Assembly: GCF_946477935.1 (NCBI RefSeq) | Contig: NZ_CAMLAC010000001.1 | Location: 1 to 64,000 of the forward strand | Length of the DNA: 64,000 nt | Reading direction: 5' to 3' | Origin: an uncultured Sphingomonas sp. | GTDB taxonomy: Bacteria > Pseudomonadota > Alphaproteobacteria > Sphingomonadales > Sphingomonadaceae | In this document: one piece after another, positions 1 to 64,000 of the stretch | How the letters are laid out: every line of letters begins with the position of its first letter | How positions within the stretch are numbered: position 1 is the first letter of the stretch | Position numbers and translations under genes: made by a program | Notes under the pieces: model-generated | Database searches by the model: none | Seen by the model: the letters and a program-made list of their open reading frames with translations, nothing else | Told to the model about the DNA's origin: nothing

Positions 1-222
1 ATCGCTGGCCCAAATCCTTAGCGTAGGATTCCGCCCCCTCCCGCAAACGCCCCCTACGATTGAGAAGCGCGGCGGAATCTCTTAGATTGATCGCTGGAGG
101 CTTTGTTCGCGGAGACGCGCACATTGCCTTCTTTTCGTTTTAGGAAGCGCTGCCCTAAGCGACAGAAGCCAGAGCTTTGACAATGCGGCATTCCGCGATG
201 GAGCCGACCATGTATCTTGATC

Positions 223-972
223 CTATCGGTGCAGACACGCGATGATGGCGGTCACGACGGCGGTGGTTTCCGCGACGTCGCGCACCCTCACTGTGTCGAG
301 GCCGATTTCAGCAGCGGGATAGTCATTCCCACCGGGGAATATCGCATCCCCAATGAACAGCATCCCGTCGAGCGGGACACCGCTCTCGGCACTCAGGCGC
401 TTCAGGCCATAGCCCTTGTCGATCCCTGCTCTGGTCACGTCGATCGATGTCGTGCCACCGAGATTGATCGAGAGCTCCGGCAGCTTCGCGCGCAACGTGG
501 CCTGCAACGCGGTCCTCTTCTTTCGGTCAGGATCCCACGCTTCCTTTTCCTTCAGCGGCGCTGCCTGCCCCAGGCCCGAAAAGGTGATCTGGCTGCCCCG
601 GTCCTCGATCCGTTCGCCCCAGATACGTTCGTCGGCGAGACCGGCATCGGTCAGCGCCTGATCGAAGGCCGTGCGGATCTTCGCCTTCTCCGCGTCGTCG
701 AACAGTTCGGCATAGACCGCGCGCCAAGCGCCATTGATGAACCGATAGAGTTTCGTGCCTGTGGTCGGCATCAACCAGAGACGGTCGAGCGCGACGCCGG
801 CAGGAAGGCGCGAGGCGATCTGCTTTTCGAACTGCGGCCAGTCCCCGCCCGAGATCACCGCCACATCCGTGATGGCGAGCAATCGGGCGAGGATTGCGGC
901 CATATCCTCCGATAACGGCCGCTTGCTCTCGGCAAGCGTGCCGTCGAGGTCGAAGGCGATCAGCCACTTCAT
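223..972 (-). CDS. HAD-superfamily (type IIB-like) hydrolase/phosphatase
   Basis: N-terminal FDLDGTLAESK HAD motif I; C-terminal GDAIFPGGNDY motif. Confidence 0.85.
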   Translation of the reverse strand: MKWLIAFDLDGTLAESKRPLSEDMAAILARLLAITDVAVISGGDWPQFEKQIASRLPAGVALDRLWLMPTTGTKLYRFINGAWRAVYAELFDDAEKAKIRTAFDQALTDAGLADERIWGERIEDRGSQITFSGLGQAAPLKEKEAWDPDRKKRTALQATLRAKLPELSINLGGTTSIDVTRAGIDKGYGLKRLSAESGVPLDGMLFIGDAIFPGGNDYPAAEIGLDTVRVRDVAETTAVVTAIIACLHR

Positions 973-3470
973 GCCGCCTTCCCTGCCGGATCGCGGTAGG
1001 CGAGCAGCCTGAGCGCATTGATGACGACGAGCAGCGTCGATCCCTCATGAACCGCCACCGCTGGCCCAATGCCGAGGCCGAGGATGGTAGCAGGCACCAG
1101 GAAGGCGACGACACCCAGGCTGACGAAGACGTTCTGCCGGATGATTCCACGGGTATGGCGGCTAAGACCGACTGCGAATGGCAGGTGCGCCAGATCGTCG
1201 GCCATCAGCGCCACGTCGGCTGTCTCCAGCGCAACGTCCGACCCCGCCGCGCCCATCGCGATGCCGACCGTGGCGCTTGCCATCGCCGGCGCATCGTTCA
1301 CGCCGTCGCCCACCATCGCGACCTTGTCTTCGCCGGCGAGCTTCTTGATCGCGGCAACCTTGTCTTCGGGCATGAGGTCGCCCCACGCTTCGTCGATCCC
1401 GACTTCGTCGGCGATCGCTTCGGCGACTTTCTGGTGATCGCCGGAGATCATTATCATCCGCGACACGCCCATCTCGTGCAGCCGACGCAACGCGGTCTTG
1501 GCAGCTTCGCGAGGCGTGTCCATCAGGCCGATCGCGCCCAGGTCGCGGTCCCCCTTGCGGACCACCATTGTCGTGCGGCCGTTCTCGCGCAGCTTCGCGA
1601 TTGCGTCCTGCGCGCCCTGCCCCAGCGCCGGAATGCCCTCACTTCCGAACATCTCGGCCTTGCCGATCCACACCGTCTCGCCATCCACGCTCGCGGTGAC
1701 GCCCCGACCGGTCAGGCTCTTGAGGTCGCCGGCAGTCGGCACGGCACGATCGTTCAGACGTTCGCGGCCGTCCTTGACGATCGCTTGGGCCAGGGGATGG
1801 TCGCTCAACGCTTCGACGGCGACAGCCAGCGCCAGCAACTCGCCTTCATCGGCGCCATCGACGGGCACGACATCAGTGATGCGCGGACGACCTTCGGTCA
1901 GCGTGCCCGTCTTGTCGAAAGCGATCGCTTTGAGCGACCCGAGGTTTTCGAGCGGTGCACCGCCCTTCACGAGCACGCCGCCCCGCGCTGCACGGGCAAC
2001 GCCCGACAGGACCGCGCTCGGCGTTGCGATCGCGAGCGCGCACGGGCTTGCCGCCACCAGCACCGCCATCGCGCGATAGAAGCTGTCGCGGAACGGCTCG
2101 TCGACGACCACCCATGCGAACAGCAGGAGCACTGACAGGACCAGGACGGCGGGCACGAAGATCCGTTCGAACCGGTCGGTGAAGCGCTGCGTCGGCGACT
2201 TCTGCGTCTCCGCTTCGCTCACCATCTTCACGACCTTGGCAAGCGCGCTTTCATTGGAACGGCGTGTCACCTCGATCTCGATCGCGCCGCCGCCGTTGAT
2301 CGTACCAGCAAAAACCCGGCTTTCCGCGTCGACTGCATCGGGCTTGGCGCGTGCCGCTGCGGCATCTGCGACCGGCACCTTGTCGACCGGGATGCTTTCA
2401 CCCGTGACCGGGGCCTGGTTGATCGCGCTGGTGCCCTTGATGACGAAGCCGTCGGCAGGCAGGCGCTCGTTCGGGCGGACGATGGCAATGTCCCCGACGA
2501 CCATCTGCTCGACCGGGATTTCGCTGGTCTGCCCGCCGCGTCGCACGGTCGCGGTTTCGGGCGCGAGCTTCGCCAGCGCCTCGATCGCCTTCTTGGCGCG
2601 GCCCATTGCATAATGCTCAAGCGCATGGCCGAGGCTGAACAGGAACAGCAGCAGCGCACCTTCGGCCCATGCGCCCAGCGCAGCGGCGCCGGCCGCAGCG
2701 ACCAACATCAGCGTGTCGATCTCGAACTTCTTCATCCGGAGGTTGTCGATCGCCTCGCGCAGCGTGAAGAATCCGCCGAAGAAATAGGCTGCGATATAGC
2801 AGGCGGTCGGCAGCCATTCGGGCGCGCCAGCGACCAGCCTCTCGATCGCGTAGCCGATCCCCAGCAGCGCGCCACAGGCGAGCGCGAAGATCAGCTCGGT
2901 ATTGGGGCCGAGAAATTCGGCGTGGCTATGGTCGTGGCCATCGCCGGGGCCGTGCTTCTCTTCGCCCGCGCCGTGGCCCCCGGGGCCGTGGTCGTGGCCG
3001 GCATGTTCATCGGCAGCGACCCGCTTGCCCACCCTCACCTTCAGCTTGCGAAGCGCAGCGCGCACCTCCTCTTCGGTGGTTTCGCGGCGATCATATTCGA
3101 CCCGGACAGACCCGCTGGTGCTGGCGCTTGCCTGGACCACGCCGGGCAAGGCGCACAGCGCATCGCTGACCGTGCGCGCCCGACGTTCGTGGTTGATCCC
3201 CGTCACCTGCCAGATCGCATGGCCGTAGCGCTCGGTGATTTCGGCACCTGCGGCGCGCACCATTTCGCGCAACCGTGGCAGCGGCAGCTTGGCGGCATCG
3301 AAATGGATGCACAGCGCCGCTGGCGTGTTGCCGTCGAGACAGATCACATGCGCCCGCTCGACACCTTCGCGCTTTGACAGGGTTGATACGAGACGGTCCA
3401 GGCAGGCATCGGCCGCGTCAGGAAGGTCCGGCAACAACACTGGAATGTCGAGTTCGAGCTTGTCGTTCAT
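969..3470 (-). CDS. Heavy-metal translocating P1B-type ATPase (SPC/HEGST signature, P1B-4-like) with His-rich N-terminus
   Basis: [30 protein letters not shown] and HEGSTLLV motifs; HAGHDHGPGGHGAGEEKHGPGDGHDHSH stretch; start set at MNDKLELD inside the longer ORF. Confidence 0.92.
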   Translation of the reverse strand: MNDKLELDIPVLLPDLPDAADACLDRLVSTLSKREGVERAHVICLDGNTPAALCIHFDAAKLPLPRLREMVRAAGAEITERYGHAIWQVTGINHERRARTVSDALCALPGVVQASASTSGSVRVEYDRRETTEEEVRAALRKLKVRVGKRVAADEHAGHDHGPGGHGAGEEKHGPGDGHDHSHAEFLGPNTELIFALACGALLGIGYAIERLVAGAPEWLPTACYIAAYFFGGFFTLREAIDNLRMKKFEIDTLMLVAAAGAAALGAWAEGALLLFLFSLGHALEHYAMGRAKKAIEALAKLAPETATVRRGGQTSEIPVEQMVVGDIAIVRPNERLPADGFVIKGTSAINQAPVTGESIPVDKVPVADAAAARAKPDAVDAESRVFAGTINGGGAIEIEVTRRSNESALAKVVKMVSEAETQKSPTQRFTDRFERIFVPAVLVLSVLLLFAWVVVDEPFRDSFYRAMAVLVAASPCALAIATPSAVLSGVARAARGGVLVKGGAPLENLGSLKAIAFDKTGTLTEGRPRITDVVPVDGADEGELLALAVAVEALSDHPLAQAIVKDGRERLNDRAVPTAGDLKSLTGRGVTASVDGETVWIGKAEMFGSEGIPALGQGAQDAIAKLRENGRTTMVVRKGDRDLGAIGLMDTPREAAKTALRRLHEMGVSRMIMISGDHQKVAEAIADEVGIDEAWGDLMPEDKVAAIKKLAGEDKVAMVGDGVNDAPAMASATVGIAMGAAGSDVALETADVALMADDLAHLPFAVGLSRHTRGIIRQNVFVSLGVVAFLVPATILGLGIGPAVAVHEGSTLLVVINALRLLAYRDPAGKAA

Positions 3471-4075
3471 GACGACCTCCTTTCGCTTTTCTTGGTTTCG
3501 GCGCGCGCGTCGCGCAGGATTTCGACACCGCCCTTGATGGCGATGATGGCGGTGGCGAAGCCGACCAGCAGGTCCGGCCAATTGGTACCCAACCACAGCA
3601 CCAGCACGCCGGCGATCAGGATGCCGCCGTTGGAAATGAAGTCGTTGAAGCTGAAGGTGGTTGCGGCCCGGAGATTGACGTCCGGATCCTTGAGGCGCTG
3701 GAGCAGCCGCAGGCAGAGGTAATTCACGACGCCGGCGATCGCGGACATGACCATCATGGTAGGTCCGATGGGCTCGCTGCCCTGCACGTAGCGCCGTCCG
3801 ACATCGATCAAGATGCCGCCCGCGAAGATCAGCAGCATGACGCCCGAAGCGACCGCGGCGCGTGTCTTCCATGTCTGGCCCCGGGTGAGCGCCACAAGGC
3901 TCAGCGCATACACAGCCGTATCGGACAGGTTGTCGACGCCGTTGGCGATCAGCGCGCTCGAGTCCGCGAAGAAGCCGGAAACGAAGAAGCCCGCAGCGAT
4001 CGCCGCGTTCAGCAGCAGGACGATCCACAGTGTGCGGCGCTCCTGCCCGCCATTGTTGTCGTTGCCCGGGATCAT
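3467..4075 (-). CDS. Cation diffusion facilitator (CDF) family transporter
   Basis: CDF-like TM pattern: NAAIAAGFFVSGFFADSSALIANGVDNLSDTAVYALSL. Confidence 0.85.
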   Translation of the reverse strand: MIPGNDNNGGQERRTLWIVLLLNAAIAAGFFVSGFFADSSALIANGVDNLSDTAVYALSLVALTRGQTWKTRAAVASGVMLLIFAGGILIDVGRRYVQGSEPIGPTMMVMSAIAGVVNYLCLRLLQRLKDPDVNLRAATTFSFNDFISNGGILIAGVLVLWLGTNWPDLLVGFATAIIAIKGGVEILRDARAETKKSERRSS

Positions 4076-4758
4076 CCCATCATCTCCTCAAGTGTCAGCA
4101 GGGCCAGGAAGCCGACGAAAAACATCGAGCTGATGAGCGGGGTGTCGGGTTTCTCGTGCGCCTCGACCAGCAACTCCTCCGTGACGAGGTAGAGCAGCGC
4201 CATCAGCCCGAAGCTGAGGAAGCCGGCGATCATCACCGGCGACAGCGCGGCGACCGGCACGGCAGCGAGCGCGCCGATCGGCAGCAGCAGGGCCAATGCC
4301 GAGACGATCACGATGATGCGCAAGCGCGAGCGATAGGTTTCCGCCAGCTCGTCGGTCAGCGTCAGTCCCAGAAATAACACTTCCAGAGTGAGCGCGATCG
4401 TCAGCAGGAGACCTGCCTTCTCGCCCGCCACGAAAGCGAGGCCGAGCACCAGGCCGTCGACCAGAATGTCGATGCCGATCGCGGCGAGTAGCGCCATCGG
4501 CCCCTTGAAGCGGGCCTCAAGAGCCTTGAGCCCCAGCATGGTCGCGACGCCCGCCGCCCCGCCGATCAACGTCGCGCTGGGCGATGCCTCATGCTTGACC
4601 TGCGGCAGGATTTCGGTCGCTGCCGCCGCGAACACGACGCCGGCAGCGAGATGCTGTAGGCCCGCCACGAGGCCAGGTTTCAACTTGGTGCGGCTCGCGA
4701 CAATCGCGCCGAGCACGACCGCCAGCACAGGCGCAAGCGTATAGAGCAGTGCCTGCAT
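4072..4758 (-). CDS. ZIP-family metal transporter
   Basis: HLAAGVVFAAAATEILPQVKHE and GIDILVDGLVLGLAF ZIP-like helices; ATGA overlap with the neighbouring CDF gene. Confidence 0.8.
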   Translation of the reverse strand: MQALLYTLAPVLAVVLGAIVASRTKLKPGLVAGLQHLAAGVVFAAAATEILPQVKHEASPSATLIGGAAGVATMLGLKALEARFKGPMALLAAIGIDILVDGLVLGLAFVAGEKAGLLLTIALTLEVLFLGLTLTDELAETYRSRLRIIVIVSALALLLPIGALAAVPVAALSPVMIAGFLSFGLMALLYLVTEELLVEAHEKPDTPLISSMFFVGFLALLTLEEMMG

Positions 4759-4761
4759 TTC

Positions 4762-5226
4762 CTAGGACTCCTCCGGGGTTCGGTGGCAGACGCGGATCTT
4801 CCCGCGTCGCGTGAACGCGATCGATCCGCCCGCCACGACAGCCCGCGAATGGTCGCCGCGAAACTCGTCACCGGTTCGCTGCGCGCGCAGGATCTCGGTC
4901 CTGCCCTTCGGCAGCCAGGTGACGGCCATTTTCAAGCCGTCATCGATGAAGTCGACATCGGCGCGTGTGCCGTCGTCGCAGTACATGATGCGCTGCGCGA
5001 TTAGTTTCGACGTCAGATGCTTTTCATGCGCCGGCTCGGTAGGCTGGGTCGGCGCTGGATTACACGCCCCTATAACCGCCCCGGAGACGAGAACGACGCC
5101 GAGGCGCGCGATCGCCAGACCGGCCCGATTCAGGCCGCACAAGGTTGTCACATTTGAAATCGACGTGTCAGACATCGGTCTCTTCCGACGAAGCGCCCTG
5201 TGGCGTTCGAAGGCAGGGCAGTTCAT
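4762..5226 (-). CDS. MliC-like periplasmic/lipoprotein domain protein (paralogue 1)
   Basis: YCDDGTRADVDFIDDGLKM...GGSIAFTRRGKIRVC pattern resembles the MliC fold and aligns by eye with the next ORF; N-terminal start uncertain. Confidence 0.5.
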   Translation of the reverse strand: MNCPAFERHRALRRKRPMSDTSISNVTTLCGLNRAGLAIARLGVVLVSGAVIGACNPAPTQPTEPAHEKHLTSKLIAQRIMYCDDGTRADVDFIDDGLKMAVTWLPKGRTEILRAQRTGDEFRGDHSRAVVAGGSIAFTRRGKIRVCHRTPEES

Positions 5227-5600
5227 CGCGTGCCTTCCCGCTCGCAGATCCGGGTACGGCCATCGCCTTCCACGATGGTGAGCTGCGACCCCTTGAAGGT
5301 CGCGGTGGCTGTTTCGCCGACATATTGCAGGCCCTGCGCTGGCGCGGTCAGCATCATCGGCGGTCCCCCGTTGGAGCGCCGCAAATCGATCTGCAGGCCG
5401 TTGTCCTTGTAATCGACGAACAGCGGTTCCCCGTCGGAACAGCGATATCTATGCCGCCCCATTTCCCCGGTCGCCACGGCGCTGTCGGACGAATGGATCT
5501 GCTGCTCCGTTGGCGGGGCTGGCGGCTTTCTTTCCGAGCACGCCGCGAGCCCGACAACGAGGATGACGGCGGGCAGCACCCGCTTACAGTGCATCATCAT
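5223..5600 (-). CDS. MliC-like lipoprotein (paralogue 2)
   Basis: Lipobox-like VVGLAACSE; YRCSDGEPLFVDYKDNGLQIDL...GSQLTIVEGDGRTRICE. Confidence 0.6.
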   Translation of the reverse strand: MMMHCKRVLPAVILVVGLAACSERKPPAPPTEQQIHSSDSAVATGEMGRHRYRCSDGEPLFVDYKDNGLQIDLRRSNGGPPMMLTAPAQGLQYVGETATATFKGSQLTIVEGDGRTRICEREGTR

Positions 5601-6085
5601 CGCGCCTTCCTCCTGTAGCGGAAGGGGACGCGCTGACGATTGATAGCCCGGGCAGGCTGACCTACCCGCCAGCGGAGATAGGTTGCGAGGCGATCGTCAG
5701 ATTCGACCATCAGGGATCGCAGGCGGCGCAACATCATCGCCGCGAACGGCAGGGAGAGCGCCCCGCGCAGCGTGCAGCTATGCGTTAGCCTGGTGCCGCC
5801 ATCGTCCCCCGCCAGCTCGTACCGCTCTTCGAGCGTGAACAGATAGGGGATGCCGCAGGACCAAGCGAAGGCGTGCGGTTTATCGAATCGATCAATCCGT
5901 GCTGGCGTCCGAATTGGCCGGGTGATGCCCTGGATCGCAAAGGTGCATTCTGTGTCGCCGAGCCGGGACGGATCATCGAGAAATACGAGCGGACTCCACG
6001 CCCGGCGATGATCCGGATCGGTGAGTGCCGACCAGATGCGCAGTGGCCCGCCGTGAAGCATCGAGCTGGTTATGGTGCGAGGCAT
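5597..6085 (-). CDS. SRPBCC-family protein
   Basis: MPRTITSSMLHGGPLRIWSALTDPDHRRAWSPLV...; SRPBCC-like length and pattern. Confidence 0.65.
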   Translation of the reverse strand: MPRTITSSMLHGGPLRIWSALTDPDHRRAWSPLVFLDDPSRLGDTECTFAIQGITRPIRTPARIDRFDKPHAFAWSCGIPYLFTLEERYELAGDDGGTRLTHSCTLRGALSLPFAAMMLRRLRSLMVESDDRLATYLRWRVGQPARAINRQRVPFRYRRKAR

Positions 6086-6101
6086 ATCCCCATCTCCCAG
6101 A

Positions 6102-6136
6102 GATGGGCGGGGCGATCGCGGATCGCCCCGCCCATC
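6102..6136. other. Very strong intergenic hairpin downstream of czcA
   Basis: GATGGGCGGGGCGATC-GCG-GATCGCCCCGCCCATC, 16-bp perfect arms with a 3-nt loop. Confidence 0.85.
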
Positions 6137-6138
6137 CA

Positions 6139-9100
6139 TCAGGCCAAGTTGTTCACGAAGGTCTGACCGTGGTCGTCCCCTTCATGCTCCTCATTGTAGT
6201 GCTCGGGTTTCTCGATCACTTTCTGCCCGAACCGGGCATAGAGTGTCGGCAGCACGAACAGCGTAAGAAGCGTCGCCGAGATCAGACCGCCGATGACGAC
6301 CGTCGCCAAAGGCTTTTGAACCTCTGCGCCGGCGCCTTCGCCCAGCGCCATCGGCACGAAGCCGAGGCTGGCGACTAGCGCGGTCATGATGACGGGTCGC
6401 AGACGCTGCATCGCGCCAACATGCGCGGCTTCCTCGCGGCTCATCCCTGATCGGATCAGATCTTGGATCGAGCTGACCATGACGAGGCCGTTGAGGACCG
6501 CGATGCCCGAGAGGGCGATGAAGCCCACTGCCGCCGAGATCGAGAAGTCCATGCCCCGCAGGAACAGCAACAGGACGCCGCCCACCAGCGCGAAAGGCAC
6601 GCCGGTGAACACGATCGCGGCGTCGCGGACCGATCCCAACGCCCCGTAGAGGAGCAGCAGGATCAAGATGAAGCAAGCCGGAATGACCAGCTTCAGCCGT
6701 TCGCTTGCCGATTGGAGGTTCTCGAACTGGCCGCCCCATTCGAGATAGGTGCCGGCAGGCAGCCGGAGTTGGCTGCCGATCGCCGCCTGCGCATCCGCCA
6801 CGACGGATCCGACGTCGCGGCCACGCACGTTGGCTTGCACCACCACGCGCCGCTTGCCGTTCTCGCGGCTGATCTGGTTCGGACCATCGACCACCTTGAT
6901 CTCGGCGACGCTGGACAGCGGTACATAGCCGCCGCCTGCCACCGGCACCTGCACCTGTTGGAGCAGGCCGATGTCGGCACGCTGCGCCTCCGACAGGCGG
7001 ATCACCACGGGGAAGCGACGGTCGCCCTCGAAGATCTGGCCCGATGTTCGCCCGCCGATCGTCGCAGTCACGGTGTCCTGCACATCCTGAGCCGTAACGC
7101 CCAACCGCGCCATCGCGTCGCGGTTGACGCGAATGTCGAGCATGGGAAGACCGGTCGTCTGCTCCACCTTCACGTCCGCTGCGCCTTGCGTTCTGCGCAG
7201 CACCGCCGCGATTTGCTCGGCCGTCCGGTTCATCTGGTTGAAGTCGTCCCCGAACACCTTCACCGCGATGTCGCCGCGCACGCCGGCGATCAGCTCGTTG
7301 AAGCGCATCTGGATGGGCTGGGTGATCTCGTAGGCATTTCCCGGAATCTTCGCGAGATTACCCTCGATCCGGCTGACCAGCTCCTCCTTGGGAAGCTCAG
7401 GATCCGGCCAATCCTTGCGCGGCTTCAGGATGACGAACATGTCGGTCGCGTTCGGCGGCATCGGGTCGGCCGCCAGCTCGGCGGTGCCCGTCTTGGAATA
7501 GACGAATTGCACCTCCGGCTGCTTCGACATCATCCGCTCGATCGGCACCTGCATCGCCTGGCTCTGCTGGACCGACGTTGCCGGAATGCGGAGCGACTGG
7601 ATCAGCAAATCGCCTTCGTCGAGCTGCGGCAGGAACACCGAGCCGAGCGTAGTGAAAGCAAGCGCCGCCACCACAAGGCTTCCCACACCCGCACCGATCG
7701 TCAGCGTCGGGCGCTTCATGGCCCGGTCGAGACCGGGTTCGTAGCGCTTCTTCAGCCACGTGATGATGCGGCCGTCCTTCTCCTCGACCTTCTTCGACAG
7801 CCAGATCGCAATCATCGCCGGCACGAAGGTGAGAGAGAGGATGAAGGCGAAGGCGAGCGCGATGATGACGGTCAGCGCCATCGGTCCGAACGTTTTACCC
7901 TCCACGCCGGTCAGCGTGAGCAGCGGTACGTAGACGAGGATGATGATTGCCTGCCCGTACACAGAGGGACGGATCATCTCACGCGCAGCGGCTGCCACGG
8001 TCGCGAGCCGTTCCTTGACGCTGAGCAATCGGCCTTCATGATGCTGTTGCTCGGCAAGCCGGCGCAGCGCGTTTTCGACAATGATGACGGCGCCGTCGAC
8101 GATCAGACCGAAGTCCAAAGCCCCAAGGCTCATCAGATTGGCCGAGACCCCAGCGCGCAGCATACCAAAGCCTGTCAGCATCATGGTGATCGGGATGACC
8201 AACGCCGCGATCAGGGCCGCACGGAAGTTGCCGAGCAGCAGGAAGAGCACGACGATGACCAGCACCGCGCCTTCGGACAGGTTTTTCGCGACCGTCTTGA
8301 TCGTCGAATTGACCAGCTCGGTGCGGTTCAGCACCGGCTGAATTACGACGTCAGGAGGCAGCGAAGCGTTGATCGTCTTCAGTTTCTCAGCGACCGCGGT
8401 CGACACGATGCGGCTGTTCTCGCCGATCCGCATGATCGCCGTGCCGACGACGACTTCGGTACCGTTCTCCGATGCCGAACCCATGCGGATCGCCTGACCC
8501 GTCTTCACAGTCGCAACTTGTTCGACCGTGATCGGCACGCCGTTACGTGTCGCGATCACGGTCCTGGCCAACTCGCTGGCATTGCGAACGAGCGCATCCG
8601 AGCGAACAGCCAGACCTTCGCCATTGCGATTGACGAAGCCACCGCCGACGCTGGTGTTATTGCGCTCCAGCGCATTTCCCAGGTCCGTCAGCGTGATGCC
8701 GAGCGAGGCCAGCTTCTGCACGTCGGGCACGACGAGGAACTGCTTGGCGTAACCGCCAATCGAGTCGACACCGGCGAGGCCCGGTGTGGTCTTCAGAAGC
8801 GGCGTCACGATCCAGTCCTGCGCGGTGCGCAGGTAGGTCGCCTTGTCCTCTTCGGTCGTCAGTCGCTCGCCCTCTGGCGTGATGTAGCTGCCATCGGGCT
8901 GTTGGCCCGGTTCACCGGGCTTGTGCTTGTCGTCCTCGCGATGATCGAGACGAACGGTGTACATGTACACCTCGCCCAGGCCTGTCGCGATCGGACCCAT
9001 TTCAGGGTTCACGCCGTCGGGCAGATTCTCTTGCACGCCCCGCAGACGCTCGCCCACCTGCTGGCGGGCGAAATAGATGTCCGTCGCGTCCGAAAAGACC

Positions 9101-9384
9101 GCCGTGATCTGCGCGAAGCCGTTGCGGCTCAACGAGCGCGTATATTCCAGGCCGGGGGTGCCGGCGAGCGCGGTTTCGATTGGAAACGACACCTGCTTCT
9201 CGACCAGCTCGGGCGAGAGGGCAGGCGCGCGGACGTTGATCTGGACCTGATTGTTGGTGATGTCCGGCACCGCGTCGATCGGTAGCCGGTAGAGGGAAAA
9301 GGCGCCGATGGCGGCGACGATGACGGTGAGGAGCAGGACTAGCCAGCGCTTCTCGACCGCCCAGGTTACGATACGGGCGATCAT
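6139..9384 (-). CDS. czcA: CzcA/CusA-family heavy-metal efflux RND transporter
   Basis: 1081 aa HME-RND protein; VDAVPDITNNQVQINVRAPALSPELVEKQVSFPIE N-terminus, LDFGLIVDGAVIIVEN motif. Confidence 0.95.
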   Translation of the reverse strand: MIARIVTWAVEKRWLVLLLTVIVAAIGAFSLYRLPIDAVPDITNNQVQINVRAPALSPELVEKQVSFPIETALAGTPGLEYTRSLSRNGFAQITAVFSDATDIYFARQQVGERLRGVQENLPDGVNPEMGPIATGLGEVYMYTVRLDHREDDKHKPGEPGQQPDGSYITPEGERLTTEEDKATYLRTAQDWIVTPLLKTTPGLAGVDSIGGYAKQFLVVPDVQKLASLGITLTDLGNALERNNTSVGGGFVNRNGEGLAVRSDALVRNASELARTVIATRNGVPITVEQVATVKTGQAIRMGSASENGTEVVVGTAIMRIGENSRIVSTAVAEKLKTINASLPPDVVIQPVLNRTELVNSTIKTVAKNLSEGAVLVIVVLFLLLGNFRAALIAALVIPITMMLTGFGMLRAGVSANLMSLGALDFGLIVDGAVIIVENALRRLAEQQHHEGRLLSVKERLATVAAAAREMIRPSVYGQAIIILVYVPLLTLTGVEGKTFGPMALTVIIALAFAFILSLTFVPAMIAIWLSKKVEEKDGRIITWLKKRYEPGLDRAMKRPTLTIGAGVGSLVVAALAFTTLGSVFLPQLDEGDLLIQSLRIPATSVQQSQAMQVPIERMMSKQPEVQFVYSKTGTAELAADPMPPNATDMFVILKPRKDWPDPELPKEELVSRIEGNLAKIPGNAYEITQPIQMRFNELIAGVRGDIAVKVFGDDFNQMNRTAEQIAAVLRRTQGAADVKVEQTTGLPMLDIRVNRDAMARLGVTAQDVQDTVTATIGGRTSGQIFEGDRRFPVVIRLSEAQRADIGLLQQVQVPVAGGGYVPLSSVAEIKVVDGPNQISRENGKRRVVVQANVRGRDVGSVVADAQAAIGSQLRLPAGTYLEWGGQFENLQSASERLKLVIPACFILILLLLYGALGSVRDAAIVFTGVPFALVGGVLLLFLRGMDFSISAAVGFIALSGIAVLNGLVMVSSIQDLIRSGMSREEAAHVGAMQRLRPVIMTALVASLGFVPMALGEGAGAEVQKPLATVVIGGLISATLLTLFVLPTLYARFGQKVIEKPEHYNEEHEGDDHGQTFVNNLA

Positions 9385-9387
9385 GGC

Positions 9388-10569
9388 TTAATCCTCGTGG
9401 CTCGCTTCGCCCTTGCCGATCTCGGCCTTGAGCGTGAAACTTCCGGTGGTGGCGATCTGTTCGTTGCCGGTCAGGCCCGACCGGACGATCACCGTGTCGC
9501 CCGACGCATCGCCGAGCTGGACCGGGGTCGCCTTGAAGCCGGTGGGCGTGCGCACGAACACGACCGACTTGCCCTCGAAACTCTGGACCGCCGTCGTCGG
9601 CACGCGGACCGCCCCGCTCCCGCCGCTGCCCGTGAGCTGCACGGCTGCCGTCACAGGCTCGCCGACCCGCCATTCGCCACCGCGATTGTCGAGGGTGGCG
9701 AGCGCAGGCACGAGCCGCGTCTGCGGATCAAGCGCCGGCGACACGAAGGTCACGCGGGCGGTCGCCTGACGGCCTGCCGCCTTCACCAGCACCGTATTGC
9801 CGGGACGCACCCGGCCCGCATCCTCGGGCTTGAGATTAAGCGCGATCGACACCTGGCTCAGGTTGGCGATGCGATAGAGTTCGGCATCCGCCGCGACCGT
9901 TTGTCCCAGCGTCACGGGGCGCGCAATGATCTGGCCCGAGATCGGCGCGGCAATGCCGAGCCGGTTGAGCCCGCCGCCGCCGACACCCGCCGCCGAAACC
10001 ATGCTCTGCGCCTGCGTCAGGGCGATCCGCGCCTCCGTCGCCGCTGTGCGGGCGGCGATCAGATCCTGTTCAGGGGAGACTCTCTGCGCGAACAGCCGCT
10101 GTTCGCGCGCGAGGTTCGAATTAGCGAGCTGAAGCCGCGCCCGCGCCGCCTCGACCTCGCCCTTGATCTGCGCCGCCTCGCGGCTTTCGATGACCGCAAT
10201 GGTCTGGCCGCGTCCGACCGATTGGCCGAGGTTACGGGTGAGCGCGACCACGCGTCCCGCAATTGCGGCCGAGACGACCTGCGTTCCCTGTGGGTCGCCC
10301 TCGATGATCGCGGGCAGCTCGATCGTCCCGGCCCCGCCGATGATCGGCCGTCCGACCTGGACGCCCGCTGTGGCGATCTGGTCGGCACCCAATGTGACGA
10401 CGCCTTCACCGGCATGACCGCCTTCAGCACCGCCCTTTTCCGTGCCCGCTGCCGTCTCATTGGCAGCTGCGCCTTCGGCAGTTGCCTCGTTTCCGCCATC
10501 CTTGCCGCCGCAGGCAGCCAAGAGCAGGGCGAGCGACGCCGCGCCCGCGAGATAAAAGCTCTTCATCAC
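9388..10569 (-). CDS. czcB: RND efflux periplasmic adaptor (CzcB-like)
   Basis: Lipoprotein signal LLLAACGG, membrane-fusion-protein organisation, adjacent to czcA. Confidence 0.9.
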   Translation of the reverse strand: MMKSFYLAGAASLALLLAACGGKDGGNEATAEGAAANETAAGTEKGGAEGGHAGEGVVTLGADQIATAGVQVGRPIIGGAGTIELPAIIEGDPQGTQVVSAAIAGRVVALTRNLGQSVGRGQTIAVIESREAAQIKGEVEAARARLQLANSNLAREQRLFAQRVSPEQDLIAARTAATEARIALTQAQSMVSAAGVGGGGLNRLGIAAPISGQIIARPVTLGQTVAADAELYRIANLSQVSIALNLKPEDAGRVRPGNTVLVKAAGRQATARVTFVSPALDPQTRLVPALATLDNRGGEWRVGEPVTAAVQLTGSGGSGAVRVPTTAVQSFEGKSVVFVRTPTGFKATPVQLGDASGDTVIVRSGLTGNEQIATTGSFTLKAEIGKGEASHED

Positions 10570-11843
10570 TGATTCCCCCCATTGGGCGCACGAGCGGTCA
10601 GTCGCTCCACTTGCGCGCGGGCATTCTGGTAATTGGCAAGCGCGTCGATCGCGGCGACCCGCGTTTCGGCGAGCGTGCGTTCAGCATCGAGCAATTCGAG
10701 CTGGCCGAACTTGCCCTCGCGATAGCCGATCCGCGCGATGCGGGCGGCCTCCTGTGCAGCCGCCAGCGCCGGCCCCGACGCCGCACGAGCCGTCGTTGCG
10801 GCATTGGCCGCCTGCGCCTGCGCGTCCGTGATCGCCTGTTCGATGTCGAGCGCGGTCACGCGGCGCTGCGCATCCGCCTGGGTCCGCTGCGCGGTCGCCT
10901 GCGCAATCGCGGCGCGACCATTGTTGAACACCGGGATCGGGATCGACACGCTGAACACCGCCGCCATGTCGTTGGTCGCTTCCAGGCGGCGGATCGACGG
11001 CCCGACGTTCAGGTCAGGCACGCGATTGGCGCGCGCGAGCCGCACGCCGGCTTCGGCAATGGAGAAATCCGCGTTGGCTGCCGCCAGCGCGAGTGTGCCG
11101 GTCGTGTTGACCGGTGCCAACGGCCCATAGACGTTCACACCGGGAAGGCGATCGAGCAGCGTGTCATCGAGCAGGCCGTCGATCGGCCGTCCGATCCGAC
11201 GCGCCAGATTGGCGCGGGCCGCCTCGGCCAAGCGAAGCTGCCGCTCCACATTGGCGTCGGCATTGATACGCGCGACATCCGCGCGCTGTTGCTCGAGTGG
11301 CGATGCCCGCCCTGCCTGCACGCGAACGCTCGCGGCCCGCAGCGCATCGCTGGCGATCCGGGCCTGATCGCGGGCTGTCATTACCCGGCGATCGGCCGCG
11401 ACCGCTTCGACATAGAGCTGCGTTACCTGAAGCCGGACATCCGCCGCGATGATCGCGGCCTGGATCTCGGCCCGGGACAATTGCGCATTGGCGACCGCGA
11501 CGCGGGCGCCGCGCTTGCCGCCTAGCTCGATCGGGATCGCAAAGCCGACCGTGGTTTCCGCGCTGCGGACCCCCCGATACGGCCCGGAGCCGATGACATT
11601 CTCGACTTGGCCTTGAACCACCGGATTGGGCCGCAAGCCGGCGACTGTGCGACCTGCACGGGCCGCGTCGATTCCAGCTGTCGCCGCTTCCGCAGCAGGG
11701 GCCGAACCGCCCGCTGCACTGACCGCTTGGTCAAGCGTGTAGACCGGCGCATCCTGCGCAACAGGCGCGGACGGTCCGACCTGCGCCTGCGCCATCGTGG
11801 CGCAAGACGCTGCGGCCAGCATGGCCGCGAGGATACGATTCAT
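10566..11843 (-). CDS. czcC: TolC-family outer membrane protein (CzcC-like)
   Basis: Signal peptide, two OEP-type repeats, ATGA overlap with czcB. Confidence 0.9.
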   Translation of the reverse strand: MNRILAAMLAAASCATMAQAQVGPSAPVAQDAPVYTLDQAVSAAGGSAPAAEAATAGIDAARAGRTVAGLRPNPVVQGQVENVIGSGPYRGVRSAETTVGFAIPIELGGKRGARVAVANAQLSRAEIQAAIIAADVRLQVTQLYVEAVAADRRVMTARDQARIASDALRAASVRVQAGRASPLEQQRADVARINADANVERQLRLAEAARANLARRIGRPIDGLLDDTLLDRLPGVNVYGPLAPVNTTGTLALAAANADFSIAEAGVRLARANRVPDLNVGPSIRRLEATNDMAAVFSVSIPIPVFNNGRAAIAQATAQRTQADAQRRVTALDIEQAITDAQAQAANAATTARAASGPALAAAQEAARIARIGYREGKFGQLELLDAERTLAETRVAAIDALANYQNARAQVERLTARAPNGGNQ

Positions 11844-11903
11844 GAAAATAGGACTCCTGACGATGATCGACAGGGGCGCGCCAACGCACGCCCAAATCGG
11901 ACG

Positions 11904-12233
11904 TCAGGCTTGGGGGGGCCTCAAATGGACCATGCCGGTGCGGCCGTCGAGCGACGCAGAGGCGGAGATTGTCGGCTTGGGCACTGTGAGGACGGGGGTA
12001 TATTCCATCGTCGTGCGCGCAGGCGCGCCGACGTCGTGTCCGTGACAATAATTGTGATGATGCGGGACATTCTTGTCCGAGTCCGATGGCACCTGATCGA
12101 TGTCACCGGCGGTATGGACCGTGAACTCAACGCCCGCGATGCTTCCCCCCGCCAGATCGGCGGCATGGGCCATGCCGGAGAAGCTGGTCAGGACCAGCAT
12201 CAGGCATGTCAGGAAAGGCAAAAAGGCTCGCAC
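11904..12233 (-). CDS. Small exported His-containing hypothetical protein upstream of czcCBA
   Basis: Signal peptide MRAFLPFLTCLMLVLTSFSGMAHA; NVPHHHNYCHGHDV. Confidence 0.6.
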   Translation of the reverse strand: MRAFLPFLTCLMLVLTSFSGMAHAADLAGGSIAGVEFTVHTAGDIDQVPSDSDKNVPHHHNYCHGHDVGAPARTTMEYTPVLTVPKPTISASASLDGRTGMVHLRPPQA

Positions 12234-12273
12234 TAGCTTGCCTCTATCACGGAAGGGTTTTCATGTCATTGCA

Positions 12274-14241
12274 CTAATTCGAACCAAGGGTCACTGAGCC
12301 GGAACCCGAGCGGGATCGGTCGCGCCCGTTCCAGGCGAACCCGACCGCAATGGCGACCGCCATCAGGAGTTGCGCCAGCACCGATTGCCAAGTGGGAAAC
12401 ACGCCGAGCATCGACAGCCGTGGCACGTCCGCGAGCGGTGCGATGTTGATAAGGCCGGCTTCCTGGAGCGCGGCGACGCCTTTACCCGCCAGCACGACGG
12501 TCAGGACCGCCATGAGCCAGGAGCTATAGCGGAAGAACTGCGCGATCGGCAGCTTGCGACTGTAGCGAAGCATGGCCCAAGCGATCAGGCTGAGCAGTCC
12601 AATCGCCGACCCGGCCCCCGCGAGAAGCATCCCGTTGTCACCTTGCGCCGAAAGCGCGGCATAGAACAGGATCGTCTCGAAGACCTCGCGATAAACTACG
12701 ACGAACGCCAGCCCGAACAGGAACCAGCCCGACCCGCCCGAGAGCGCCCGCGACATCTTCTCGCGAATATAGCGCTGCCACTGATCGGCCTGCGCCTTGC
12801 CGTGCATCCAAATCCCGACCGAGAGCAGCACGACCGCGGCGAACAGCGAGCCAAACCCTTCCGTCAGCTCCCGGCTCGCACCGCTGATCCCGATCGCATA
12901 GGTGGCGACCGCCCAGGTGATCCCGCCCGCGATGATCGCGCTGACCCAGCCGCCATGCACGTACCGCAGCGCCTCGCCGCGCTCGGCTTTACGCAGGAAC
13001 GCGATCATGGCGACGACGATGAGCAGGGCTTCGAGCCCTTCACGCAGCAGGATCGTGAACGCGCCCAGGAACGTGGACGCCTCGGTGGCGGCATCGGGCG
13101 CGAGCGCCGCTTCTGCATCATCGAAAAAGCCGCCCAGCACCGTGACCTTCTCCGCGAGATCATCGGGCGATGCGCCCCGGTCGATCGCGGCGCGGAACTC
13201 CCCCATGGCGCCCTCGATTCGGCCCATCAGCGTCGCGTCGCGCGCGGTGAGCGTTGGTTCGATCGGCTCGAACCCATCGAGATAGGCTGACAGCGCCAGC
13301 TCTTTTGCCATCCGCGCATCGCCACGCCGGGCAGCGGCCACGCTTTCGGCGAGTTTGGCGCGGGCGACCGCGAGCGAGCCGGGAGCCTGTTGCATCACCT
13401 GTTCAGGGTGGCGACGCAGGAACGCGAGCACGGCGTCAGCCTTGGCGTCGCCGATCGCCGCGCCGAGCGCGGCCGGGGTGAGTGCGACCAGGGTTTTCAG
13501 GTCCGGGATGCGACGGCGAAGGGTCGGATCGGATTTCCACAGCCGCTCGCCTTCGCGCGCCTGCGCGTCCGTGAAGGCGAAGCTCCCGGCTCGGAATGCT
13601 ACCGCCCAGCGCTGATCGTTCGGCAGATCGGCGAAGCTCTGCATCGCCGTCCCGTCGATGCCCTGCGTCACCACCTGATAGAGCGCGAAGACGCTGCGCT
13701 GGCGCGCACGTTCGGCATCGGTAAAGGCGATCGGGGGTGTCGCGAGCTTGGCGGCGTCGGGGCCACGGCCGTTGCCCGTCATGCCGTGACAGGACGCGCA
13801 GGATTGTTGGAACAGGGCATGGCCGGAGACGAGGTTCGGAGCCTTATCGGGCGCGAGCGGCACCGGGTAGGCGCGCAGCAGATCGGCCGCGAGCCCGTGC
13901 GCCAGTGTTGCCACCTGTTCAGTCGATCCCTTTTCCGCGATTACCGCTTGGAGGTTGGCGGCCCGCTGAATGAGGGCTTGGCGCTCCGGCTTCGCCGGCA
14001 GGCCTTGAAGCCGTGTCGAGACCGACGCGGCAAACTCATTCATTTCGGCGTATTCCGACGCGCTCTTGATCCGACCGTTCGCGACCGCGCCTCCATAATC
14101 GACGGCCATATAGTCGAGCAGCCGCCATGCGGTTTGCACGTCGCCGGGTTCGGCGAATGCCGCAGCAGGGATCAGCAGCGCAGCGAGCGCGGCGAGCAGC
14201 CGCAGCGAGAGCATTGCCCGGATCAAGGTGAGCAGACGCAC
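12274..14241 (-). CDS. Cytochrome c / FTR1-family iron permease fusion
   Basis: Heme motif CASCH in the N-terminal half; REGLE and REVFE (REXXE) motifs in the membrane half. Confidence 0.88.
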   Translation of the reverse strand: MRLLTLIRAMLSLRLLAALAALLIPAAAFAEPGDVQTAWRLLDYMAVDYGGAVANGRIKSASEYAEMNEFAASVSTRLQGLPAKPERQALIQRAANLQAVIAEKGSTEQVATLAHGLAADLLRAYPVPLAPDKAPNLVSGHALFQQSCASCHGMTGNGRGPDAAKLATPPIAFTDAERARQRSVFALYQVVTQGIDGTAMQSFADLPNDQRWAVAFRAGSFAFTDAQAREGERLWKSDPTLRRRIPDLKTLVALTPAALGAAIGDAKADAVLAFLRRHPEQVMQQAPGSLAVARAKLAESVAAARRGDARMAKELALSAYLDGFEPIEPTLTARDATLMGRIEGAMGEFRAAIDRGASPDDLAEKVTVLGGFFDDAEAALAPDAATEASTFLGAFTILLREGLEALLIVVAMIAFLRKAERGEALRYVHGGWVSAIIAGGITWAVATYAIGISGASRELTEGFGSLFAAVVLLSVGIWMHGKAQADQWQRYIREKMSRALSGGSGWFLFGLAFVVVYREVFETILFYAALSAQGDNGMLLAGAGSAIGLLSLIAWAMLRYSRKLPIAQFFRYSSWLMAVLTVVLAGKGVAALQEAGLINIAPLADVPRLSMLGVFPTWQSVLAQLLMAVAIAVGFAWNGRDRSRSGSGSVTLGSN

Positions 14242-14867
14242 TACCGCTCTCCCAGTTCGCGCCGAGCGCCAGTGACGATTTCATAAGCGGAGTGGAGGAA
14301 CAGGAGGGCGATGAGGCCGGCGACGGCGAGGTCCGGCCAGGCGCTTCCTGTCCACGCCACCAGACCGGCCGCGGCGATCACCGCGACATTGGCGAGCGCG
14401 TCGTTGCGGCTGAACAGCCAGATCGCGCGAACATTGGCGTCCCCTTCCCGGAAACGCGCAAGCACCAAGGCGGACACGACATTGATCGCGAGCGCGACAA
14501 CGCCGATTGTGCCCATCAGTTCGGCATCCGGCGCGGTTGCGTTCAGGGCGCGCCAAATCGCGAAACCGATTACGCCCACGCCAAGCGCACCGAGAAACAA
14601 CCCCTGCGTCAGCGCGACCTTTGCCCTCGCCCGTGCGGACCAGGCAAGCGCGAGAAGACCGATAAGGCTGATCGACCCGTCCCCGAGAAAATCGAGGGAA
14701 TCCGCTTTCAGCGCTTGGCTATCGGCGATGAACCCGCCGAACAGCTCGGCGACTCCGAAGCCGAGGTTGAGCACCACGACGGTCAGCAGCGCACGGCGAT
14801 AGGCCGGATCGGTTTGCGCGCGCGCGGGCTCCCCGTGGCACCCGCAGCTTTCGGTAGAAGCATTCAT
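14241..14867 (-). CDS. CDF-family cation transporter
   Basis: LNLGFGVAELFGGFIADSQALKADSLDFLGDGSISL; start placed at MNASTESCGCHGE. Confidence 0.85.
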   Translation of the reverse strand: MNASTESCGCHGEPARAQTDPAYRRALLTVVVLNLGFGVAELFGGFIADSQALKADSLDFLGDGSISLIGLLALAWSARARAKVALTQGLFLGALGVGVIGFAIWRALNATAPDAELMGTIGVVALAINVVSALVLARFREGDANVRAIWLFSRNDALANVAVIAAAGLVAWTGSAWPDLAVAGLIALLFLHSAYEIVTGARRELGER

Positions 14868-14874
14868 GCGGCCT

Positions 14875-14905
14875 TCCTTACCACCTCCAGTCGCTGTAGA
14901 AGCAA
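14875..14905 (-). promoter_or_regulatory. MerR-type promoter for the CDF/metal gene run
   Basis: Minus strand: TTGCTT - 19 bp (CTACAGCGACTGGAGGTGG) - TAAGGA, between the divergent CDF and merR-family genes. Confidence 0.7.
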
Positions 14906-14942
14906 GCGAAATGTGCGACACGTTCGCATTAGCAAGGATGGC

Positions 14943-15362
14943 ATGATGAAGCCGGTGATGATTGGGCAGCTCGCCAGCGAGACGTCGACAAAAGTGACGA
15001 CGATCCGGTTTTATGAGTCGATCGGGTTGCTGCGCTCCGCCCCGCGCACGGCGTCGGGCCGTAGAACCTATGATGCCAGCGACATCGAGCGTTTGCACTT
15101 CATCCGCAACGGTCGCCGGCTCGGCTTTTCGGTCGACGAAATACGATCGTTGATGGGGCTGGCGCAGAACCCGGACCAGGATTGTGGTGCCGCCTCAGCT
15201 ATCGCTGCTCAGCACCTCAAGGATGTTGAGGAGAGGCTGGCGCAACTCGCGGTGTTGCGGGATGAGTTGGCAATGCTCAGCCAGAGCTGCACCAAGGCGC
15301 GCATGGCCGATTGTCGGATCATGAAGGCGATCGGCAAAGGCCACCCTCAAGCCGATCAGTAA
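14943..15362 (+). CDS. MerR-family metal-responsive regulator (CadR/ZntR-like)
   Basis: MIGQLASETSTKVTTIRFYESIGLLRSAPRTASGRRTYDASDIERLHFI. Confidence 0.88.
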   Translation: MMKPVMIGQLASETSTKVTTIRFYESIGLLRSAPRTASGRRTYDASDIERLHFIRNGRRLGFSVDEIRSLMGLAQNPDQDCGAASAIAAQHLKDVEERLAQLAVLRDELAMLSQSCTKARMADCRIMKAIGKGHPQADQ

Positions 15363-16558
15363 TAGTCGGCTAGCCTGAGGTCGCGCACATCACCCGAGGC
15401 TATCGTCAGCTTTACGAGGGTGCCAGCAGGCCGGGAGCGCACTTGCCAGAGCTCCCCACGCGTATAGTTCGCATCGATCGAATGGCCGTTCACCGCCACG
15501 ATCCGGTCGCCAACCGCCCAGCCAGCCTTTTCCGCGGGACTGTTCGCCGCCACATGAACGACGGTGAGCGCCGTTGGTGAGGCTGCGAGGCCAAGGCCGC
15601 TACGGTCCTTCAGCATCGGCAGGCGACGACGAGGACCGAGTGGCCGGAGCCACACGAATCCGGCGGTCACGTCGAACACCACGTCGAATTGAGCGATCAG
15701 CGGTAGGCCGACATTGCCAACCGTGCTGGTGGAGAGCCAAGCTCTCATCCCGAGTGTGGGGACGTTCGAGACGCCAAGCCCTTCAATGTTGATGTTCTGG
15801 GTTGTGAAAGCATCGTTGACCCGCACGCCATCGACGCCGCCGATCGCCGCGGTCGAGACGAGCTTCCCGTTCAACAGCCCTTGATCGCGGGCATAGGCCG
15901 ACGAGAGCATCAGCGCGGCCGAGCTGCCAAGATCGATCATCAAGGGCACGGGAGACAGGCCCTCGACGGAGGCCCGGATGAACAGCTCCTGCTTGGCACC
16001 GCGTCCGAGCGCGACAGCGCGCCAGTCGGGGCCGGCGAGAAACGTGCCTGACTTGACGACCGCCATACGCCTGTTCGCGAAATCGAGCGCGATGCAGCTG
16101 CCCGTGAACATATCGGCACCGAGGAGAACGTCGATCGGTCGTCCGAAGGCCGCCGACACTGAACTCAGATCACCAACAACGGCAAAGGGTAAGCGACGGG
16201 TTTCGCGGGCGAGCTGTACGTCGATGTCGCGGACCAGCAGCACCGGGGCCTTGGCGCTCAGCCCGCTAATCATGCGCCGCTCACCATTGTTCAAGCCGAG
16301 CTTCGTCGCGAGCGCCGTGCTCATGATCGACGCGCCGCTGCCACTGTCGAGCACCGCCCGCGCCGGCACTCCGCGCACTTGTGCCGAAACAAGGAGGGTA
16401 TCACCCGTGCCGACTTCCAGCGGCTCCCATTCGAGGTGAGCCGCGCCGAAGTTCCACGAGGCCGCAGACCGGGAAGTCTGTCGCGCGAGCGTTGGAGAAC
16501 CGAGCACCAAGCCGGTTCCACAGGCCACCAGCCGCGCCACTAATGAGCGTCGAGACAT
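15356..16558 (-). CDS. Retropepsin-like aspartic protease with C-terminal PDZ domain
   Basis: Two D-S/L-G sites (AVLDSGSGASI and LMIDLGSSAAL); C-terminal PDZ-like VVHVAANSPAEKAGWAVGDRIVAVNG. Confidence 0.8.
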   Translation of the reverse strand: MSRRSLVARLVACGTGLVLGSPTLARQTSRSAASWNFGAAHLEWEPLEVGTGDTLLVSAQVRGVPARAVLDSGSGASIMSTALATKLGLNNGERRMISGLSAKAPVLLVRDIDVQLARETRRLPFAVVGDLSSVSAAFGRPIDVLLGADMFTGSCIALDFANRRMAVVKSGTFLAGPDWRAVALGRGAKQELFIRASVEGLSPVPLMIDLGSSAALMLSSAYARDQGLLNGKLVSTAAIGGVDGVRVNDAFTTQNINIEGLGVSNVPTLGMRAWLSTSTVGNVGLPLIAQFDVVFDVTAGFVWLRPLGPRRRLPMLKDRSGLGLAASPTALTVVHVAANSPAEKAGWAVGDRIVAVNGHSIDANYTRGELWQVRSRPAGTLVKLTIASGDVRDLRLADYY

Positions 16559-16820
16559 ACCGATTGCTTCAACACGGGCCGTCAAAAAGCCACCTCCAGC
16601 CCCCCGTCCGCAGGAGAGCAAATTGCGGTTACATGCTCTAGCAACTGGAGGAGCAAGGGTTTTTGAAGCGCCCGAAATGCTATCCTGTTCAAATGCCCTC
16701 TCGAAAATGAGCAGTTGAGGCAGGTCAGGAACCGGTCGAATAAGACCGAAGTAGGCAATTTCGCTTGCGCGACCTTGGCGAGCAGGACCCCAGTTCACGA
16801 AGAAACGTGAAGCTATCGCC

Positions 16821-17042
16821 TCACCCGCAGCAGCCCGCCACAGTCCCGTTTGCTTTCGCTTCCTGGATCGGAGGGCATGGGACATCGCCAAATGAGCAGA
16901 ACACGCAGCAGTCGCCAGCCAGGGGCCGCAGCACCACCGCGCAATGCCGGCAATCATAGAAGAATTGGCAGGCGTTGGTGGGCATCCTTTCGGTGGCCAC
17001 CCCGCCGCATTTGGGACAGGTCAGGGTTGAGGTGAGCTGCAT
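16821..17042 (-). CDS. GDCCVxC domain-containing small protein
   Basis: TCPKCGG...YDCRHC...LAGDCCVFCSFGDVPCPP; ATGA overlap with the merT-like gene. Confidence 0.8.
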   Translation of the reverse strand: MQLTSTLTCPKCGGVATERMPTNACQFFYDCRHCAVVLRPLAGDCCVFCSFGDVPCPPIQEAKANGTVAGCCG

Positions 17043-17458
17043 CAGGAAAGCGCGTTCATCAGCGGCGCTTCTAGGAGGTCCCAGGCGAACGCGATAAGCG
17101 TCAGAACCGTTCCGATCGCGAGCAGGATAGGTGTCGCGCGCGAGGGCAGCGGCATTGTGCAGGACCGGTCCCCAGCACAGGACCTCCGCCGCTGCGCGTA
17201 GGCCCACCACCCAGCAGCCAAGCCGATGAGGGAGGTCGCCGTTAGCGGCCACCGTAGTGGTATCAGCGCGGCGAAGTTGCTGGACAGGCCCGCCCCCAGG
17301 CCGAGCGCCGCGAGTGCGAGGGGCAGGACGCAGCATGACGCCGCAGCTAGAACAGCGGCTAAGCTCGCAAGCGCGCCGAGGGCGGATAGCCCCGTGTCGG
17401 CGCGACGTCGTGACGTTGGTGCGCCTAGGGGTTCACGCGGGATGGTCTCTTGGTTCAT
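17042..17458 (-). CDS. merT: MerT-like mercuric transporter
   Basis: AAASCCVLPLALAALGLGAGL helix; three-TM layout; divergent from merR. Confidence 0.75.
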   Translation of the reverse strand: MNQETIPREPLGAPTSRRRADTGLSALGALASLAAVLAAASCCVLPLALAALGLGAGLSSNFAALIPLRWPLTATSLIGLAAGWWAYAQRRRSCAGDRSCTMPLPSRATPILLAIGTVLTLIAFAWDLLEAPLMNALS

Positions 17459-17482
17459 CTATCGCCTCTAGCGGGTTAGCCC

Positions 17483-17513
17483 GTTATGCATCCTGTAGTG
17501 ACTACAGGAGCAA
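17483..17513 (-). promoter_or_regulatory. MerR operator/promoter for the merT-like gene
   Basis: Minus strand TTGCTC - 19 bp - CATAAC spanning the perfect palindrome TCCTGTAGT-G-ACTACAGGA (17491-17509). Confidence 0.8.
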
Positions 17514-17520
17514 GCAATAT

Positions 17521-17937
17521 ATGCGCGTTGAGGAAAGCATCACGATCGGCGAGCTGTCTCGCCGGACTGGCGTGAATATCGAGACGATCCGGTACTTCGA
17601 GCGCGTTGGTGTTCTCGCAACGCCACCCCGCACAAGCGGCGGGCGGCGGGTATATGGGACCGGTCACGTCCGCGCACTTGGGTTCGTCCGTCGCGCGCGC
17701 GAACTCGGCTTCTCCCCGGCCGAGGTGCGCGCGATCCTGTCTCTTGGCGGTTCTGCGCAGGCGTCATGCAGTGAGGTCCGCGAGATCGCGGCTCACCATC
17801 TAGAGCGTGTGCGCGCTAAGATGGAGGATCTGGCGCAACTAGAAAGCCTGCTGGCTGCGACCATCGACCGTTGCGAAGGCGACGGGGCGGCGAGGTGCGC
17901 CGTGATCGACTTGCTGAACCAACATTCGACTGCGTAG
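17521..17937 (+). CDS. merR: MerR-family (mercury-type) regulator
   Basis: ITIGELSRRTGVNIETIRYFERVGVLATPPRTSGGRRVYG; conserved Cys residues near the C-terminus. Confidence 0.88.
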   Translation: MRVEESITIGELSRRTGVNIETIRYFERVGVLATPPRTSGGRRVYGTGHVRALGFVRRARELGFSPAEVRAILSLGGSAQASCSEVREIAAHHLERVRAKMEDLAQLESLLAATIDRCEGDGAARCAVIDLLNQHSTA

Positions 17938-18010
17938 ATGTCGCATCGCACCCCGTACTCGCGCAAACGGTCGATAACGGAGCCGATCACCATCACCACG
18001 GCACGCGGCC

Positions 18011-19258
18011 CTAGCCACCTATGTGGACGTTGCGCATCACGAAGCCGCTTTTCGGAAGCGCTGGCAGCCTGGCGAAATCGATGCTCAGGTCTTGGTCCGG
18101 TACGTCATAGCGCATCGCGTTGACGAGGAGGTGTGCCGCCACCTTCATGATCGCGAGGACGATCCATTCGCCGGGACAGCGATGGCCGAGATAGTGATCG
18201 CCGCCGCCCTGCGGAATGAAGTTGAAGGAGTCTTCGTCCCAAGCCCTGAAACGCTCAGGGCGAAACTCCTGGGGGTCGGCCCAGGTCGCTGCGTCGTGAT
18301 TGCTCCCATAAAGGTCTAGCACCACTTGACGCCCTTCCGGAAAGGCCATCCCCTCCCACTCGAAATCTTGGCTCGCGCGCGCCACCACAGCGGGAAAGAA
18401 GGGATAGAATCGGCGGACCTCTTGGACGAAGAGCTCGGCATAGTCCGGCTGCTGAACCAAGGCCGCCCTGATCCCTGAACAGGTTTGCAGCGCGTGGGCG
18501 ACGAAGGTGATGTACACTGCGATCGCGACGGTCGGGCGAAGGACATTTACCAGTTCGACCGCTGCGACGTGCGGCGAAAGAAGATCGTCGTGCCGGTCGC
18601 GATGCCAGGCTATCGCGTAAGCCGCGGTCCCCGAGCCCGAGCCGATGCTCCCGGCCCGAATGCCTTCAATGATCCGCTTCGCCCATGCGTCGACGCGACG
18701 ACGGGCCAGCCGTGACCAAAGATGCCTTGGGCTCGCCGAGCCGGCGGCGTCGAACAGCGCCCGCAGCTCGCCCGCGCGGTTGCCGGCTTCATCGTCCGGA
18801 AGAGGAACTCCCGCCCAAGCGCATACCGCTCGCGTCAGCGGCTCATGCAACTCGTCATAGAAGACGATCTCTCCTTTGCGCGTCCAGCCCGGCACCGCCC
18901 TGCGCCACTCGGCCTCGAACAATTGCGCCAGCGCCCGCACGCGCTCTGGTGTCATCAGGCCCATGAACATCTGCTTGCGGTGCCGATGGGTCTCGCCGTC
19001 CAGACCCTGAACGCCGCCTTGGCCCAGCAGTGTCTTCTGAATAGCGACCGGCATGGCACCTTCGCGCTCGAAGCGGGTCGTATCGTAGAAGATTTCGGCG
19101 GCCTTGGCCCCCTTAAGGCAGTTGGTCTTTTTCAGCAGGAAACGGGATTCAAAAGCGTTTGCGCCTAGGCGCTGGCACTGCCTGGAGATGAACCGATAGG
19201 GATCGGCGAGGAGAGAAAGGGTTTCGTCCGGGCCTTTCGTGTGTGGTGTCTTAGGCAT
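18011..19258 (-). CDS. CYP152-like cytochrome P450 (fatty acid peroxygenase)
   Basis: Heme motif FIPQGGGDHYLGHRCPGEW; I-helix NVLRPTVAIAVYITF with the Arg-Pro pair typical of CYP152. Confidence 0.88.
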   Translation of the reverse strand: MPKTPHTKGPDETLSLLADPYRFISRQCQRLGANAFESRFLLKKTNCLKGAKAAEIFYDTTRFEREGAMPVAIQKTLLGQGGVQGLDGETHRHRKQMFMGLMTPERVRALAQLFEAEWRRAVPGWTRKGEIVFYDELHEPLTRAVCAWAGVPLPDDEAGNRAGELRALFDAAGSASPRHLWSRLARRRVDAWAKRIIEGIRAGSIGSGSGTAAYAIAWHRDRHDDLLSPHVAAVELVNVLRPTVAIAVYITFVAHALQTCSGIRAALVQQPDYAELFVQEVRRFYPFFPAVVARASQDFEWEGMAFPEGRQVVLDLYGSNHDAATWADPQEFRPERFRAWDEDSFNFIPQGGGDHYLGHRCPGEWIVLAIMKVAAHLLVNAMRYDVPDQDLSIDFARLPALPKSGFVMRNVHIGG

Positions 19259-19330
19259 GACCGGTCCGGTGATTGTTGGGTCTCCTTTGATTAACTCGGA
19301 GGAATATCACGGGTTGCAGGCTCACGACAG

Positions 19331-19992
19331 GTGACGAACGAGGACGATCAGGGCGGAGCAGGCGCGGCCGAGGCGTTCGAGGCCATGCGCGGCGAGCTGG
19401 CGCTGCGCCGTGGAGGGCTTGGCGGCCGAGCGCGGCGATCGACATACCCGACCATACCGAGACGCTTGGCGTGCTCCAGCAGAACGTGAACACGGCAGGC
19501 GAGAACGTCGCGCGCATCGGCCAATTCCTGAAAGCGGCCCCGGCGCTGGCGATGACGCCGGAGCAGATGGCGCAGCGCATCGCCGCGGCGGGCAGCGCCG
19601 CCCGGCGCGAGGATCAGGCGGCGCTCGCCAAGGCGGGCGAGGACAAGGCCCGCATCATGGCCGATCTTCGCGCCATCGCCGGGTCCGCATGGACACGCGC
19701 CGACCAGAAGAATCGGCAGCTATGGTTTGCCCTGGGTGGGGTGGCGGCCGGCATCCTCGCATGGGCGATCGTGCCGGGCCTGGTCGCGCGCGAGATCGCA
19801 CCGGCGAGCTGGCAATGGCCCGAGCGCATGGCGGCGCGGACGCTCGACTTGCCCCGCTGGGAAGCCGGGCAGCGTATGATCCAGAGCGCCAGTCCCACCG
19901 CGTTCCGCGCCATCGTCGGGGCCGACAGGATCGTGACGGCCAACCGCGCGGCGATCGAGGGGTGCGGCAAAGCCGCAGCGCGAAACGCGTGA
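19331..19992 (+). pseudogene. DUF6118-like protein, frameshifted remnant
   Basis: One protein-like sequence runs through three frames: NEDDQGGAGAAEAFEAMRGELALRR (from 19331), AVEGLAAER (frame of the 19410 ORF), AIDIPDHTETLGVLQQNVNTAGENVARIGQFLKAAPALAMTPEQM (frame of the 19471 ORF). Confidence 0.6.
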
Positions 19993-20044
19993 AACGGTGC
20001 GACGCACGATCACGCTCAAGTGGAGTAAAAGTTAGCCGCGCAAG

Positions 20045-20428
20045 TTATTCAGCCAAGCGTTCGATGATCGGACAATCAGGCCGATCATCGCCATGACAGG
20101 CTTGGGCGAGCCCGGTAAGCGAGCGGCGCATGGCGTCCAAGACGCGGACCTTGCGGCCCAGTTCGGCAGCGCGGGCTTCCGCCAGCGTCTTCACTTCCGC
20201 GCTCGACCGATCGCGATCCGACCACAGCCCCAGCAGCGTGCGGATTTCCTCGATCGGGAACCCCAGGTCGCGCGCGTTGGCGATAAATCGCAGCCGATGA
20301 ACGTCAGCGTCGGCGTAGTCCCGGTAGTTCCCGCGCCGTGGCGGCGCGGGCACCAAACCAATCTTTTCATAGTGGCGGATCATGCGTTGGGAGACGCCGC
20401 TGGCGTCCGACGCCGCTCCGATGTTCAC
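20045..20428 (-). CDS. MerR-family copper regulator (CueR/HmrR-like)
   Basis: [50 protein letters not shown]-terminal [11 protein letters not shown] metal-binding loop. Confidence 0.9.
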
Positions 20429-22899
20429 AGCTTTACCGCGTTGAGCCGCAGTGCGTTCAGGACCACGGTGAAGGACGAGAGCGCCATCGCTGCACCGGCC
20501 AGCATCGGCGACAGCAGGATACCGGCAACCGGGTAAAGCACGCCGGCCGCAACCGGCACGCCGATTCCGTTGAACAAGAACGAGAAGAACAGGTTTTGGC
20601 GGATATTTCGCATCGTCGCGCGAGCGAGCTTGCGGGCGCGCACGATCGCCGAGAGATCGCCGCGCGTGAGCGTCATGCCGGCGCTTTCGATCGCCACGTC
20701 TGTTCCCGTTCCCATCGCCAAGCCGACATCCGCGGCGGCGAGCGCCGGGGCGTCGTTGATCCCATCGCCCGCCATTGCGACCCTTGCGCCGCTCGCTTTC
20801 AGCTCGCCGATGATACGCGCCTTGTCTTCCGGCAGCAGATCGGCGAGCACGTCATCAAGACCGCCCACGGCGCGCGCGACAGCATCGGCCGTCCCACGAT
20901 TGTCGCCGGTGAGCATGACGACCCGCAGGCCCTCCTTGCGAAGCGCGGCAATAGCGTCGCGCGCCGATGCGCGCACCGGATCGGCGACTGCGAGCAGACC
21001 GGCGAGCGCCCCGTCGATCGCGACGAGGATGATGCCCGCGCCTTCGCCACGGTGACGATCGGCCGCGGCGTCGACCGGCTTGAGATCAGCGCCGATCCGG
21101 CTCATTTGCACCGCATTGCCAATCACGACCGAGCGGCCGCCCACCGTGGCGCTGACACCCAGCCCGGTTTGCGAGGCAAAGTCCGCGACTGTGCCGAGCT
21201 GCAATCCTCGTTCTTTGGCGGCAACGACGATTGCGTGCGCGAGCGGATGTTCGGATTGGCCTTCGACGGCCGCGGCAAGCGCGAGCATGTCGTTCTCTCC
21301 GACCGCGCTGACCGTCTCGACCGCGATCAGCTTGGGCTTGCCTTCCGTGAGCGTACCCGTCTTGTCGATGACAAGGGTATCGACCTTTTCCAGCCCCTGT
21401 AAGGCTTCCGCGTTCTTCACCAGCACGCCGGCCTGAGCGCCGCGTCCCGTGCCGACCATGATCGACATGGGCGTGACGAGCCCGAGCGCGCACGGGCAGG
21501 CGATCACCAGCACTGCGATGGCGTTAAGCAGGGCATGGCCCATGCGCGGCTCAGGGCCGACCAGCGACCAAGTGATGAAGGTCGCAATCGAGATCAGCAC
21601 GACGAGCGGCACGAACCATCCTGAAACCCGATCGGCGACCGCCTGTATCGGGGCGCGGCTTCGCTGCGCTTCCGCGACCATGCGGACGATACGCGCGAGC
21701 ATCGTGTCCGAACCAACCGCGCGGGCTTCCATCACCAGGCTGCCCGTCCCGTTGACGGTGCCCCCGGTAACGATCGCCTCGACTTCCTTGAGGACCGGCG
21801 CGGGTTCGCCGGTGAGCATGGCTTCGTCGACCGACGAACGACCCTCGACCACGACGCCATCGACCGGGATGGCTTCACCGGGGCGGACCCGCAGCCGGTC
21901 ACCGGTTGCCACGTCGGCAAGCCCGACTTCTTCTTCAGAACCGTCAGGCTGCAAGCGTCGCGCCGTCTTGGGGGCGAGATCCATGAGAGCGCGGATCGCG
22001 CGCCCTGTCGCCGCCCTAGCGCGCAGTTCGAGCACTTGCCCGAGCAGCACCAGTGTCACCACGACGCCAGCCGCCTCGTAATAGACGGGAACCATGCTCC
22101 CATGCGTGCGGAAGGTCGCTGGGAAGATGCCCGGCGCGAGCGTCGCGACCACGCTATAGAGGAAGGCGGCACCTACGCCGATCGCGATCAGTGTGAACAT
22201 ATTGAGATGGCGGGTACGAAGCGATGTCCACCCCCGCTCGAAAAACGGCCAGCCCGCCCACAGCACGATCGGCGCGGTGAGTGCGAGCTGGACCCAAGGC
22301 GAGGCCGCAGGGCTAACCACATGCAGGCCTAACATTTCCGCGAACATCGAGACGACGAGCAGCGGGATCGTGAGCGCGCCCGCCACCCACAGTCGGCGCG
22401 TGAAGTCGACCAGCTCAGGGTTGGGAGTATCGTCGAGCGACGGTTCTTCGGGTTCGAGCGCCATGCCGCAGATTGGGCAAGTTCCCGGCCCTTCCTGGCG
22501 AATTTGCGGGTGCATCGGGCACGTCCACATCGCCCCCGGCGTCGCCATCGGCTCCGGTTTCGGCTTATCGCTCAGATAGGCGTCAGGATTGGCGACAAAC
22601 TTGCTCCGGCACCCTGCGCTACAGAAATGATAGGCATGACCAGCGTGCTCGGCATGGTGTGTCGTTTTTGCGGGATCGACCGTCATGCCGCACACCGCGT
22701 CGATCACTGCTGCTGCGGCATCGTTGTCCTTACTGCCCGAGCAGCAGCCGCCCGCTTCGGTGTGATGATGTTCGTGCTCGATCTTTGCGGGAGCGGCCGA
22801 GCCGCCCCCGCAACAGGATGAGGGCGTGGAGACCGATTCAGGCGCAGGCTTCGAACAGCCGCAACCCCCGGCTTGGGAATGGGAATGAGGGTCGTTCAT
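20425..22899 (-). CDS. copA: Copper-translocating P1B-1 ATPase
   Basis: [40 protein letters not shown]-like and heavy-metal-binding ([22 protein letters not shown]) N-terminal domains. Confidence 0.95.
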
Positions 22900-22923
22900 G
22901 GCAAGACTCCTTCGACCCGAGAG

Positions 22924-22954
22924 CATGTAGGGTATGACACCGTGTTAGGGTCAA
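22924..22954 (-). promoter_or_regulatory. CueR/MerR-type promoter upstream of the copA-cueR pair
   Basis: Minus strand TTGACC - 19 bp (CTAACACGGTGTCATACCC) - TACATG. Confidence 0.65.
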
Positions 22955-23113
22955 GGCCCTGTCGGCACCGCTGGCGTGTATGTTGAATCTACGCGCGGGA
23001 GCGGCGTTGCCCTCATATTGCGGGGGCCAGCTCTACACCCTCGACGCCATAAGGGCCGCAGCTTAGGTCTATTACTAGCTCGCCAAACGCGGGCCGGGGG
23101 CAATCGGGGACAT

Positions 23114-24427
23114 ATGGCAGCGCAGATCGACAGTCTTTCTACTGGCACCGACCATGACGGCCTGGTGCGCCGCTTAATTGCCCGCTGGCGTGACGATCAG
23201 GGCGCGACCTATCGGAGCTGGTTTCTTTGGGACGAGCGGTTGAAGAACTTCCGATCAATCCGGCGCGGCATCACCCAGGTTGTCGGCGAGATCGAGCGCG
23301 GCACGTTCGGCGTCGCCTACCGCGGATCGTCGCTCGAAACCGTCGTCCATTCCGTCGCCGAGCAGCGGCAAATCTTCAAGGGCGCGGACCATGCGTTCCT
23401 CTGGAAGCCGAAGCTCCGCATCCCCGACATTTACGAGAGCCCCGACAATCAGCGCGCGTTCGGCCGCTTGCTCGACGCCTGTTCCTGTTGCGACACGGCC
23501 GAGGAGATCATCAGCCATATCCACGCGATCGACCGTTTGAAGATCAAGGGGCTGGGTCCGGCGGTCGCCAACCTCCTCTACTTCCTTCACCCGACGCTGG
23601 TGCCGCCCTTCAACACCGCAATCGTTAAGGGCTACAACGCGCTGACGGGGGCGAATGTGAAGCTCGGGAGCTGGGAGCATTTTCTGGCGATGCGGACCGG
23701 CATCCTCGATCTCAACGACCGCTTCCGCGAGCTGCTATCGAATGATTTAGGCGCGATCGGCGGTCTGTTGTTCGACATCGGCTCCGATCGCTATCCGGCT
23801 CCGCCCCTCGACGTGAGCGGCGCGACGCTGGCGAGCTGGGGGCAGCGGCTTGAGGCGGCGCGTGAGGAAGCGCGCACGCTCAGCAAGGCCGCTCAGCGCG
23901 AGGGCGAGAACGAGCGCACCCATACCGAAATCCAGGCATGGCTTCGCGATCTAGGGTTGGCGCTCGGCTATGACGTATGGATCGCCGCGAACGACCGCAG
24001 CCGCGCCTTCGACGGATCACCCTTGGGCGCAGGATGCCTTGAGCGCCTGCCCGACACGATCGCGACGTCGAAGGGCGCTGACTCGATCCGGCTGATCGAC
24101 GTGCTGTGGCTTGAGAAGGCCGGCGATCATGTCGCCGCGGCGTTCGAGGTGGAGCATTCGACCTCGATCTATTCGGGCATCGTCAGGATGCTCGACCTGG
24201 CCTTGAGCGGTGGCGACCTTCACGCGACCGCGGGGCTGTTCCTTGTCGCGCCCGACGCGCGCGAGACGGACGTTCGCGCGCAGTTGCAGCGGCCCGCGTT
24301 CAGCCGCGTAGCCGACCTCGACATATCCTACCTGCCCTATGGCGAGCTGGAGAAGAACCGGGAGGCCATCGCGCGGTTCGGATCGGGACTGAAAGCGATC
24401 AAGGCCGTTTCCAGCAAGCTCGCCTAG
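23114..24427 (+). CDS. Putative HhH + PD-(D/E)XK-like nuclease (orphan restriction-endonuclease-like protein)
   Basis: HhH-like LKIKGLGPAVANLLYFLHP; C-terminal candidate nuclease core IRLIDVLWLEKAGDHVAAAFEVEHSTSIYSGI. Confidence 0.55.
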   Translation: MAAQIDSLSTGTDHDGLVRRLIARWRDDQGATYRSWFLWDERLKNFRSIRRGITQVVGEIERGTFGVAYRGSSLETVVHSVAEQRQIFKGADHAFLWKPKLRIPDIYESPDNQRAFGRLLDACSCCDTAEEIISHIHAIDRLKIKGLGPAVANLLYFLHPTLVPPFNTAIVKGYNALTGANVKLGSWEHFLAMRTGILDLNDRFRELLSNDLGAIGGLLFDIGSDRYPAPPLDVSGATLASWGQRLEAAREEARTLSKAAQREGENERTHTEIQAWLRDLGLALGYDVWIAANDRSRAFDGSPLGAGCLERLPDTIATSKGADSIRLIDVLWLEKAGDHVAAAFEVEHSTSIYSGIVRMLDLALSGGDLHATAGLFLVAPDARETDVRAQLQRPAFSRVADLDISYLPYGELEKNREAIARFGSGLKAIKAVSSKLA

Positions 24428-24440
24428 CCCGCTCCGCGCA

Positions 24441-24464
24441 AGGGATGATCCGGAGAGCCGCGTA
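24441..24464 (+). promoter_or_regulatory. ECF-type promoter motif copy A (AGGGAT-N13-GCGTA)
   Basis: agggat gatccggagagcc gcgta, upstream of the DUF4396 gene. Confidence 0.7.
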
Positions 24465-24491
24465 TCCTCTAGCATGTAGAGGAGTGCTGCC

Positions 24492-25376
24492 GTGACGATG
24501 CCATCCCCGGCCCCCTGGCTCGACGCCGTGCTGATCGGATGGTTCGTGCTGACCGCCCTTTCGGTCGCTTACGTCGCGTGGGATGCCTTCACCCGCAACC
24601 CCGAGCTGCGCGTGATGAAATGGGGGTGGCTGTTGGTCACGCTCTATGGTGGCCCGATCATGGCCGCGGCCTATGTCCTGTCCTGCCAGGAGCCGGCGAA
24701 CGAGCGGCACGAGGATTTCGTTCGACCGCTCTGGAAGCAGGCGTTCGGCTCGGCCATCCATTGCATGGCGGGCGATGCAACCGGCGTCATCGCCGCAGCC
24801 GCGATCACCACGGCGCTCGGCCTGCCGATGTGGCAGGACGTGATCGCGGAATATGTGTTCGGCTTCGCGTTCGGACTGCTGATTTTCCAGGCGCTTTTCA
24901 TGCGCGACATGGCGGGCGGTTCCTATTGGGGCGCGCTTCGCATGTCGTTCATCCCCGAATGGCTGTCGATGAATGCCGTCATGGCCGGCATGATCCCGAC
25001 GATGGTGGTGTTGATGAGCCGCGACATGGCCGCGATGCACGCCAGCTCGCTCCGCTTTTGGGGCGTCATGTCGCTGGCGACACTCGTCGGGTTCGCAGTC
25101 GCCTATCCGATCAACCTTTGGCTGGTTGGCGTGCGCTTGAAGCACGGCATGGGCACGGTGCGCGCGCTGGGGCATGGCGGACACGAAGTCGGCGCGGACC
25201 GGCAATCGGCCACGCCGATGCCGGACATGGGACACGACGCAATGGCAGGGATGAGCGGCATGGCGGCCGGCGCGCGCGTGACCGGACCTCAGATCGCCGC
25301 GATGACAGTGTTGACGCTCATCATGCTTGGCGCGGGCATCATCGTTGCGACGCTGTTCGGTCGGTGGGCCATGTAA
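24492..25376 (+). CDS. DUF4396-like integral membrane protein
   Basis: Multi-TM protein with FGSAIHCMAGDATGVIAAAAI; in copper cluster. Confidence 0.75.
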   Translation: MTMPSPAPWLDAVLIGWFVLTALSVAYVAWDAFTRNPELRVMKWGWLLVTLYGGPIMAAAYVLSCQEPANERHEDFVRPLWKQAFGSAIHCMAGDATGVIAAAAITTALGLPMWQDVIAEYVFGFAFGLLIFQALFMRDMAGGSYWGALRMSFIPEWLSMNAVMAGMIPTMVVLMSRDMAAMHASSLRFWGVMSLATLVGFAVAYPINLWLVGVRLKHGMGTVRALGHGGHEVGADRQSATPMPDMGHDAMAGMSGMAAGARVTGPQIAAMTVLTLIMLGAGIIVATLFGRWAM

Positions 25377-25404
25377 CTTGCCGCGAACGACGGAGATCGC
25401 GGCA

Positions 25405-25428
25405 AGGGGTGATCGCGCGGCGCGCGTA
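25405..25428 (+). promoter_or_regulatory. ECF-type promoter motif copy B (AGGGGT-N13-GCGTA)
   Basis: aggggt gatcgcgcggcgc gcgta, upstream of the Csp-like gene. Confidence 0.7.
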
Positions 25429-25465
25429 TCTAGGAACAGGCGGGGGCTCATACGGAGATAATGCG

Positions 25466-25798
25466 ATGCACCAGATCGACCCCGGCATGAAGGCGTGCAT
25501 GGACGCCTGCCACGAATGCCATGTGACCTGTCTTCACATGGCGATGAACCATTGCCTCGAAATGGGCGGCCAGCACGCCGCGCCCGAGCATATGAAGATC
25601 ATGGCCGACTGCGCGCAAATTTGCGCGGTTGCGATCGACTTCATGGCGCGCAAGTCCGCCCACCATCAGCATATCTGCCGCGAGTGTGCCGAGATCTGCC
25701 GGGCTTGCGCAGCGAGCTGCGAGGCCCTGGGCGGCATGGAGGATTGCGTGGCAGCGTGCCGGAAGTGCGCCGATTCCTGCGATCGGATGGCGGCATAG
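25466..25798 (+). CDS. Four-helix-bundle copper-binding (Csp-like) Cys-rich protein
   Basis: Regular Cys spacing CMDACHECHVTCLHMAMNHCLEMGG...CAQICAVAIDF...CRECAEICRACAASCEALGG...CVAACRKCADSC. Confidence 0.85.
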   Translation: MHQIDPGMKACMDACHECHVTCLHMAMNHCLEMGGQHAAPEHMKIMADCAQICAVAIDFMARKSAHHQHICRECAEICRACAASCEALGGMEDCVAACRKCADSCDRMAA

Positions 25799-25843
25799 CG
25801 GGGCTTGCGCGGGCGGTCGCCCGCCCGCGCAGCTATCTGCATA

Positions 25844-26113
25844 TCAACGGCCCATGCTCGCGATCACAGCGAACAGCTCGGCCGTGAACTTGGTCAGGAG
25901 CTCGGTCGCTGCGCTCCCGAAAATCACCAAACATACGCCTAGCGCGATCAGCTTAGGCACGAAGCTCAGCGTCTGTTCGCTAATCGACGTCGCCGCCTGG
26001 ATGATGCTGATTATCAGCCCGACGATCATCATCGGCACGAGCAGCACCACGCAGATCAGGCCGGCCACGGCCAGCATCCTCCCCGTCTCGTCGAGCAGGA
26101 TCGACTGATCCAT
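25844..26113 (-). CDS. fliQ: FliQ-family flagellar/type III export membrane protein (orphan)
   Basis: IISIIQAATSISEQTLSFVPKLIALGVCLVIFG...LTKFTAELF matches the FliQ pattern over a full-length 89 aa ORF. Confidence 0.85.
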   Translation of the reverse strand: MDQSILLDETGRMLAVAGLICVVLLVPMMIVGLIISIIQAATSISEQTLSFVPKLIALGVCLVIFGSAATELLTKFTAELFAVIASMGR

Positions 26114-26131
26114 CAGGCGCGGCCCCGTGAA

Positions 26132-26161
26132 CGGCCGGGGACCGCGAGGGCTCCCCGGCCG
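26132..26161. other. Hairpin between copD and fliQ
   Basis: CGGCCGGGGA-N10-TCCCCGGCCG, 10-bp perfect arms. Confidence 0.7.
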
Positions 26162-26165
26162 CGCA

Positions 26166-27092
26166 TCACATCGCCGATGCAGGCGGCGCGAGCGTCCCGA
26201 GCCAGGCGATCAGCCCGAGAACCGCGATGACACAGGCGGTTTCGATCGCCAGACTTGTCCGCAGCGCGCCGAGGGCGCCCTTGTGATCGTCCGCTGCGAT
26301 CGACCGCTCGAATGCCGGCGTGAGCCGGAAGCGGTTGAGCGAGGCGAGCCCTAGCATGGCGACGAACAGCGCCAGCTTTGCGATCAGGAGCTGACCATAG
26401 AGCGTCGCAGGAAGCGTGGCGAGGTTGCCGATCCCGACCAGCATCCAGCCGTTGACCAGGCCGGTGACGAGGATCGTGCCGACCACAACCGTCCCGATCG
26501 CGCCGAACCCGTGCAGCGCGCGGTGCGTCAGCCCCAGATGCGCCGCGTCTACGCGCGCCGCGGGTCGGGAGACGAGCAGGAGCAGCCCCAGTAGTGCGCC
26601 AACCCAAGCGCCCGAGGCGATCAGATGGAGAATGTCGACGATGAGGTGGACCCAGCCCATCACGGCTTCGTCCATCGCGCCGTGTCCGGTCCACGCCAGC
26701 GTTGCGAGTGCCACGGCCGAGCAGAGCGCGACGATGCTCAGCCAGATGCCGCGCCCGCCCGCGACCAGCGCTGCCAGCGCCGCGAGGGCCACCATGACCA
26801 TTCGCAGCTTCCATGCTGCTCCGATCGCAGAGCCGGTGAGCAGCGCGCCGACTGCTTCACGGTCGATCGGCCAGGCCGGCGTTCCGGCCATTGAGGAGGC
26901 CATCAGCACGACCCAGGCGCCTGAAAACAACAGGCTCAGGCCAGCGCTGGCGATGAACCAGGGACGCAGCGCGAGCGCGTCGCCGCGCTCGCGCGCCCGC
27001 AGCCCATAAAGGCTGAATGCGGCAAGGCCGAACAGCGCAGCCAGCGTCACGTAGAGCGCGAAGCGGACGCCGATAAGCGACCAGTCCCCCAT
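26166..27092 (-). CDS. copD: Copper homeostasis membrane protein CopD
   Basis: Multi-TM protein directly downstream of copC; GWVHLIVDILHLIASGAWVGALLGLL. Confidence 0.88.
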   Translation of the reverse strand: MGDWSLIGVRFALYVTLAALFGLAAFSLYGLRARERGDALALRPWFIASAGLSLLFSGAWVVLMASSMAGTPAWPIDREAVGALLTGSAIGAAWKLRMVMVALAALAALVAGGRGIWLSIVALCSAVALATLAWTGHGAMDEAVMGWVHLIVDILHLIASGAWVGALLGLLLLVSRPAARVDAAHLGLTHRALHGFGAIGTVVVGTILVTGLVNGWMLVGIGNLATLPATLYGQLLIAKLALFVAMLGLASLNRFRLTPAFERSIAADDHKGALGALRTSLAIETACVIAVLGLIAWLGTLAPPASAM

Positions 27093-27096
27093 CGCC

Positions 27097-27465
27097 TCAC
27101 TTCACCGCGAAGACGTAGGTTCCTGCGACCTTGTGGGTGTCGGTCGAGACGACATTCCACGCGACGCTATACCGACCCGATGGGAGCGGCGATTTCGGGG
27201 TGATGACGAGGGTCCGGCCATCGGACGAGAGCGCGGAGGCGCTGGCCATCTTCATGGCTGCCATGCCGGGCATCGCTGCCATCGTGAGATCGGCCTTGGA
27301 GAAGGCTGGCATCAGCTTCTCGCTGAAATGAAGTTCGATACGAGCGGGCTTCGCGACCGTCGCATTGGCGGCCGGCGATGCCGACACCAGCTTAGGATGG
27401 GCGTTCGCCGTTCCGGCGAACATGACGAGAGCGGCAGCAGCAGTCAGAACGGATAGGCGGCGCAT
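27097..27465 (-). CDS. copC: Copper resistance protein CopC
   Basis: Signal peptide then HPKLVSASPAANATVAKPARIELHFSEKL; VAWNVVSTDTHKVAGTYVFAV. Confidence 0.92.
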   Translation of the reverse strand: MRRLSVLTAAAALVMFAGTANAHPKLVSASPAANATVAKPARIELHFSEKLMPAFSKADLTMAAMPGMAAMKMASASALSSDGRTLVITPKSPLPSGRYSVAWNVVSTDTHKVAGTYVFAVK

Positions 27466-27501
27466 AGGGGGCCTTTCGACAGGAGGGTTCCTGTCCTTCA
27501 T

Positions 27502-27525
27502 TACGCGCCCCGATCGACCACCCCT
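27502..27525 (-). promoter_or_regulatory. ECF-type promoter motif copy C (minus strand, AGGGGT-N13-GCGTA)
   Basis: Plus strand tacgc gccccgatcgacc acccct, upstream of copC. Confidence 0.7.
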
Positions 27526-27539
27526 CACGGATGGATTTG

Positions 27540-27563
27540 AGGGATGGGCGCGTCGCTTGCGTA
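27540..27563 (+). promoter_or_regulatory. ECF-type promoter motif copy D (AGGGAT-N13-GCGTA)
   Basis: agggat gggcgcgtcgctt gcgta, upstream of the small membrane protein/sensor/sigma genes. Confidence 0.75.
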
Positions 27564-27583
27564 ATCCATGCTAGAGGGGTGGA

Positions 27584-27862
27584 GTGAACGACATGGACCT
27601 CGACGCAGTATTGATGAGGCTGGCGCAAGCACCCGTGCCCGCGAGCCTTGATGGCATGGAAGATCGCGTGCTGGCGCGGGTCGCCGCACGTCCAGCGGCG
27701 CGCGCCGGCTTAGGCGTTGGGGCAATGACGATCGCTGCGGCGCTCGTCATGGGCATCTTCGGTGCCGGTGTGCCCGCGAAGGAAGCCAGCGCGGCTTCGC
27801 TATCGCCCTTGGGGCCGGTGTCGCCGCTCGCGCCCTCCACGCTGCTCGTCGGCGTGCAATGA
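27584..27862 (+). CDS. Small single-TM protein, candidate CnrY-like anti-sigma factor
   Basis: 92 aa; cytosolic N-terminus MNDMDLDAVLMRLAQAPVPASLDGMEDRVLARV then one TM; first gene of a sensor/sigma operon. Confidence 0.6.
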   Translation: MNDMDLDAVLMRLAQAPVPASLDGMEDRVLARVAARPAARAGLGVGAMTIAAALVMGIFGAGVPAKEASAASLSPLGPVSPLAPSTLLVGVQ

Positions 27863-28299
27863 GCGGCCGCATCCGCCTTCTGCTTGGCATTGTCGCGTGC
27901 TTCATCGCCGCGATCATCGGTGTGTTCGTGGGGCGGGCGCTACTTCCGCCACGTGCCCAGCCCGGCTCGGAGCTGCACGACGTGCTGCATCATAAGCTGG
28001 CGCTGGACGCCAACCAGGAAGCGCGACTTGAAGTGCTGGAGCAGCGTTTCGCCGTGCAGCGGCGCGCATTCGAGCTGGAATTGCGGGCGAACAATGCCCG
28101 GCTCGCTGAAGCGATCGAGGCCGAGCATGGCAACGGGCCGCGCGTCGCCGCAGCGGTCGACCAGAGCCACGCCGTCATGGGCGAGCTCCAGAAAGCGACG
28201 CTGGCGCACATCTTCGCCATGCGCCAGCTCTTGCGGCCCAATCAGACCGGCCAGTTCGATCAGGCCGTGGTGAAGGCGCTCACCGACGACGCACGTTGA
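27859..28299 (+). CDS. Periplasmic heavy-metal sensor (CnrX-like)
   Basis: N-terminal anchor; helical LHDVLHHKLALDANQEARLEVLEQRFAVQRRAFE; overlaps the upstream gene by ATGA. Confidence 0.75.
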   Translation: MSGRIRLLLGIVACFIAAIIGVFVGRALLPPRAQPGSELHDVLHHKLALDANQEARLEVLEQRFAVQRRAFELELRANNARLAEAIEAEHGNGPRVAAAVDQSHAVMGELQKATLAHIFAMRQLLRPNQTGQFDQAVVKALTDDAR

Positions 28300-28309
28300 G
28301 GTTCGGCGC

Positions 28310-28879
28310 GTGAGCCTCGACTGGACCACGCTTACGGACGGCGAGCTGGCGACCCTCAGCATCGCCGGGCGCGAAGCCGCCTTCGCCGAGATCATGCGCC
28401 GCCATCGGCAGTCAATCTTCCGCATGGTGCGCGCGTGCGTCGGCGAGGCCGACGAGGCGCTGGACCTTCTGCAGGAGACCTTCGTCGCGGCGCATCAGGC
28501 CCTGCCCCGCTACGACGGCGATCGATCGATGCGCGCGTGGCTATCGACGATCGCGATCAACAAGTGCCGCGATTGGGGGCGCAAGCGCACCGTGCGGCGC
28601 TTTCTGGCGTTCGCCGCACCGATCGGCCCGGAAGCCGAAGCCATTGCAGACGACCAGGTGGCGATCGACGACGCGACGGGCGACCGACAGGAACTCGACC
28701 GCGTGACGCGCGCCATTGCGGGCTTGCCGACCGCATTGAAGGAATCCTTGGTGCTGCGCACGATCGAGGGGTTGAGCCAGGCTGAAACCGCGGCAGTGTT
28801 GTCGATCAGCGAAAAGGCGGTAGAAACCCGCCTCTATCGCGCGCGATCGAAGTTGCTGGAGCGATTGGGCGGGCGCTGA
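28310..28879 (+). CDS. RNA polymerase ECF sigma factor (CnrH-like position)
   Basis: DEALDLLQETFVAAHQALPRYDGDRSMRAWLSTIAINKCRDWGRK; region 4 LSQAETAAVLSISEKAVETRLYRARSKL. Confidence 0.9.
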   Translation: MSLDWTTLTDGELATLSIAGREAAFAEIMRRHRQSIFRMVRACVGEADEALDLLQETFVAAHQALPRYDGDRSMRAWLSTIAINKCRDWGRKRTVRRFLAFAAPIGPEAEAIADDQVAIDDATGDRQELDRVTRAIAGLPTALKESLVLRTIEGLSQAETAAVLSISEKAVETRLYRARSKLLERLGGR

Positions 28880-28902
28880 GGGATAGCGCCCTGAGCTGCG
28901 TA
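28879..28902 (+). promoter_or_regulatory. ECF-type promoter motif copy E (AGGGAT-N13-GCGTA)
   Basis: agggat agcgccctgagct gcgta, immediately after the sigma gene and upstream of the multicopper oxidase gene. Confidence 0.75.
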
Positions 28903-28946
28903 TCAAGGCTAGAGGGACACTCCCGTTCGAGAGCCTTGAGGACCGT

Positions 28947-30980
28947 ATGAGCCGCACTATCGATCGCCGCCAGATGCTTCGCGGCGCCGCCCTTGCTGGC
29001 GGTGGCATGGCGCTGACCGCCTATATGCCCGCGTGGGCGCAGCCTGTCTCGGGCGGGATCGTCAAACCGCTGCCGACCGTCTCGGGCACTGACATCGCGC
29101 TGACGATCGACAGTTTCAGACTTCCCGTCGACGGCAAGTCGACGCCCGCAATCGGCGTCAACGGCACGGTGCCGGCCCCTCTCATTCGCTTGAAGGAGGG
29201 GCAAAAGGTCCGCCTCTCCGTCACCAACAATCTCGACGAGGACAGTTCGATCCACTGGCATGGGCTGCTCGTGCCGTTCGCGATGGACGGCGTGCCCGGC
29301 ATCAGCTTCCCCGGCATCAAGGCGCGCTCGACCTTCATCTACGAGTTCCCGATCATCCAGTCGGGCACCTACTGGTATCACAGCCATTCCGGCGAGCAGG
29401 AGCAGGGCGGACTTTACGGGCCGATCGTGATCGACCCGGCCGGTGCCGATCCGATCGCGTTCGACCGCGAGCATGTGATCGTGCTGTCCGACCACAGCCA
29501 GATGACCGGCGAGCAGATTTTCCGGAAGCTGAAGCAGATGGGCGGCGCCTATTTCAACTATCAGCGGCCGACCCTCGCGGGCTTGCTCGCGGGTCGGGAA
29601 ATGCCGCTCAAGGACCGGATCGAGTGGGGAAAGATGCGAATGGACCCCGCCGACATCGCCGACGTCACCGGCTCGACCTATACCTTCCTGGTCAACGGCT
29701 ACGGGCCGTATGACAACTGGACGGGGCTGTTCAAGCCGGGCGAGCGGGTCCGCTTGCGGATCATCAACGCCGCGGCGCAGACCAACTTCAACGTCCGCAT
29801 CCCCGACCTGCCGATGACCGTCGTGCAGGCCGATGGGCAGAATGTCCGTCCGGTGAAGATCGACGAGTTCCAGATCGGCGTTGCCGAGACGTTCGACGTG
29901 ATCGTGACGCCCGAGGACCGGGCCTACAGCTTCGTCTCCGAGGCTATCGATCGCTCCGGCATGGGCCGGGCGACGCTCGCCCCGCGTGAGGGGATGGTCG
30001 CCCCGGTCCCGCCGCTTCGTCCGCGCACGCTGCTGACCATGACCGATATGGGCATGGACATGGGGAGCATGGGCGGGATGCAGGGCATGTCCGGCATGAA
30101 GGACGAGAGCCCGGTCGCCACGCGCGGGCCGGACCCCACCTTGATGCAGAACGCCTCGCGCAATCTTTGGAAGCTGACGGGCTGGAAGGGGCCGACCGAT
30201 CACGGGACGGTCGCGGCAGGCGCAGCGATGGCGGGCATGTCCGGCATGTCGGGCATGGACCACAGCCAGATGGGCGGCGCTGTAATGCCCGGGATGGACC
30301 ATAGCCAAATGGCAGCGGGCGGTGCTGGCATGGCCGGCATGGACCATAGTGCCATGTCGGGCGGATCGGGCCAGGCTGGCGGCATGGCCGGGATGGACCA
30401 CGGGTCGGGTGGCGGCATGAACATGAACATGCGCGACCCGAAGAATGCGCCGGGCGTGAAGATGGGGCCGGGCGTGCAGACCATCTCCCCGATGCCGAAG
30501 GACCGTAGCGGTGAACCGCCCCAGGGTCTGGAGGGCCTGGATCACCGCGTCCTCACCTATCGCGACCTCGTTTCGCTCGCGCCCAACCCCGACGTGCGCG
30601 CGCCGTCGCGTCAGTTCGAGATCCATCTGACCGGTAACATGGAGCGCTACATGTGGGGCTTCGACGGGCAGAAGCTGAGCGATCCCGCCGACCCCATCCC
30701 GTTCCGCAAAGGCGAGCGGGCGCGGGTGACGTTGGTCAACGATACGATGATGCCGCACCCCATCCATCTCCACGGCCATTTCTTCGAGCTGGTGACGGGG
30801 CACGGCAATCATGCGCCGCGCAAGCACACCGTCAACGTGCCGCCTGGAGGCAAGATGACCTTTGATCTGACCGCCGATGCACCCGGCGATTGGGCGTTCC
30901 ACTGTCACAATCTCTACCACATGACCGCAGGCATGATGCGCGTCGTCACCGTTCGCCCGTTCGCGGGAGAGGCGGCATGA
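28947..30980 (+). CDS. copA: Copper-resistance multicopper oxidase CopA (periplasmic)
   Basis: Twin-arginine-like N-terminus; HWHGLLVPF, WYHSHSGEQEQGGLYGP, HPIHLHGHFFELV, HCHNLYHMTAGMM copper motifs; Met-rich insert. Confidence 0.95.
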   Translation: MSRTIDRRQMLRGAALAGGGMALTAYMPAWAQPVSGGIVKPLPTVSGTDIALTIDSFRLPVDGKSTPAIGVNGTVPAPLIRLKEGQKVRLSVTNNLDEDSSIHWHGLLVPFAMDGVPGISFPGIKARSTFIYEFPIIQSGTYWYHSHSGEQEQGGLYGPIVIDPAGADPIAFDREHVIVLSDHSQMTGEQIFRKLKQMGGAYFNYQRPTLAGLLAGREMPLKDRIEWGKMRMDPADIADVTGSTYTFLVNGYGPYDNWTGLFKPGERVRLRIINAAAQTNFNVRIPDLPMTVVQADGQNVRPVKIDEFQIGVAETFDVIVTPEDRAYSFVSEAIDRSGMGRATLAPREGMVAPVPPLRPRTLLTMTDMGMDMGSMGGMQGMSGMKDESPVATRGPDPTLMQNASRNLWKLTGWKGPTDHGTVAAGAAMAGMSGMSGMDHSQMGGAVMPGMDHSQMAAGGAGMAGMDHSAMSGGSGQAGGMAGMDHGSGGGMNMNMRDPKNAPGVKMGPGVQTISPMPKDRSGEPPQGLEGLDHRVLTYRDLVSLAPNPDVRAPSRQFEIHLTGNMERYMWGFDGQKLSDPADPIPFRKGERARVTLVNDTMMPHPIHLHGHFFELVTGHGNHAPRKHTVNVPPGGKMTFDLTADAPGDWAFHCHNLYHMTAGMMRVVTVRPFAGEAA

Positions 30981-32269
30981 ACCGGCTGACCGCGGCGCTC
31001 GCCGCCACCACCATGCTCGGCATCGCCGGTCCTGTCGCCGCTCAGTCGATGCAGGGCATGGATCATTCGGCAATGCCGGGCATGACCATGCCGATGCCTG
31101 CGAAAAAGAAGCCGGTGGTGAAGCCCACGGCCAAAGGCAAGCCGGCCAAGACTAGGTCAGCTCCTGCGAGGCGACCATCAGCTTCGACGACGAAACGCCG
31201 CGCCGCGCCAACGGCCGGCATGAATGGTATGGATCACGGGACCATGCCGGGCATGGATCACTCGTCTATGCCCGGCATGGACCATGCGGCTCCGCAGGGC
31301 TCACAGCAGGGCATGGAAGCCATGCCGGGGATGCAGATGCCCGGAAACGGCCAAACGGTCCCTCAGGGCTCCCAGCAGCCGATGCAGGGCATGGACCATT
31401 CGGCGATGCCGGGGATGACCATGCCAGCCGACCAGCACAGCGGCCACGACATGCAGGGCATGTCGGGAATGGCCGGAATGCCAGGCATGGCGGCCGATGG
31501 GGTGCAGCAGACTGGCACCGCGCTTCCCGCAGGAAACGCCCCCGCCCCGCCCCTGCCGACCGACCATGCGGCCGACAGCGTTTACGGCGCGGACGCGATG
31601 GCGATGGGTCGCCATCACCTTCAGCAGCATCACGGCGGTCAAAACTTCAGCCAGGTGCTATTGAACCTCGCTGAGTATCAATTCCGCAACGGTCGTGACG
31701 GCTATCGCTGGGATGGCGAGGCGTGGTTCGGGGGTGACATCAACCGCCTCTTCATCAAGTCTGAGGGCGAGGGAGCCTTCCGCGAGGGCATCGAGAGCGC
31801 CGAGGTGCAGGCGCTCTATAGCCGGACCATTGGCCCTTATTTCAATCTACAAGCGGGTGTCCGCCAGGATTTGGGGCCGTCCCCGAAACGCACCTATGCG
31901 ACCGTCGGGCTGGAGGGGCTGGCACCGGGCTTCTTCGAGCTAGAGGGCGCGGTATTCCTGTCCAACAAGGGCGACCTGCTAGGGCGGCTTGAGGGCTATT
32001 ACGACCAGCGCATCACCCAGCGGCTGATCCTGCAACCGCGCGCCGAGCTCAATTTCGCTGCGCAGGACGTGCCGGAAAACCGGATCGGATCGGGCCTATC
32101 CAACGCCGAGCTTGGATTGCGGCTGCGTTATGAGATCCGGCGCGAGTTCGCCCCCTATGTCGGCGTGTCATGGGATCGCCGCTTCGGCGACACCGCCCGC
32201 TACGCGCGCGCCGATGGGGATCGCGCAACGTCCAAGAGCATCGTCGCCGGCGTTCGTGTCTGGTTCTGA
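30977..32269 (+). CDS. copB: Copper resistance outer membrane protein CopB
   Basis: Met/His-rich N-terminus (MDHSAMPGM repeats), C-terminal CopB-like beta-barrel, ATGA overlap with the oxidase gene. Confidence 0.92.
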   Translation: MNRLTAALAATTMLGIAGPVAAQSMQGMDHSAMPGMTMPMPAKKKPVVKPTAKGKPAKTRSAPARRPSASTTKRRAAPTAGMNGMDHGTMPGMDHSSMPGMDHAAPQGSQQGMEAMPGMQMPGNGQTVPQGSQQPMQGMDHSAMPGMTMPADQHSGHDMQGMSGMAGMPGMAADGVQQTGTALPAGNAPAPPLPTDHAADSVYGADAMAMGRHHLQQHHGGQNFSQVLLNLAEYQFRNGRDGYRWDGEAWFGGDINRLFIKSEGEGAFREGIESAEVQALYSRTIGPYFNLQAGVRQDLGPSPKRTYATVGLEGLAPGFFELEGAVFLSNKGDLLGRLEGYYDQRITQRLILQPRAELNFAAQDVPENRIGSGLSNAELGLRLRYEIRREFAPYVGVSWDRRFGDTARYARADGDRATSKSIVAGVRVWF

Positions 32270-32272
32270 TCG

Positions 32273-32869
32273 ATGGAGGAACAGATGGCTCAAGACGGCA
32301 GGCGCTCGATAAGGCAGCACTTCCCGAGCCTGCCGTTCGTAGGCGCCCTGGCGATCGTCCTGGCGCTGGGCGCAGCCGCGTTTATCTACCTTGGCGTGTA
32401 TAACATCGCGGCCGACGAACCGCACACGCCGGCGGTCTATTCAATGCTCGAACGCCTGCGCGATCGGTCGATTGAGGCACGCGCGCGCGGCATAACACCC
32501 CCGGCCGATCTGGCATCGGCGCAGCGCGTGTCAGTCGGCGCGGGCCTTTACGGAGAAATGTGTTCCGGTTGCCATCTCGGCCCCGGCGTCGAGAAATCCG
32601 AGATGAGCCAGGGCCTCTATCCACAGGCGCCGGAACTCGCGCGCGCTCAAGATCTCACCCCCGCCCAGCAATTCTGGATCATCAAGCACGGGGTGAAGCT
32701 CAGCGCCATGCCGGCATGGGGCAAGACGCATCCCGACCCCCTAATTTGGAATATGGTCGCGTTCGTCCGCAAGCTCCCCGGCATGACGCCCGAACAGTAT
32801 AAGGCACTGGTCGCGAGCGCCCCGGCCGATCACGACGAGATGATGAAGGACATGCCGGGTATGAAGTGA
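32273..32869 (+). CDS. Membrane-anchored cytochrome c
   Basis: Single CSGCH heme motif, N-terminal TM. Confidence 0.82.
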   Translation: MEEQMAQDGRRSIRQHFPSLPFVGALAIVLALGAAAFIYLGVYNIAADEPHTPAVYSMLERLRDRSIEARARGITPPADLASAQRVSVGAGLYGEMCSGCHLGPGVEKSEMSQGLYPQAPELARAQDLTPAQQFWIIKHGVKLSAMPAWGKTHPDPLIWNMVAFVRKLPGMTPEQYKALVASAPADHDEMMKDMPGMK

Positions 32870-32894
32870 CCCCGGCGACGAGGTTGAGGGAGGA

Positions 32895-33632
32895 GTGGTT
32901 CTGAAAAGCGCGAAACTGAGGCTGCATCTACTCGCGAGCCGCACGCACAAATGGCTCGCGATCATCATCGGCGCGCAGCTCCTGCTATGGTTCGCAAGCG
33001 GCGCCCTGATGAGCTTCCTGCCGATCGATCGGGTGCATGGCGATCACCTCGTTGACCGCAAAGCCGCGGCGCCCCTTCCCCGCGGCAGCACGTTCGCCCC
33101 ACCATCGGCGATCGTAGGCGCAGCAGATGCGCCCATCGAGGCCATCACCTATCGCATGTGGCTTGGCCGCCCGGTCGCCGAGGTCGCGACAGCCAAGGGA
33201 ACGCGCCTGTTCGACGCCGCGACGGGCCAAGCGCTGCCAGCACCAACGGCTCGTGAGGCCGAGGAGATCGCGCGTTTGGCATGGCGTCGCGGTGCTCGAC
33301 CAGCGGCGAAGGTAGAGCGGATCGAGCGCGCCAGCCCCGAATATCGCGGCACGCTCCCCGCCTGGCGCGTCGCGTTCGCCGACCTCGATTCCACCCGCGT
33401 CTTTGTCGCGGCCGACACCGGTCGGATCTCGGCTGTCCGAACCGGCACTTGGCGGCTCTACGACTTCTTCTGGGGCCTTCACATCATGGATTGGACGAAT
33501 CACGAGAACTTCAACACGCCCTGGCTGCTCGCCTTCGCGATCGGTGGGCTTGCGCTTTGGTTAGGGGGGGCAGTGCTTCTCTACATGCGATGGCCCAAAA
33601 CGCGGCGTCGCAACATCGTGATCGAGGCATAA
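32895..33632 (+). CDS. PepSY-domain membrane protein
   Basis: HKWLAIIIGAQLLLWFASGALMSFLPIDRVHGDHL; C-terminal WGLHIMDWTNHENFNTPWLL. Confidence 0.75.
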   Translation: MVLKSAKLRLHLLASRTHKWLAIIIGAQLLLWFASGALMSFLPIDRVHGDHLVDRKAAAPLPRGSTFAPPSAIVGAADAPIEAITYRMWLGRPVAEVATAKGTRLFDAATGQALPAPTAREAEEIARLAWRRGARPAAKVERIERASPEYRGTLPAWRVAFADLDSTRVFVAADTGRISAVRTGTWRLYDFFWGLHIMDWTNHENFNTPWLLAFAIGGLALWLGGAVLLYMRWPKTRRRNIVIEA

Positions 33633-33713
33633 TATACGCGGCTCAGGAGCGTAGCCCTCGGAAATAAAGTCCTGTTTCCTGACAATTCCTCGCGCGTTCT
33701 AGCACCCCGGGTG

Positions 33714-33737
33714 AGGGATAGCCGCCTCGCACGCGTA
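33714..33737 (+). promoter_or_regulatory. ECF-type promoter motif copy F (AGGGAT-N13-GCGTA)
   Basis: agggat agccgcctcgcac gcgta, upstream of the DUF305 gene. Confidence 0.7.
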
Positions 33738-33765
33738 GAAGTCTTAGAACCCAAGGAGATCAATA

Positions 33766-34158
33766 ATGCGCTTCGCACCAACATTCGCAGCTTTGGCGCT
33801 GCTCGCCACGCCCGCCCTCGCGCAGCAGAGCGGCGGAATGCAGGGCATGAACCACGGTCAGATGGCCGGCATGAACCACGACGACATGGCGGGCATGATG
33901 GCCGGCAATCCCTACGGCCAGGCCGAGATGGACATGCATCAGAAGATGATGGCGGCCAAGCAGGGCGACGCGGCCGAAATGTGGACGCGCAAGATGATCG
34001 AGCATCACCGAGGCGCCATCGCCATGTCGCGCGTTGCGGTGCGTGACGCGCGCGACGCCGAGACCAAGCGCATGGCGCAGATGACGATCACGAAACAGGA
34101 AAAGGATATTGCCGAGCTGCAGGCGTGGCTCAGCAAGCACGGCAAGCGCCCGCAATAA
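33766..34158 (+). CDS. DUF305-domain protein
   Basis: DMHQKMMAAKQGDAAEMWTRKMIEHHRGAIAMSRVAV. Confidence 0.88.
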   Translation: MRFAPTFAALALLATPALAQQSGGMQGMNHGQMAGMNHDDMAGMMAGNPYGQAEMDMHQKMMAAKQGDAAEMWTRKMIEHHRGAIAMSRVAVRDARDAETKRMAQMTITKQEKDIAELQAWLSKHGKRPQ

Positions 34159-34168
34159 GGGAGCGCTG

Positions 34169-34218
34169 CCCCGCCCTGTCGATCCCCCTACCCCCCGGCA
34201 GGGCGGGGATTTCCTTTT
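34169..34218 (+). terminator. Intrinsic terminator-like hairpin
   Basis: CCCCGCCCTG ... CAGGGCGGGG perfect arms followed by atttcctttt. Confidence 0.6.
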
Positions 34219-34226
34219 AGGAGCTG

Positions 34227-34679
34227 ATGATGAAGAATGGTGTTCGTGGCGCCGTCGCCGCCTTGCTAATGACCATCCCAGCGGTCGCATCGGCCGCGGC
34301 CGACATCGCCATGCACCGCGATCCGGGTTGCGGCTGTTGCGAGAAATGGGCGGCGCAGGTGCGTCAGCAGTTCGGCCGCAAGGTCCAGATCATCGACGAT
34401 GATCGCCGTGAGGTGCTGCAGCGTAAGATCGGCCTGCCCGCTGACCTCGCGTCCTGCCATACCGCGATCATCGACGGCATCGCGTTTGAGGGACATGTCC
34501 CGATCGCAGACATGAAGCGCGCGCTGGCCCAGCATCCTAAAGGCGTGCGCGGCTTGGCCGTGGCCGGAATGCCGATGGGCTCACCGGGCATGGAGGTTCC
34601 CGGCATGAGAACCCAGCCCTATGACGTCATTGCGTTCGGTGCCGCTGGCCGGCGTGTCTTTGCTAGCCACGGCGCCTAA
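34227..34679 (+). CDS. DUF411-domain metal-binding protein
   Basis: MHRDPGCGCCEKWAAQVRQQF; DLASCHTAIIDGIAFEGHVP. Confidence 0.88.
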   Translation: MMKNGVRGAVAALLMTIPAVASAAADIAMHRDPGCGCCEKWAAQVRQQFGRKVQIIDDDRREVLQRKIGLPADLASCHTAIIDGIAFEGHVPIADMKRALAQHPKGVRGLAVAGMPMGSPGMEVPGMRTQPYDVIAFGAAGRRVFASHGA

Positions 34680-34792
34680 ACGACAGGTTGTCTTGTGAGC
34701 GGCAAATCTTCCCCGGCGCTTCATGCCGGCACTACGGCACCCGGCAAACCACCCGTATTGACCTCGGCGTTGACAATTGGGATAGTATCCGG

Positions 34793-35149
34793 GTGTTGAA
34801 AGCTCGTCTTTCTCTCTTGCTTCTTGTTGGAGCGTTGCTTGGCCTTTTGGGCCAAGGAATTGCGTATGCGGCCGGCCCATCGCTCTCACCCAAGATGGCG
34901 ATGAGCCATGTCACCCCATCCCGCATGGATTGCGCGGGTATGGCGACCCCGGATCCGTCATCGGAACACCCATGCAAAGGACTGACGCTGGCGTGTATCG
35001 CCCAAATGGGATGCGTTGTTCCCATGACGTTTGAGGAGCCGGCAAGAGTGCTGAAGCGCTCGATCGCATCTCAAATCGTTATCTGGCCTGCCAGCCGGGC
35101 ACTTGCCGGCCTCAACGTCGCTCCCGAGCCCGAACCGCCTACCGTTTGA
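34793..35149 (+). CDS. Exported hypothetical protein
   Basis: Signal-peptide-like LSLLLLVGALLGLLGQGIAYA; GTG/TTG start inferred. Confidence 0.45.
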   Translation: MLKARLSLLLLVGALLGLLGQGIAYAAGPSLSPKMAMSHVTPSRMDCAGMATPDPSSEHPCKGLTLACIAQMGCVVPMTFEEPARVLKRSIASQIVIWPASRALAGLNVAPEPEPPTV

Positions 35150-35231
35150 TCGAGTCAAGCCGTGTCAGGCTGCAGCCGTTCGCCGGTTGCGGCTCTGCCG
35201 ATTTTAAATCTCGATCAAATTGGAAAGTGAC

Positions 35232-35483
35232 ATGAAAACGTTCATCTTGGCGGTATTTGCCGCTAGCCTCGCCGCGTCGGCAGCGACGGCGGCCACATCT
35301 GAAAATAAAAGCAATGGTCATTGGGAGTGGCGTTCCAATTACCAGCCGGGCCCGCGGGCGCCGCTTCAAGCCCCACGTCGCGTATGGGTTACGGACGTTC
35401 CCCAGTCGAGCGCCTGCGTGTGCCCGATGATGGAACGCGGTCGCGACGCCTGCATGTCAATGAAGGGCGGCCAGTCAACTTAA
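35232..35483 (+). CDS. Small exported hypothetical protein
   Basis: Signal peptide MKTFILAVFAASLAASAATA; CVCPMM motif. Confidence 0.55.
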   Translation: MKTFILAVFAASLAASAATAATSENKSNGHWEWRSNYQPGPRAPLQAPRRVWVTDVPQSSACVCPMMERGRDACMSMKGGQST

Positions 35484-35503
35484 GCTGGCGAGCCTGAACA
35501 GGT

Positions 35504-35535
35504 GCCGGGCTCCGATCAACCATTTGGAGCCCGGC
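35504..35535. terminator. Hairpin upstream of cusC
   Basis: GCCGGGCTCC-N12-GGAGCCCGGC perfect 10-bp arms; no clear U-tract. Confidence 0.45.
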
Positions 35536-35564
35536 CATCATTATGACATGAAGGGACTAGAGGG

Positions 35565-36794
35565 ATGCGCGCATCCATGATGCTCGCGGTCGCCGCGCTC
35601 ACGACGAGCGCCGCGCACGCGCAGACACTTACCTATGACCAAGCGCTGCGCGATGCGGTTGCCAACGCCCCGGGAGCGGTTGCCGGTCGCGCGGGGGTCA
35701 GCGCCGCCCAAGCCGATGCACGTGCGGCGGGAAGCCTTCCGGACCCCCGTGTGTCGATCGGAATCGAGAATTATCCTGTCTCTGGGCCACCCGCCTTCTC
35801 CCTATCCAGAGACGACATGACGATGGGGCGTGTCGGTTTCCAACAGGACCTACCCAACCTTGCCAAGCGTCATGCCGCGCAAGCGCAGGCACGCGCCGTG
35901 ATCGCAACGGCAGAAGCATCGCAAGCGACCAAGCTCCGGGAGGTGCGATTGGGAGCGGGGCAGGCATGGATCGACCTTGCTTATGCCGAGCGTCGACTAG
36001 CTGCCCTCGACACCGTTCTGCTATTCCTTCGATCTCTCCCTTCCGCTGCGCGGGCCGCCGTGACGACCGGTTCGGTCCGCCCTGGTCAGACACTGACGAC
36101 CGATCAGGAGATCGCGGCACTCGACGACCGCCGCGACGAGTTGATGGCCGCCGTTGCGCGCGCCCGCGCGATGCTGGCTCGCTGGACCGGCGTATCGGCG
36201 CCCGAGATTGCCGGCGATATGCCCGCGATCGATCTGGCTCCGGCGCGGCTGCGGGACGCGCTCAGCCTTCACTCCGACATGGTTCTCGCCGAGGCCGGTA
36301 TTCAGCGCGCCCAGGCCGACGTGGATGCGGCGCGAGCGGAGAAGCGACCCGATTGGGGGGTAGAGGTAGCTTATCAACGCCGTGACCCCCGGTATGGCGA
36401 CATGGTGTCGGCGGGAGTTTCGATGAGCCTGCCGCTGTTCGCTCGATCGCGTCAGAACCCGCGCATCGAAGCCCGCAAATCCGCACAGGCGCAGGCCGAG
36501 GCCGCGCGCGAAGAAACCCGGCGCACATTGGCAGCCGATCTGGAGGCCGCGCTGGCGGACCACCAAATGCATCACAGCCAATGGCAGCGCGCGCGCGACG
36601 TGCTCCTTCCGCTCGCTCGGAAGCGAGCCGATCTGGAGATAGCGAGCTACTCTGCCGGTCGCGCGAGTCTTGCGGATGCCATCGAAGCCAAGACCGCGCT
36701 CGCCGACGCCGAGCTGACCGTGCTCGACCGTGAGGCGCTCGTCGCCGCAGACTCTGTCCGCCTCACCATTACCTTCGGGAGCGCCGATCGATGA
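35565..36794 (+). CDS. cusC: TolC-family outer membrane factor (CusC-like)
   Basis: Signal peptide and OEP-type repeats; first gene of an ATGA-coupled RND operon. Confidence 0.88.
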   Translation: MRASMMLAVAALTTSAAHAQTLTYDQALRDAVANAPGAVAGRAGVSAAQADARAAGSLPDPRVSIGIENYPVSGPPAFSLSRDDMTMGRVGFQQDLPNLAKRHAAQAQARAVIATAEASQATKLREVRLGAGQAWIDLAYAERRLAALDTVLLFLRSLPSAARAAVTTGSVRPGQTLTTDQEIAALDDRRDELMAAVARARAMLARWTGVSAPEIAGDMPAIDLAPARLRDALSLHSDMVLAEAGIQRAQADVDAARAEKRPDWGVEVAYQRRDPRYGDMVSAGVSMSLPLFARSRQNPRIEARKSAQAQAEAAREETRRTLAADLEAALADHQMHHSQWQRARDVLLPLARKRADLEIASYSAGRASLADAIEAKTALADAELTVLDREALVAADSVRLTITFGSADR

Positions 36795-38290
36795 GCGACA
36801 CTACCATTACCCGCGCCCGCCTTGTCACCGCGGTAAGCGCGCTGGTGCTGGTCGCAGGGGGCGTGGGCTTCGGGCTCGCGAAACTTGGCACGTCCTCGGC
36901 TGCCGATCAAACGGCATCCCCAGCCCCGCAGAAGAAGATCCTCTACTGGTATGATCCGATGATCCCGGGGGAGCGGCACGACGGCCCGGGTCTCTCGTCG
37001 ATGGGGATGAAACTGATCCCCCGCTATGCCGACGAGGGCGCAGGCGGTAGCGCCGCACCGGGCGTAGCGATCGATCCGGCCAGCCTCCAGCGGCTCGGCG
37101 CGCGGATCGTCACGGTCGAACGCGGATCGTTGTCAAACTCGGCCTCGGCAACCGGCAGCATCGAGTTCAATGACCGCAACGTTGCGGTCGTGCAGGCACG
37201 CAGCGGCGGCTTCGTTCAGCGCGTCTATGCGCGCGCGCCAGGCGATGTCGTGCCGGCAGGCGCCCCGCTCGCCGATATCCTTGTGCCCGAATGGGCGGGC
37301 GCGCAGGCGGAGTATCTCGCCGTGCGCCGCACCGGGGATGCCGGGCTCACGCGGGCGGCACGAGAGCGCCTGTTGCTTCTCGGGATGCCCGCCGGATCGA
37401 TTGCATCGGCGGAGTGGCGCGGCCGACCGCAAGGTGTGACGACGATCAGCACGCCCGTGGGGGGCGTCATCAAGACGCTCGGCGTCCGACAGGGGATGAC
37501 GGTCGCGCAAGGACAGACACTGGCGGAGGTGAACGGCCTCGCCACCGTGTGGCTGAACGCGGCTGTCCCTGAGGCCCTCGCAGGAAACCTGCGGATCGGC
37601 ACGCCCGTCATCGCCACGCTGGCGGCTTTCCCGGGCGAAAGCTTCAGGGGCCGCATCGCTGCGATCCTGCCCCAGGCCGAGGCAGCGAGCCGCACGCTCA
37701 CAATCCGCGTCGAGCTCCCCAACCGTGCCGGCCGGTTGCGCCCCGGTATGTTCGCCAGCGTGGCGCTCGACCAGGGGAGCCGCGATGCACTCCTTGTTCC
37801 GAGTGAGGCCGTGATCCGGACCGGCCGGCGCACACTCGTCATGTTGGCAGGGCCGGGTGGACGCTTTCGACCCGCCGAGGTTCGCACTGGCGCAGAAGGC
37901 GGCGGCAAAACCGAGATAGTCGCCGGCCTGACCGAGGGTGAGAAGGTTGTCGCGTCGGGCCAGTTCCTGATCGACTCCGAAGCGAGCCTCGCTGGCCTCG
38001 ATGCGCGTCCGATTGGTGTCGAAGCGTCACCCGCAACAAAGCCGGCCGTGAAACCCACCGCGTCGATCTACGAGACGGTCGGCAGCATCGAGGCGATCGA
38101 TCGCAGTTCCGTCACCCTGTCCCATCAGCCCGTTCCGGCGATCGGCTGGCCGGCCATGACAATGACGTTCCGCGTCGCCGATCCCGCGTTGGTGCGTGGG
38201 TATCGCAAGGGTGAGCGGGTGCGGTTCGGCTTTGATCAACCCGCCGATGGTCCAACGCTGCGCCGCATGACGCGCGAGGCTGGGCGATGA
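36791..38290 (+). CDS. cusB: RND periplasmic adaptor CusB with C-terminal CusF-like domain
   Basis: N-terminal [31 protein letters not shown]-terminal [15 protein letters not shown]. Confidence 0.92.
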
Positions 38291-41200
38291 TTGCCGCGAT
38301 CATCCGCTGGTCGGTCGCGAACCGCTTCCTCGTCGTCCTGGCGGCCATCGCGCTCGCCATGGCCGGGGTGTTCGCAATGCGTGCCACCCCCGTCGATGCG
38401 CTCCCCGACCTGTCCGACACGCAGGTCATCATCCGCACGAGCTGGCCGGGCCAAGCCCCGCAGATCGTCGAGAACCAGGTGACGTATCCGCTCACCACGA
38501 CGATGCTGTCCGTGCCTGGCGCGAAAACCGTGCGCGGCTATTCGTTCTTCGGCGACAGCTACGTCTATGTCCTCTTCGAGGATGGGACCGACCTCTATTG
38601 GGCGCGCTCACGCGTGCTGGAGTATCTGAGCCAGGTGCAGGGACGGCTTCCCCAAGGCGCGCAGGCCGCGCTGGGTCCTGATGCGACGGGGGTCGGCTGG
38701 GTCTATGAATACACGCTGTTGGACCGCACCGGCCGCCGTGACCTGTCGCAGCTCCGATCCTTGCAGGACTGGTTCCTACGTTATGAACTGAAAACGCTGC
38801 CCGGCGTTGCGGAGGTGGCGAGCATCGGCGGAATGGTGAAGCAATATCAGGTGCTGCTCGACCCGACGCGGCTCGCCGCATTCGGTGTCACGCACACTCA
38901 GGCCGTCGATGCCATTCGCCGCGCCAATCAGGAGGCCGGCGGGTCCGTCCTCGAGCTGGGCGAAGCCGAATATATGGTGCGCGCGCCAGGTTACTTGCGC
39001 ACCGTCGACGATTTCCGCGCGATCCCGCTCAAGGTCGCCGGTGCCGGCGTCCCCGTTACCTTGGGCGACGTCGCGTCGATCCAGATCGGCCCCGAGATGC
39101 GCCGCGGCATCGCCGAGCTGAACGGCGAAGGCGAGGTCGCGGGCGGAGTCGTCATCCTGCGTCAGGGCAAGAATGCACGGCAGACGATCGAAGCCGTCAA
39201 GGCCAAGCTCGCGGAACTGAAAGCGAGCCTTCCCCCCGGCGTCGAGATCGTCACCACCTATGACCGCTCGCAATTGATCGACCGCGCGGTGGAGAATTTG
39301 ACGGGCAAGCTGATCGAGGAGTTCGTCGTCGTCGCGATCATCTGCGGGTTGTTTCTGTGGCATGTCCGGTCTGCGCTGGTCGCGATCGTCACCTTGCCTC
39401 TGGGGGTGCTCGCGGCCTTGCTCGTCATGCGTGTGCAGGGGGTGAACGCCAACATCATGTCTTTGGGCGGTATCGCCATCGCGATCGGCGCGATGGTCGA
39501 TGCCGCGATCGTGATGATCGAGAACGCGCACAAGCGGATCGAGCGATGGGAACACGACCATCCGGGCGTGGCGCTGGCGGGCGAGGAACGCTGGCGCGTC
39601 ATCACCGAGGCCGCGGCCGAGGTCGGGCCGGCGCTGTTCTTCAGCCTCGTCATCATCACGCTGTCGTTCGTGCCGGTGTTCACGCTCGAAGCGCAGGAGG
39701 GACGGCTGTTCGCCCCGCTCGCCTTCACCAAGAGCTATGCGATGGCGGCAGCGGCGATCCTGTCGGTAACGCTCGTGCCGGTCCTGATGGGATGGCTGAT
39801 CCGGGGACGCATTCCGGCCGAGAACGACAACATTATCAACCGCGTGCTCACCCGTGCCTATCGCCCGGCGCTCGACCGCGTGTTGGCGCGGCCTTGGGCG
39901 GCGATCGGCATCGCCGCCCTGGTACTGGCGACGACGGCATGGCCGCTGACCCGATTGGGTGGCGAGTTCATCCCGACGATGGATGAGGGCGATCTGCTCT
40001 ACATGCCGTCCGCGCTTCCCGGCCTTTCGGCCGCGAGCGCCTCGGCCCTGCTCCAGCGCACAGACCGGCTGATAAAAACCGTTCCCGAGGTCAAAACCGT
40101 GTTCGGCAAAGCCGGGCGCGCCGAGACCGCGACCGACCCGGCACCGCTCGAGATGTTCGAGACGACCATCCAATTCAAGCCGCGCGATCAATGGCGCGCG
40201 GGGATGACGCCGGCAAAGCTGGTGGAGGAGCTGGACCGCACAGTGCGCGTGCCCGGCCTCACGAACGTATGGGTGCCTCCGATCCGCAATCGGATCGATA
40301 TGCTCGCGACCGGCATCAAGAGTCCCATCGGGGTGAAAGTGTCGGGGTCCAACCTCTCCGAGCTGGACCGCATCGCCGGCAGCATCGAACGTGTCGCCAG
40401 GACCGTGCCGGGCGTCAGCTCGGCATTGGCAGAACGGTTGACCGGAGGCCGCTATGTCGATGTCGATATCGATCGGGTGACCGCGGGGCGCTACGGTCTC
40501 AACATCGCCGATGTGCAGGAGATTGTGTCCGGCGCGATCGGCGGCGAGACGATCGGCCAGACGGTGGAGGGCCTTGCCCGCTACCCGATCAGCGTCCGCT
40601 ACCCCCGCGAGCTGCGTGACAGTCTGGAGGGACTGCGAACTCTCCCAATCGTCACCGCATCGGGTCAGCAGATCACACTCGGCACCGTCGCATCCGTGTC
40701 GATCGCGGAAGGTCCACCGATGCTCAAGACGGAAAATGGTCGACTCTCGACATGGGTCTATGTCGACGTGCGCGGGCGCGACCTGGCCTCCACGGTCGCC
40801 GATCTGCGCCGTGCTGTTGGCAAAGATGTTCGGCTCAGCCCCGGCGTCTCGATCGCCTATTCCGGACAATTCGAGTATCTGCAGCGTGCCGAGGCTCGGT
40901 TGATGCTCGTCGTGCCGGCGACACTCGCGATCATCTTCCTTCTCCTCTACCTTACCTTCGGTCGCCTCGACGAGGCGGCGCTTATCATGGGCACACTGCC
41001 CTTCGCGCTGACCGGCGGCATCTGGACATTATGGCTGCTCGGCTATGCGCAATCGGTCGCCACAGGTGTCGGGTTCATCGCGCTCGCCGGCGTGTCGGCG
41101 GAGTTCGGCGTCGTCATGCTGATCTACCTGAAACACGCATTGGCCGAGCGCGGGCCGTCACCGTCGGGCGAGCAAGTATCGGAAGCGATCAGGGAGGGCG

Positions 41201-41424
41201 CGCTGTTGCGGGTACGTCCCAAGGCGATGACCGTCGCTGTCATCGTCGCCGGGCTGTTCCCCGTGCTGATCGGGCATGGCGCCGGATCGGAGGTGATGAG
41301 CCGGATCGCCGCGCCGATGATCGGTGGAATGCTGACCGCCCCTTTCCTCTCCATGTTCATCCTGCCAGCCGCCTACTTGCTCTTGCGGCGGCGAGCTTCA
41401 ACCCGCCCCGAAAGGAAGATCTGA
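38287..41424 (+). CDS. cusA: CusA-family RND copper/silver efflux transporter
   Basis: 1045 aa [41 protein letters not shown]. Confidence 0.95.
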
Positions 41425-41750
41425 TGAAAGCCACTTTCTCCATGCGCGCCGCATTCATGCTACTAGTCACGCCGATCGCAGCGAGCGCTCTTGCTCAAGG
41501 CAGCAGGCCGGCTGCATCGGCTGTAAAATCCGGCAGCGGATCGGGGACGATCACTGCCGTCGACGCGAAAGGTGGAACCGTAACCATCAAGCACGGCCCG
41601 ATCCCGACGATCGGCTGGCCCGCAATGACGATGACCTTCCGGGCATCCCCCCCGACCCTGCTCAAGGGACTGCGGTCGGGGCAGCGGGTCGCATTCACCG
41701 CCAAGGCGAAGGGTATGACGGCAGAAGTTACGGCGATCAGCCCGCATTGA
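41424..41750 (+). CDS. cusF: CusF-like periplasmic copper-binding protein
   Basis: Signal peptide; [23 protein letters not shown] overlap with cusA. Confidence 0.92.
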   Translation: MKATFSMRAAFMLLVTPIAASALAQGSRPAASAVKSGSGSGTITAVDAKGGTVTIKHGPIPTIGWPAMTMTFRASPPTLLKGLRSGQRVAFTAKAKGMTAEVTAISPH

Positions 41751-41771
41751 CGACGCGTGCCGACCTTCGCG

Positions 41772-42539
41772 TCAGTGCGCCATCGCCAGCACGGGCGGCG
41801 CAGCGATCATCCACAGCGCCATCGCGACCATCATCAGGTTTTCGGTGAGCGAGATGAAGCCGAGCGGCACGTTGCTGTCCCCGCCCACGCACGCGCATTT
41901 CAGCTCACGCTTGTCGATGTAGACGGCCTTGAACACCGACACCGCGCCGATCGTACCGATAACGAGCGCGACGGGCACCGACAGCCAGGTCAACGCGCCG
42001 GCTGCCATCAGGACGCCCGCCGCTCCTTCCGCGTAGGGATAGACATAGGAATAGGGCACCCAGCGCTTCGCGAGCAGATCGTAGTTGAGGAACATGCTCG
42101 AGAAGCTCTCGACGTTCTGGAGCTTGAGCATCGCCAGAGCGCACATCGAGAACGCGATGAACCATTCACCCGCCCGCACCGTGAAGGGCGTGCCGAGTAC
42201 CGCATAGCTGGCGGCGAGCGCCATCAGCGCCGTCATCGCGAACACGGCAATCACCGGGCGATAGGTGACGGCCTTGGGGTCGCGGACCATCTTGCCGAAG
42301 AAGCGGCGCAGATCGTCATAGCCGCCGACCCGCTCCCCGGCGATAAAGATCTGCGGGGTCGTCTTGACGCCGTGCTTCGCCTTGAAAGCGTCGGTTTCTT
42401 CCCGCGTCATCAGCCAATGGTCATCGACCGCATAGCCTTCCCGGCGCAGAAGATCCTTCGCCTTCAGCCCGAAAGGGCAGGTATGTTCCGGCATCACCAT
42501 CCGGTAGATCGTCGCCTGTTTGGCGGGGGCGCTCGCCAT
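41772..42539 (-). CDS. Glutaredoxin-MauE/DoxX-like membrane fusion protein
   Basis: N-terminal HTCPFGLKAKDLLRREGY...TTPQIFIAGERVGGYDDL (glutaredoxin); multi-TM C-terminus with KCACVGG. Confidence 0.85.
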   Translation of the reverse strand: MASAPAKQATIYRMVMPEHTCPFGLKAKDLLRREGYAVDDHWLMTREETDAFKAKHGVKTTPQIFIAGERVGGYDDLRRFFGKMVRDPKAVTYRPVIAVFAMTALMALAASYAVLGTPFTVRAGEWFIAFSMCALAMLKLQNVESFSSMFLNYDLLAKRWVPYSYVYPYAEGAAGVLMAAGALTWLSVPVALVIGTIGAVSVFKAVYIDKRELKCACVGGDSNVPLGFISLTENLMMVAMALWMIAAPPVLAMAH

Positions 42540-42568
42540 GCCGCTTCTCCAATATCCTCGCCCCGCCT

Positions 42569-42599
42569 ATATAGGGTCCGTACCATAGTACGGAGTCAA
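42569..42599 (-). promoter_or_regulatory. mer-type operator/promoter
   Basis: Minus strand TTGACT - 19 bp (CCGTACTATGGTACGGACC) - CTATAT; dyad TCCGTAC-CATA-GTACGGA. Confidence 0.85.
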
Positions 42600-42602
42600 G
42601 GC

Positions 42603-43007
42603 ATGACCGGCATGACGATCGCGGCGCTCGCGCGCGAGGGCGGCGTCGGCGTCGAAACGGTGCGCTACTATCAGCGTCGCGGTTTGCTGGACGAGCCAGA
42701 CCGGCCGACCGGGGCTGGCGCCGGAGGCGGCATCCGGCGCTACGGCACCGATGACGCCCGCCGCCTTCGCTTCATCCGCTCGGCGCAGGCAGCCGGTTTC
42801 ACGCTCGAGCAGATCGGTGAGCTTCTGGCGCTGGATGCGACCGACGATCGCGCCCGCGCGCGCCAGCTCGCGGGCGAGCGCATTGCCGAACTGGATGCGA
42901 AGATCGAGGAGCTTGAGCGGGTGCGCGCCTCGCTTCGCCGGCTCGCACATGAATGCGGGTCAGGAGCGGAGGGACCATGCCCGATCCTGACCGCCTTCGA
43001 GGGCTAG
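42603..43007 (+). CDS. MerR-family (Hg-type) regulator
   Basis: MTIAALAREGGVGVETVRYYQRRGLLDEPDRP; C-terminal CGSGAEGPCPI. Confidence 0.9.
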   Translation: MTGMTIAALAREGGVGVETVRYYQRRGLLDEPDRPTGAGAGGGIRRYGTDDARRLRFIRSAQAAGFTLEQIGELLALDATDDRARARQLAGERIAELDAKIEELERVRASLRRLAHECGSGAEGPCPILTAFEG

Positions 43008-43948
43008 CGGCACTCGACGGTCAGGTGCGCGATTTCATGAACCGGTGCGAGGCGGGCGCGGATATCGTCGCCGGTCACGCCCTGCCCGCCTACGACGCTG
43101 ACGATCGCGGCGTGGGCTTCCGGACCGACGCGCCAGACATGAAGATCGGTGATACGCGCGTCGCCTGGCGCCTCGACCAACTCGCGCACTTCCTCCTCTA
43201 CATGATGATCGGTCGCATCGAGCAACACGGACGCCGTGTCGCGCATCAGCGTCCATGACCAGCGCGCGATGACGATCGCACCGACGATGCCCATCACCGG
43301 ATCCATCCACACCCAGCCGAGATAGCGGCCCGCCAGCAGCGCGGCGATGGCGAGAACCGAGGTGAGCGCGTCGGCCAGGACATGGACATAGGCGGAGCGC
43401 ATGTTGTTGTCACCGCCATGCGCGCCGTGCGCATGCCCGTGCCCGTGATGGTGGTCATGCCCGTGATGATGGTCGTGCCCGTGATGGTGCCCGCCCGAGA
43501 GCAGGAAGGCGCAGGCGATGTTCACGCCCAGACCGACCACCGCGATGAGCGTCGCTTCCCCGAATGCGACCGTGATCGGCTGAAACAGGCGAAGGATGGA
43601 CTCGACACCGATCCCGAGCGCGATCAGGCCCAGCACCATCGCCGACGCGAACCCGGCCAGGTCGCCGACCTTGCCCGTGCCGAAGCTATAGGCCCGGCTG
43701 GAGGCATGGCGCTTGGCATAGGCGTAAGCGGCCGCGGCGACCCCGAGCGCGCCCGCGTGTGTCGCCATGTGAAAGCCATCGGCGAGCAGCGCCATCGAGC
43801 CGGTCAGATAACCGGCGATGATCTCCACCACCATCATCCCGGCGGTAAGCGCCACGACCCACAGGGTCCGGCGGGCATTGTCGTCGTGCGCCGCGCCCAG
43901 GAATACATGGTCGTGCGTGAAGGCGTCGATTTCGGGCAAAGCCGCCAT
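43004..43948 (-). CDS. dmeF: CDF-family Co/Ni efflux transporter DmeF
   Basis: CDF core plus GGHHHGHDHHHGHDHHHGHGHAHGAHGG loop; next to an RcnR/FrmR-type regulator. Confidence 0.9.
   Translation of the reverse strand: MAALPEIDAFTHDHVFLGAAHDDNARRTLWVVALTAGMMVVEIIAGYLTGSMALLADGFHMATHAGALGVAAAAYAYAKRHASSRAYSFGTGKVGDLAGFASAMVLGLIALGIGVESILRLFQPITVAFGEATLIAVVGLGVNIACAFLLSGGHHHGHDHHHGHDHHHGHGHAHGAHGGDNNMRSAYVHVLADALTSVLAIAALLAGRYLGWVWMDPVMGIVGAIVIARWSWTLMRDTASVLLDATDHHVEEEVRELVEAPGDARITDLHVWRVGPEAHAAIVSVVGGQGVTGDDIRARLAPVHEIAHLTVECR
43434..43497. repeat. Short tandem repeat encoding the DmeF His loop
   Basis: Repeated ~21-bp gtgatgNtggtcNtgccc units; in frame, coding for HDHHHG. Confidence 0.75.
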
Positions 43949-43958
43949 GAAAAGCGTC

Positions 43959-44234
43959 CTATTTGGCGTAGCGGCGGATCACCGCCAGCAGTTCTTCGGC
44001 ACCTGCCGCCCGCTCGGCATCATCGAGGCCGGGCCGCGACACATGCGCTTCGAGGTGTTCGGCGATAATCTCGTCCATGAGGCCATTCACCGCCCCGCGC
44101 ACGGCGGCAACCAGATGGAGCACGTCGGAACACGACGAGTCCGATTGAAGTGCTCGCTCGACCGCGCCGACTTGTCCGGCGATGCGACGAACGCGGGCGA
44201 CCAGATCGACATTGGTTTGAGACAAATGTGACAT
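43959..44234 (-). CDS. dmeR: Metal-sensing RcnR/FrmR-family regulator (DmeR-like)
   Basis: LVARVRRIAGQVGAVERALQSDSSCSDVLHLVAAVRGAVNGLMDEIIAEHL. Confidence 0.88.
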   Translation of the reverse strand: MSHLSQTNVDLVARVRRIAGQVGAVERALQSDSSCSDVLHLVAAVRGAVNGLMDEIIAEHLEAHVSRPGLDDAERAAGAEELLAVIRRYAK

Positions 44235-44368
44235 AGGATACCCCCCTAGCCTATAGGCCAGTAAACAGCAAGTCGGTGTCAAAACCGTCCGTGGCTGTTG
44301 AAAAAGTCCTACTGAAGGCTGCCGATCGTCTGTCGAAATCGCCTTTTTAGGTTATGCGAGAGGTTTGC

Positions 44369-44851
44369 TTATCCGGTTCCACCTGAGACATCAGGAGCCA
44401 CCTTGGGGTCGGGATCCTGTGCCTTGCCGGTTGCGGGTGCCGCTTTCTGGCTCGGCATAGCGATGAGATAAGCAACGATCGCGTCGACGTCCTTTTCGGC
44501 CACCGGCGCCTTGTACACCTCACGCATCTTGGTGACGGTCGCCTTCCACTGATCCACCGATAGCGCAGGCTGAGTTAGCGCCATGCTGGCCGAGTGGCAC
44601 GAAGTGCAGTTGGCGTTGATGACGTCGGCGTGCGGACCATCGGGGTAGGTAGCGTCATCGACCGGCAGGTCGACGCTGGTCGAGGCGAGCGAAAAGCCGC
44701 GGGCTGAGACGCTGGTGGGCGGTGCCGGCTCGGATGTCTCGGAGATCGGGGCAGGCGCCTTGCGGCTGCTCGGCGCCCCGATCGAGACGAGGATAATGCC
44801 GGTCAGGCCGATCAGGCCAGCAGCCATGATGCCGGGAGACGGGGTCTTCAT
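44369..44851 (-). CDS. Cytochrome c subunit of sulfite dehydrogenase (SorB-like)
   Basis: CTSCH heme motif; directly downstream of the SorA-like gene. Confidence 0.8.
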   Translation of the reverse strand: MKTPSPGIMAAGLIGLTGIILVSIGAPSSRKAPAPISETSEPAPPTSVSARGFSLASTSVDLPVDDATYPDGPHADVINANCTSCHSASMALTQPALSVDQWKATVTKMREVYKAPVAEKDVDAIVAYLIAMPSQKAAPATGKAQDPDPKVAPDVSGGTG

Positions 44852-44863
44852 GCTACTCGCTCC

Positions 44864-46099
44864 TCAGGCCGCGATGATGGTGGTGGTCTCGATATTGCCG
44901 CGCATGAACCCGCCCGGGTTCCAGATCGGCTTCATCGGCTGGGCGACACCGTTGGTGTTCCAGCAGCGCACCATGATCGGGTTGGCACCGCGTCGCAGCG
45001 GCACGCGACCATCCCACCGACGGAAGCTGTACCTGCCCTCGTCCGCTCCGAGCGTCGTCCTGTACCAGGTGCGGCCTCCGTCCGACGACACATCGACCTT
45101 GGCGACGCCGCAGTCGCCGCCCATCGCGATGCCGCCGACCGGGATCGATGCCTCATAGGCTATCGTCTGGCCATCGGGCAGGCTGGTCATCCAGCTGCGC
45201 GGGATCATGCGGTTGATGGGGACAGTCGGGAAGTCTCTGGCGCCGGGCGCGACATTCGCGCCCGGCGTCGCGGGGATCTTGTAGGCCTTGGCCATCCAAT
45301 ACTGGTCGTCGGGGCCGGGCAGTACCTCGATCGAGTTCAGCATCTTGACCCAATAGGTCGAGTACCAGCCCGGCACGATCAGCCGGCAGGGAAAGCCATT
45401 GAGGAGCGGCAGCTGCTCGCCGTTCATGCCGAAGGCGATCATCACTTCGCCGTCGCGGGCATGGTCGATGTCGAGCGCCTTCTCAAAGTCAGGGGCGCCC
45501 GCCACGACCGGTTGATCGAGCGCACCGAAGCGCACCTGCACCGCGCCTGTCTTGACCCCGGCGAGGTCGAGCACGTCGCGCAGGCGCACACCGAGCCATT
45601 TGGCATTGCCCATCGCGCCGTTGCCCCATTGCGCGCCGGCAACACGTGGCTGGAACAGCCCACGGCTGTTTCCCGAGCATTGGTTGACCGCCGCCATCTC
45701 GACCCGCGGCAGGCGCAGCAGCTGGGCGAGGCTGATCGACAGCGGTCGGTTGACGTGGCCGAAGACGTTGAGGCGGAAAGTCTCGACATCGATCGAGGTC
45801 GGGATGTCGGCCCAGTGCCAGCGGACGAAGAACTGGTCGTTGGGCGTGAACACCGACTTGTCGAACACGTCCATCGGCGTTTCCAGCAAGGGCGGATGGA
45901 CACGCTGGAGGATCATGCTGCCCTTGCCGGGAAAGGCGCTGGTCATCGGCCGCTCGGCATTGCCGCCGGGCAGCTTCAGGTCGACGAGCTGCTGCGCCAG
46001 CGCAGGTGCTGCGGCAAGGCCGGCGGTGCCGAGCGCCGTACGCCTGAGAAAGCGGCGACGACTGGTTTCACTCGCCAGCGCGGCGTCAAAATTGTCCAT
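44864..46099 (-). CDS. Sulfite oxidase-family molybdopterin oxidoreductase (SorA-like)
   Basis: RRRFLRRTALGTAGLAAAPALA export signal; AAVNQCSGNSRGLFQPRVAG; dimerisation-domain GGDCGVAKVDVSSDGGRTW. Confidence 0.88.
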   Translation of the reverse strand: MDNFDAALASETSRRRFLRRTALGTAGLAAAPALAQQLVDLKLPGGNAERPMTSAFPGKGSMILQRVHPPLLETPMDVFDKSVFTPNDQFFVRWHWADIPTSIDVETFRLNVFGHVNRPLSISLAQLLRLPRVEMAAVNQCSGNSRGLFQPRVAGAQWGNGAMGNAKWLGVRLRDVLDLAGVKTGAVQVRFGALDQPVVAGAPDFEKALDIDHARDGEVMIAFGMNGEQLPLLNGFPCRLIVPGWYSTYWVKMLNSIEVLPGPDDQYWMAKAYKIPATPGANVAPGARDFPTVPINRMIPRSWMTSLPDGQTIAYEASIPVGGIAMGGDCGVAKVDVSSDGGRTWYRTTLGADEGRYSFRRWDGRVPLRRGANPIMVRCWNTNGVAQPMKPIWNPGGFMRGNIETTTIIAA

Positions 46100-46153
46100 G
46101 ACAAGGCTCTCCTGTGGCCAGCCAGGCTGGCGGATAGACGGGTCGATGCGCAA

Positions 46154-46179
46154 GTGATCGGATCAACTGATCCGATCAC
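46154..46179. other. Perfect inverted repeat between the TDT exporter and sorA-like genes
   Basis: GTGATCGGATC-AACT-GATCCGATCAC, 11-bp arms. Confidence 0.8.
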
Positions 46180-46188
46180 CACAGCGGA

Positions 46189-47340
46189 TCAGTTCGGGGT
46201 AGCGATGCAGGGCGAGACGAACAGGTTGCCACGCCATGCTCCGGCGAGCGTCTTGGCGCCGACCAGCAGCCACATGGCCGCGAGCGCTATCGTCAACACC
46301 GTGCCGACGATACCGAAAAACCCAAGGTTCAGCGTCGTGCCGAGACGGAAGGTGGCGACGGTGTAGACGCCGAGCGGGAAGGTATAGCCCCACCAGCCAA
46401 GGTTAAACGGTACGCCGGCGCGCCAGTAGCGGATGGTGATAAGCGTCGCGAGCGCCAGCCACCACAGGCCGAAGCCCCACAGGCAGAGCCCGGCGACAAC
46501 GCCGATCCCTTGCGCAACGGTACCGACTCCGGCCAGCCCGTGTGCGGCGAGGATCGCCGGCGCGTCCGCCCCGAGCACCAGCATGCCCAGAGCACCCGTG
46601 CCGATCGGTCCCAGCGCCAGCCAGGAGGACGCCGCCATGCTCTCATGCGGCAGCTTGTGGAGCGCCATGCGCAGGATGAGGATGGCGAGGATGCCGAACG
46701 CGACCGGCACCGAATAGGCCCACAGCACATAGGAGGTCGCAAGCGTGACTAGCTGCGCGTGAGGATCGGTCAGATGCGGCGCGAGCAGCCCGCCGCTGGC
46801 GCCCGCCACTTCGGCAGCGACGACCGGCAGCAGCCATACCGCGGTCATGCCGTCCAGGCTGTGCTCGTGACGGGTGAACATCATGTACGGGATCAGGACG
46901 CCACAGGCGAGCGACATGGCGACGTCGATCCACCACAGGACGTGTGCGACCGGTACGATGCCATTCCCGAACCGTGCGATGCCGAAGGCGAGGCAGCCGT
47001 TGATGATCGTCGCGAGGCCCATCGGGATGGTGCCGATGAACATCGACACGGTGTTATGCCCGAAGATGCGCCGCGCCTCGTGCCCGAACATCGCCCAGCG
47101 CGCACCATAAAGGCCGGCGAACAGCGCGAAAAGTGCGATATTGAAGAACCACAACACCTCGCCGACGGGTTTAAGCGAAGGCCCGATGCCGGGCACCTGC
47201 GGCAGCGCGAGGGCAAGAATGCCCGTGCCCATCGTCGCGGCGAACCAGTTGGGCGTGAACTGACGGATCATCTCGCGGGGATGATCGAGCCGGCTGAGCG
47301 GCTTGAGGCCGCTGAGAACGGAGTGCGTGTCGGCAGTCAT
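46189..47340 (-). CDS. TDT-family (TehA/SSU1-like) transporter, probable sulfite exporter
   Basis: REMIRQFTPNWFAATMGTGILALALPQ N-terminus; 10-TM-like pattern; in sulfite oxidase cluster. Confidence 0.85.
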   Translation of the reverse strand: MTADTHSVLSGLKPLSRLDHPREMIRQFTPNWFAATMGTGILALALPQVPGIGPSLKPVGEVLWFFNIALFALFAGLYGARWAMFGHEARRIFGHNTVSMFIGTIPMGLATIINGCLAFGIARFGNGIVPVAHVLWWIDVAMSLACGVLIPYMMFTRHEHSLDGMTAVWLLPVVAAEVAGASGGLLAPHLTDPHAQLVTLATSYVLWAYSVPVAFGILAILILRMALHKLPHESMAASSWLALGPIGTGALGMLVLGADAPAILAAHGLAGVGTVAQGIGVVAGLCLWGFGLWWLALATLITIRYWRAGVPFNLGWWGYTFPLGVYTVATFRLGTTLNLGFFGIVGTVLTIALAAMWLLVGAKTLAGAWRGNLFVSPCIATPN

Positions 47341-48209
47341 GCGACCTGCTCCTTGATAAGATCCGTCAGCGCGTCGGCCGCGCGGGTGCGATAGCGTTCC
47401 TTGTGGCGCAGCGCGTGAAAGGCGCGGTCGGGCAGCCCGAGCGGCAGCTCGACCAGATCGCCGGCCTTGAGCGCGCGCGCGACGACCAATCGCGACAAGA
47501 CGGCAACGCCGGCACCGGCCTCAACGGCGGTGCGCACCGCCTCGTTGGACGGCAGCGTCATCGCTATCGTCAGCTGGGCCGGATCAAACCCGCGCGTTCG
47601 CAGCACGTCCTCGAAGGTCGAGCGCGTACCCGATCCCTGCTCACGGACGATCCAGCGTGCAGTGCGCAGCCAGGCCTCGTCGATGCGTTCGGCTTCCTCG
47701 CGGCCGACCAGTACCATCGGGTCACGCCCGACCTTCCAGTGGGCGAGCGCCGGTTCGTCCACCTCGCCCTCGACGAAGCCGAGTTCCGCCGCGCCGCTCA
47801 GCACCTGCGCTGCCGCGCCCTCGGTGTTGTCGATCGCCAGCTCGACCGCAATCTGCGGGTGGCGTTCGTGGAAGGCGGCGAGCTTTGCCGGCAACCAATA
47901 GCTCGCGATCGTTTGGCTGGCGACGATCCGCAACGAACCACGCGCAAGCCCGGCATAGTCCGCCAGCATCATCTCGGCATGCGCTGCCCGCCCCAGCACC
48001 GCGCGCGCTTCCTCCAGAAAGCCGCGGCCCGCCTCGGTCAGCTGGATGCCACGCCCGACGCGGTGGAACAGCGGAACGCCGTAGCGCGCTTCGAGGGCCG
48101 CAACCGCGCCGGAGGCAGCGGACTGCGTGACGTTCAGCACCTCTGCTGCCTTGGTGACGTGTTCGCGCTCCGCGACACCGACGAAGATTCTGAGCTGCTC
48201 CAGGGTCAT
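47337..48209 (-). CDS. LysR-family transcriptional regulator
   Basis: MTLEQLRIFVGVAEREHVTKAAEVLNVTQSAASGAVAALEARYGVPLFHRVGRG. Confidence 0.92.
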   Translation of the reverse strand: MTLEQLRIFVGVAEREHVTKAAEVLNVTQSAASGAVAALEARYGVPLFHRVGRGIQLTEAGRGFLEEARAVLGRAAHAEMMLADYAGLARGSLRIVASQTIASYWLPAKLAAFHERHPQIAVELAIDNTEGAAAQVLSGAAELGFVEGEVDEPALAHWKVGRDPMVLVGREEAERIDEAWLRTARWIVREQGSGTRSTFEDVLRTRGFDPAQLTIAMTLPSNEAVRTAVEAGAGVAVLSRLVVARALKAGDLVELPLGLPDRAFHALRHKERYRTRAADALTDLIKEQVA

Positions 48210-48355
48210 GCAGCTTGTATCGCGCAGCCTGATCGATACGACCAACCGTTTGATATGGTCATTCTAATCTGGATATCGGAATGATCGGCAGCCTTTCGTC
48301 TGCGATGGTCTCGAAGACTTGAAGCGTTACGCGGGCCCGCGACGTTTAATCGTCC

Positions 48356-49423
48356 ATGACAGATATGATCAAGCGCAGTTCCGATCCCTACAACGCCGAG
48401 CCGACGCCCGGTGCGTTGATCGAGCGGTTCCTGACGCCGCAGGCGCTGTTCTACGTGCGCAGCCACGGGCCAGTGCCGGATCTGCCCGCCAATCATCGGA
48501 TCGAGGTGAGCGGGACGGGCATGGCGAGCCGCTCCTTCTCGGTGGAAGAACTTAAAGCTACGTTTTCCACGCACTCGGTGACAGCCGTGCTCCAATGCGC
48601 GGGTAACCGGCGCACGGACCTCCAGCAGGTCGGCAAGACGTCGGGCGATCCTTGGGATGTCGGCGCGATCGGCAATGCTGAGTGGACCGGCGTACGCCTG
48701 GCCGATGTTCTCGATGCGGTGGGCGCGCCTGATGCGTCCAACCTGTTCGTGGCGTTCACCGGCGCCGACGAGGTGGACATGGAGGGCAAGGAAGCCTTGT
48801 TCGGGGTCTCGATCGCCATGGACAAGGCGCGGCAACCCGACGTCCTCATTGCCTGGGCGATGAACGGCGAGCCGCTGACGCCCGAACACGGCGCCCCGCT
48901 CCGCATGGTGGTGCCGGGCTATGCAGGCGTGCGCAGCGCCAAATGGCTGACACGGATCGAGGTGCGCGACGCGCCTTCCGACGCACCGATCCAGGCGCAC
49001 GACTACAAGCTGTTTCCCGCCGATGTGACGAGCGACACCGTCGACTGGAGCCAAGGTCTGACGATCAATGCCATGCCGCTTAACGCCGCGATCTGCTCGC
49101 CCGGTGCGGGCGAGAGGTTGCCCGCCGGGGCGGTGCGGATTGAGGGCTATGCCATTGCCTATGACCGCCGAATTTCTCGGGTCGAAGTGTCGGTGAACGG
49201 CGGTCGCGACTGGCAACAGGCGACCTTCGCCGATGATCCGGAGACGCGCTGGGGCTGGCGGCGCTGGACCCTTGACGCCACACTCGCCAAGGGACGCCAG
49301 CACTTTGTCGCCCGCGCCTTCGACGAGACCGGGCAGGGACAGCCCGAACGACCGGACACGATGTGGAACTTCGCCGGCTACCTGTGCACCGCCTGGCACC
49401 ACGTTCACGTGCTGGTCGAATGA
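48356..49423 (+). CDS. Sulfite oxidase-family molybdopterin enzyme (second copy, no export signal)
   Basis: VTAVLQCAGNRRTDLQQVGKTSGDPWDVGAIGNAEWTGVRLADVL; SRVEVSVNGGRDWQQA. Confidence 0.88.
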   Translation: MTDMIKRSSDPYNAEPTPGALIERFLTPQALFYVRSHGPVPDLPANHRIEVSGTGMASRSFSVEELKATFSTHSVTAVLQCAGNRRTDLQQVGKTSGDPWDVGAIGNAEWTGVRLADVLDAVGAPDASNLFVAFTGADEVDMEGKEALFGVSIAMDKARQPDVLIAWAMNGEPLTPEHGAPLRMVVPGYAGVRSAKWLTRIEVRDAPSDAPIQAHDYKLFPADVTSDTVDWSQGLTINAMPLNAAICSPGAGERLPAGAVRIEGYAIAYDRRISRVEVSVNGGRDWQQATFADDPETRWGWRRWTLDATLAKGRQHFVARAFDETGQGQPERPDTMWNFAGYLCTAWHHVHVLVE

Positions 49424-49932
49424 TCGAAGCGTCAGCGGCATCGGACATCGGCTTCTGGATCGACGTGATCGGCCGGCTGGTCGTGGCGACCGCGGCCGGG
49501 ATGGTGCTTGGTTGGGAACGCTCGCGCGAGAACCGGCAGATTATGGGGTTGCGGACGCTAGGTCTGGTCGGTCTGGCGAGTTGCATCGCCGTGCAGGCGA
49601 TCGTGCATAGTGGCCTGCCGAATGTAAACGCCGACGCCGCAGGGCGGGCGATGCAGGGCATTCTGTCCGGCGTCGGCTTCATCGGTGCCGGTGCGGTGCT
49701 GCGGGTCGGCCAGGGTCAGGAAGTGCATGGTTTGGCGACCGCCGCGTGCATCTGGGTGACGGCCACGATCGGCGCGGCAGCGGGATTGGCGGTGTGGCCG
49801 CTCATCATCGGCGGGGTGAGCCTTGCAATGCTCGTCCTGTTTGTCGGCGCGCCGCTGGAACGCCGCATCCGCGAGCGGGCTCGCCTGACGCCGGCCGAGG
49901 CCGACAGGAAGGATGCCGAGCGCAAGCCCTAA
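49420..49932 (+). CDS. MgtC/SapB-family membrane protein
   Basis: GWERSRENRQIMGLRTLGLVGLASC; GILSGVGFIGAGAVLR. Confidence 0.9.
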   Translation: MIEASAASDIGFWIDVIGRLVVATAAGMVLGWERSRENRQIMGLRTLGLVGLASCIAVQAIVHSGLPNVNADAAGRAMQGILSGVGFIGAGAVLRVGQGQEVHGLATAACIWVTATIGAAAGLAVWPLIIGGVSLAMLVLFVGAPLERRIRERARLTPAEADRKDAERKP

Positions 49933-49984
49933 TCGCGCTGGCCTGCCCGGTGCCTGTCGGTGCTGAGGAGCAGCAAGGGCGCTA

Positions 49985-50755
49985 TCAGGACACCAGCGCC
50001 GCATCGGCCTGCCGCCGGACTTCATCGGCAATCGGATGCAGCTCGGCCGCAGGCCGCTCGCCCACCACACTATAGCCGATCCCGTCGACCGCCCATGTGA
50101 CCCGGCCCATGGTCCCGCTGGACGTGCTGGTCATGCTCGCAGTCTTGTCGATCTGCATAGGCCTCGTCAGCACCGCGAGTTTCGACGCTTGCGGTCCGTC
50201 GTAGAGGAGCAGTGCCGCAGGGCCGTGAGGCGTCGCGACCAATCGCCCCCCCCCATAGCGGTAACCGGCTGTGCTGAGGTCCGGGATGGTGACGCGCTCA
50301 CCCAGTCGGGCGGAGGTCCATCGGATCAGCATGGCGCGCTGGTCGGGGCCGATCTCCGCCGGTCGTATCCGGTCGGCGGCATAGACACGGAAATTGTCAC
50401 TCGCCTCGTTGGCCAGCGCCGCGATGCCCGCGCGGGGTTCACCGCTCCACTTCGCGCTCGACCAACCACCGCCAAACCCGACCGCCAGCAGAAGTGACGC
50501 GGCGATGGCGAATTGCCATCGCGGCTGACGTTGCCGCCCCCTGATGGCTGCGACGCGCATCGTCGCCGGGATCGGTTCATCCGCGATCGGGGCAAACAGG
50601 GATGCAAGGGCTCGCGCCTGCTCCGCCTGTTCCCGCAAACGGGCATGCAGGTCCGGCTGGCCTTCAAGATAGGCGTCGACCAGGCGCTGCCGCTCGGGCG
50701 ACAGCCTGCCATCGATCCACGCGGCCAGATCGTCCTCGCCGATCGGGCTGGTCAT
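49985..50755 (-). CDS. Anti-sigma factor (zinc-finger-less, membrane)
   Basis: MTSPIGEDDLAAWIDGRLSPERQRLVDAYL; TM; ATGA overlap with sigma gene. Confidence 0.82.
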   Translation of the reverse strand: MTSPIGEDDLAAWIDGRLSPERQRLVDAYLEGQPDLHARLREQAEQARALASLFAPIADEPIPATMRVAAIRGRQRQPRWQFAIAASLLLAVGFGGGWSSAKWSGEPRAGIAALANEASDNFRVYAADRIRPAEIGPDQRAMLIRWTSARLGERVTIPDLSTAGYRYGGGRLVATPHGPAALLLYDGPQASKLAVLTRPMQIDKTASMTSTSSGTMGRVTWAVDGIGYSVVGERPAAELHPIADEVRRQADAALVS

Positions 50756-51261
50756 TGCACACTCCTCAATCGCGGCCGTTCACCCTCCCGGAGGAGGGTC
50801 GCCAGTCGGTCGCGCGCCCGGAATATGCGCGACATCACCGTGCCCAGCGGCACGCCGACAACGGCAGCGACCTCCGCATAGGGCAGGCCCTCGACCGATA
50901 CGAGGAGCAGCACCGTTCGCTGCTCCTCGGGCAACGCATCAAGGGCGCGCAGCAGGTCGCGGTGGTGCAGGCCTGTGTCCTGATCGGCCGGACGGCCGAG
51001 CGTGGCGTCGTCCACGAGGTGGAGCGGAACCGCCGTACCTCGCCGGCTATGCTGCCGCTGATGGTCGACCAACAGATTGTGCAGGATCGTATAGACCCAT
51101 GGGCGCACCTCCGCCCCGCGTCGTTGTCGCCAGCGCCCGACCGCGCGCTCGAGACAATCCTGCACCACGTCATCTGCCATTGCCCGATCGCGCAACCACG
51201 ACCGGGCATAGCGGCGCAGACCGGGGATCAGGGGCTCGATCGCGGCGGTAAGCGGGTCCAT
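50752..51261 (-). CDS. ECF-family RNA polymerase sigma factor
   Basis: LRRYARSWLRDRAMADDVVQDCLERA; LPYAEVAAVVGVPLGTVMSRIFRARDRL. Confidence 0.92.
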   Translation of the reverse strand: MDPLTAAIEPLIPGLRRYARSWLRDRAMADDVVQDCLERAVGRWRQRRGAEVRPWVYTILHNLLVDHQRQHSRRGTAVPLHLVDDATLGRPADQDTGLHHRDLLRALDALPEEQRTVLLLVSVEGLPYAEVAAVVGVPLGTVMSRIFRARDRLATLLREGERPRLRSVQ

Positions 51262-51262
51262 G

Positions 51263-52702
51263 TCAGTCGCGCTGTACCTGCACGATGCGTCCCGGCGCGC
51301 CGTTCACCACCTCAGCGACCGCCAGAAAACGGCGGGGCGTCGCGGTGCTGCCTTGAACGATCTGCCGGATCGGACCCGACGCGTTCACGATCGCCGCACC
51401 TGCCGGGTTGCTCATGAAGTTCGCAAGCGGCTCTACAGCGCCGCTACCATCCGCGTTGGCCGTCAGCACGAGCATGTAGGGCTTCTTGGGCTGCAAACCG
51501 GTAACGGCACTCTGCACGACCTGAATGATGCCTTGGTCGAAGAGGGTAATGCTGCTTGCCGTACCCCTGCCGCCGATCGGCCCCATAGTCAGATGCAACG
51601 CTTTGCCGGCCGTGCCGAGCGGCTGGAGATTGTCGGTACCGGGGCCTGTCGGAACAGCGTTCGGCACATAGGCGATCGCCTGCGGTGCCTGTCCGACCGG
51701 CACGGTGGCGACGACCGTGTTGCCAGCGGTGTCGATCGCGGCCAGCTTATCGGCATTCTCCAGCCCGACATAGATGCGCCGACCGTCGCCCGACGGCCAG
51801 ACACCGTGCGGCATCTTGCCGACCGGGATGGTGGCGACGGGCGCGAAGTCGGATGTGCGAAACACCCTGACCGTATTCTCCCCGCCGACCGTCACATAGG
51901 CGAACTGCCCCTTGGCCGTGCGGGCGAAGTTGACGTGATTGGTGATCGGCCCGGTATCCAGCACCTTGAGGATTGTGAAGGGTGGCCTGGCATCGAATGC
52001 GACCGTCTTGCCGATGTCCTTTAGCGTAAACCACACCTGCTTGCCGTCCGGCGTCGCGGCGATGTTGGGACAGAAGGGGCTCGGCTGTGCCACCTGTCCG
52101 ACTTGCGCGTGGGTCGCGACATCGAACACGGCCAACACCGGATTGAACGACGAACAGACATAGCCGTACCGGCCATCGGGCGAGAAGATCGTCATACCCG
52201 GACCACCGGGCGTCTTGATGCGACCCGTCTCCTTGTACGTCGTAGGGTCGAGCACGGTGATATAGTCTTCGCCACGTACCGTGACCCACACCTCCTTGCC
52301 GTCCGGCGTGAAGAACGCCTCGTGCGGACTGCGTCCGACATAGGTCGTGTGCTTGACGGTGTTGGTGGCGGTGTCGATCCACGACACGGCGTTCGATCCG
52401 ATCGACACGACCGCCAAGGTCTTCCCGTCCGGCGAGAAGCCGAGGCCGTGGACCAGCACCTGTCCCTTGTAGAGCGGGGAAAAGTTCATCGGCTGGGGAT
52501 CGCCGAGCTTGATGACGCCGAGCAGCCGGTTGTCGGCCGGGTCGGTCACCGACACGGTGTTGGAGAATTGTTCAGACGCATAGACCCGGTCGCGGTGGCT
52601 GACGGGTACGTCCTTGGCATTCCACGGCGCCTGCTGGGCCATGGCGATGCCCGGTGCGGCGCTCATCAGCAAGGCGGCCGAGCGCAGTATGGTCCGGATC
52701 AT
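51263..52702 (-). CDS. YncE-like beta-propeller periplasmic protein
   Basis: Signal peptide; repeated blades (SPDGKTLAVVS, TPDGKEVWVTV, SPDGRYGYV). Confidence 0.82.
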   Translation of the reverse strand: MIRTILRSAALLMSAAPGIAMAQQAPWNAKDVPVSHRDRVYASEQFSNTVSVTDPADNRLLGVIKLGDPQPMNFSPLYKGQVLVHGLGFSPDGKTLAVVSIGSNAVSWIDTATNTVKHTTYVGRSPHEAFFTPDGKEVWVTVRGEDYITVLDPTTYKETGRIKTPGGPGMTIFSPDGRYGYVCSSFNPVLAVFDVATHAQVGQVAQPSPFCPNIAATPDGKQVWFTLKDIGKTVAFDARPPFTILKVLDTGPITNHVNFARTAKGQFAYVTVGGENTVRVFRTSDFAPVATIPVGKMPHGVWPSGDGRRIYVGLENADKLAAIDTAGNTVVATVPVGQAPQAIAYVPNAVPTGPGTDNLQPLGTAGKALHLTMGPIGGRGTASSITLFDQGIIQVVQSAVTGLQPKKPYMLVLTANADGSGAVEPLANFMSNPAGAAIVNASGPIRQIVQGSTATPRRFLAVAEVVNGAPGRIVQVQRD

Positions 52703-52703
52703 G

Positions 52704-53087
52704 TCAGTGCTCCATATGACTGTGGTGGTCGCCGCCCTGCGTCGGGGCTGGCGTCGAAGGGGGTAGCGGCTGACCGATCGCCAGCTTCATGGCGGCGATC
52801 TCCTGCTGCTGATCAATGATGATTTCTTGCGCGATGCGCTTGAGCTGCTCGTTATGGCCGTAGCGCAGTTCCGCCACCGCCATATCGATGGCGCCCTGAT
52901 GATGCGGGAGCATCATCGTGACGAAGTCGCGGTCGACATCGCCGGACGGCTTGACCATCATGCCCGCCATCATCCGGTCCATCGCGGCAGACGCCATGCT
53001 GGCGTAGCCATCGGCGGGAGCGGCCGCGACTGCGCCGGTGAGCAGGGCCGAAGCCACCAGGCCCAGCATCCAATCTCGTCTATGCAT
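52704..53087 (-). CDS. DUF305-domain exported protein
   Basis: DRDFVTMMLPHHQGAIDMAVAELRYGHNEQLKRIAQEIIIDQQQEIAAM. Confidence 0.88.
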   Translation of the reverse strand: MHRRDWMLGLVASALLTGAVAAAPADGYASMASAAMDRMMAGMMVKPSGDVDRDFVTMMLPHHQGAIDMAVAELRYGHNEQLKRIAQEIIIDQQQEIAAMKLAIGQPLPPSTPAPTQGGDHHSHMEH

Positions 53088-53117
53088 AAGCCCCTCCGGC
53101 GCATCAGTCTCGAAAGC

Positions 53118-53145
53118 GTAGACGATGCTCGTCCGGGTTTATTCC
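53118..53145 (-). promoter_or_regulatory. Candidate ECF promoter for the DUF305/propeller/sigma/anti-sigma operon
   Basis: Minus strand GGAATAA ... CGTCTAC, typical ECF -35/-10 elements and spacing. Confidence 0.5.
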
Positions 53146-53337
53146 ATGGGCGGAGCCAATTATTTATCCTCACCAAAACAATGGTCTTATCGTGACCCTG
53201 CCGTTGGTTGACCACGTCGCCGTCGGACAGCATATGCGCAGGCACGGTGATGGATTTCCGCCGGGCCATCTGGCCGAACCGCCCTCGCAAGGGCCGATGA
53301 TTCCTACCAGGCGCCGCAAGGCAGCGAAGGAGGAATC

Positions 53338-54729
53338 GTGCGCGCGACGTTTCGTAATCTGTACCATGAGTTCAACGTAGCGGCGTTCTTTCGCGACCGG
53401 CGCGACCATACCATGTCGGTGGTTCGCTGGACGCTGATCCTGCTGCCGATGGCGGCGCTGGTCGGAACGTTGTGTGCGGCCTTCCTGTGGAGCCTTGATG
53501 CCGCCACACAGGCCCGCTTCGACCATCCCTGGCTGCTGTATTTCCTGCCCGTGGGCGGGGCAGCCATTGCGCTTCTCTATCATCATACCGGACGCTCGGT
53601 CGAAGCCGGTAACAATCTGATCGTCGAGCAGATACATGAGCCCGGGGGCGGCGTGCCGCTCCGTATGGCGCCGCTGGTCTTCCTCGGCACCATCGCGACG
53701 CATCTGTTCGGCGGCTCGGCGGGACGCGAGGGAACCGCCGTGCAGCTCGGCGGTAGCCTTGCCAGTGCCATCGCCAGCATGTTCCGTCTCGACACATCGG
53801 GCATTCGCATCCTGTTGATGACCGGCGTGGCGGCAGGCTTCGGCGCGGTGTTCGGCACCCCCTTAGCAGGCGCTGTGTTCGCCCTCGAAGTGCTGGCGCT
53901 CGGCCGCGTCGAATATGGCGGGATCATACCGTGCCTGCTTGCCGCGCTAGCTGGGGACTGGACGTGTCACGCCTGGGGCATTCATCACACACTTTACCAC
54001 ATCGCCTATGCCGGCCCTGCCACGGGCGCGCTGCTGGTCGAGCCGCTAATGCTCCTCAAGGCGACGATCGCAGGCGTCGCTTTCGGGCTGACCGGCCTCG
54101 TCTTCGCTGAAGCGAACCATGCATTCGGCGGCTTCCTCAAGCGTCACATACCTTACGGGCCTGCTCGTGCCGCCGTGGGCGGCGTTTTGGTCATCACGCT
54201 GGTCGGGATAGTTGGCACCCGCGGCTATCTCGGCCTTGGTGTATGGTCCGCCATCCCAGGCGACCCGACGATCGCCGGCTTCTTCAACGGCCCGGTCGAT
54301 CGATGGAGCTGGGCGCTCAAGATGTTGTTCACCGTCGTGACGCTGAGCGCGGGCTTCAAGGGTGGCGAGGTGACGCCGCTGTTCTTCATTGGTGCTGCGC
54401 TCGGCAACACGCTCGGCTGGCTGCTCGGTGCGCCGCTCGACCTGTTCGCAGCGCTCGGCTTCGTCGCTGTATTCGCCGGTGCCGCCAACACGCCGCTGGC
54501 CTGTACAATCATGGGGATCGAGCTGTTCGGTGCCACCCCTGCCGTGCCGATCGCGGTGGCCTGCTTCGTCGCCTACATCAGCTCGGGCCATAACGGCATC
54601 TATCTGTCGCAGCGAATTGCCGTGCCCAAGCGTCCCGGCCGCGCTCATACCGGTATGGTGACGCTGCGCGACACCCGCGCCTCCCGTCGTAGCCGGTGCC
54701 CTTCCAACACCGTCAAGGAGCATAACTGA
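53338..54729 (+). CDS. CLC-family channel/antiporter, fluoride-type signature
   Basis: [74 protein letters not shown]. Confidence 0.88.
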
Positions 54730-55094
54730 TGCCCCACAAGGTCATGCACAGCGAAATCGGAATGATCCGCATCTACATGAAGCCGTCCGACAAGGCTGCT
54801 GGGTCGTCCAGCTTCTGGTCGCGCAAACCGCTCTATCGGGAGCTGATCGCACAGGCGAGGCGCGACGGCATCATGAACGCCGTCGCCCATCACACCCACT
54901 ACGGCTACAGCAATCACGGCCCGATCCGGGAAAACGGCTCCGAGATCTCCGATCCGCACCTGACGATGTGCGTCGAGCTGATCGGCCAGCGCGGCGAGCT
55001 GGAGCGCTTCTGCGAGGGGCATGGCGACCTGCTCGGCGGCAAGGTGATCGTCTACAAGCATCTGGAGCATTGGAGCATTGCCCTACGGGCTTGA
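54729..55094 (+). CDS. DUF190-domain protein
   Basis: MIRIYMKPSDKAAGSSSFWSRKPLYRELIAQARRDGIMNAVAHHTHYGYSNHG; overlaps the CLC gene. Confidence 0.82.
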   Translation: MPHKVMHSEIGMIRIYMKPSDKAAGSSSFWSRKPLYRELIAQARRDGIMNAVAHHTHYGYSNHGPIRENGSEISDPHLTMCVELIGQRGELERFCEGHGDLLGGKVIVYKHLEHWSIALRA

Positions 55095-55223
55095 TCCATG
55101 AAGAGTCCTCCGATGATAGCGGAGTCAATCAATAGCCGCAGTTGCCTAGATGCTGGTTATCTTGATCCTATTGTTTGCCGCTATCGCCACATCGATCTAC
55201 GTGGCGCGCTAGTGGAATTGATG

Positions 55224-55373
55224 TCAATCGTTGCTCTGATTTTCTGATCCTGCCGGCTTGGTGAGCTTTGCTTTTTTGTCTTTTTCGCGGATGATTTCTT
55301 CCAGTTCGGCCATCTCCGCCGTTTCCTCGGTAGTCGGCACGTCCTTATTCTTCATGGTCATGGCATCCTCCAT
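55224..55373 (-). CDS. Small hypothetical protein
   Basis: Charged short ORF MEDAMTMKNKDVPTTEETAEMAELEEIIREKDKKAKL. Confidence 0.35.
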   Translation of the reverse strand: MEDAMTMKNKDVPTTEETAEMAELEEIIREKDKKAKLTKPAGSENQSND

Positions 55374-55570
55374 TGCAAATGAACGCGCGGAACCGCCAAG
55401 TGCTGGCAATATTTCCCTCCACCTTTGGCTTCCCCGATTGAGAAAGTTCGGGGGCAAGGCAATAAGCCACTACCGGCGCCGCCATCGTCCTCGGCTTGGT
55501 TTACCCAAATGTGTTCCCGATTGCTCTTTCTCAAATGTGATCATCGGGCATGGAAAATGAAGAGCCCGAA

Positions 55571-55600
55571 CCGCCAGAAAAACGACCGGTTTTCTGGCGG
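55571..55600. repeat. Perfect inverted repeat upstream of resolvase gene (candidate res subsite)
   Basis: CCGCCAGAAAA-ACGACCGG-TTTTCTGGCGG; further TTTTCTGGC half-copy at 55686-55694. Confidence 0.7.
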
Positions 55601-55703
55601 TCGAGGATTTTGCCTCCTCAGCGCATTCCGAAGATCGGAAAACCCGTTGCGGAAACCACCGGCACATTGCAGGGTACCGGATGACTTTTCTGGCAGGGTA
55701 ACG

Positions 55704-56348
55704 ATGCTCATCGGATATGTGAGGGTGTCCAAGGCTGACGGGTCGCAGACGCTGGCACCCCAGCGCGATGCGTTGCTCGCTGCTGGCGTCGATCCCTCGC
55801 GAATTTATGAAGACCTCGCGTCGGGGCGGCATGACTCGCGACCTGGCCTGACCGCGTGCCTGAAGGCACTGCAGCCCGGCAACACACTGGTCCTCTGGAA
55901 GCTGGATCGTCTTGGGCGCGACCTCCGCCATCTGGTAGTCACGGCCGAGGCGCTACGCGAACGCGGCATCGGGCTGAAGGTGCTGGCGGGCGCCGGCGCG
56001 CAGATCGACACCACGACAGCTAACGGCCGGCTTGCCTTCGGCATCTTCGCGGCTTTCGCCGAGTTCGAACGTGAGCTTATTGCTGAACGCACGCAGGCGG
56101 GGCTTGCTGCTGCACGTGCACGGGGCCGGATGGGCGGTCGGCCTCGCAAGATGGATAAGGCCACGCTGGCGATGGCAATGGCCGCCATGTCCGACCGCAA
56201 CGCGATCGCAGCCGATGTCGCGCGCCGTCTCGGGATGACGACCACGACACTCTATATGTACGTGAATGGCGACGGCACGCCCAAGGCGCCGGGCCAGGCG
56301 CTGCTCGACGGTGTGCCGTATCGCAAAGAACGGCTGCAAGCCGCGTGA
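55704..56348 (+). CDS. Serine recombinase/resolvase (Tn3 TnpR-like)
   Basis: MLIGYVRVSKADGSQTLAPQRDAL; LVLWKLDRLGRDLRHL; AFAEFERELIAERTQAGLAAARARGRMGGRP. Confidence 0.92.
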   Translation: MLIGYVRVSKADGSQTLAPQRDALLAAGVDPSRIYEDLASGRHDSRPGLTACLKALQPGNTLVLWKLDRLGRDLRHLVVTAEALRERGIGLKVLAGAGAQIDTTTANGRLAFGIFAAFAEFERELIAERTQAGLAAARARGRMGGRPRKMDKATLAMAMAAMSDRNAIAADVARRLGMTTTTLYMYVNGDGTPKAPGQALLDGVPYRKERLQAA

Positions 56349-57870
56349 TGAATCACGCCGCGCCTCAGCGATCAGGCATATCGTCGAGCAGGGGAGGCGA
56401 TCACGTCGTGTTCAATCGACCGGGCCGAGATTTCAGCCGGAGTCAGGGCCGCGGGGACGCACACCCCCCGACGCGGCTTGCCGTTCAGTCGGTTCGATCG
56501 CGCAAGGATCATCAGGTTCATCACCGCCGCGCCGATCAGGAACTCCTCTTCCGCTCCGCGGATACCGCGCAGGTGAAGCCGCCTCATGCCACGCTTACCC
56601 TTGGCGTCAGCGAAGAACCGTTCAACCCCGCGCCGCAACCGCATAGACCGCTTGTAGAGCCCGGTTTCCACTTCGGCTCTGGCAAGATCGCGGACGTCCT
56701 CATCGTCCAGCCGAACCAGGGTACGACGCCGCGCCGTCGTGCATTTCTTCCGAAGCACGCACGCCTCGCAGTCACGCGCATCGGCTGCATAACGGTGTAC
56801 GCCGGTGGGCAGATGGAAGGCATGATGTCGGAGCGGCTTTCCGGTCGGACAGGTAAAGCTGTCAATGTCACGATCATAGCTGAAGGCCGTCCGCGGCAGC
56901 TTGCCCTTGGTCTGTTGCGTACGGTCGATTACCGGAATGTGCGGGATTGCGCCGTGATCCCTTACGAAGCCGAGGAAGTTGGCGCTGCCATAGGCTTTGT
57001 CGGCCGCAACCCGCTTGGGACGATAATCAAAGCGATCGGCCGATCGCTCGAGCATGACGCGCCCCGCATCAACTTCCTCCGCGAACCGAGCCGGTGTCGC
57101 CTTCACATCGAGAGCGACGCCACTCGGGGTGTCGACCAGCGCATTCAGGGCGTAGCCGAACCGGCCACGCACCGTTCGCGCCGACCAAGCCGCGGCAGGA
57201 TCCGTTCGAGAGACGCCTTGGCAGCTTTTCGAGCGCGCCATTTCAAAGACGGCATCTCTTGTGTCGTGCACCCACTCCCTAACCGCGCGCGACGCGTTGG
57301 CGACATACGGCAGGTAGCCAGGAACGGTCTTGCGCTGCCAGCTCGCATCAGCCGCTATGAACGATGCATCGATCGCGGCGTCTTTTCCGCCAATCAGTCC
57401 TTCACTGATGCAGCGTCGGACCGTGCTTTCGAACAGGATCCGGAACACGTCGGCATCGCGGAAACGACCGTGCCGGTTCTTGCTGAACGTCGAGTGGTGC
57501 GGAACCTTGTCTCCCGGCGCGAGACGGCAGAACCAGCGATAGGCCAGATTGTAGCGCAGCTCCTCACACAGGCGCCGTTCGGACGTGATCGCGTAAATGC
57601 GGCCGACCAAGGCCATGCGGATGAGGAGTTCGGGATCGATCGATGGCCGTCCCCTTGCGCTGTAGTGACCGGCCAGTGCCTGTCTCAACTCGCCGATGTC
57701 GAGACATCGATCGACGCGACGCAGCAGGTGGTCTGTGGGCAACATGGCTTCTATGGTGCGGCGGGACGCCCCGTCCCGCTTACCGCGACAGGCTGGTCCC
57801 ATCATAGCGACGCTCCTTTCGGCAGCCATGAAACGAAGGAGCAACCCAGCATGTCCGGCATTTTTCAACA
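56349..57870 (-). mobile_element. IS1182-like insertion sequence (approximate bounds)
   Basis: Transposase ORF plus terminal-like GGCCTGTTGAAAAATGCCGGAC at the 57.85-57.87 kb end; opposite terminal repeat not identified. Confidence 0.55.
56372..57805 (-). CDS. IS1182-like transposase
   Basis: HYSARGRPSIDPELLIRMALVGRIYAITSERRLCEELRYNLAYRWFCRL; GKDAAIDASFI; CEACVLRKKCTT; start uncertain. Confidence 0.88.
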   Translation of the reverse strand: MMGPACRGKRDGASRRTIEAMLPTDHLLRRVDRCLDIGELRQALAGHYSARGRPSIDPELLIRMALVGRIYAITSERRLCEELRYNLAYRWFCRLAPGDKVPHHSTFSKNRHGRFRDADVFRILFESTVRRCISEGLIGGKDAAIDASFIAADASWQRKTVPGYLPYVANASRAVREWVHDTRDAVFEMARSKSCQGVSRTDPAAAWSARTVRGRFGYALNALVDTPSGVALDVKATPARFAEEVDAGRVMLERSADRFDYRPKRVAADKAYGSANFLGFVRDHGAIPHIPVIDRTQQTKGKLPRTAFSYDRDIDSFTCPTGKPLRHHAFHLPTGVHRYAADARDCEACVLRKKCTTARRRTLVRLDDEDVRDLARAEVETGLYKRSMRLRRGVERFFADAKGKRGMRRLHLRGIRGAEEEFLIGAAVMNLMILARSNRLNGKPRRGVCVPAALTPAEISARSIEHDVIASPARRYA

Positions 57871-58079
57871 GGCCCGTCCGGTTGTGACACCGGCCACCTC
57901 CGGCAGCGTTCTCAACGCCGTACAGGTGTCGAAATTCTGTGTCAGAACCGGAGGATGGGCTTGGCTATGCGGAGATGTCCCGCGGTGACGGCCGGCATCA
58001 CGCTCCGCAGCCTAGCGCGATGCCCGATGAGCGATGCAATCTAAACCAGCATGATCGGCAGGTGGAACACGTACAAAAC

Positions 58080-58733
58080 TCAGCCGCCCTGCTCGGGCTT
58101 AATCGCCCTCGAGCGGTGGAGTGCGGTCACGCGCTTGACATGAGCGATGCTGCATCCGGCGAGCTCCGCAGTTTTCGCGATGCTCATGCCCGCCTCCCTC
58201 AAACTTACGATGCGTCGATGGTGGGCGATATCCGGCTTGCGGCCGGTGTAACGCCCCGCCCTCTTCGCAACTTCGATGCCCTCGCGCTGCCGCTCGCGCC
58301 GCGTGTCGTAGTCGTCGCGCGCCGTCTGCAGCGCCACCCGCAGCAGCATGTCCTGCACCGCCTCCAGCACGATGCGCGCCACGCCCGCGCTGTCTGCCAC
58401 CAGGTCGGACAGGTCCACGATCCCCGGCACTGCGAGGCGCGCCCCCCTGCCTCGGATCGTCTCCACCAGCAGCTCCGCCTCCGGCAGCGGCAGGCGGCTG
58501 ATCCGATCGATCTTCTCGGCCACCACCACCTCGCCCGGCTGCAGGTCCGCCACCATGCGCAGGAGCTCCGGTCGGTCCGGCCGCGCGCCCGACGCCTTCT
58601 CCCGGTACACCGCCGCGACGTAGAAGCCGGCCGCCTTGGCGCCGGCCACGATGTTCTCCTGCCGCGTCAGGTCCTGATCGTCCGTGCTAACCCGCAGGTA
58701 GACGCGCGCTACCTTCACTCCGCTGCCTGCCAC
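58080..58733 (-). CDS. Serine recombinase/invertase family protein
   Basis: VARVYLRVSTDDQDLTRQENIV; VVVAEKIDRISRLPL; C-terminal HTH AGMSIAKTAELAGCSIAHVKRV. Confidence 0.9.
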   Translation of the reverse strand: MAGSGVKVARVYLRVSTDDQDLTRQENIVAGAKAAGFYVAAVYREKASGARPDRPELLRMVADLQPGEVVVAEKIDRISRLPLPEAELLVETIRGRGARLAVPGIVDLSDLVADSAGVARIVLEAVQDMLLRVALQTARDDYDTRRERQREGIEVAKRAGRYTGRKPDIAHHRRIVSLREAGMSIAKTAELAGCSIAHVKRVTALHRSRAIKPEQGG

Positions 58734-58982
58734 CTACTCATCACTCCTGCCCGGCGTTCTTGGGTATACCCTTGTGAGCCAGTCATGCAGCAATCGGCTC
58801 AGAACGGCAACTACCGGTCCTACGTAGCCTAGCTAAGCGGACCGGGTCTAAGTAGCTGCCCCATTATCGATGAACGCTATTTCGGTGATCGGCCGTGCAT
58901 TAATCCCTGCCTTCACGCTGGCGTCCGACTTTGCTCTCCGGTACAAGGTCTTGGACGGGTTGTATCAGCGGGTTTGGTGCAG

Positions 58983-59231
58983 ATGGAAGCACAGAGGGTC
59001 AAGATCGTGGACGGTGGTAAGCTCGTGATCCCGGCGGCAATGCGCCGTGAGCTCGGGATCACCACGGGTGACACCGTCCTCGTCGATGTGGACGATGGCG
59101 AGCTGCGGGTACGTTCCGTACCTAAGGCACTTGAGCGTGCTCGCGCGATCCTGCGCAAGTATGTGCCCGAAGGCGTCGGCTTGGCTGACGAGCTGATCGC
59201 GGAGCGTCGGCGTGAGGCGGAGCGTGAGTAG
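58983..59231 (+). CDS. AbrB/MazE-like antitoxin (VapB-type)
   Basis: VKIVDGGKLVIPAAMRRELGITTGDTVLVDVDDGELRVR. Confidence 0.85.
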   Translation: MEAQRVKIVDGGKLVIPAAMRRELGITTGDTVLVDVDDGELRVRSVPKALERARAILRKYVPEGVGLADELIAERRREAERE

Positions 59232-59622
59232 CAAAGTCGTACTCGACGCCTCCGCCCTGCTCTGCCTTCTAAACGATGAACCCGGGGCGGATCGGATAAT
59301 CGACGTCCTGACCCGCAGCATCATCGGAACAGCCAACCTCGCGGAGGTCGTTTCCAAGCTACGGGACCGAGGATTGCCGCTCGACGAGGTACGTGAGGCA
59401 CTTGGCGGGCTGCATCTCGATGTCCGGCCGCTCACTCCTGCCCAGGCGCTCATAGTAGGCGACCTTCGGCCAGCGACGAAGGCGCTCGGTCTGTCCCTCG
59501 GCGATCGGGCATGCCTTGCCTTGGCGATCGACCTGCAAGCTGAGATGCTTACAACGGACGAGCCACTTGCGAGCGCCGATGTAGGCATCACCATCACCAA
59601 CGTGCGCCCCTTGGCAGAGTAG
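59224..59622 (+). CDS. vapC: PIN-domain toxin (VapC-like)
   Basis: VVLDASALLCLLNDEPGAD; LSLGDRACLALAIDLQAEMLTTDEPLA; GTG start overlapping the antitoxin stop. Confidence 0.88.
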   Translation: MSSKVVLDASALLCLLNDEPGADRIIDVLTRSIIGTANLAEVVSKLRDRGLPLDEVREALGGLHLDVRPLTPAQALIVGDLRPATKALGLSLGDRACLALAIDLQAEMLTTDEPLASADVGITITNVRPLAE

Positions 59623-59670
59623 TCGCACATTCGTGCTTTTAGGTTCGGCACTCTGCTGGCGGGGACTCCC

Positions 59671-61065
59671 ATGACTACCGCTCCGACACCGGTGCGCGAC
59701 ACAATTCTGATCACGCACGCCAATCCTGAGGACAATCGCTTCGCCCGGTGGCTTGCCGGGCGCCTAACCACGGCCGGATACAAGGTCTGGGTCGACGTTC
59801 GCGCGCTTCGGGGCGGCGACGATTTCTGGGACAAGATCGAGCACGTGCTGCGGCACGAGGCGATCAAGCAGATCGTCGTCGTGTCCGAGCACATCGGCAA
59901 GCAAGGCGTAAAGAAGGAACTCGCCCTCGGCGACGTCATGCGTCGCAAGCTAAACGACCCGGAGTTTATGGTCCCAATCCGGATCGCCGCCGTGGACTTC
60001 GGCGATTTCCCCACAGAGATCCTCCGCCAGAACGCACACAATGCGTTCCCTAACTGGGCAGCCTGCCTTCAGCCCTTGTTCGAGACGCTCGACACCTCAC
60101 GTGTACCGAAGGTCGAGCATCCGGACGCCGAGCAGCTTGCGATGATCGTCGCTGCCCAAGAGGACGGTCGAAAGCTGGTCACGCTAAATTCCGAGACGCT
60201 TTACAGCAACTGGTTCGAACTCCGGGCGAGGCCTGACGTCTGGATCCTGGAGGCGAAGGGAACGACTGCGCAGCTGGAAGCGTGGAGCCAGTTCACCAAG
60301 GTTCCCCACGTCCTTCACGAGGGAGGCGCTATCGCCTTCTGCGGACCCGATGCGATCGAGCGTCTCGATAATGGCGCGCCGCCGTTGAAGGCACGCGCTA
60401 GCCTGCCCTTCAACGGCGTGATCGACGGTACATATAGCCGCCACTTCGGTGAGCGTTCCAACGCGCGGCGGATCGCCGTCAACCTGATGCGTCAGCATTG
60501 GGACCTGGCCATGCATCGTCTCGGGCTACTTCCTGTCGATTTCGCCTCGGGCGCCCGAGGCCGCTTCTTCCCCGACGGACTCATCGACGGAAGGGTGAAG
60601 CTGACGCTGAGCGACGGCCATCGGGTCGACCGTGTCCTGAGCGGCAAGTTCAAGGACCGGCGCTGGCATCTGTGCCTTGTCGCTCAACCCAAGCTCTGGC
60701 CGGATGCTCTCTTCCGGGTCCATGCCAATGTTGCGGTGACGACCAATGGCCGAACCCCGCTCCCGGGTGAACAGCTGCAGCGCATCCGGTTGCGCCTCAC
60801 GCGGTCTTGGTTCAACGACAAATGGCGCGACATGCTGCTTGCCGCAATGGGCTGGCTTGCCGAAGGTGATGCGACCTTAGATATTGCCGCGTCCGGTGAG
60901 CGCCTCGCGGTCGCTAGCCTACCAATGAGCTTCGACTTTCCGGTCAGCTTCGCCGCGGAAGAAGACCGCCGAGCCGAGGAAGACGAGGGAGGCCAGATAA
61001 CTCTGTCAGAGGACTTCGAAACGGCCTTCGACCGGGATGGGATACCGGAGGAGGCCGACGCATGA
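59671..61065 (+). CDS. TIR-APAZ protein (SPARTA-type short Argonaute partner)
   Basis: N-terminal TIR-like ILITHANPEDNRFARWLAGRLTTAGYKVWVDVRALRGGDDFWDKIE...GVKKELALGDVM; ~300 aa C-terminal APAZ-like region; ATGA-coupled to a short pAgo gene. Confidence 0.88.
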   Translation: MTTAPTPVRDTILITHANPEDNRFARWLAGRLTTAGYKVWVDVRALRGGDDFWDKIEHVLRHEAIKQIVVVSEHIGKQGVKKELALGDVMRRKLNDPEFMVPIRIAAVDFGDFPTEILRQNAHNAFPNWAACLQPLFETLDTSRVPKVEHPDAEQLAMIVAAQEDGRKLVTLNSETLYSNWFELRARPDVWILEAKGTTAQLEAWSQFTKVPHVLHEGGAIAFCGPDAIERLDNGAPPLKARASLPFNGVIDGTYSRHFGERSNARRIAVNLMRQHWDLAMHRLGLLPVDFASGARGRFFPDGLIDGRVKLTLSDGHRVDRVLSGKFKDRRWHLCLVAQPKLWPDALFRVHANVAVTTNGRTPLPGEQLQRIRLRLTRSWFNDKWRDMLLAAMGWLAEGDATLDIAASGERLAVASLPMSFDFPVSFAAEEDRRAEEDEGGQITLSEDFETAFDRDGIPEEADA

Positions 61066-62597
61066 GCATCCTCACGCACCGCATCGCCGAGCCTTTGCTC
61101 GAGTTCGGTCACGGGCAGCAGATGGAAGCGCCAAAAGATGGGCTCTTCCTCTTCGGGCCGCTCGAAGGTCCAGATGGCCGCTCCCAGGTCCGCTTGGGCG
61201 TCATCGGGACGGAGAGCGGCGTCGGCCTATCCCGCCGCTGGTTAGAGCGGATCAGCCTGCATATTCCCGGTAAGGTCGATGCAAAGGGCAAGCCCGTCCT
61301 ATGGGCACCCGCATGGCCAGGCTTCGAGGCCTGCTTCGGCATCGCGCTGCCGACCCGCGGCATGGTCGAGCTAGCGGTCAAGAGCGGCGACATCGATCAT
61401 TGCATCAAAAAGAACAATCGCGCCGACGCGGTTCGTTCCACGGTGCTGCTGTTCGCCGACGCGATCCGCGCGCACATCCGCGCCGAGGAGCGCCGTCCCG
61501 ACGTCTGGCTCGTTGTCGTTCCGGACGTCGTCTATCGCTATGGACGCCCCCAGGTCGCACCACCGCCCAAGGACGAGCGCACCCCCTCCGACATCACGAG
61601 CTTCAAGGACGCCAAACGCTTCTTCCAGATGGGCGGCGACCTGTTCCCCGACACGGTGCGGGATGCCGAGACCTACCTGTTCTCAAGCAATTTCCACCAT
61701 CAGCTGAAAGCCGAGTTGCTGCAGGACGGCGTCGTCCTGCAGCTGATTCTCGAGAGCACGTTGGTCGACCGCAACCTCAACATTGCCAACGACCGCCGGC
61801 GCGGCCTCCAGGACGAGGCCACGGTTGCCTGGAACTTCTGCACCACGCTCTACTTCAAGATGGACGCCAAGCCGTGGGCGTTGGCTCATGTCCGTCCTGG
61901 CGTTTGCTACGTCGGACTGGTGTTTAAGAACGACGACACGCCTGCGGCAACGGGCGAGGCCTGTTGCGCCGCGCAGATGTTCCTCAACTCAGGCGACGGC
62001 CTCGTCTTTCGCGGCGCCCTCGGCCCCTGGTACTCCGACGAGCGCAAGGAATATCACCTCTCGAGGAGCGCGGCGGCGAATTTGATGACCTCCGTGGTCG
62101 AGGGCTATAAGCTCAAGCACGGCAAGCCACCGAACCAGCTGTTCATTCATGGGCGTCACCGCTTTTCCAACGATGAGTGGGACGGCTTTTGCAGCGCAGT
62201 GCCCACCGAAACACAGCTGGTAGGAGTCAGGATCAAGCAGCTCGATGATGTTCGGCTGTTCCGTCCCTCTGCGTCGACACCCGTCCTCCGCGGCACGGCC
62301 CTCACCGTGGGTGACTGGTCAGGTTACCTTTGGGCGCGGGGGTTCGTGCCTCGGCTGGCAGGGTATCAAGGGTTCGAGACCCCCAAGCCGCTCACCGTCG
62401 ACGTGACGCATGGCGAAGGGGACATCGTAGAGGTGCTCGGTGACATCCTTGCGCTCACCAAGGTCAACTATAACGCCTGCGATTTCGCGAGCGCCCTGCC
62501 CGTGACGCTCAAGTTCGCCGATCGGGTAGGTGAGATCCTGATGGCGTCGCCACATACCGTTACCGCACCGCCGCTGCCGTTCCGGCACTACATCTGA
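61062..62597 (+). CDS. Short prokaryotic Argonaute (MID-PIWI, catalytically degenerate)
   Basis: 511 aa; MID-like VWLVVVPDVVYRYGRP; PIWI-like CYVGLVFKNDD...LFIHGRHRFSNDEWDGF; C-terminal PPLPFRHYI. Confidence 0.88.
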   Translation: MSILTHRIAEPLLEFGHGQQMEAPKDGLFLFGPLEGPDGRSQVRLGVIGTESGVGLSRRWLERISLHIPGKVDAKGKPVLWAPAWPGFEACFGIALPTRGMVELAVKSGDIDHCIKKNNRADAVRSTVLLFADAIRAHIRAEERRPDVWLVVVPDVVYRYGRPQVAPPPKDERTPSDITSFKDAKRFFQMGGDLFPDTVRDAETYLFSSNFHHQLKAELLQDGVVLQLILESTLVDRNLNIANDRRRGLQDEATVAWNFCTTLYFKMDAKPWALAHVRPGVCYVGLVFKNDDTPAATGEACCAAQMFLNSGDGLVFRGALGPWYSDERKEYHLSRSAAANLMTSVVEGYKLKHGKPPNQLFIHGRHRFSNDEWDGFCSAVPTETQLVGVRIKQLDDVRLFRPSASTPVLRGTALTVGDWSGYLWARGFVPRLAGYQGFETPKPLTVDVTHGEGDIVEVLGDILALTKVNYNACDFASALPVTLKFADRVGEILMASPHTVTAPPLPFRHYI

Positions 62598-62653
62598 TCC
62601 CATGAGCGCCGACTGAGGCAGATGGGAGTTCGATCCTAAGGCGAAGACGCTGA

Positions 62654-62726
62654 CGTCCACCAATTTAGGTACAAATCCGCTGTTTTGGGTGCGTGCCGCT
62701 GGGCAGATGCCGTCCACCATTTCAGG
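62654..62726. repeat. Two near-direct repeats upstream of integrase
   Basis: CGTCCACCAATTTAGGT (62654-62670) and CGTCCACCATTTCAGGA (62711-62726). Confidence 0.5.
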
Positions 62727-62792
62727 AAAACCTACAGCGCTCCGGTAGCCAGTTCGGCACCCGAAAAGCTGGACGGAGCCGATCGAGCCGAC

Positions 62793-63908
62793 ATGCGTAA
62801 CGAAACCACGGACGATGCCGCGAACAACGGGAGAGAGCTTGATGCGATCGTGGCTGGCGCGGTGGTGGTGCTGGATCAGGTCACGTCCCTCGAGCCCTAT
62901 CTCCCCGATCTTGCCCCCGACGATCGCGAACGCGTCGACGCCTATGTCGGCCGCGCCTCGGCCGACGCGACACTGCGCGCGTACAAGTCCGACTGGCGGC
63001 TCTTCTGCGCGTGGTGCGGCGAGGCGGGCTACCGGCCGCTCCCCGCGACACCGACGACCGTTGCCGCGTTCCTGACGCTGCTCGCTGAAACCGGCTTCGC
63101 GCCGCGCGAGCCGCAGCGCACCAAACGCGGGCGGATCATGCCCCGCCAGGAGCCGCGCCCGCTCGGCAAGGCGACGATCGGGCGGCGCCTCGCCGCGATC
63201 GTGTTCGCGCATCGCGCGGCCGACATGGAGCCACCCACCACCCAGCCCGATGCCGCCCGGCTTCAAAAGGCGATGCGCGCGATCCGCAAGGACAAGAAGG
63301 ACGAGTTGCCCGCCAAGAAGCGCGCGGCCGATGGCGACGTGCTGCGCGACATGCTCCGCAGCGTCACCGGCGAGGACCTGCGCGCCTATCGCGACCGCGC
63401 GCTGCTCGCGATCGGGATGGCAGGCGCGTTCCGGCGCTCGGAGCTGGTGGCGATCACGGTCGGCCGCGTCACCGAAGACAGCCGCGGATTGCTGGTGCGG
63501 ATCGGGTCGTCGAAAACTGATCAAGAGGGCAAGGGCCATACCGTCGCCATCCCCGACGGACGAAGGCTGGAACCGGTGCGCCACTATCGCGCGTGGCTGG
63601 AGAAAGCCGGAGTCAGCGAGGGGCCTGTCTTCCGCAAGCTGACGCCGCAGGGCCGCCTCACCGAAAAAGCGATGAGCGCCCAGGGCGTCGCGCTGGTAGT
63701 GAAGGCCGCCGCAATCGCCGCCGGCTACCCGCCCGAACTGTTCTCAGGTCACAGTCTGCGCGCCGGCTTCCTGACCGAGGCAGGCCGGCAGAATGCCAAC
63801 CTGTTCAAGATGAAGGAGCATAGCCGCCACAGCTCCTTGGAGATGGTCGCTGAGTATGTCCGCGACCACGAACGCTTCCGAGAGCATGCGGGAGAAGGCT
63901 TCCTTTAG
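62793..63908 (+). CDS. Tyrosine site-specific recombinase/integrase
   Basis: AGAFRRSELVAIT (Arg I), SGHSLRAGFLTEA (H-x-L-R), HSSLEMVAEYV (Tyr region). Confidence 0.92.
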   Translation: MRNETTDDAANNGRELDAIVAGAVVVLDQVTSLEPYLPDLAPDDRERVDAYVGRASADATLRAYKSDWRLFCAWCGEAGYRPLPATPTTVAAFLTLLAETGFAPREPQRTKRGRIMPRQEPRPLGKATIGRRLAAIVFAHRAADMEPPTTQPDAARLQKAMRAIRKDKKDELPAKKRAADGDVLRDMLRSVTGEDLRAYRDRALLAIGMAGAFRRSELVAITVGRVTEDSRGLLVRIGSSKTDQEGKGHTVAIPDGRRLEPVRHYRAWLEKAGVSEGPVFRKLTPQGRLTEKAMSAQGVALVVKAAAIAAGYPPELFSGHSLRAGFLTEAGRQNANLFKMKEHSRHSSLEMVAEYVRDHERFREHAGEGFL

Positions 63909-63932
63909 CGAGTCGATGGCGACTCGACTCGC
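63908..63932. other. Perfect inverted repeat overlapping the integrase stop codon
   Basis: GCGAGTCGA-TGGCGAC-TCGACTCGC, 9-bp arms. Confidence 0.7.
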
Positions 63933-64000
63933 TGCTCCTAAGTTGTTGAAACTCGGCGCTTTGGCTGCGGCGCTACCCGTCGGATGAACAGTCATTCCGG

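Follow-up and report, generated by a model that had tools for sequence, protein, structure and literature searches.

SPARTA systems pair a short prokaryotic Argonaute (Ago) with a TIR-APAZ protein: the guide RNA-loaded Ago recognizes invading DNA, and the TIR domains consume NAD(P)+ (PMC11156904, PMC10474274). This mechanism is known from few solved systems, and those used here as references are Maribacter polysiphoniae SPARTA (Map), Crt-SPARTA, and BabAgo/TIR-APAZ (PDB 8fex/8ffi, 8ifk/8isy/8u72, 8qlo/8qlp). Among described carriers, the Tn5053/Tn402 family has the layout tniABQ-res-tniR and consists of res-site hunters; Tn6606 and Tn6607 are tni-defective, and such elements are thought to depend for movement on tni functions in trans (PMC7765201). 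The locus described here combines features of both, and we conclude, with a probability of roughly 85%, that a SPARTA operon is carried together with VapBC on a 4-kb mobile unit that has a tni-type right end. SPARTA itself is an already known type of immune system; the carrier is the new part, and is apparently undescribed within the literature searched. Full-text searches combining Sphingomonas with SPARTA or short Argonaute gave no paper in the library used, which is incomplete.

An earlier note on the window (the whole 64,000-nucleotide stretch analysed) had read two ATGA-coupled ORFs as a divergent alphaproteobacterial SPARTA carried as cargo in a metal-resistance island. Both ORFs are present, with the lengths and positions given there, and they overlap at 61062-61065 on the same strand, consistent with a single operon. 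The expected TIR N-terminus and APAZ C-terminus are seen in the first product, where Pfam TIR_2 matches with an E-value of 4.3e-13 and the PADLOC profile Aga_TIR-PNTD1-PNTD2 covers residues 8-438 (E=1.5e-144). The second product has no Pfam match, and PADLOC pAgo_I covers residues 6-511 (E=6e-194). NCBIfam has no model for either protein, and its sole match, to the TIR part, is far under the cut-off. In a sequence search of solved structures, SPARTA chains are matched at E=3e-114 by the Ago and at E=2e-47 by TIR-APAZ; together with the profile E-values, this means that the match is not due to chance and that the first reading was right. Predicted models of the two proteins (mean pLDDT 85.0 for TIR-APAZ and 87.3 for Ago) also return SPARTA chains first, with the Ago fold having a TM-score of 0.91 to Crt-SPARTA 8isy, and the 32 best structure matches of TIR-APAZ all being SPARTA. 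Full-length TIR-APAZ TM-scores against SPARTA chains are about 0.5 and the rmsd is large, as would be expected from a different arrangement of the TIR and APAZ domains; partial APAZ chains give TM-scores of 0.75-0.77 by target length. Profiles, solved and predicted structures, and active-site residues thus agree, and make it virtually certain that the operon is a SPARTA.

Table 1. Positions of the SPARTA operon, its mobile unit, and neighboring features in the window.
Feature	Coordinates	Strand	Remarks
Metal-handling genes	969..41424		two RND pumps, two P-type ATPases, multicopper oxidase, FTR1-like permease
Second serine recombinase	55425..56348	+	left of unit
Transposase (DDE, DUF772)	56372..57868	-	left of unit
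Serine resolvase, ParA/TnpR-like	58080..58733	-	Pfam Resolvase and HTH_7; allele exchanged relative to unit
Left junction, GGGTATACCCTTGTGAGCC	58762..58781		alleles switch at 58762-58767 in independent pairs; proposed res crossover site
Mobile unit, VapBC and SPARTA	58768..62736		0-2 differences/~3,962 bases in four contexts, both flanks unrelated
MazE/AbrB-type antitoxin	58974..59231	+	Pfam MazE_antitoxin E=2e-8; in shared block, travels with SPARTA
VapC-type PIN toxin	59212..59622	+	Pfam PIN E=2e-9; in shared block, travels with SPARTA
SPARTA insert relative to SPARTA-free elements	59650..62648	+	compared with source genome contig C42, G158, S. aliaeris punnamed2
TIR-APAZ effector subunit of SPARTA	59671..61065	+	464 aa; TIR 12-107, APAZ C-terminal; Glu at residue 83
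E83 codon	59917..59919	+	corresponds to catalytic E77 of Map/Crt SPARTA; invariant in relatives' alignment
Short prokaryotic Argonaute	61062..62597	+	511 aa; MID-PIWI, no PAZ; acidic PIWI tetrad mostly lost
Right end, tni-type	62649..62736	+	three TCCACYATTTCRGG-like repeats (62656, 62676, 62713), terminus AAAACCTACA
Tyrosine recombinase (integrase)	62685..63908		beyond right edge of unit

Residues described in PMC11156904 and PMC10474274 were mapped onto the window proteins through alignments to solved SPARTA. The glutamate of the GVKKEL motif, E83, which had been put forward as the catalytic residue, falls at the position of E77 in the solved SPARTA TIR domain and is the probable catalytic Glu. 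W46 corresponds to W53 and the aromatic Y105 to F110, and the TIR-TIR contact residues R114 and N116 are kept as R119 and N121. The guide 5'-phosphate pocket (Y148, H207, K211, N468, and the C-terminal I507) is matched by Y158, H212, K216, N471, and I511, of which H212, K216, and N471 are invariant in the alignment of relatives' Agos and I511 is nearly so. The PIWI tetrad positions are V287, Y331, R365, and D487, leaving one acidic residue as in the aligned chain 8fex_B, and with the tetrad replaced, target cleavage is not expected. At other positions reported to matter in Map/Crt SPARTA, including ones involved in tetramer formation, the residues differ: V160 and D165 stand in place of Y154 and L159 of the bridging helix, D38 stands in place of Y37 at the Ago dimer contact, and several of the APAZ contacts are changed; some of these interface differences may reflect misalignment of loops.

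A scan of genome contigs found 425 related Ago loci, of which the best 79 were kept; among these 79, the upstream gene is on the contig in 73, and in all 73 it encodes a TIR-APAZ that has the Glu equivalent to E83. In a maximum-likelihood tree, the window falls within a well-supported Sphingomonas group; this group is nested among further sequences from alphaproteobacteria, in a supported and mostly alphaproteobacterial clade, and is far from the two solved SPARTA references. Identity to solved SPARTAs is about 35% for the Ago and about 25% for TIR-APAZ, and calling the system divergent and alphaproteobacterial is fair, with the operon still recognized by the PADLOC models. Between copies, dN/dS is 0.016-0.055 for the Ago and 0.057-0.124 for TIR-APAZ (leaving out identical copies and one broken Ago, that of S. 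aliaeris), and this strong purifying selection indicates that the system is maintained. The source genome contains one match to the window's Ago family. Phage and viral contigs gave no relative at the sensitivity used, and phage carriage of the system was dropped from consideration. Four rhizobial SPARTA operons (L017, L019, L020, and L021) are on conjugative plasmids, with TIR, SIR2, QueC-like, DNA glycosylase, or Hachiman genes as neighbors; in that of Aminobacter pAA04 (L019, 4539-5809), TIR-APAZ is annotated as two pieces adjoining an intact Ago gene.

The same block of DNA is found in 14 other records, four of them plasmids and ten of them genome contigs (L024-L031, L038, and L042). The four plasmid carriers are PLSDB records with MPF_F typing, all large sphingomonad plasmids. 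Four copies (the window, L002, L024, and L038) define the edges: in all six pairs there are 0-2 differences over ~3,962 positions from 58775 to 62736, the left flanks are 14-44% different within the resolvase gene and 59-78% beyond it, and the right flanks are 62-83% different. Differences on the left stop at 58762-58767, and those on the right start at 62737-62740. In two further pairs, L003/L004 and L028/L042, the left side is swapped at 58764-58767, with agreement across the unit and the right flank, and in L025, which has no resolvase, unrelated DNA reaches up to the same left point. An initial placement of the left edge at the resolvase 3' end (58113-58120), taken from blastn ends, gave way to 58762-58767 when identity was plotted over the length of the block. 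These patterns argue for a mobile unit with these edges, which we regard as very probable. The part of the earlier note that made the operon cargo stands, although not in the sense it implied, and all of the neighbors it listed (VapBC, two serine recombinases, and a tyrosine recombinase) are present, with metal-transport genes across much of the remaining window; the unit does not, however, include the tyrosine integrase or the second serine recombinase. DNA similar to the stretch with the window's transposase and second serine recombinase is also found to the left of the unit in L026.

The left point is 29-35 bp upstream of the resolvase start, and the resolvase gene has only 72-85% DNA identity between copies where the unit is ~100% identical. 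We infer that this point is the crossover site of the resolvase's res region, an assignment drawn from the coincidence of the junctions beside the resolvase and not from a match to a known res sequence, with GGTATACCC as the putative exchange site. No inverted or direct repeats of at least nine bases link the two edges of the unit.

The right edge is of a different kind. All unit copies terminate in ...TCCACCATTT(C/A)AGG(A/G)AAACCTACA, and inside this terminus every copy has one or two extra, weaker copies of the 14-base motif. A 24-base pattern of the end, allowing three or fewer mismatches, was searched against 15 carrier genomes or records with the reversed pattern as a control. It is present once per SPARTA unit, once at each of two SPARTA-free elements (G158 and S. 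aliaeris punnamed2), and at three further places on three other replicons, all beside tniA; the reversed pattern has no matches. At the annotated one of these additional places, on pSCLO_2, the genes are tniA-tniB-tniQ. Because matching ends are beside tniA, we identify the unit's right edge as a transposon end of the tni type (Tn5053/Tn402-like); an IS21 origin was dropped once tniA was found there. By tblastn, neither the window and its downstream extension nor the loci fetched for the other carriers gave a match to tniA, tniB, or tniQ, and a search of window and loci that allowed up to 4-5 substitutions found no inverted partner of the end; for these reasons we do not file the unit as a member of the Tn5053 family. 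Elsewhere in the source genome, contig C31 (L159, 8275-9969) carries TniB- and TniQ-like genes, which may be a source of tni functions or a relic of them.

Versions of the unit without SPARTA exist (contig C42 of the source genome, genome G158, and S. aliaeris plasmid punnamed2), with MazE/VapC and the right end but only ~150 to 310 bp from the end of vapC to the edge, and the operon is thus an insert just behind vapC. The C42 element (L138, 8899-10577), a resolvase-VapBC element with the same right-end type, adjoins a 1024-aa relaxase-like ORF. In Sphingomonas sp. NIC1 (L104, 6448-7876), resolvase and VapC have a DUF5131 gene behind them in place of SPARTA, a possible alternative cargo. Two Sphingomonas copies (L032 and L033) have Agos 87-89% identical to that of the window, and the match is confined to the SPARTA genes, so these copies are not in the mobile unit. 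Likeness to the SPARTA-free elements stops near 59650, leaving little room before the TIR-APAZ start codon for a SPARTA promoter, and transcription is likely to come from the toxin-antitoxin operon. A scan for sigma-70-like promoters across 58700-62800 is uninformative, with no sites found and 0.6 expected.

Taken together, these features lead to the following model. The Ago would bind a 5'-phosphorylated guide RNA and recognize complementary invader DNA; recognition would assemble the complexes and activate the TIR domain of TIR-APAZ, and the TIR domains would then destroy NAD(P)+, halting or killing the cell before the plasmid or phage spreads. Judged from its anatomy and the established mechanism, the operon quite probably acts in vivo by this SPARTA mechanism. 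At the left edge, neighboring DNA is swapped, probably by the resolvase acting at res, and the unit, which lacks a transposase, probably depends for its movement on tni functions provided in trans, as is thought for tni-defective Tn5053-family elements. That movement uses both tni in trans and resolvase exchange is, on balance, favored. More tentatively, and with some doubt, we suggest that this is a distinct type of sphingomonad unit: transposase-less, res-bounded, with one end of the tni type and, behind vapC, a slot open to exchange that holds SPARTA, the latter being read from the toxin-antitoxin operon. If so, resolvase exchange together with tni in trans would constitute a dedicated shuttle of immune cargo among plasmids.

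There are other ways to account for these observations, and two of them concern what SPARTA does. It could mainly guard the plasmid that carries it from rival plasmids and mobile elements, with addiction contributed by VapBC and with multicopy or invading plasmid DNA as the trigger of NAD depletion, and not serve in phage defense. Carriage on large sphingomonad plasmids with a toxin-antitoxin pair directly upstream fits this, as does the lack of any phage or viral contig carrying the system, and PMC10474274 describes TIR-APAZ/Ago as immunity against mobile genetic elements. All of this is nonetheless compatible with phage defense too, and relatives on other plasmids are among TIR, SIR2, QueC-like, and Hachiman genes, like those of ordinary defense islands; we consider plasmid protection an appreciable possibility, although not the favored one. 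It is unlikely that the operon is non-functional in its host, or that its assembly for activation is unlike that of Map/Crt SPARTA. The Map/Crt bridging-helix and dimer residues are not conserved, which would be consistent with either, but the TIR active site and guide pocket are retained, selection is strongly purifying, and SPARTA is intact in all but one of the 14 other copies of the unit as well as in the window. The S. aliaeris punnamed1 copy (L002, 14345-15878) is a natural broken one, otherwise near-identical, with its Ago frameshifted and annotated as hypothetical fragments, and it could be taken to favor loss of function.

The remaining two concern the vehicle. Homologous recombination between related plasmids could generate a shared block that is not a mobile unit with defined ends, and there are indeed alternative alleles of the block at 88-96% identity, with long right or left flanks common to some copies. 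This is hard to reconcile with four essentially identical copies that have unrelated flanks and edges at the same bases, or with a right edge matching tni ends beside tniA elsewhere, and we think it improbable. Least probable of all is mobilization by the adjacent tyrosine integrase, the vehicle implied in the earlier note; although the window and several copies have a tyrosine recombinase after the right edge, these recombinases differ strongly among copies, none adjoins the right edge in L002, and the gene is beyond the unit's right edge. The integrase was thus rejected as the mover, and the preferred explanation remains that SPARTA and VapBC travel on a 4-kb unit with a tni-type end.

Transposon ends that target res sites are best known from mercury resistance and class 1 integrons, and the unit described here suggests that they can carry RNA-guided immunity. 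Its recently moved copies, intact copies, one broken copy, and the SPARTA-free elements form a natural set, mostly in named Sphingomonas isolates, in which the role of a SPARTA for the plasmid carrying it and the spread of short-Argonaute systems can be studied. As an immune system it is like the solved SPARTAs in its two-gene operon with TIR-APAZ first, its catalytic Glu, guide pocket, inactive PIWI, and Ago fold; it differs from them in its low identity, in its bridging-helix, Ago-dimer, and some APAZ contact residues, in belonging to a mostly alphaproteobacterial clade, and in residing in a mobile unit. The alphaproteobacterial relatives used for comparison (Mesorhizobium albiziae, Phenylobacterium, Sulfitobacter, and the Sphingobium YC-XJ3, Agrobacterium, and Rhizobium plasmids) have the same operon, with Agos 43-70% identical and the Glu kept where the upstream gene is present, but in the loci examined they are outside a resolvase-VapBC unit, and several are beside TIR, SIR2, or Hachiman genes. 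Tn7-like transposons with defense genes (PMC8649781) are similar in having a related transposase group and defense cargo, whereas the window unit has no tns or tni genes; Argonaute is not mentioned in the main text of that cargo survey. Relative to Tn5053/Tn402 elements, the unit has no left end that could be found, no 5-bp target duplication like that of the family could be defined, and its cargo is VapBC and SPARTA in place of mer or an integron. It nonetheless resembles that family, and Tn6606 and Tn6607 especially, in having an end with subterminal repeats common to tniA ends, an adjoining resolvase, and no tni genes of its own.
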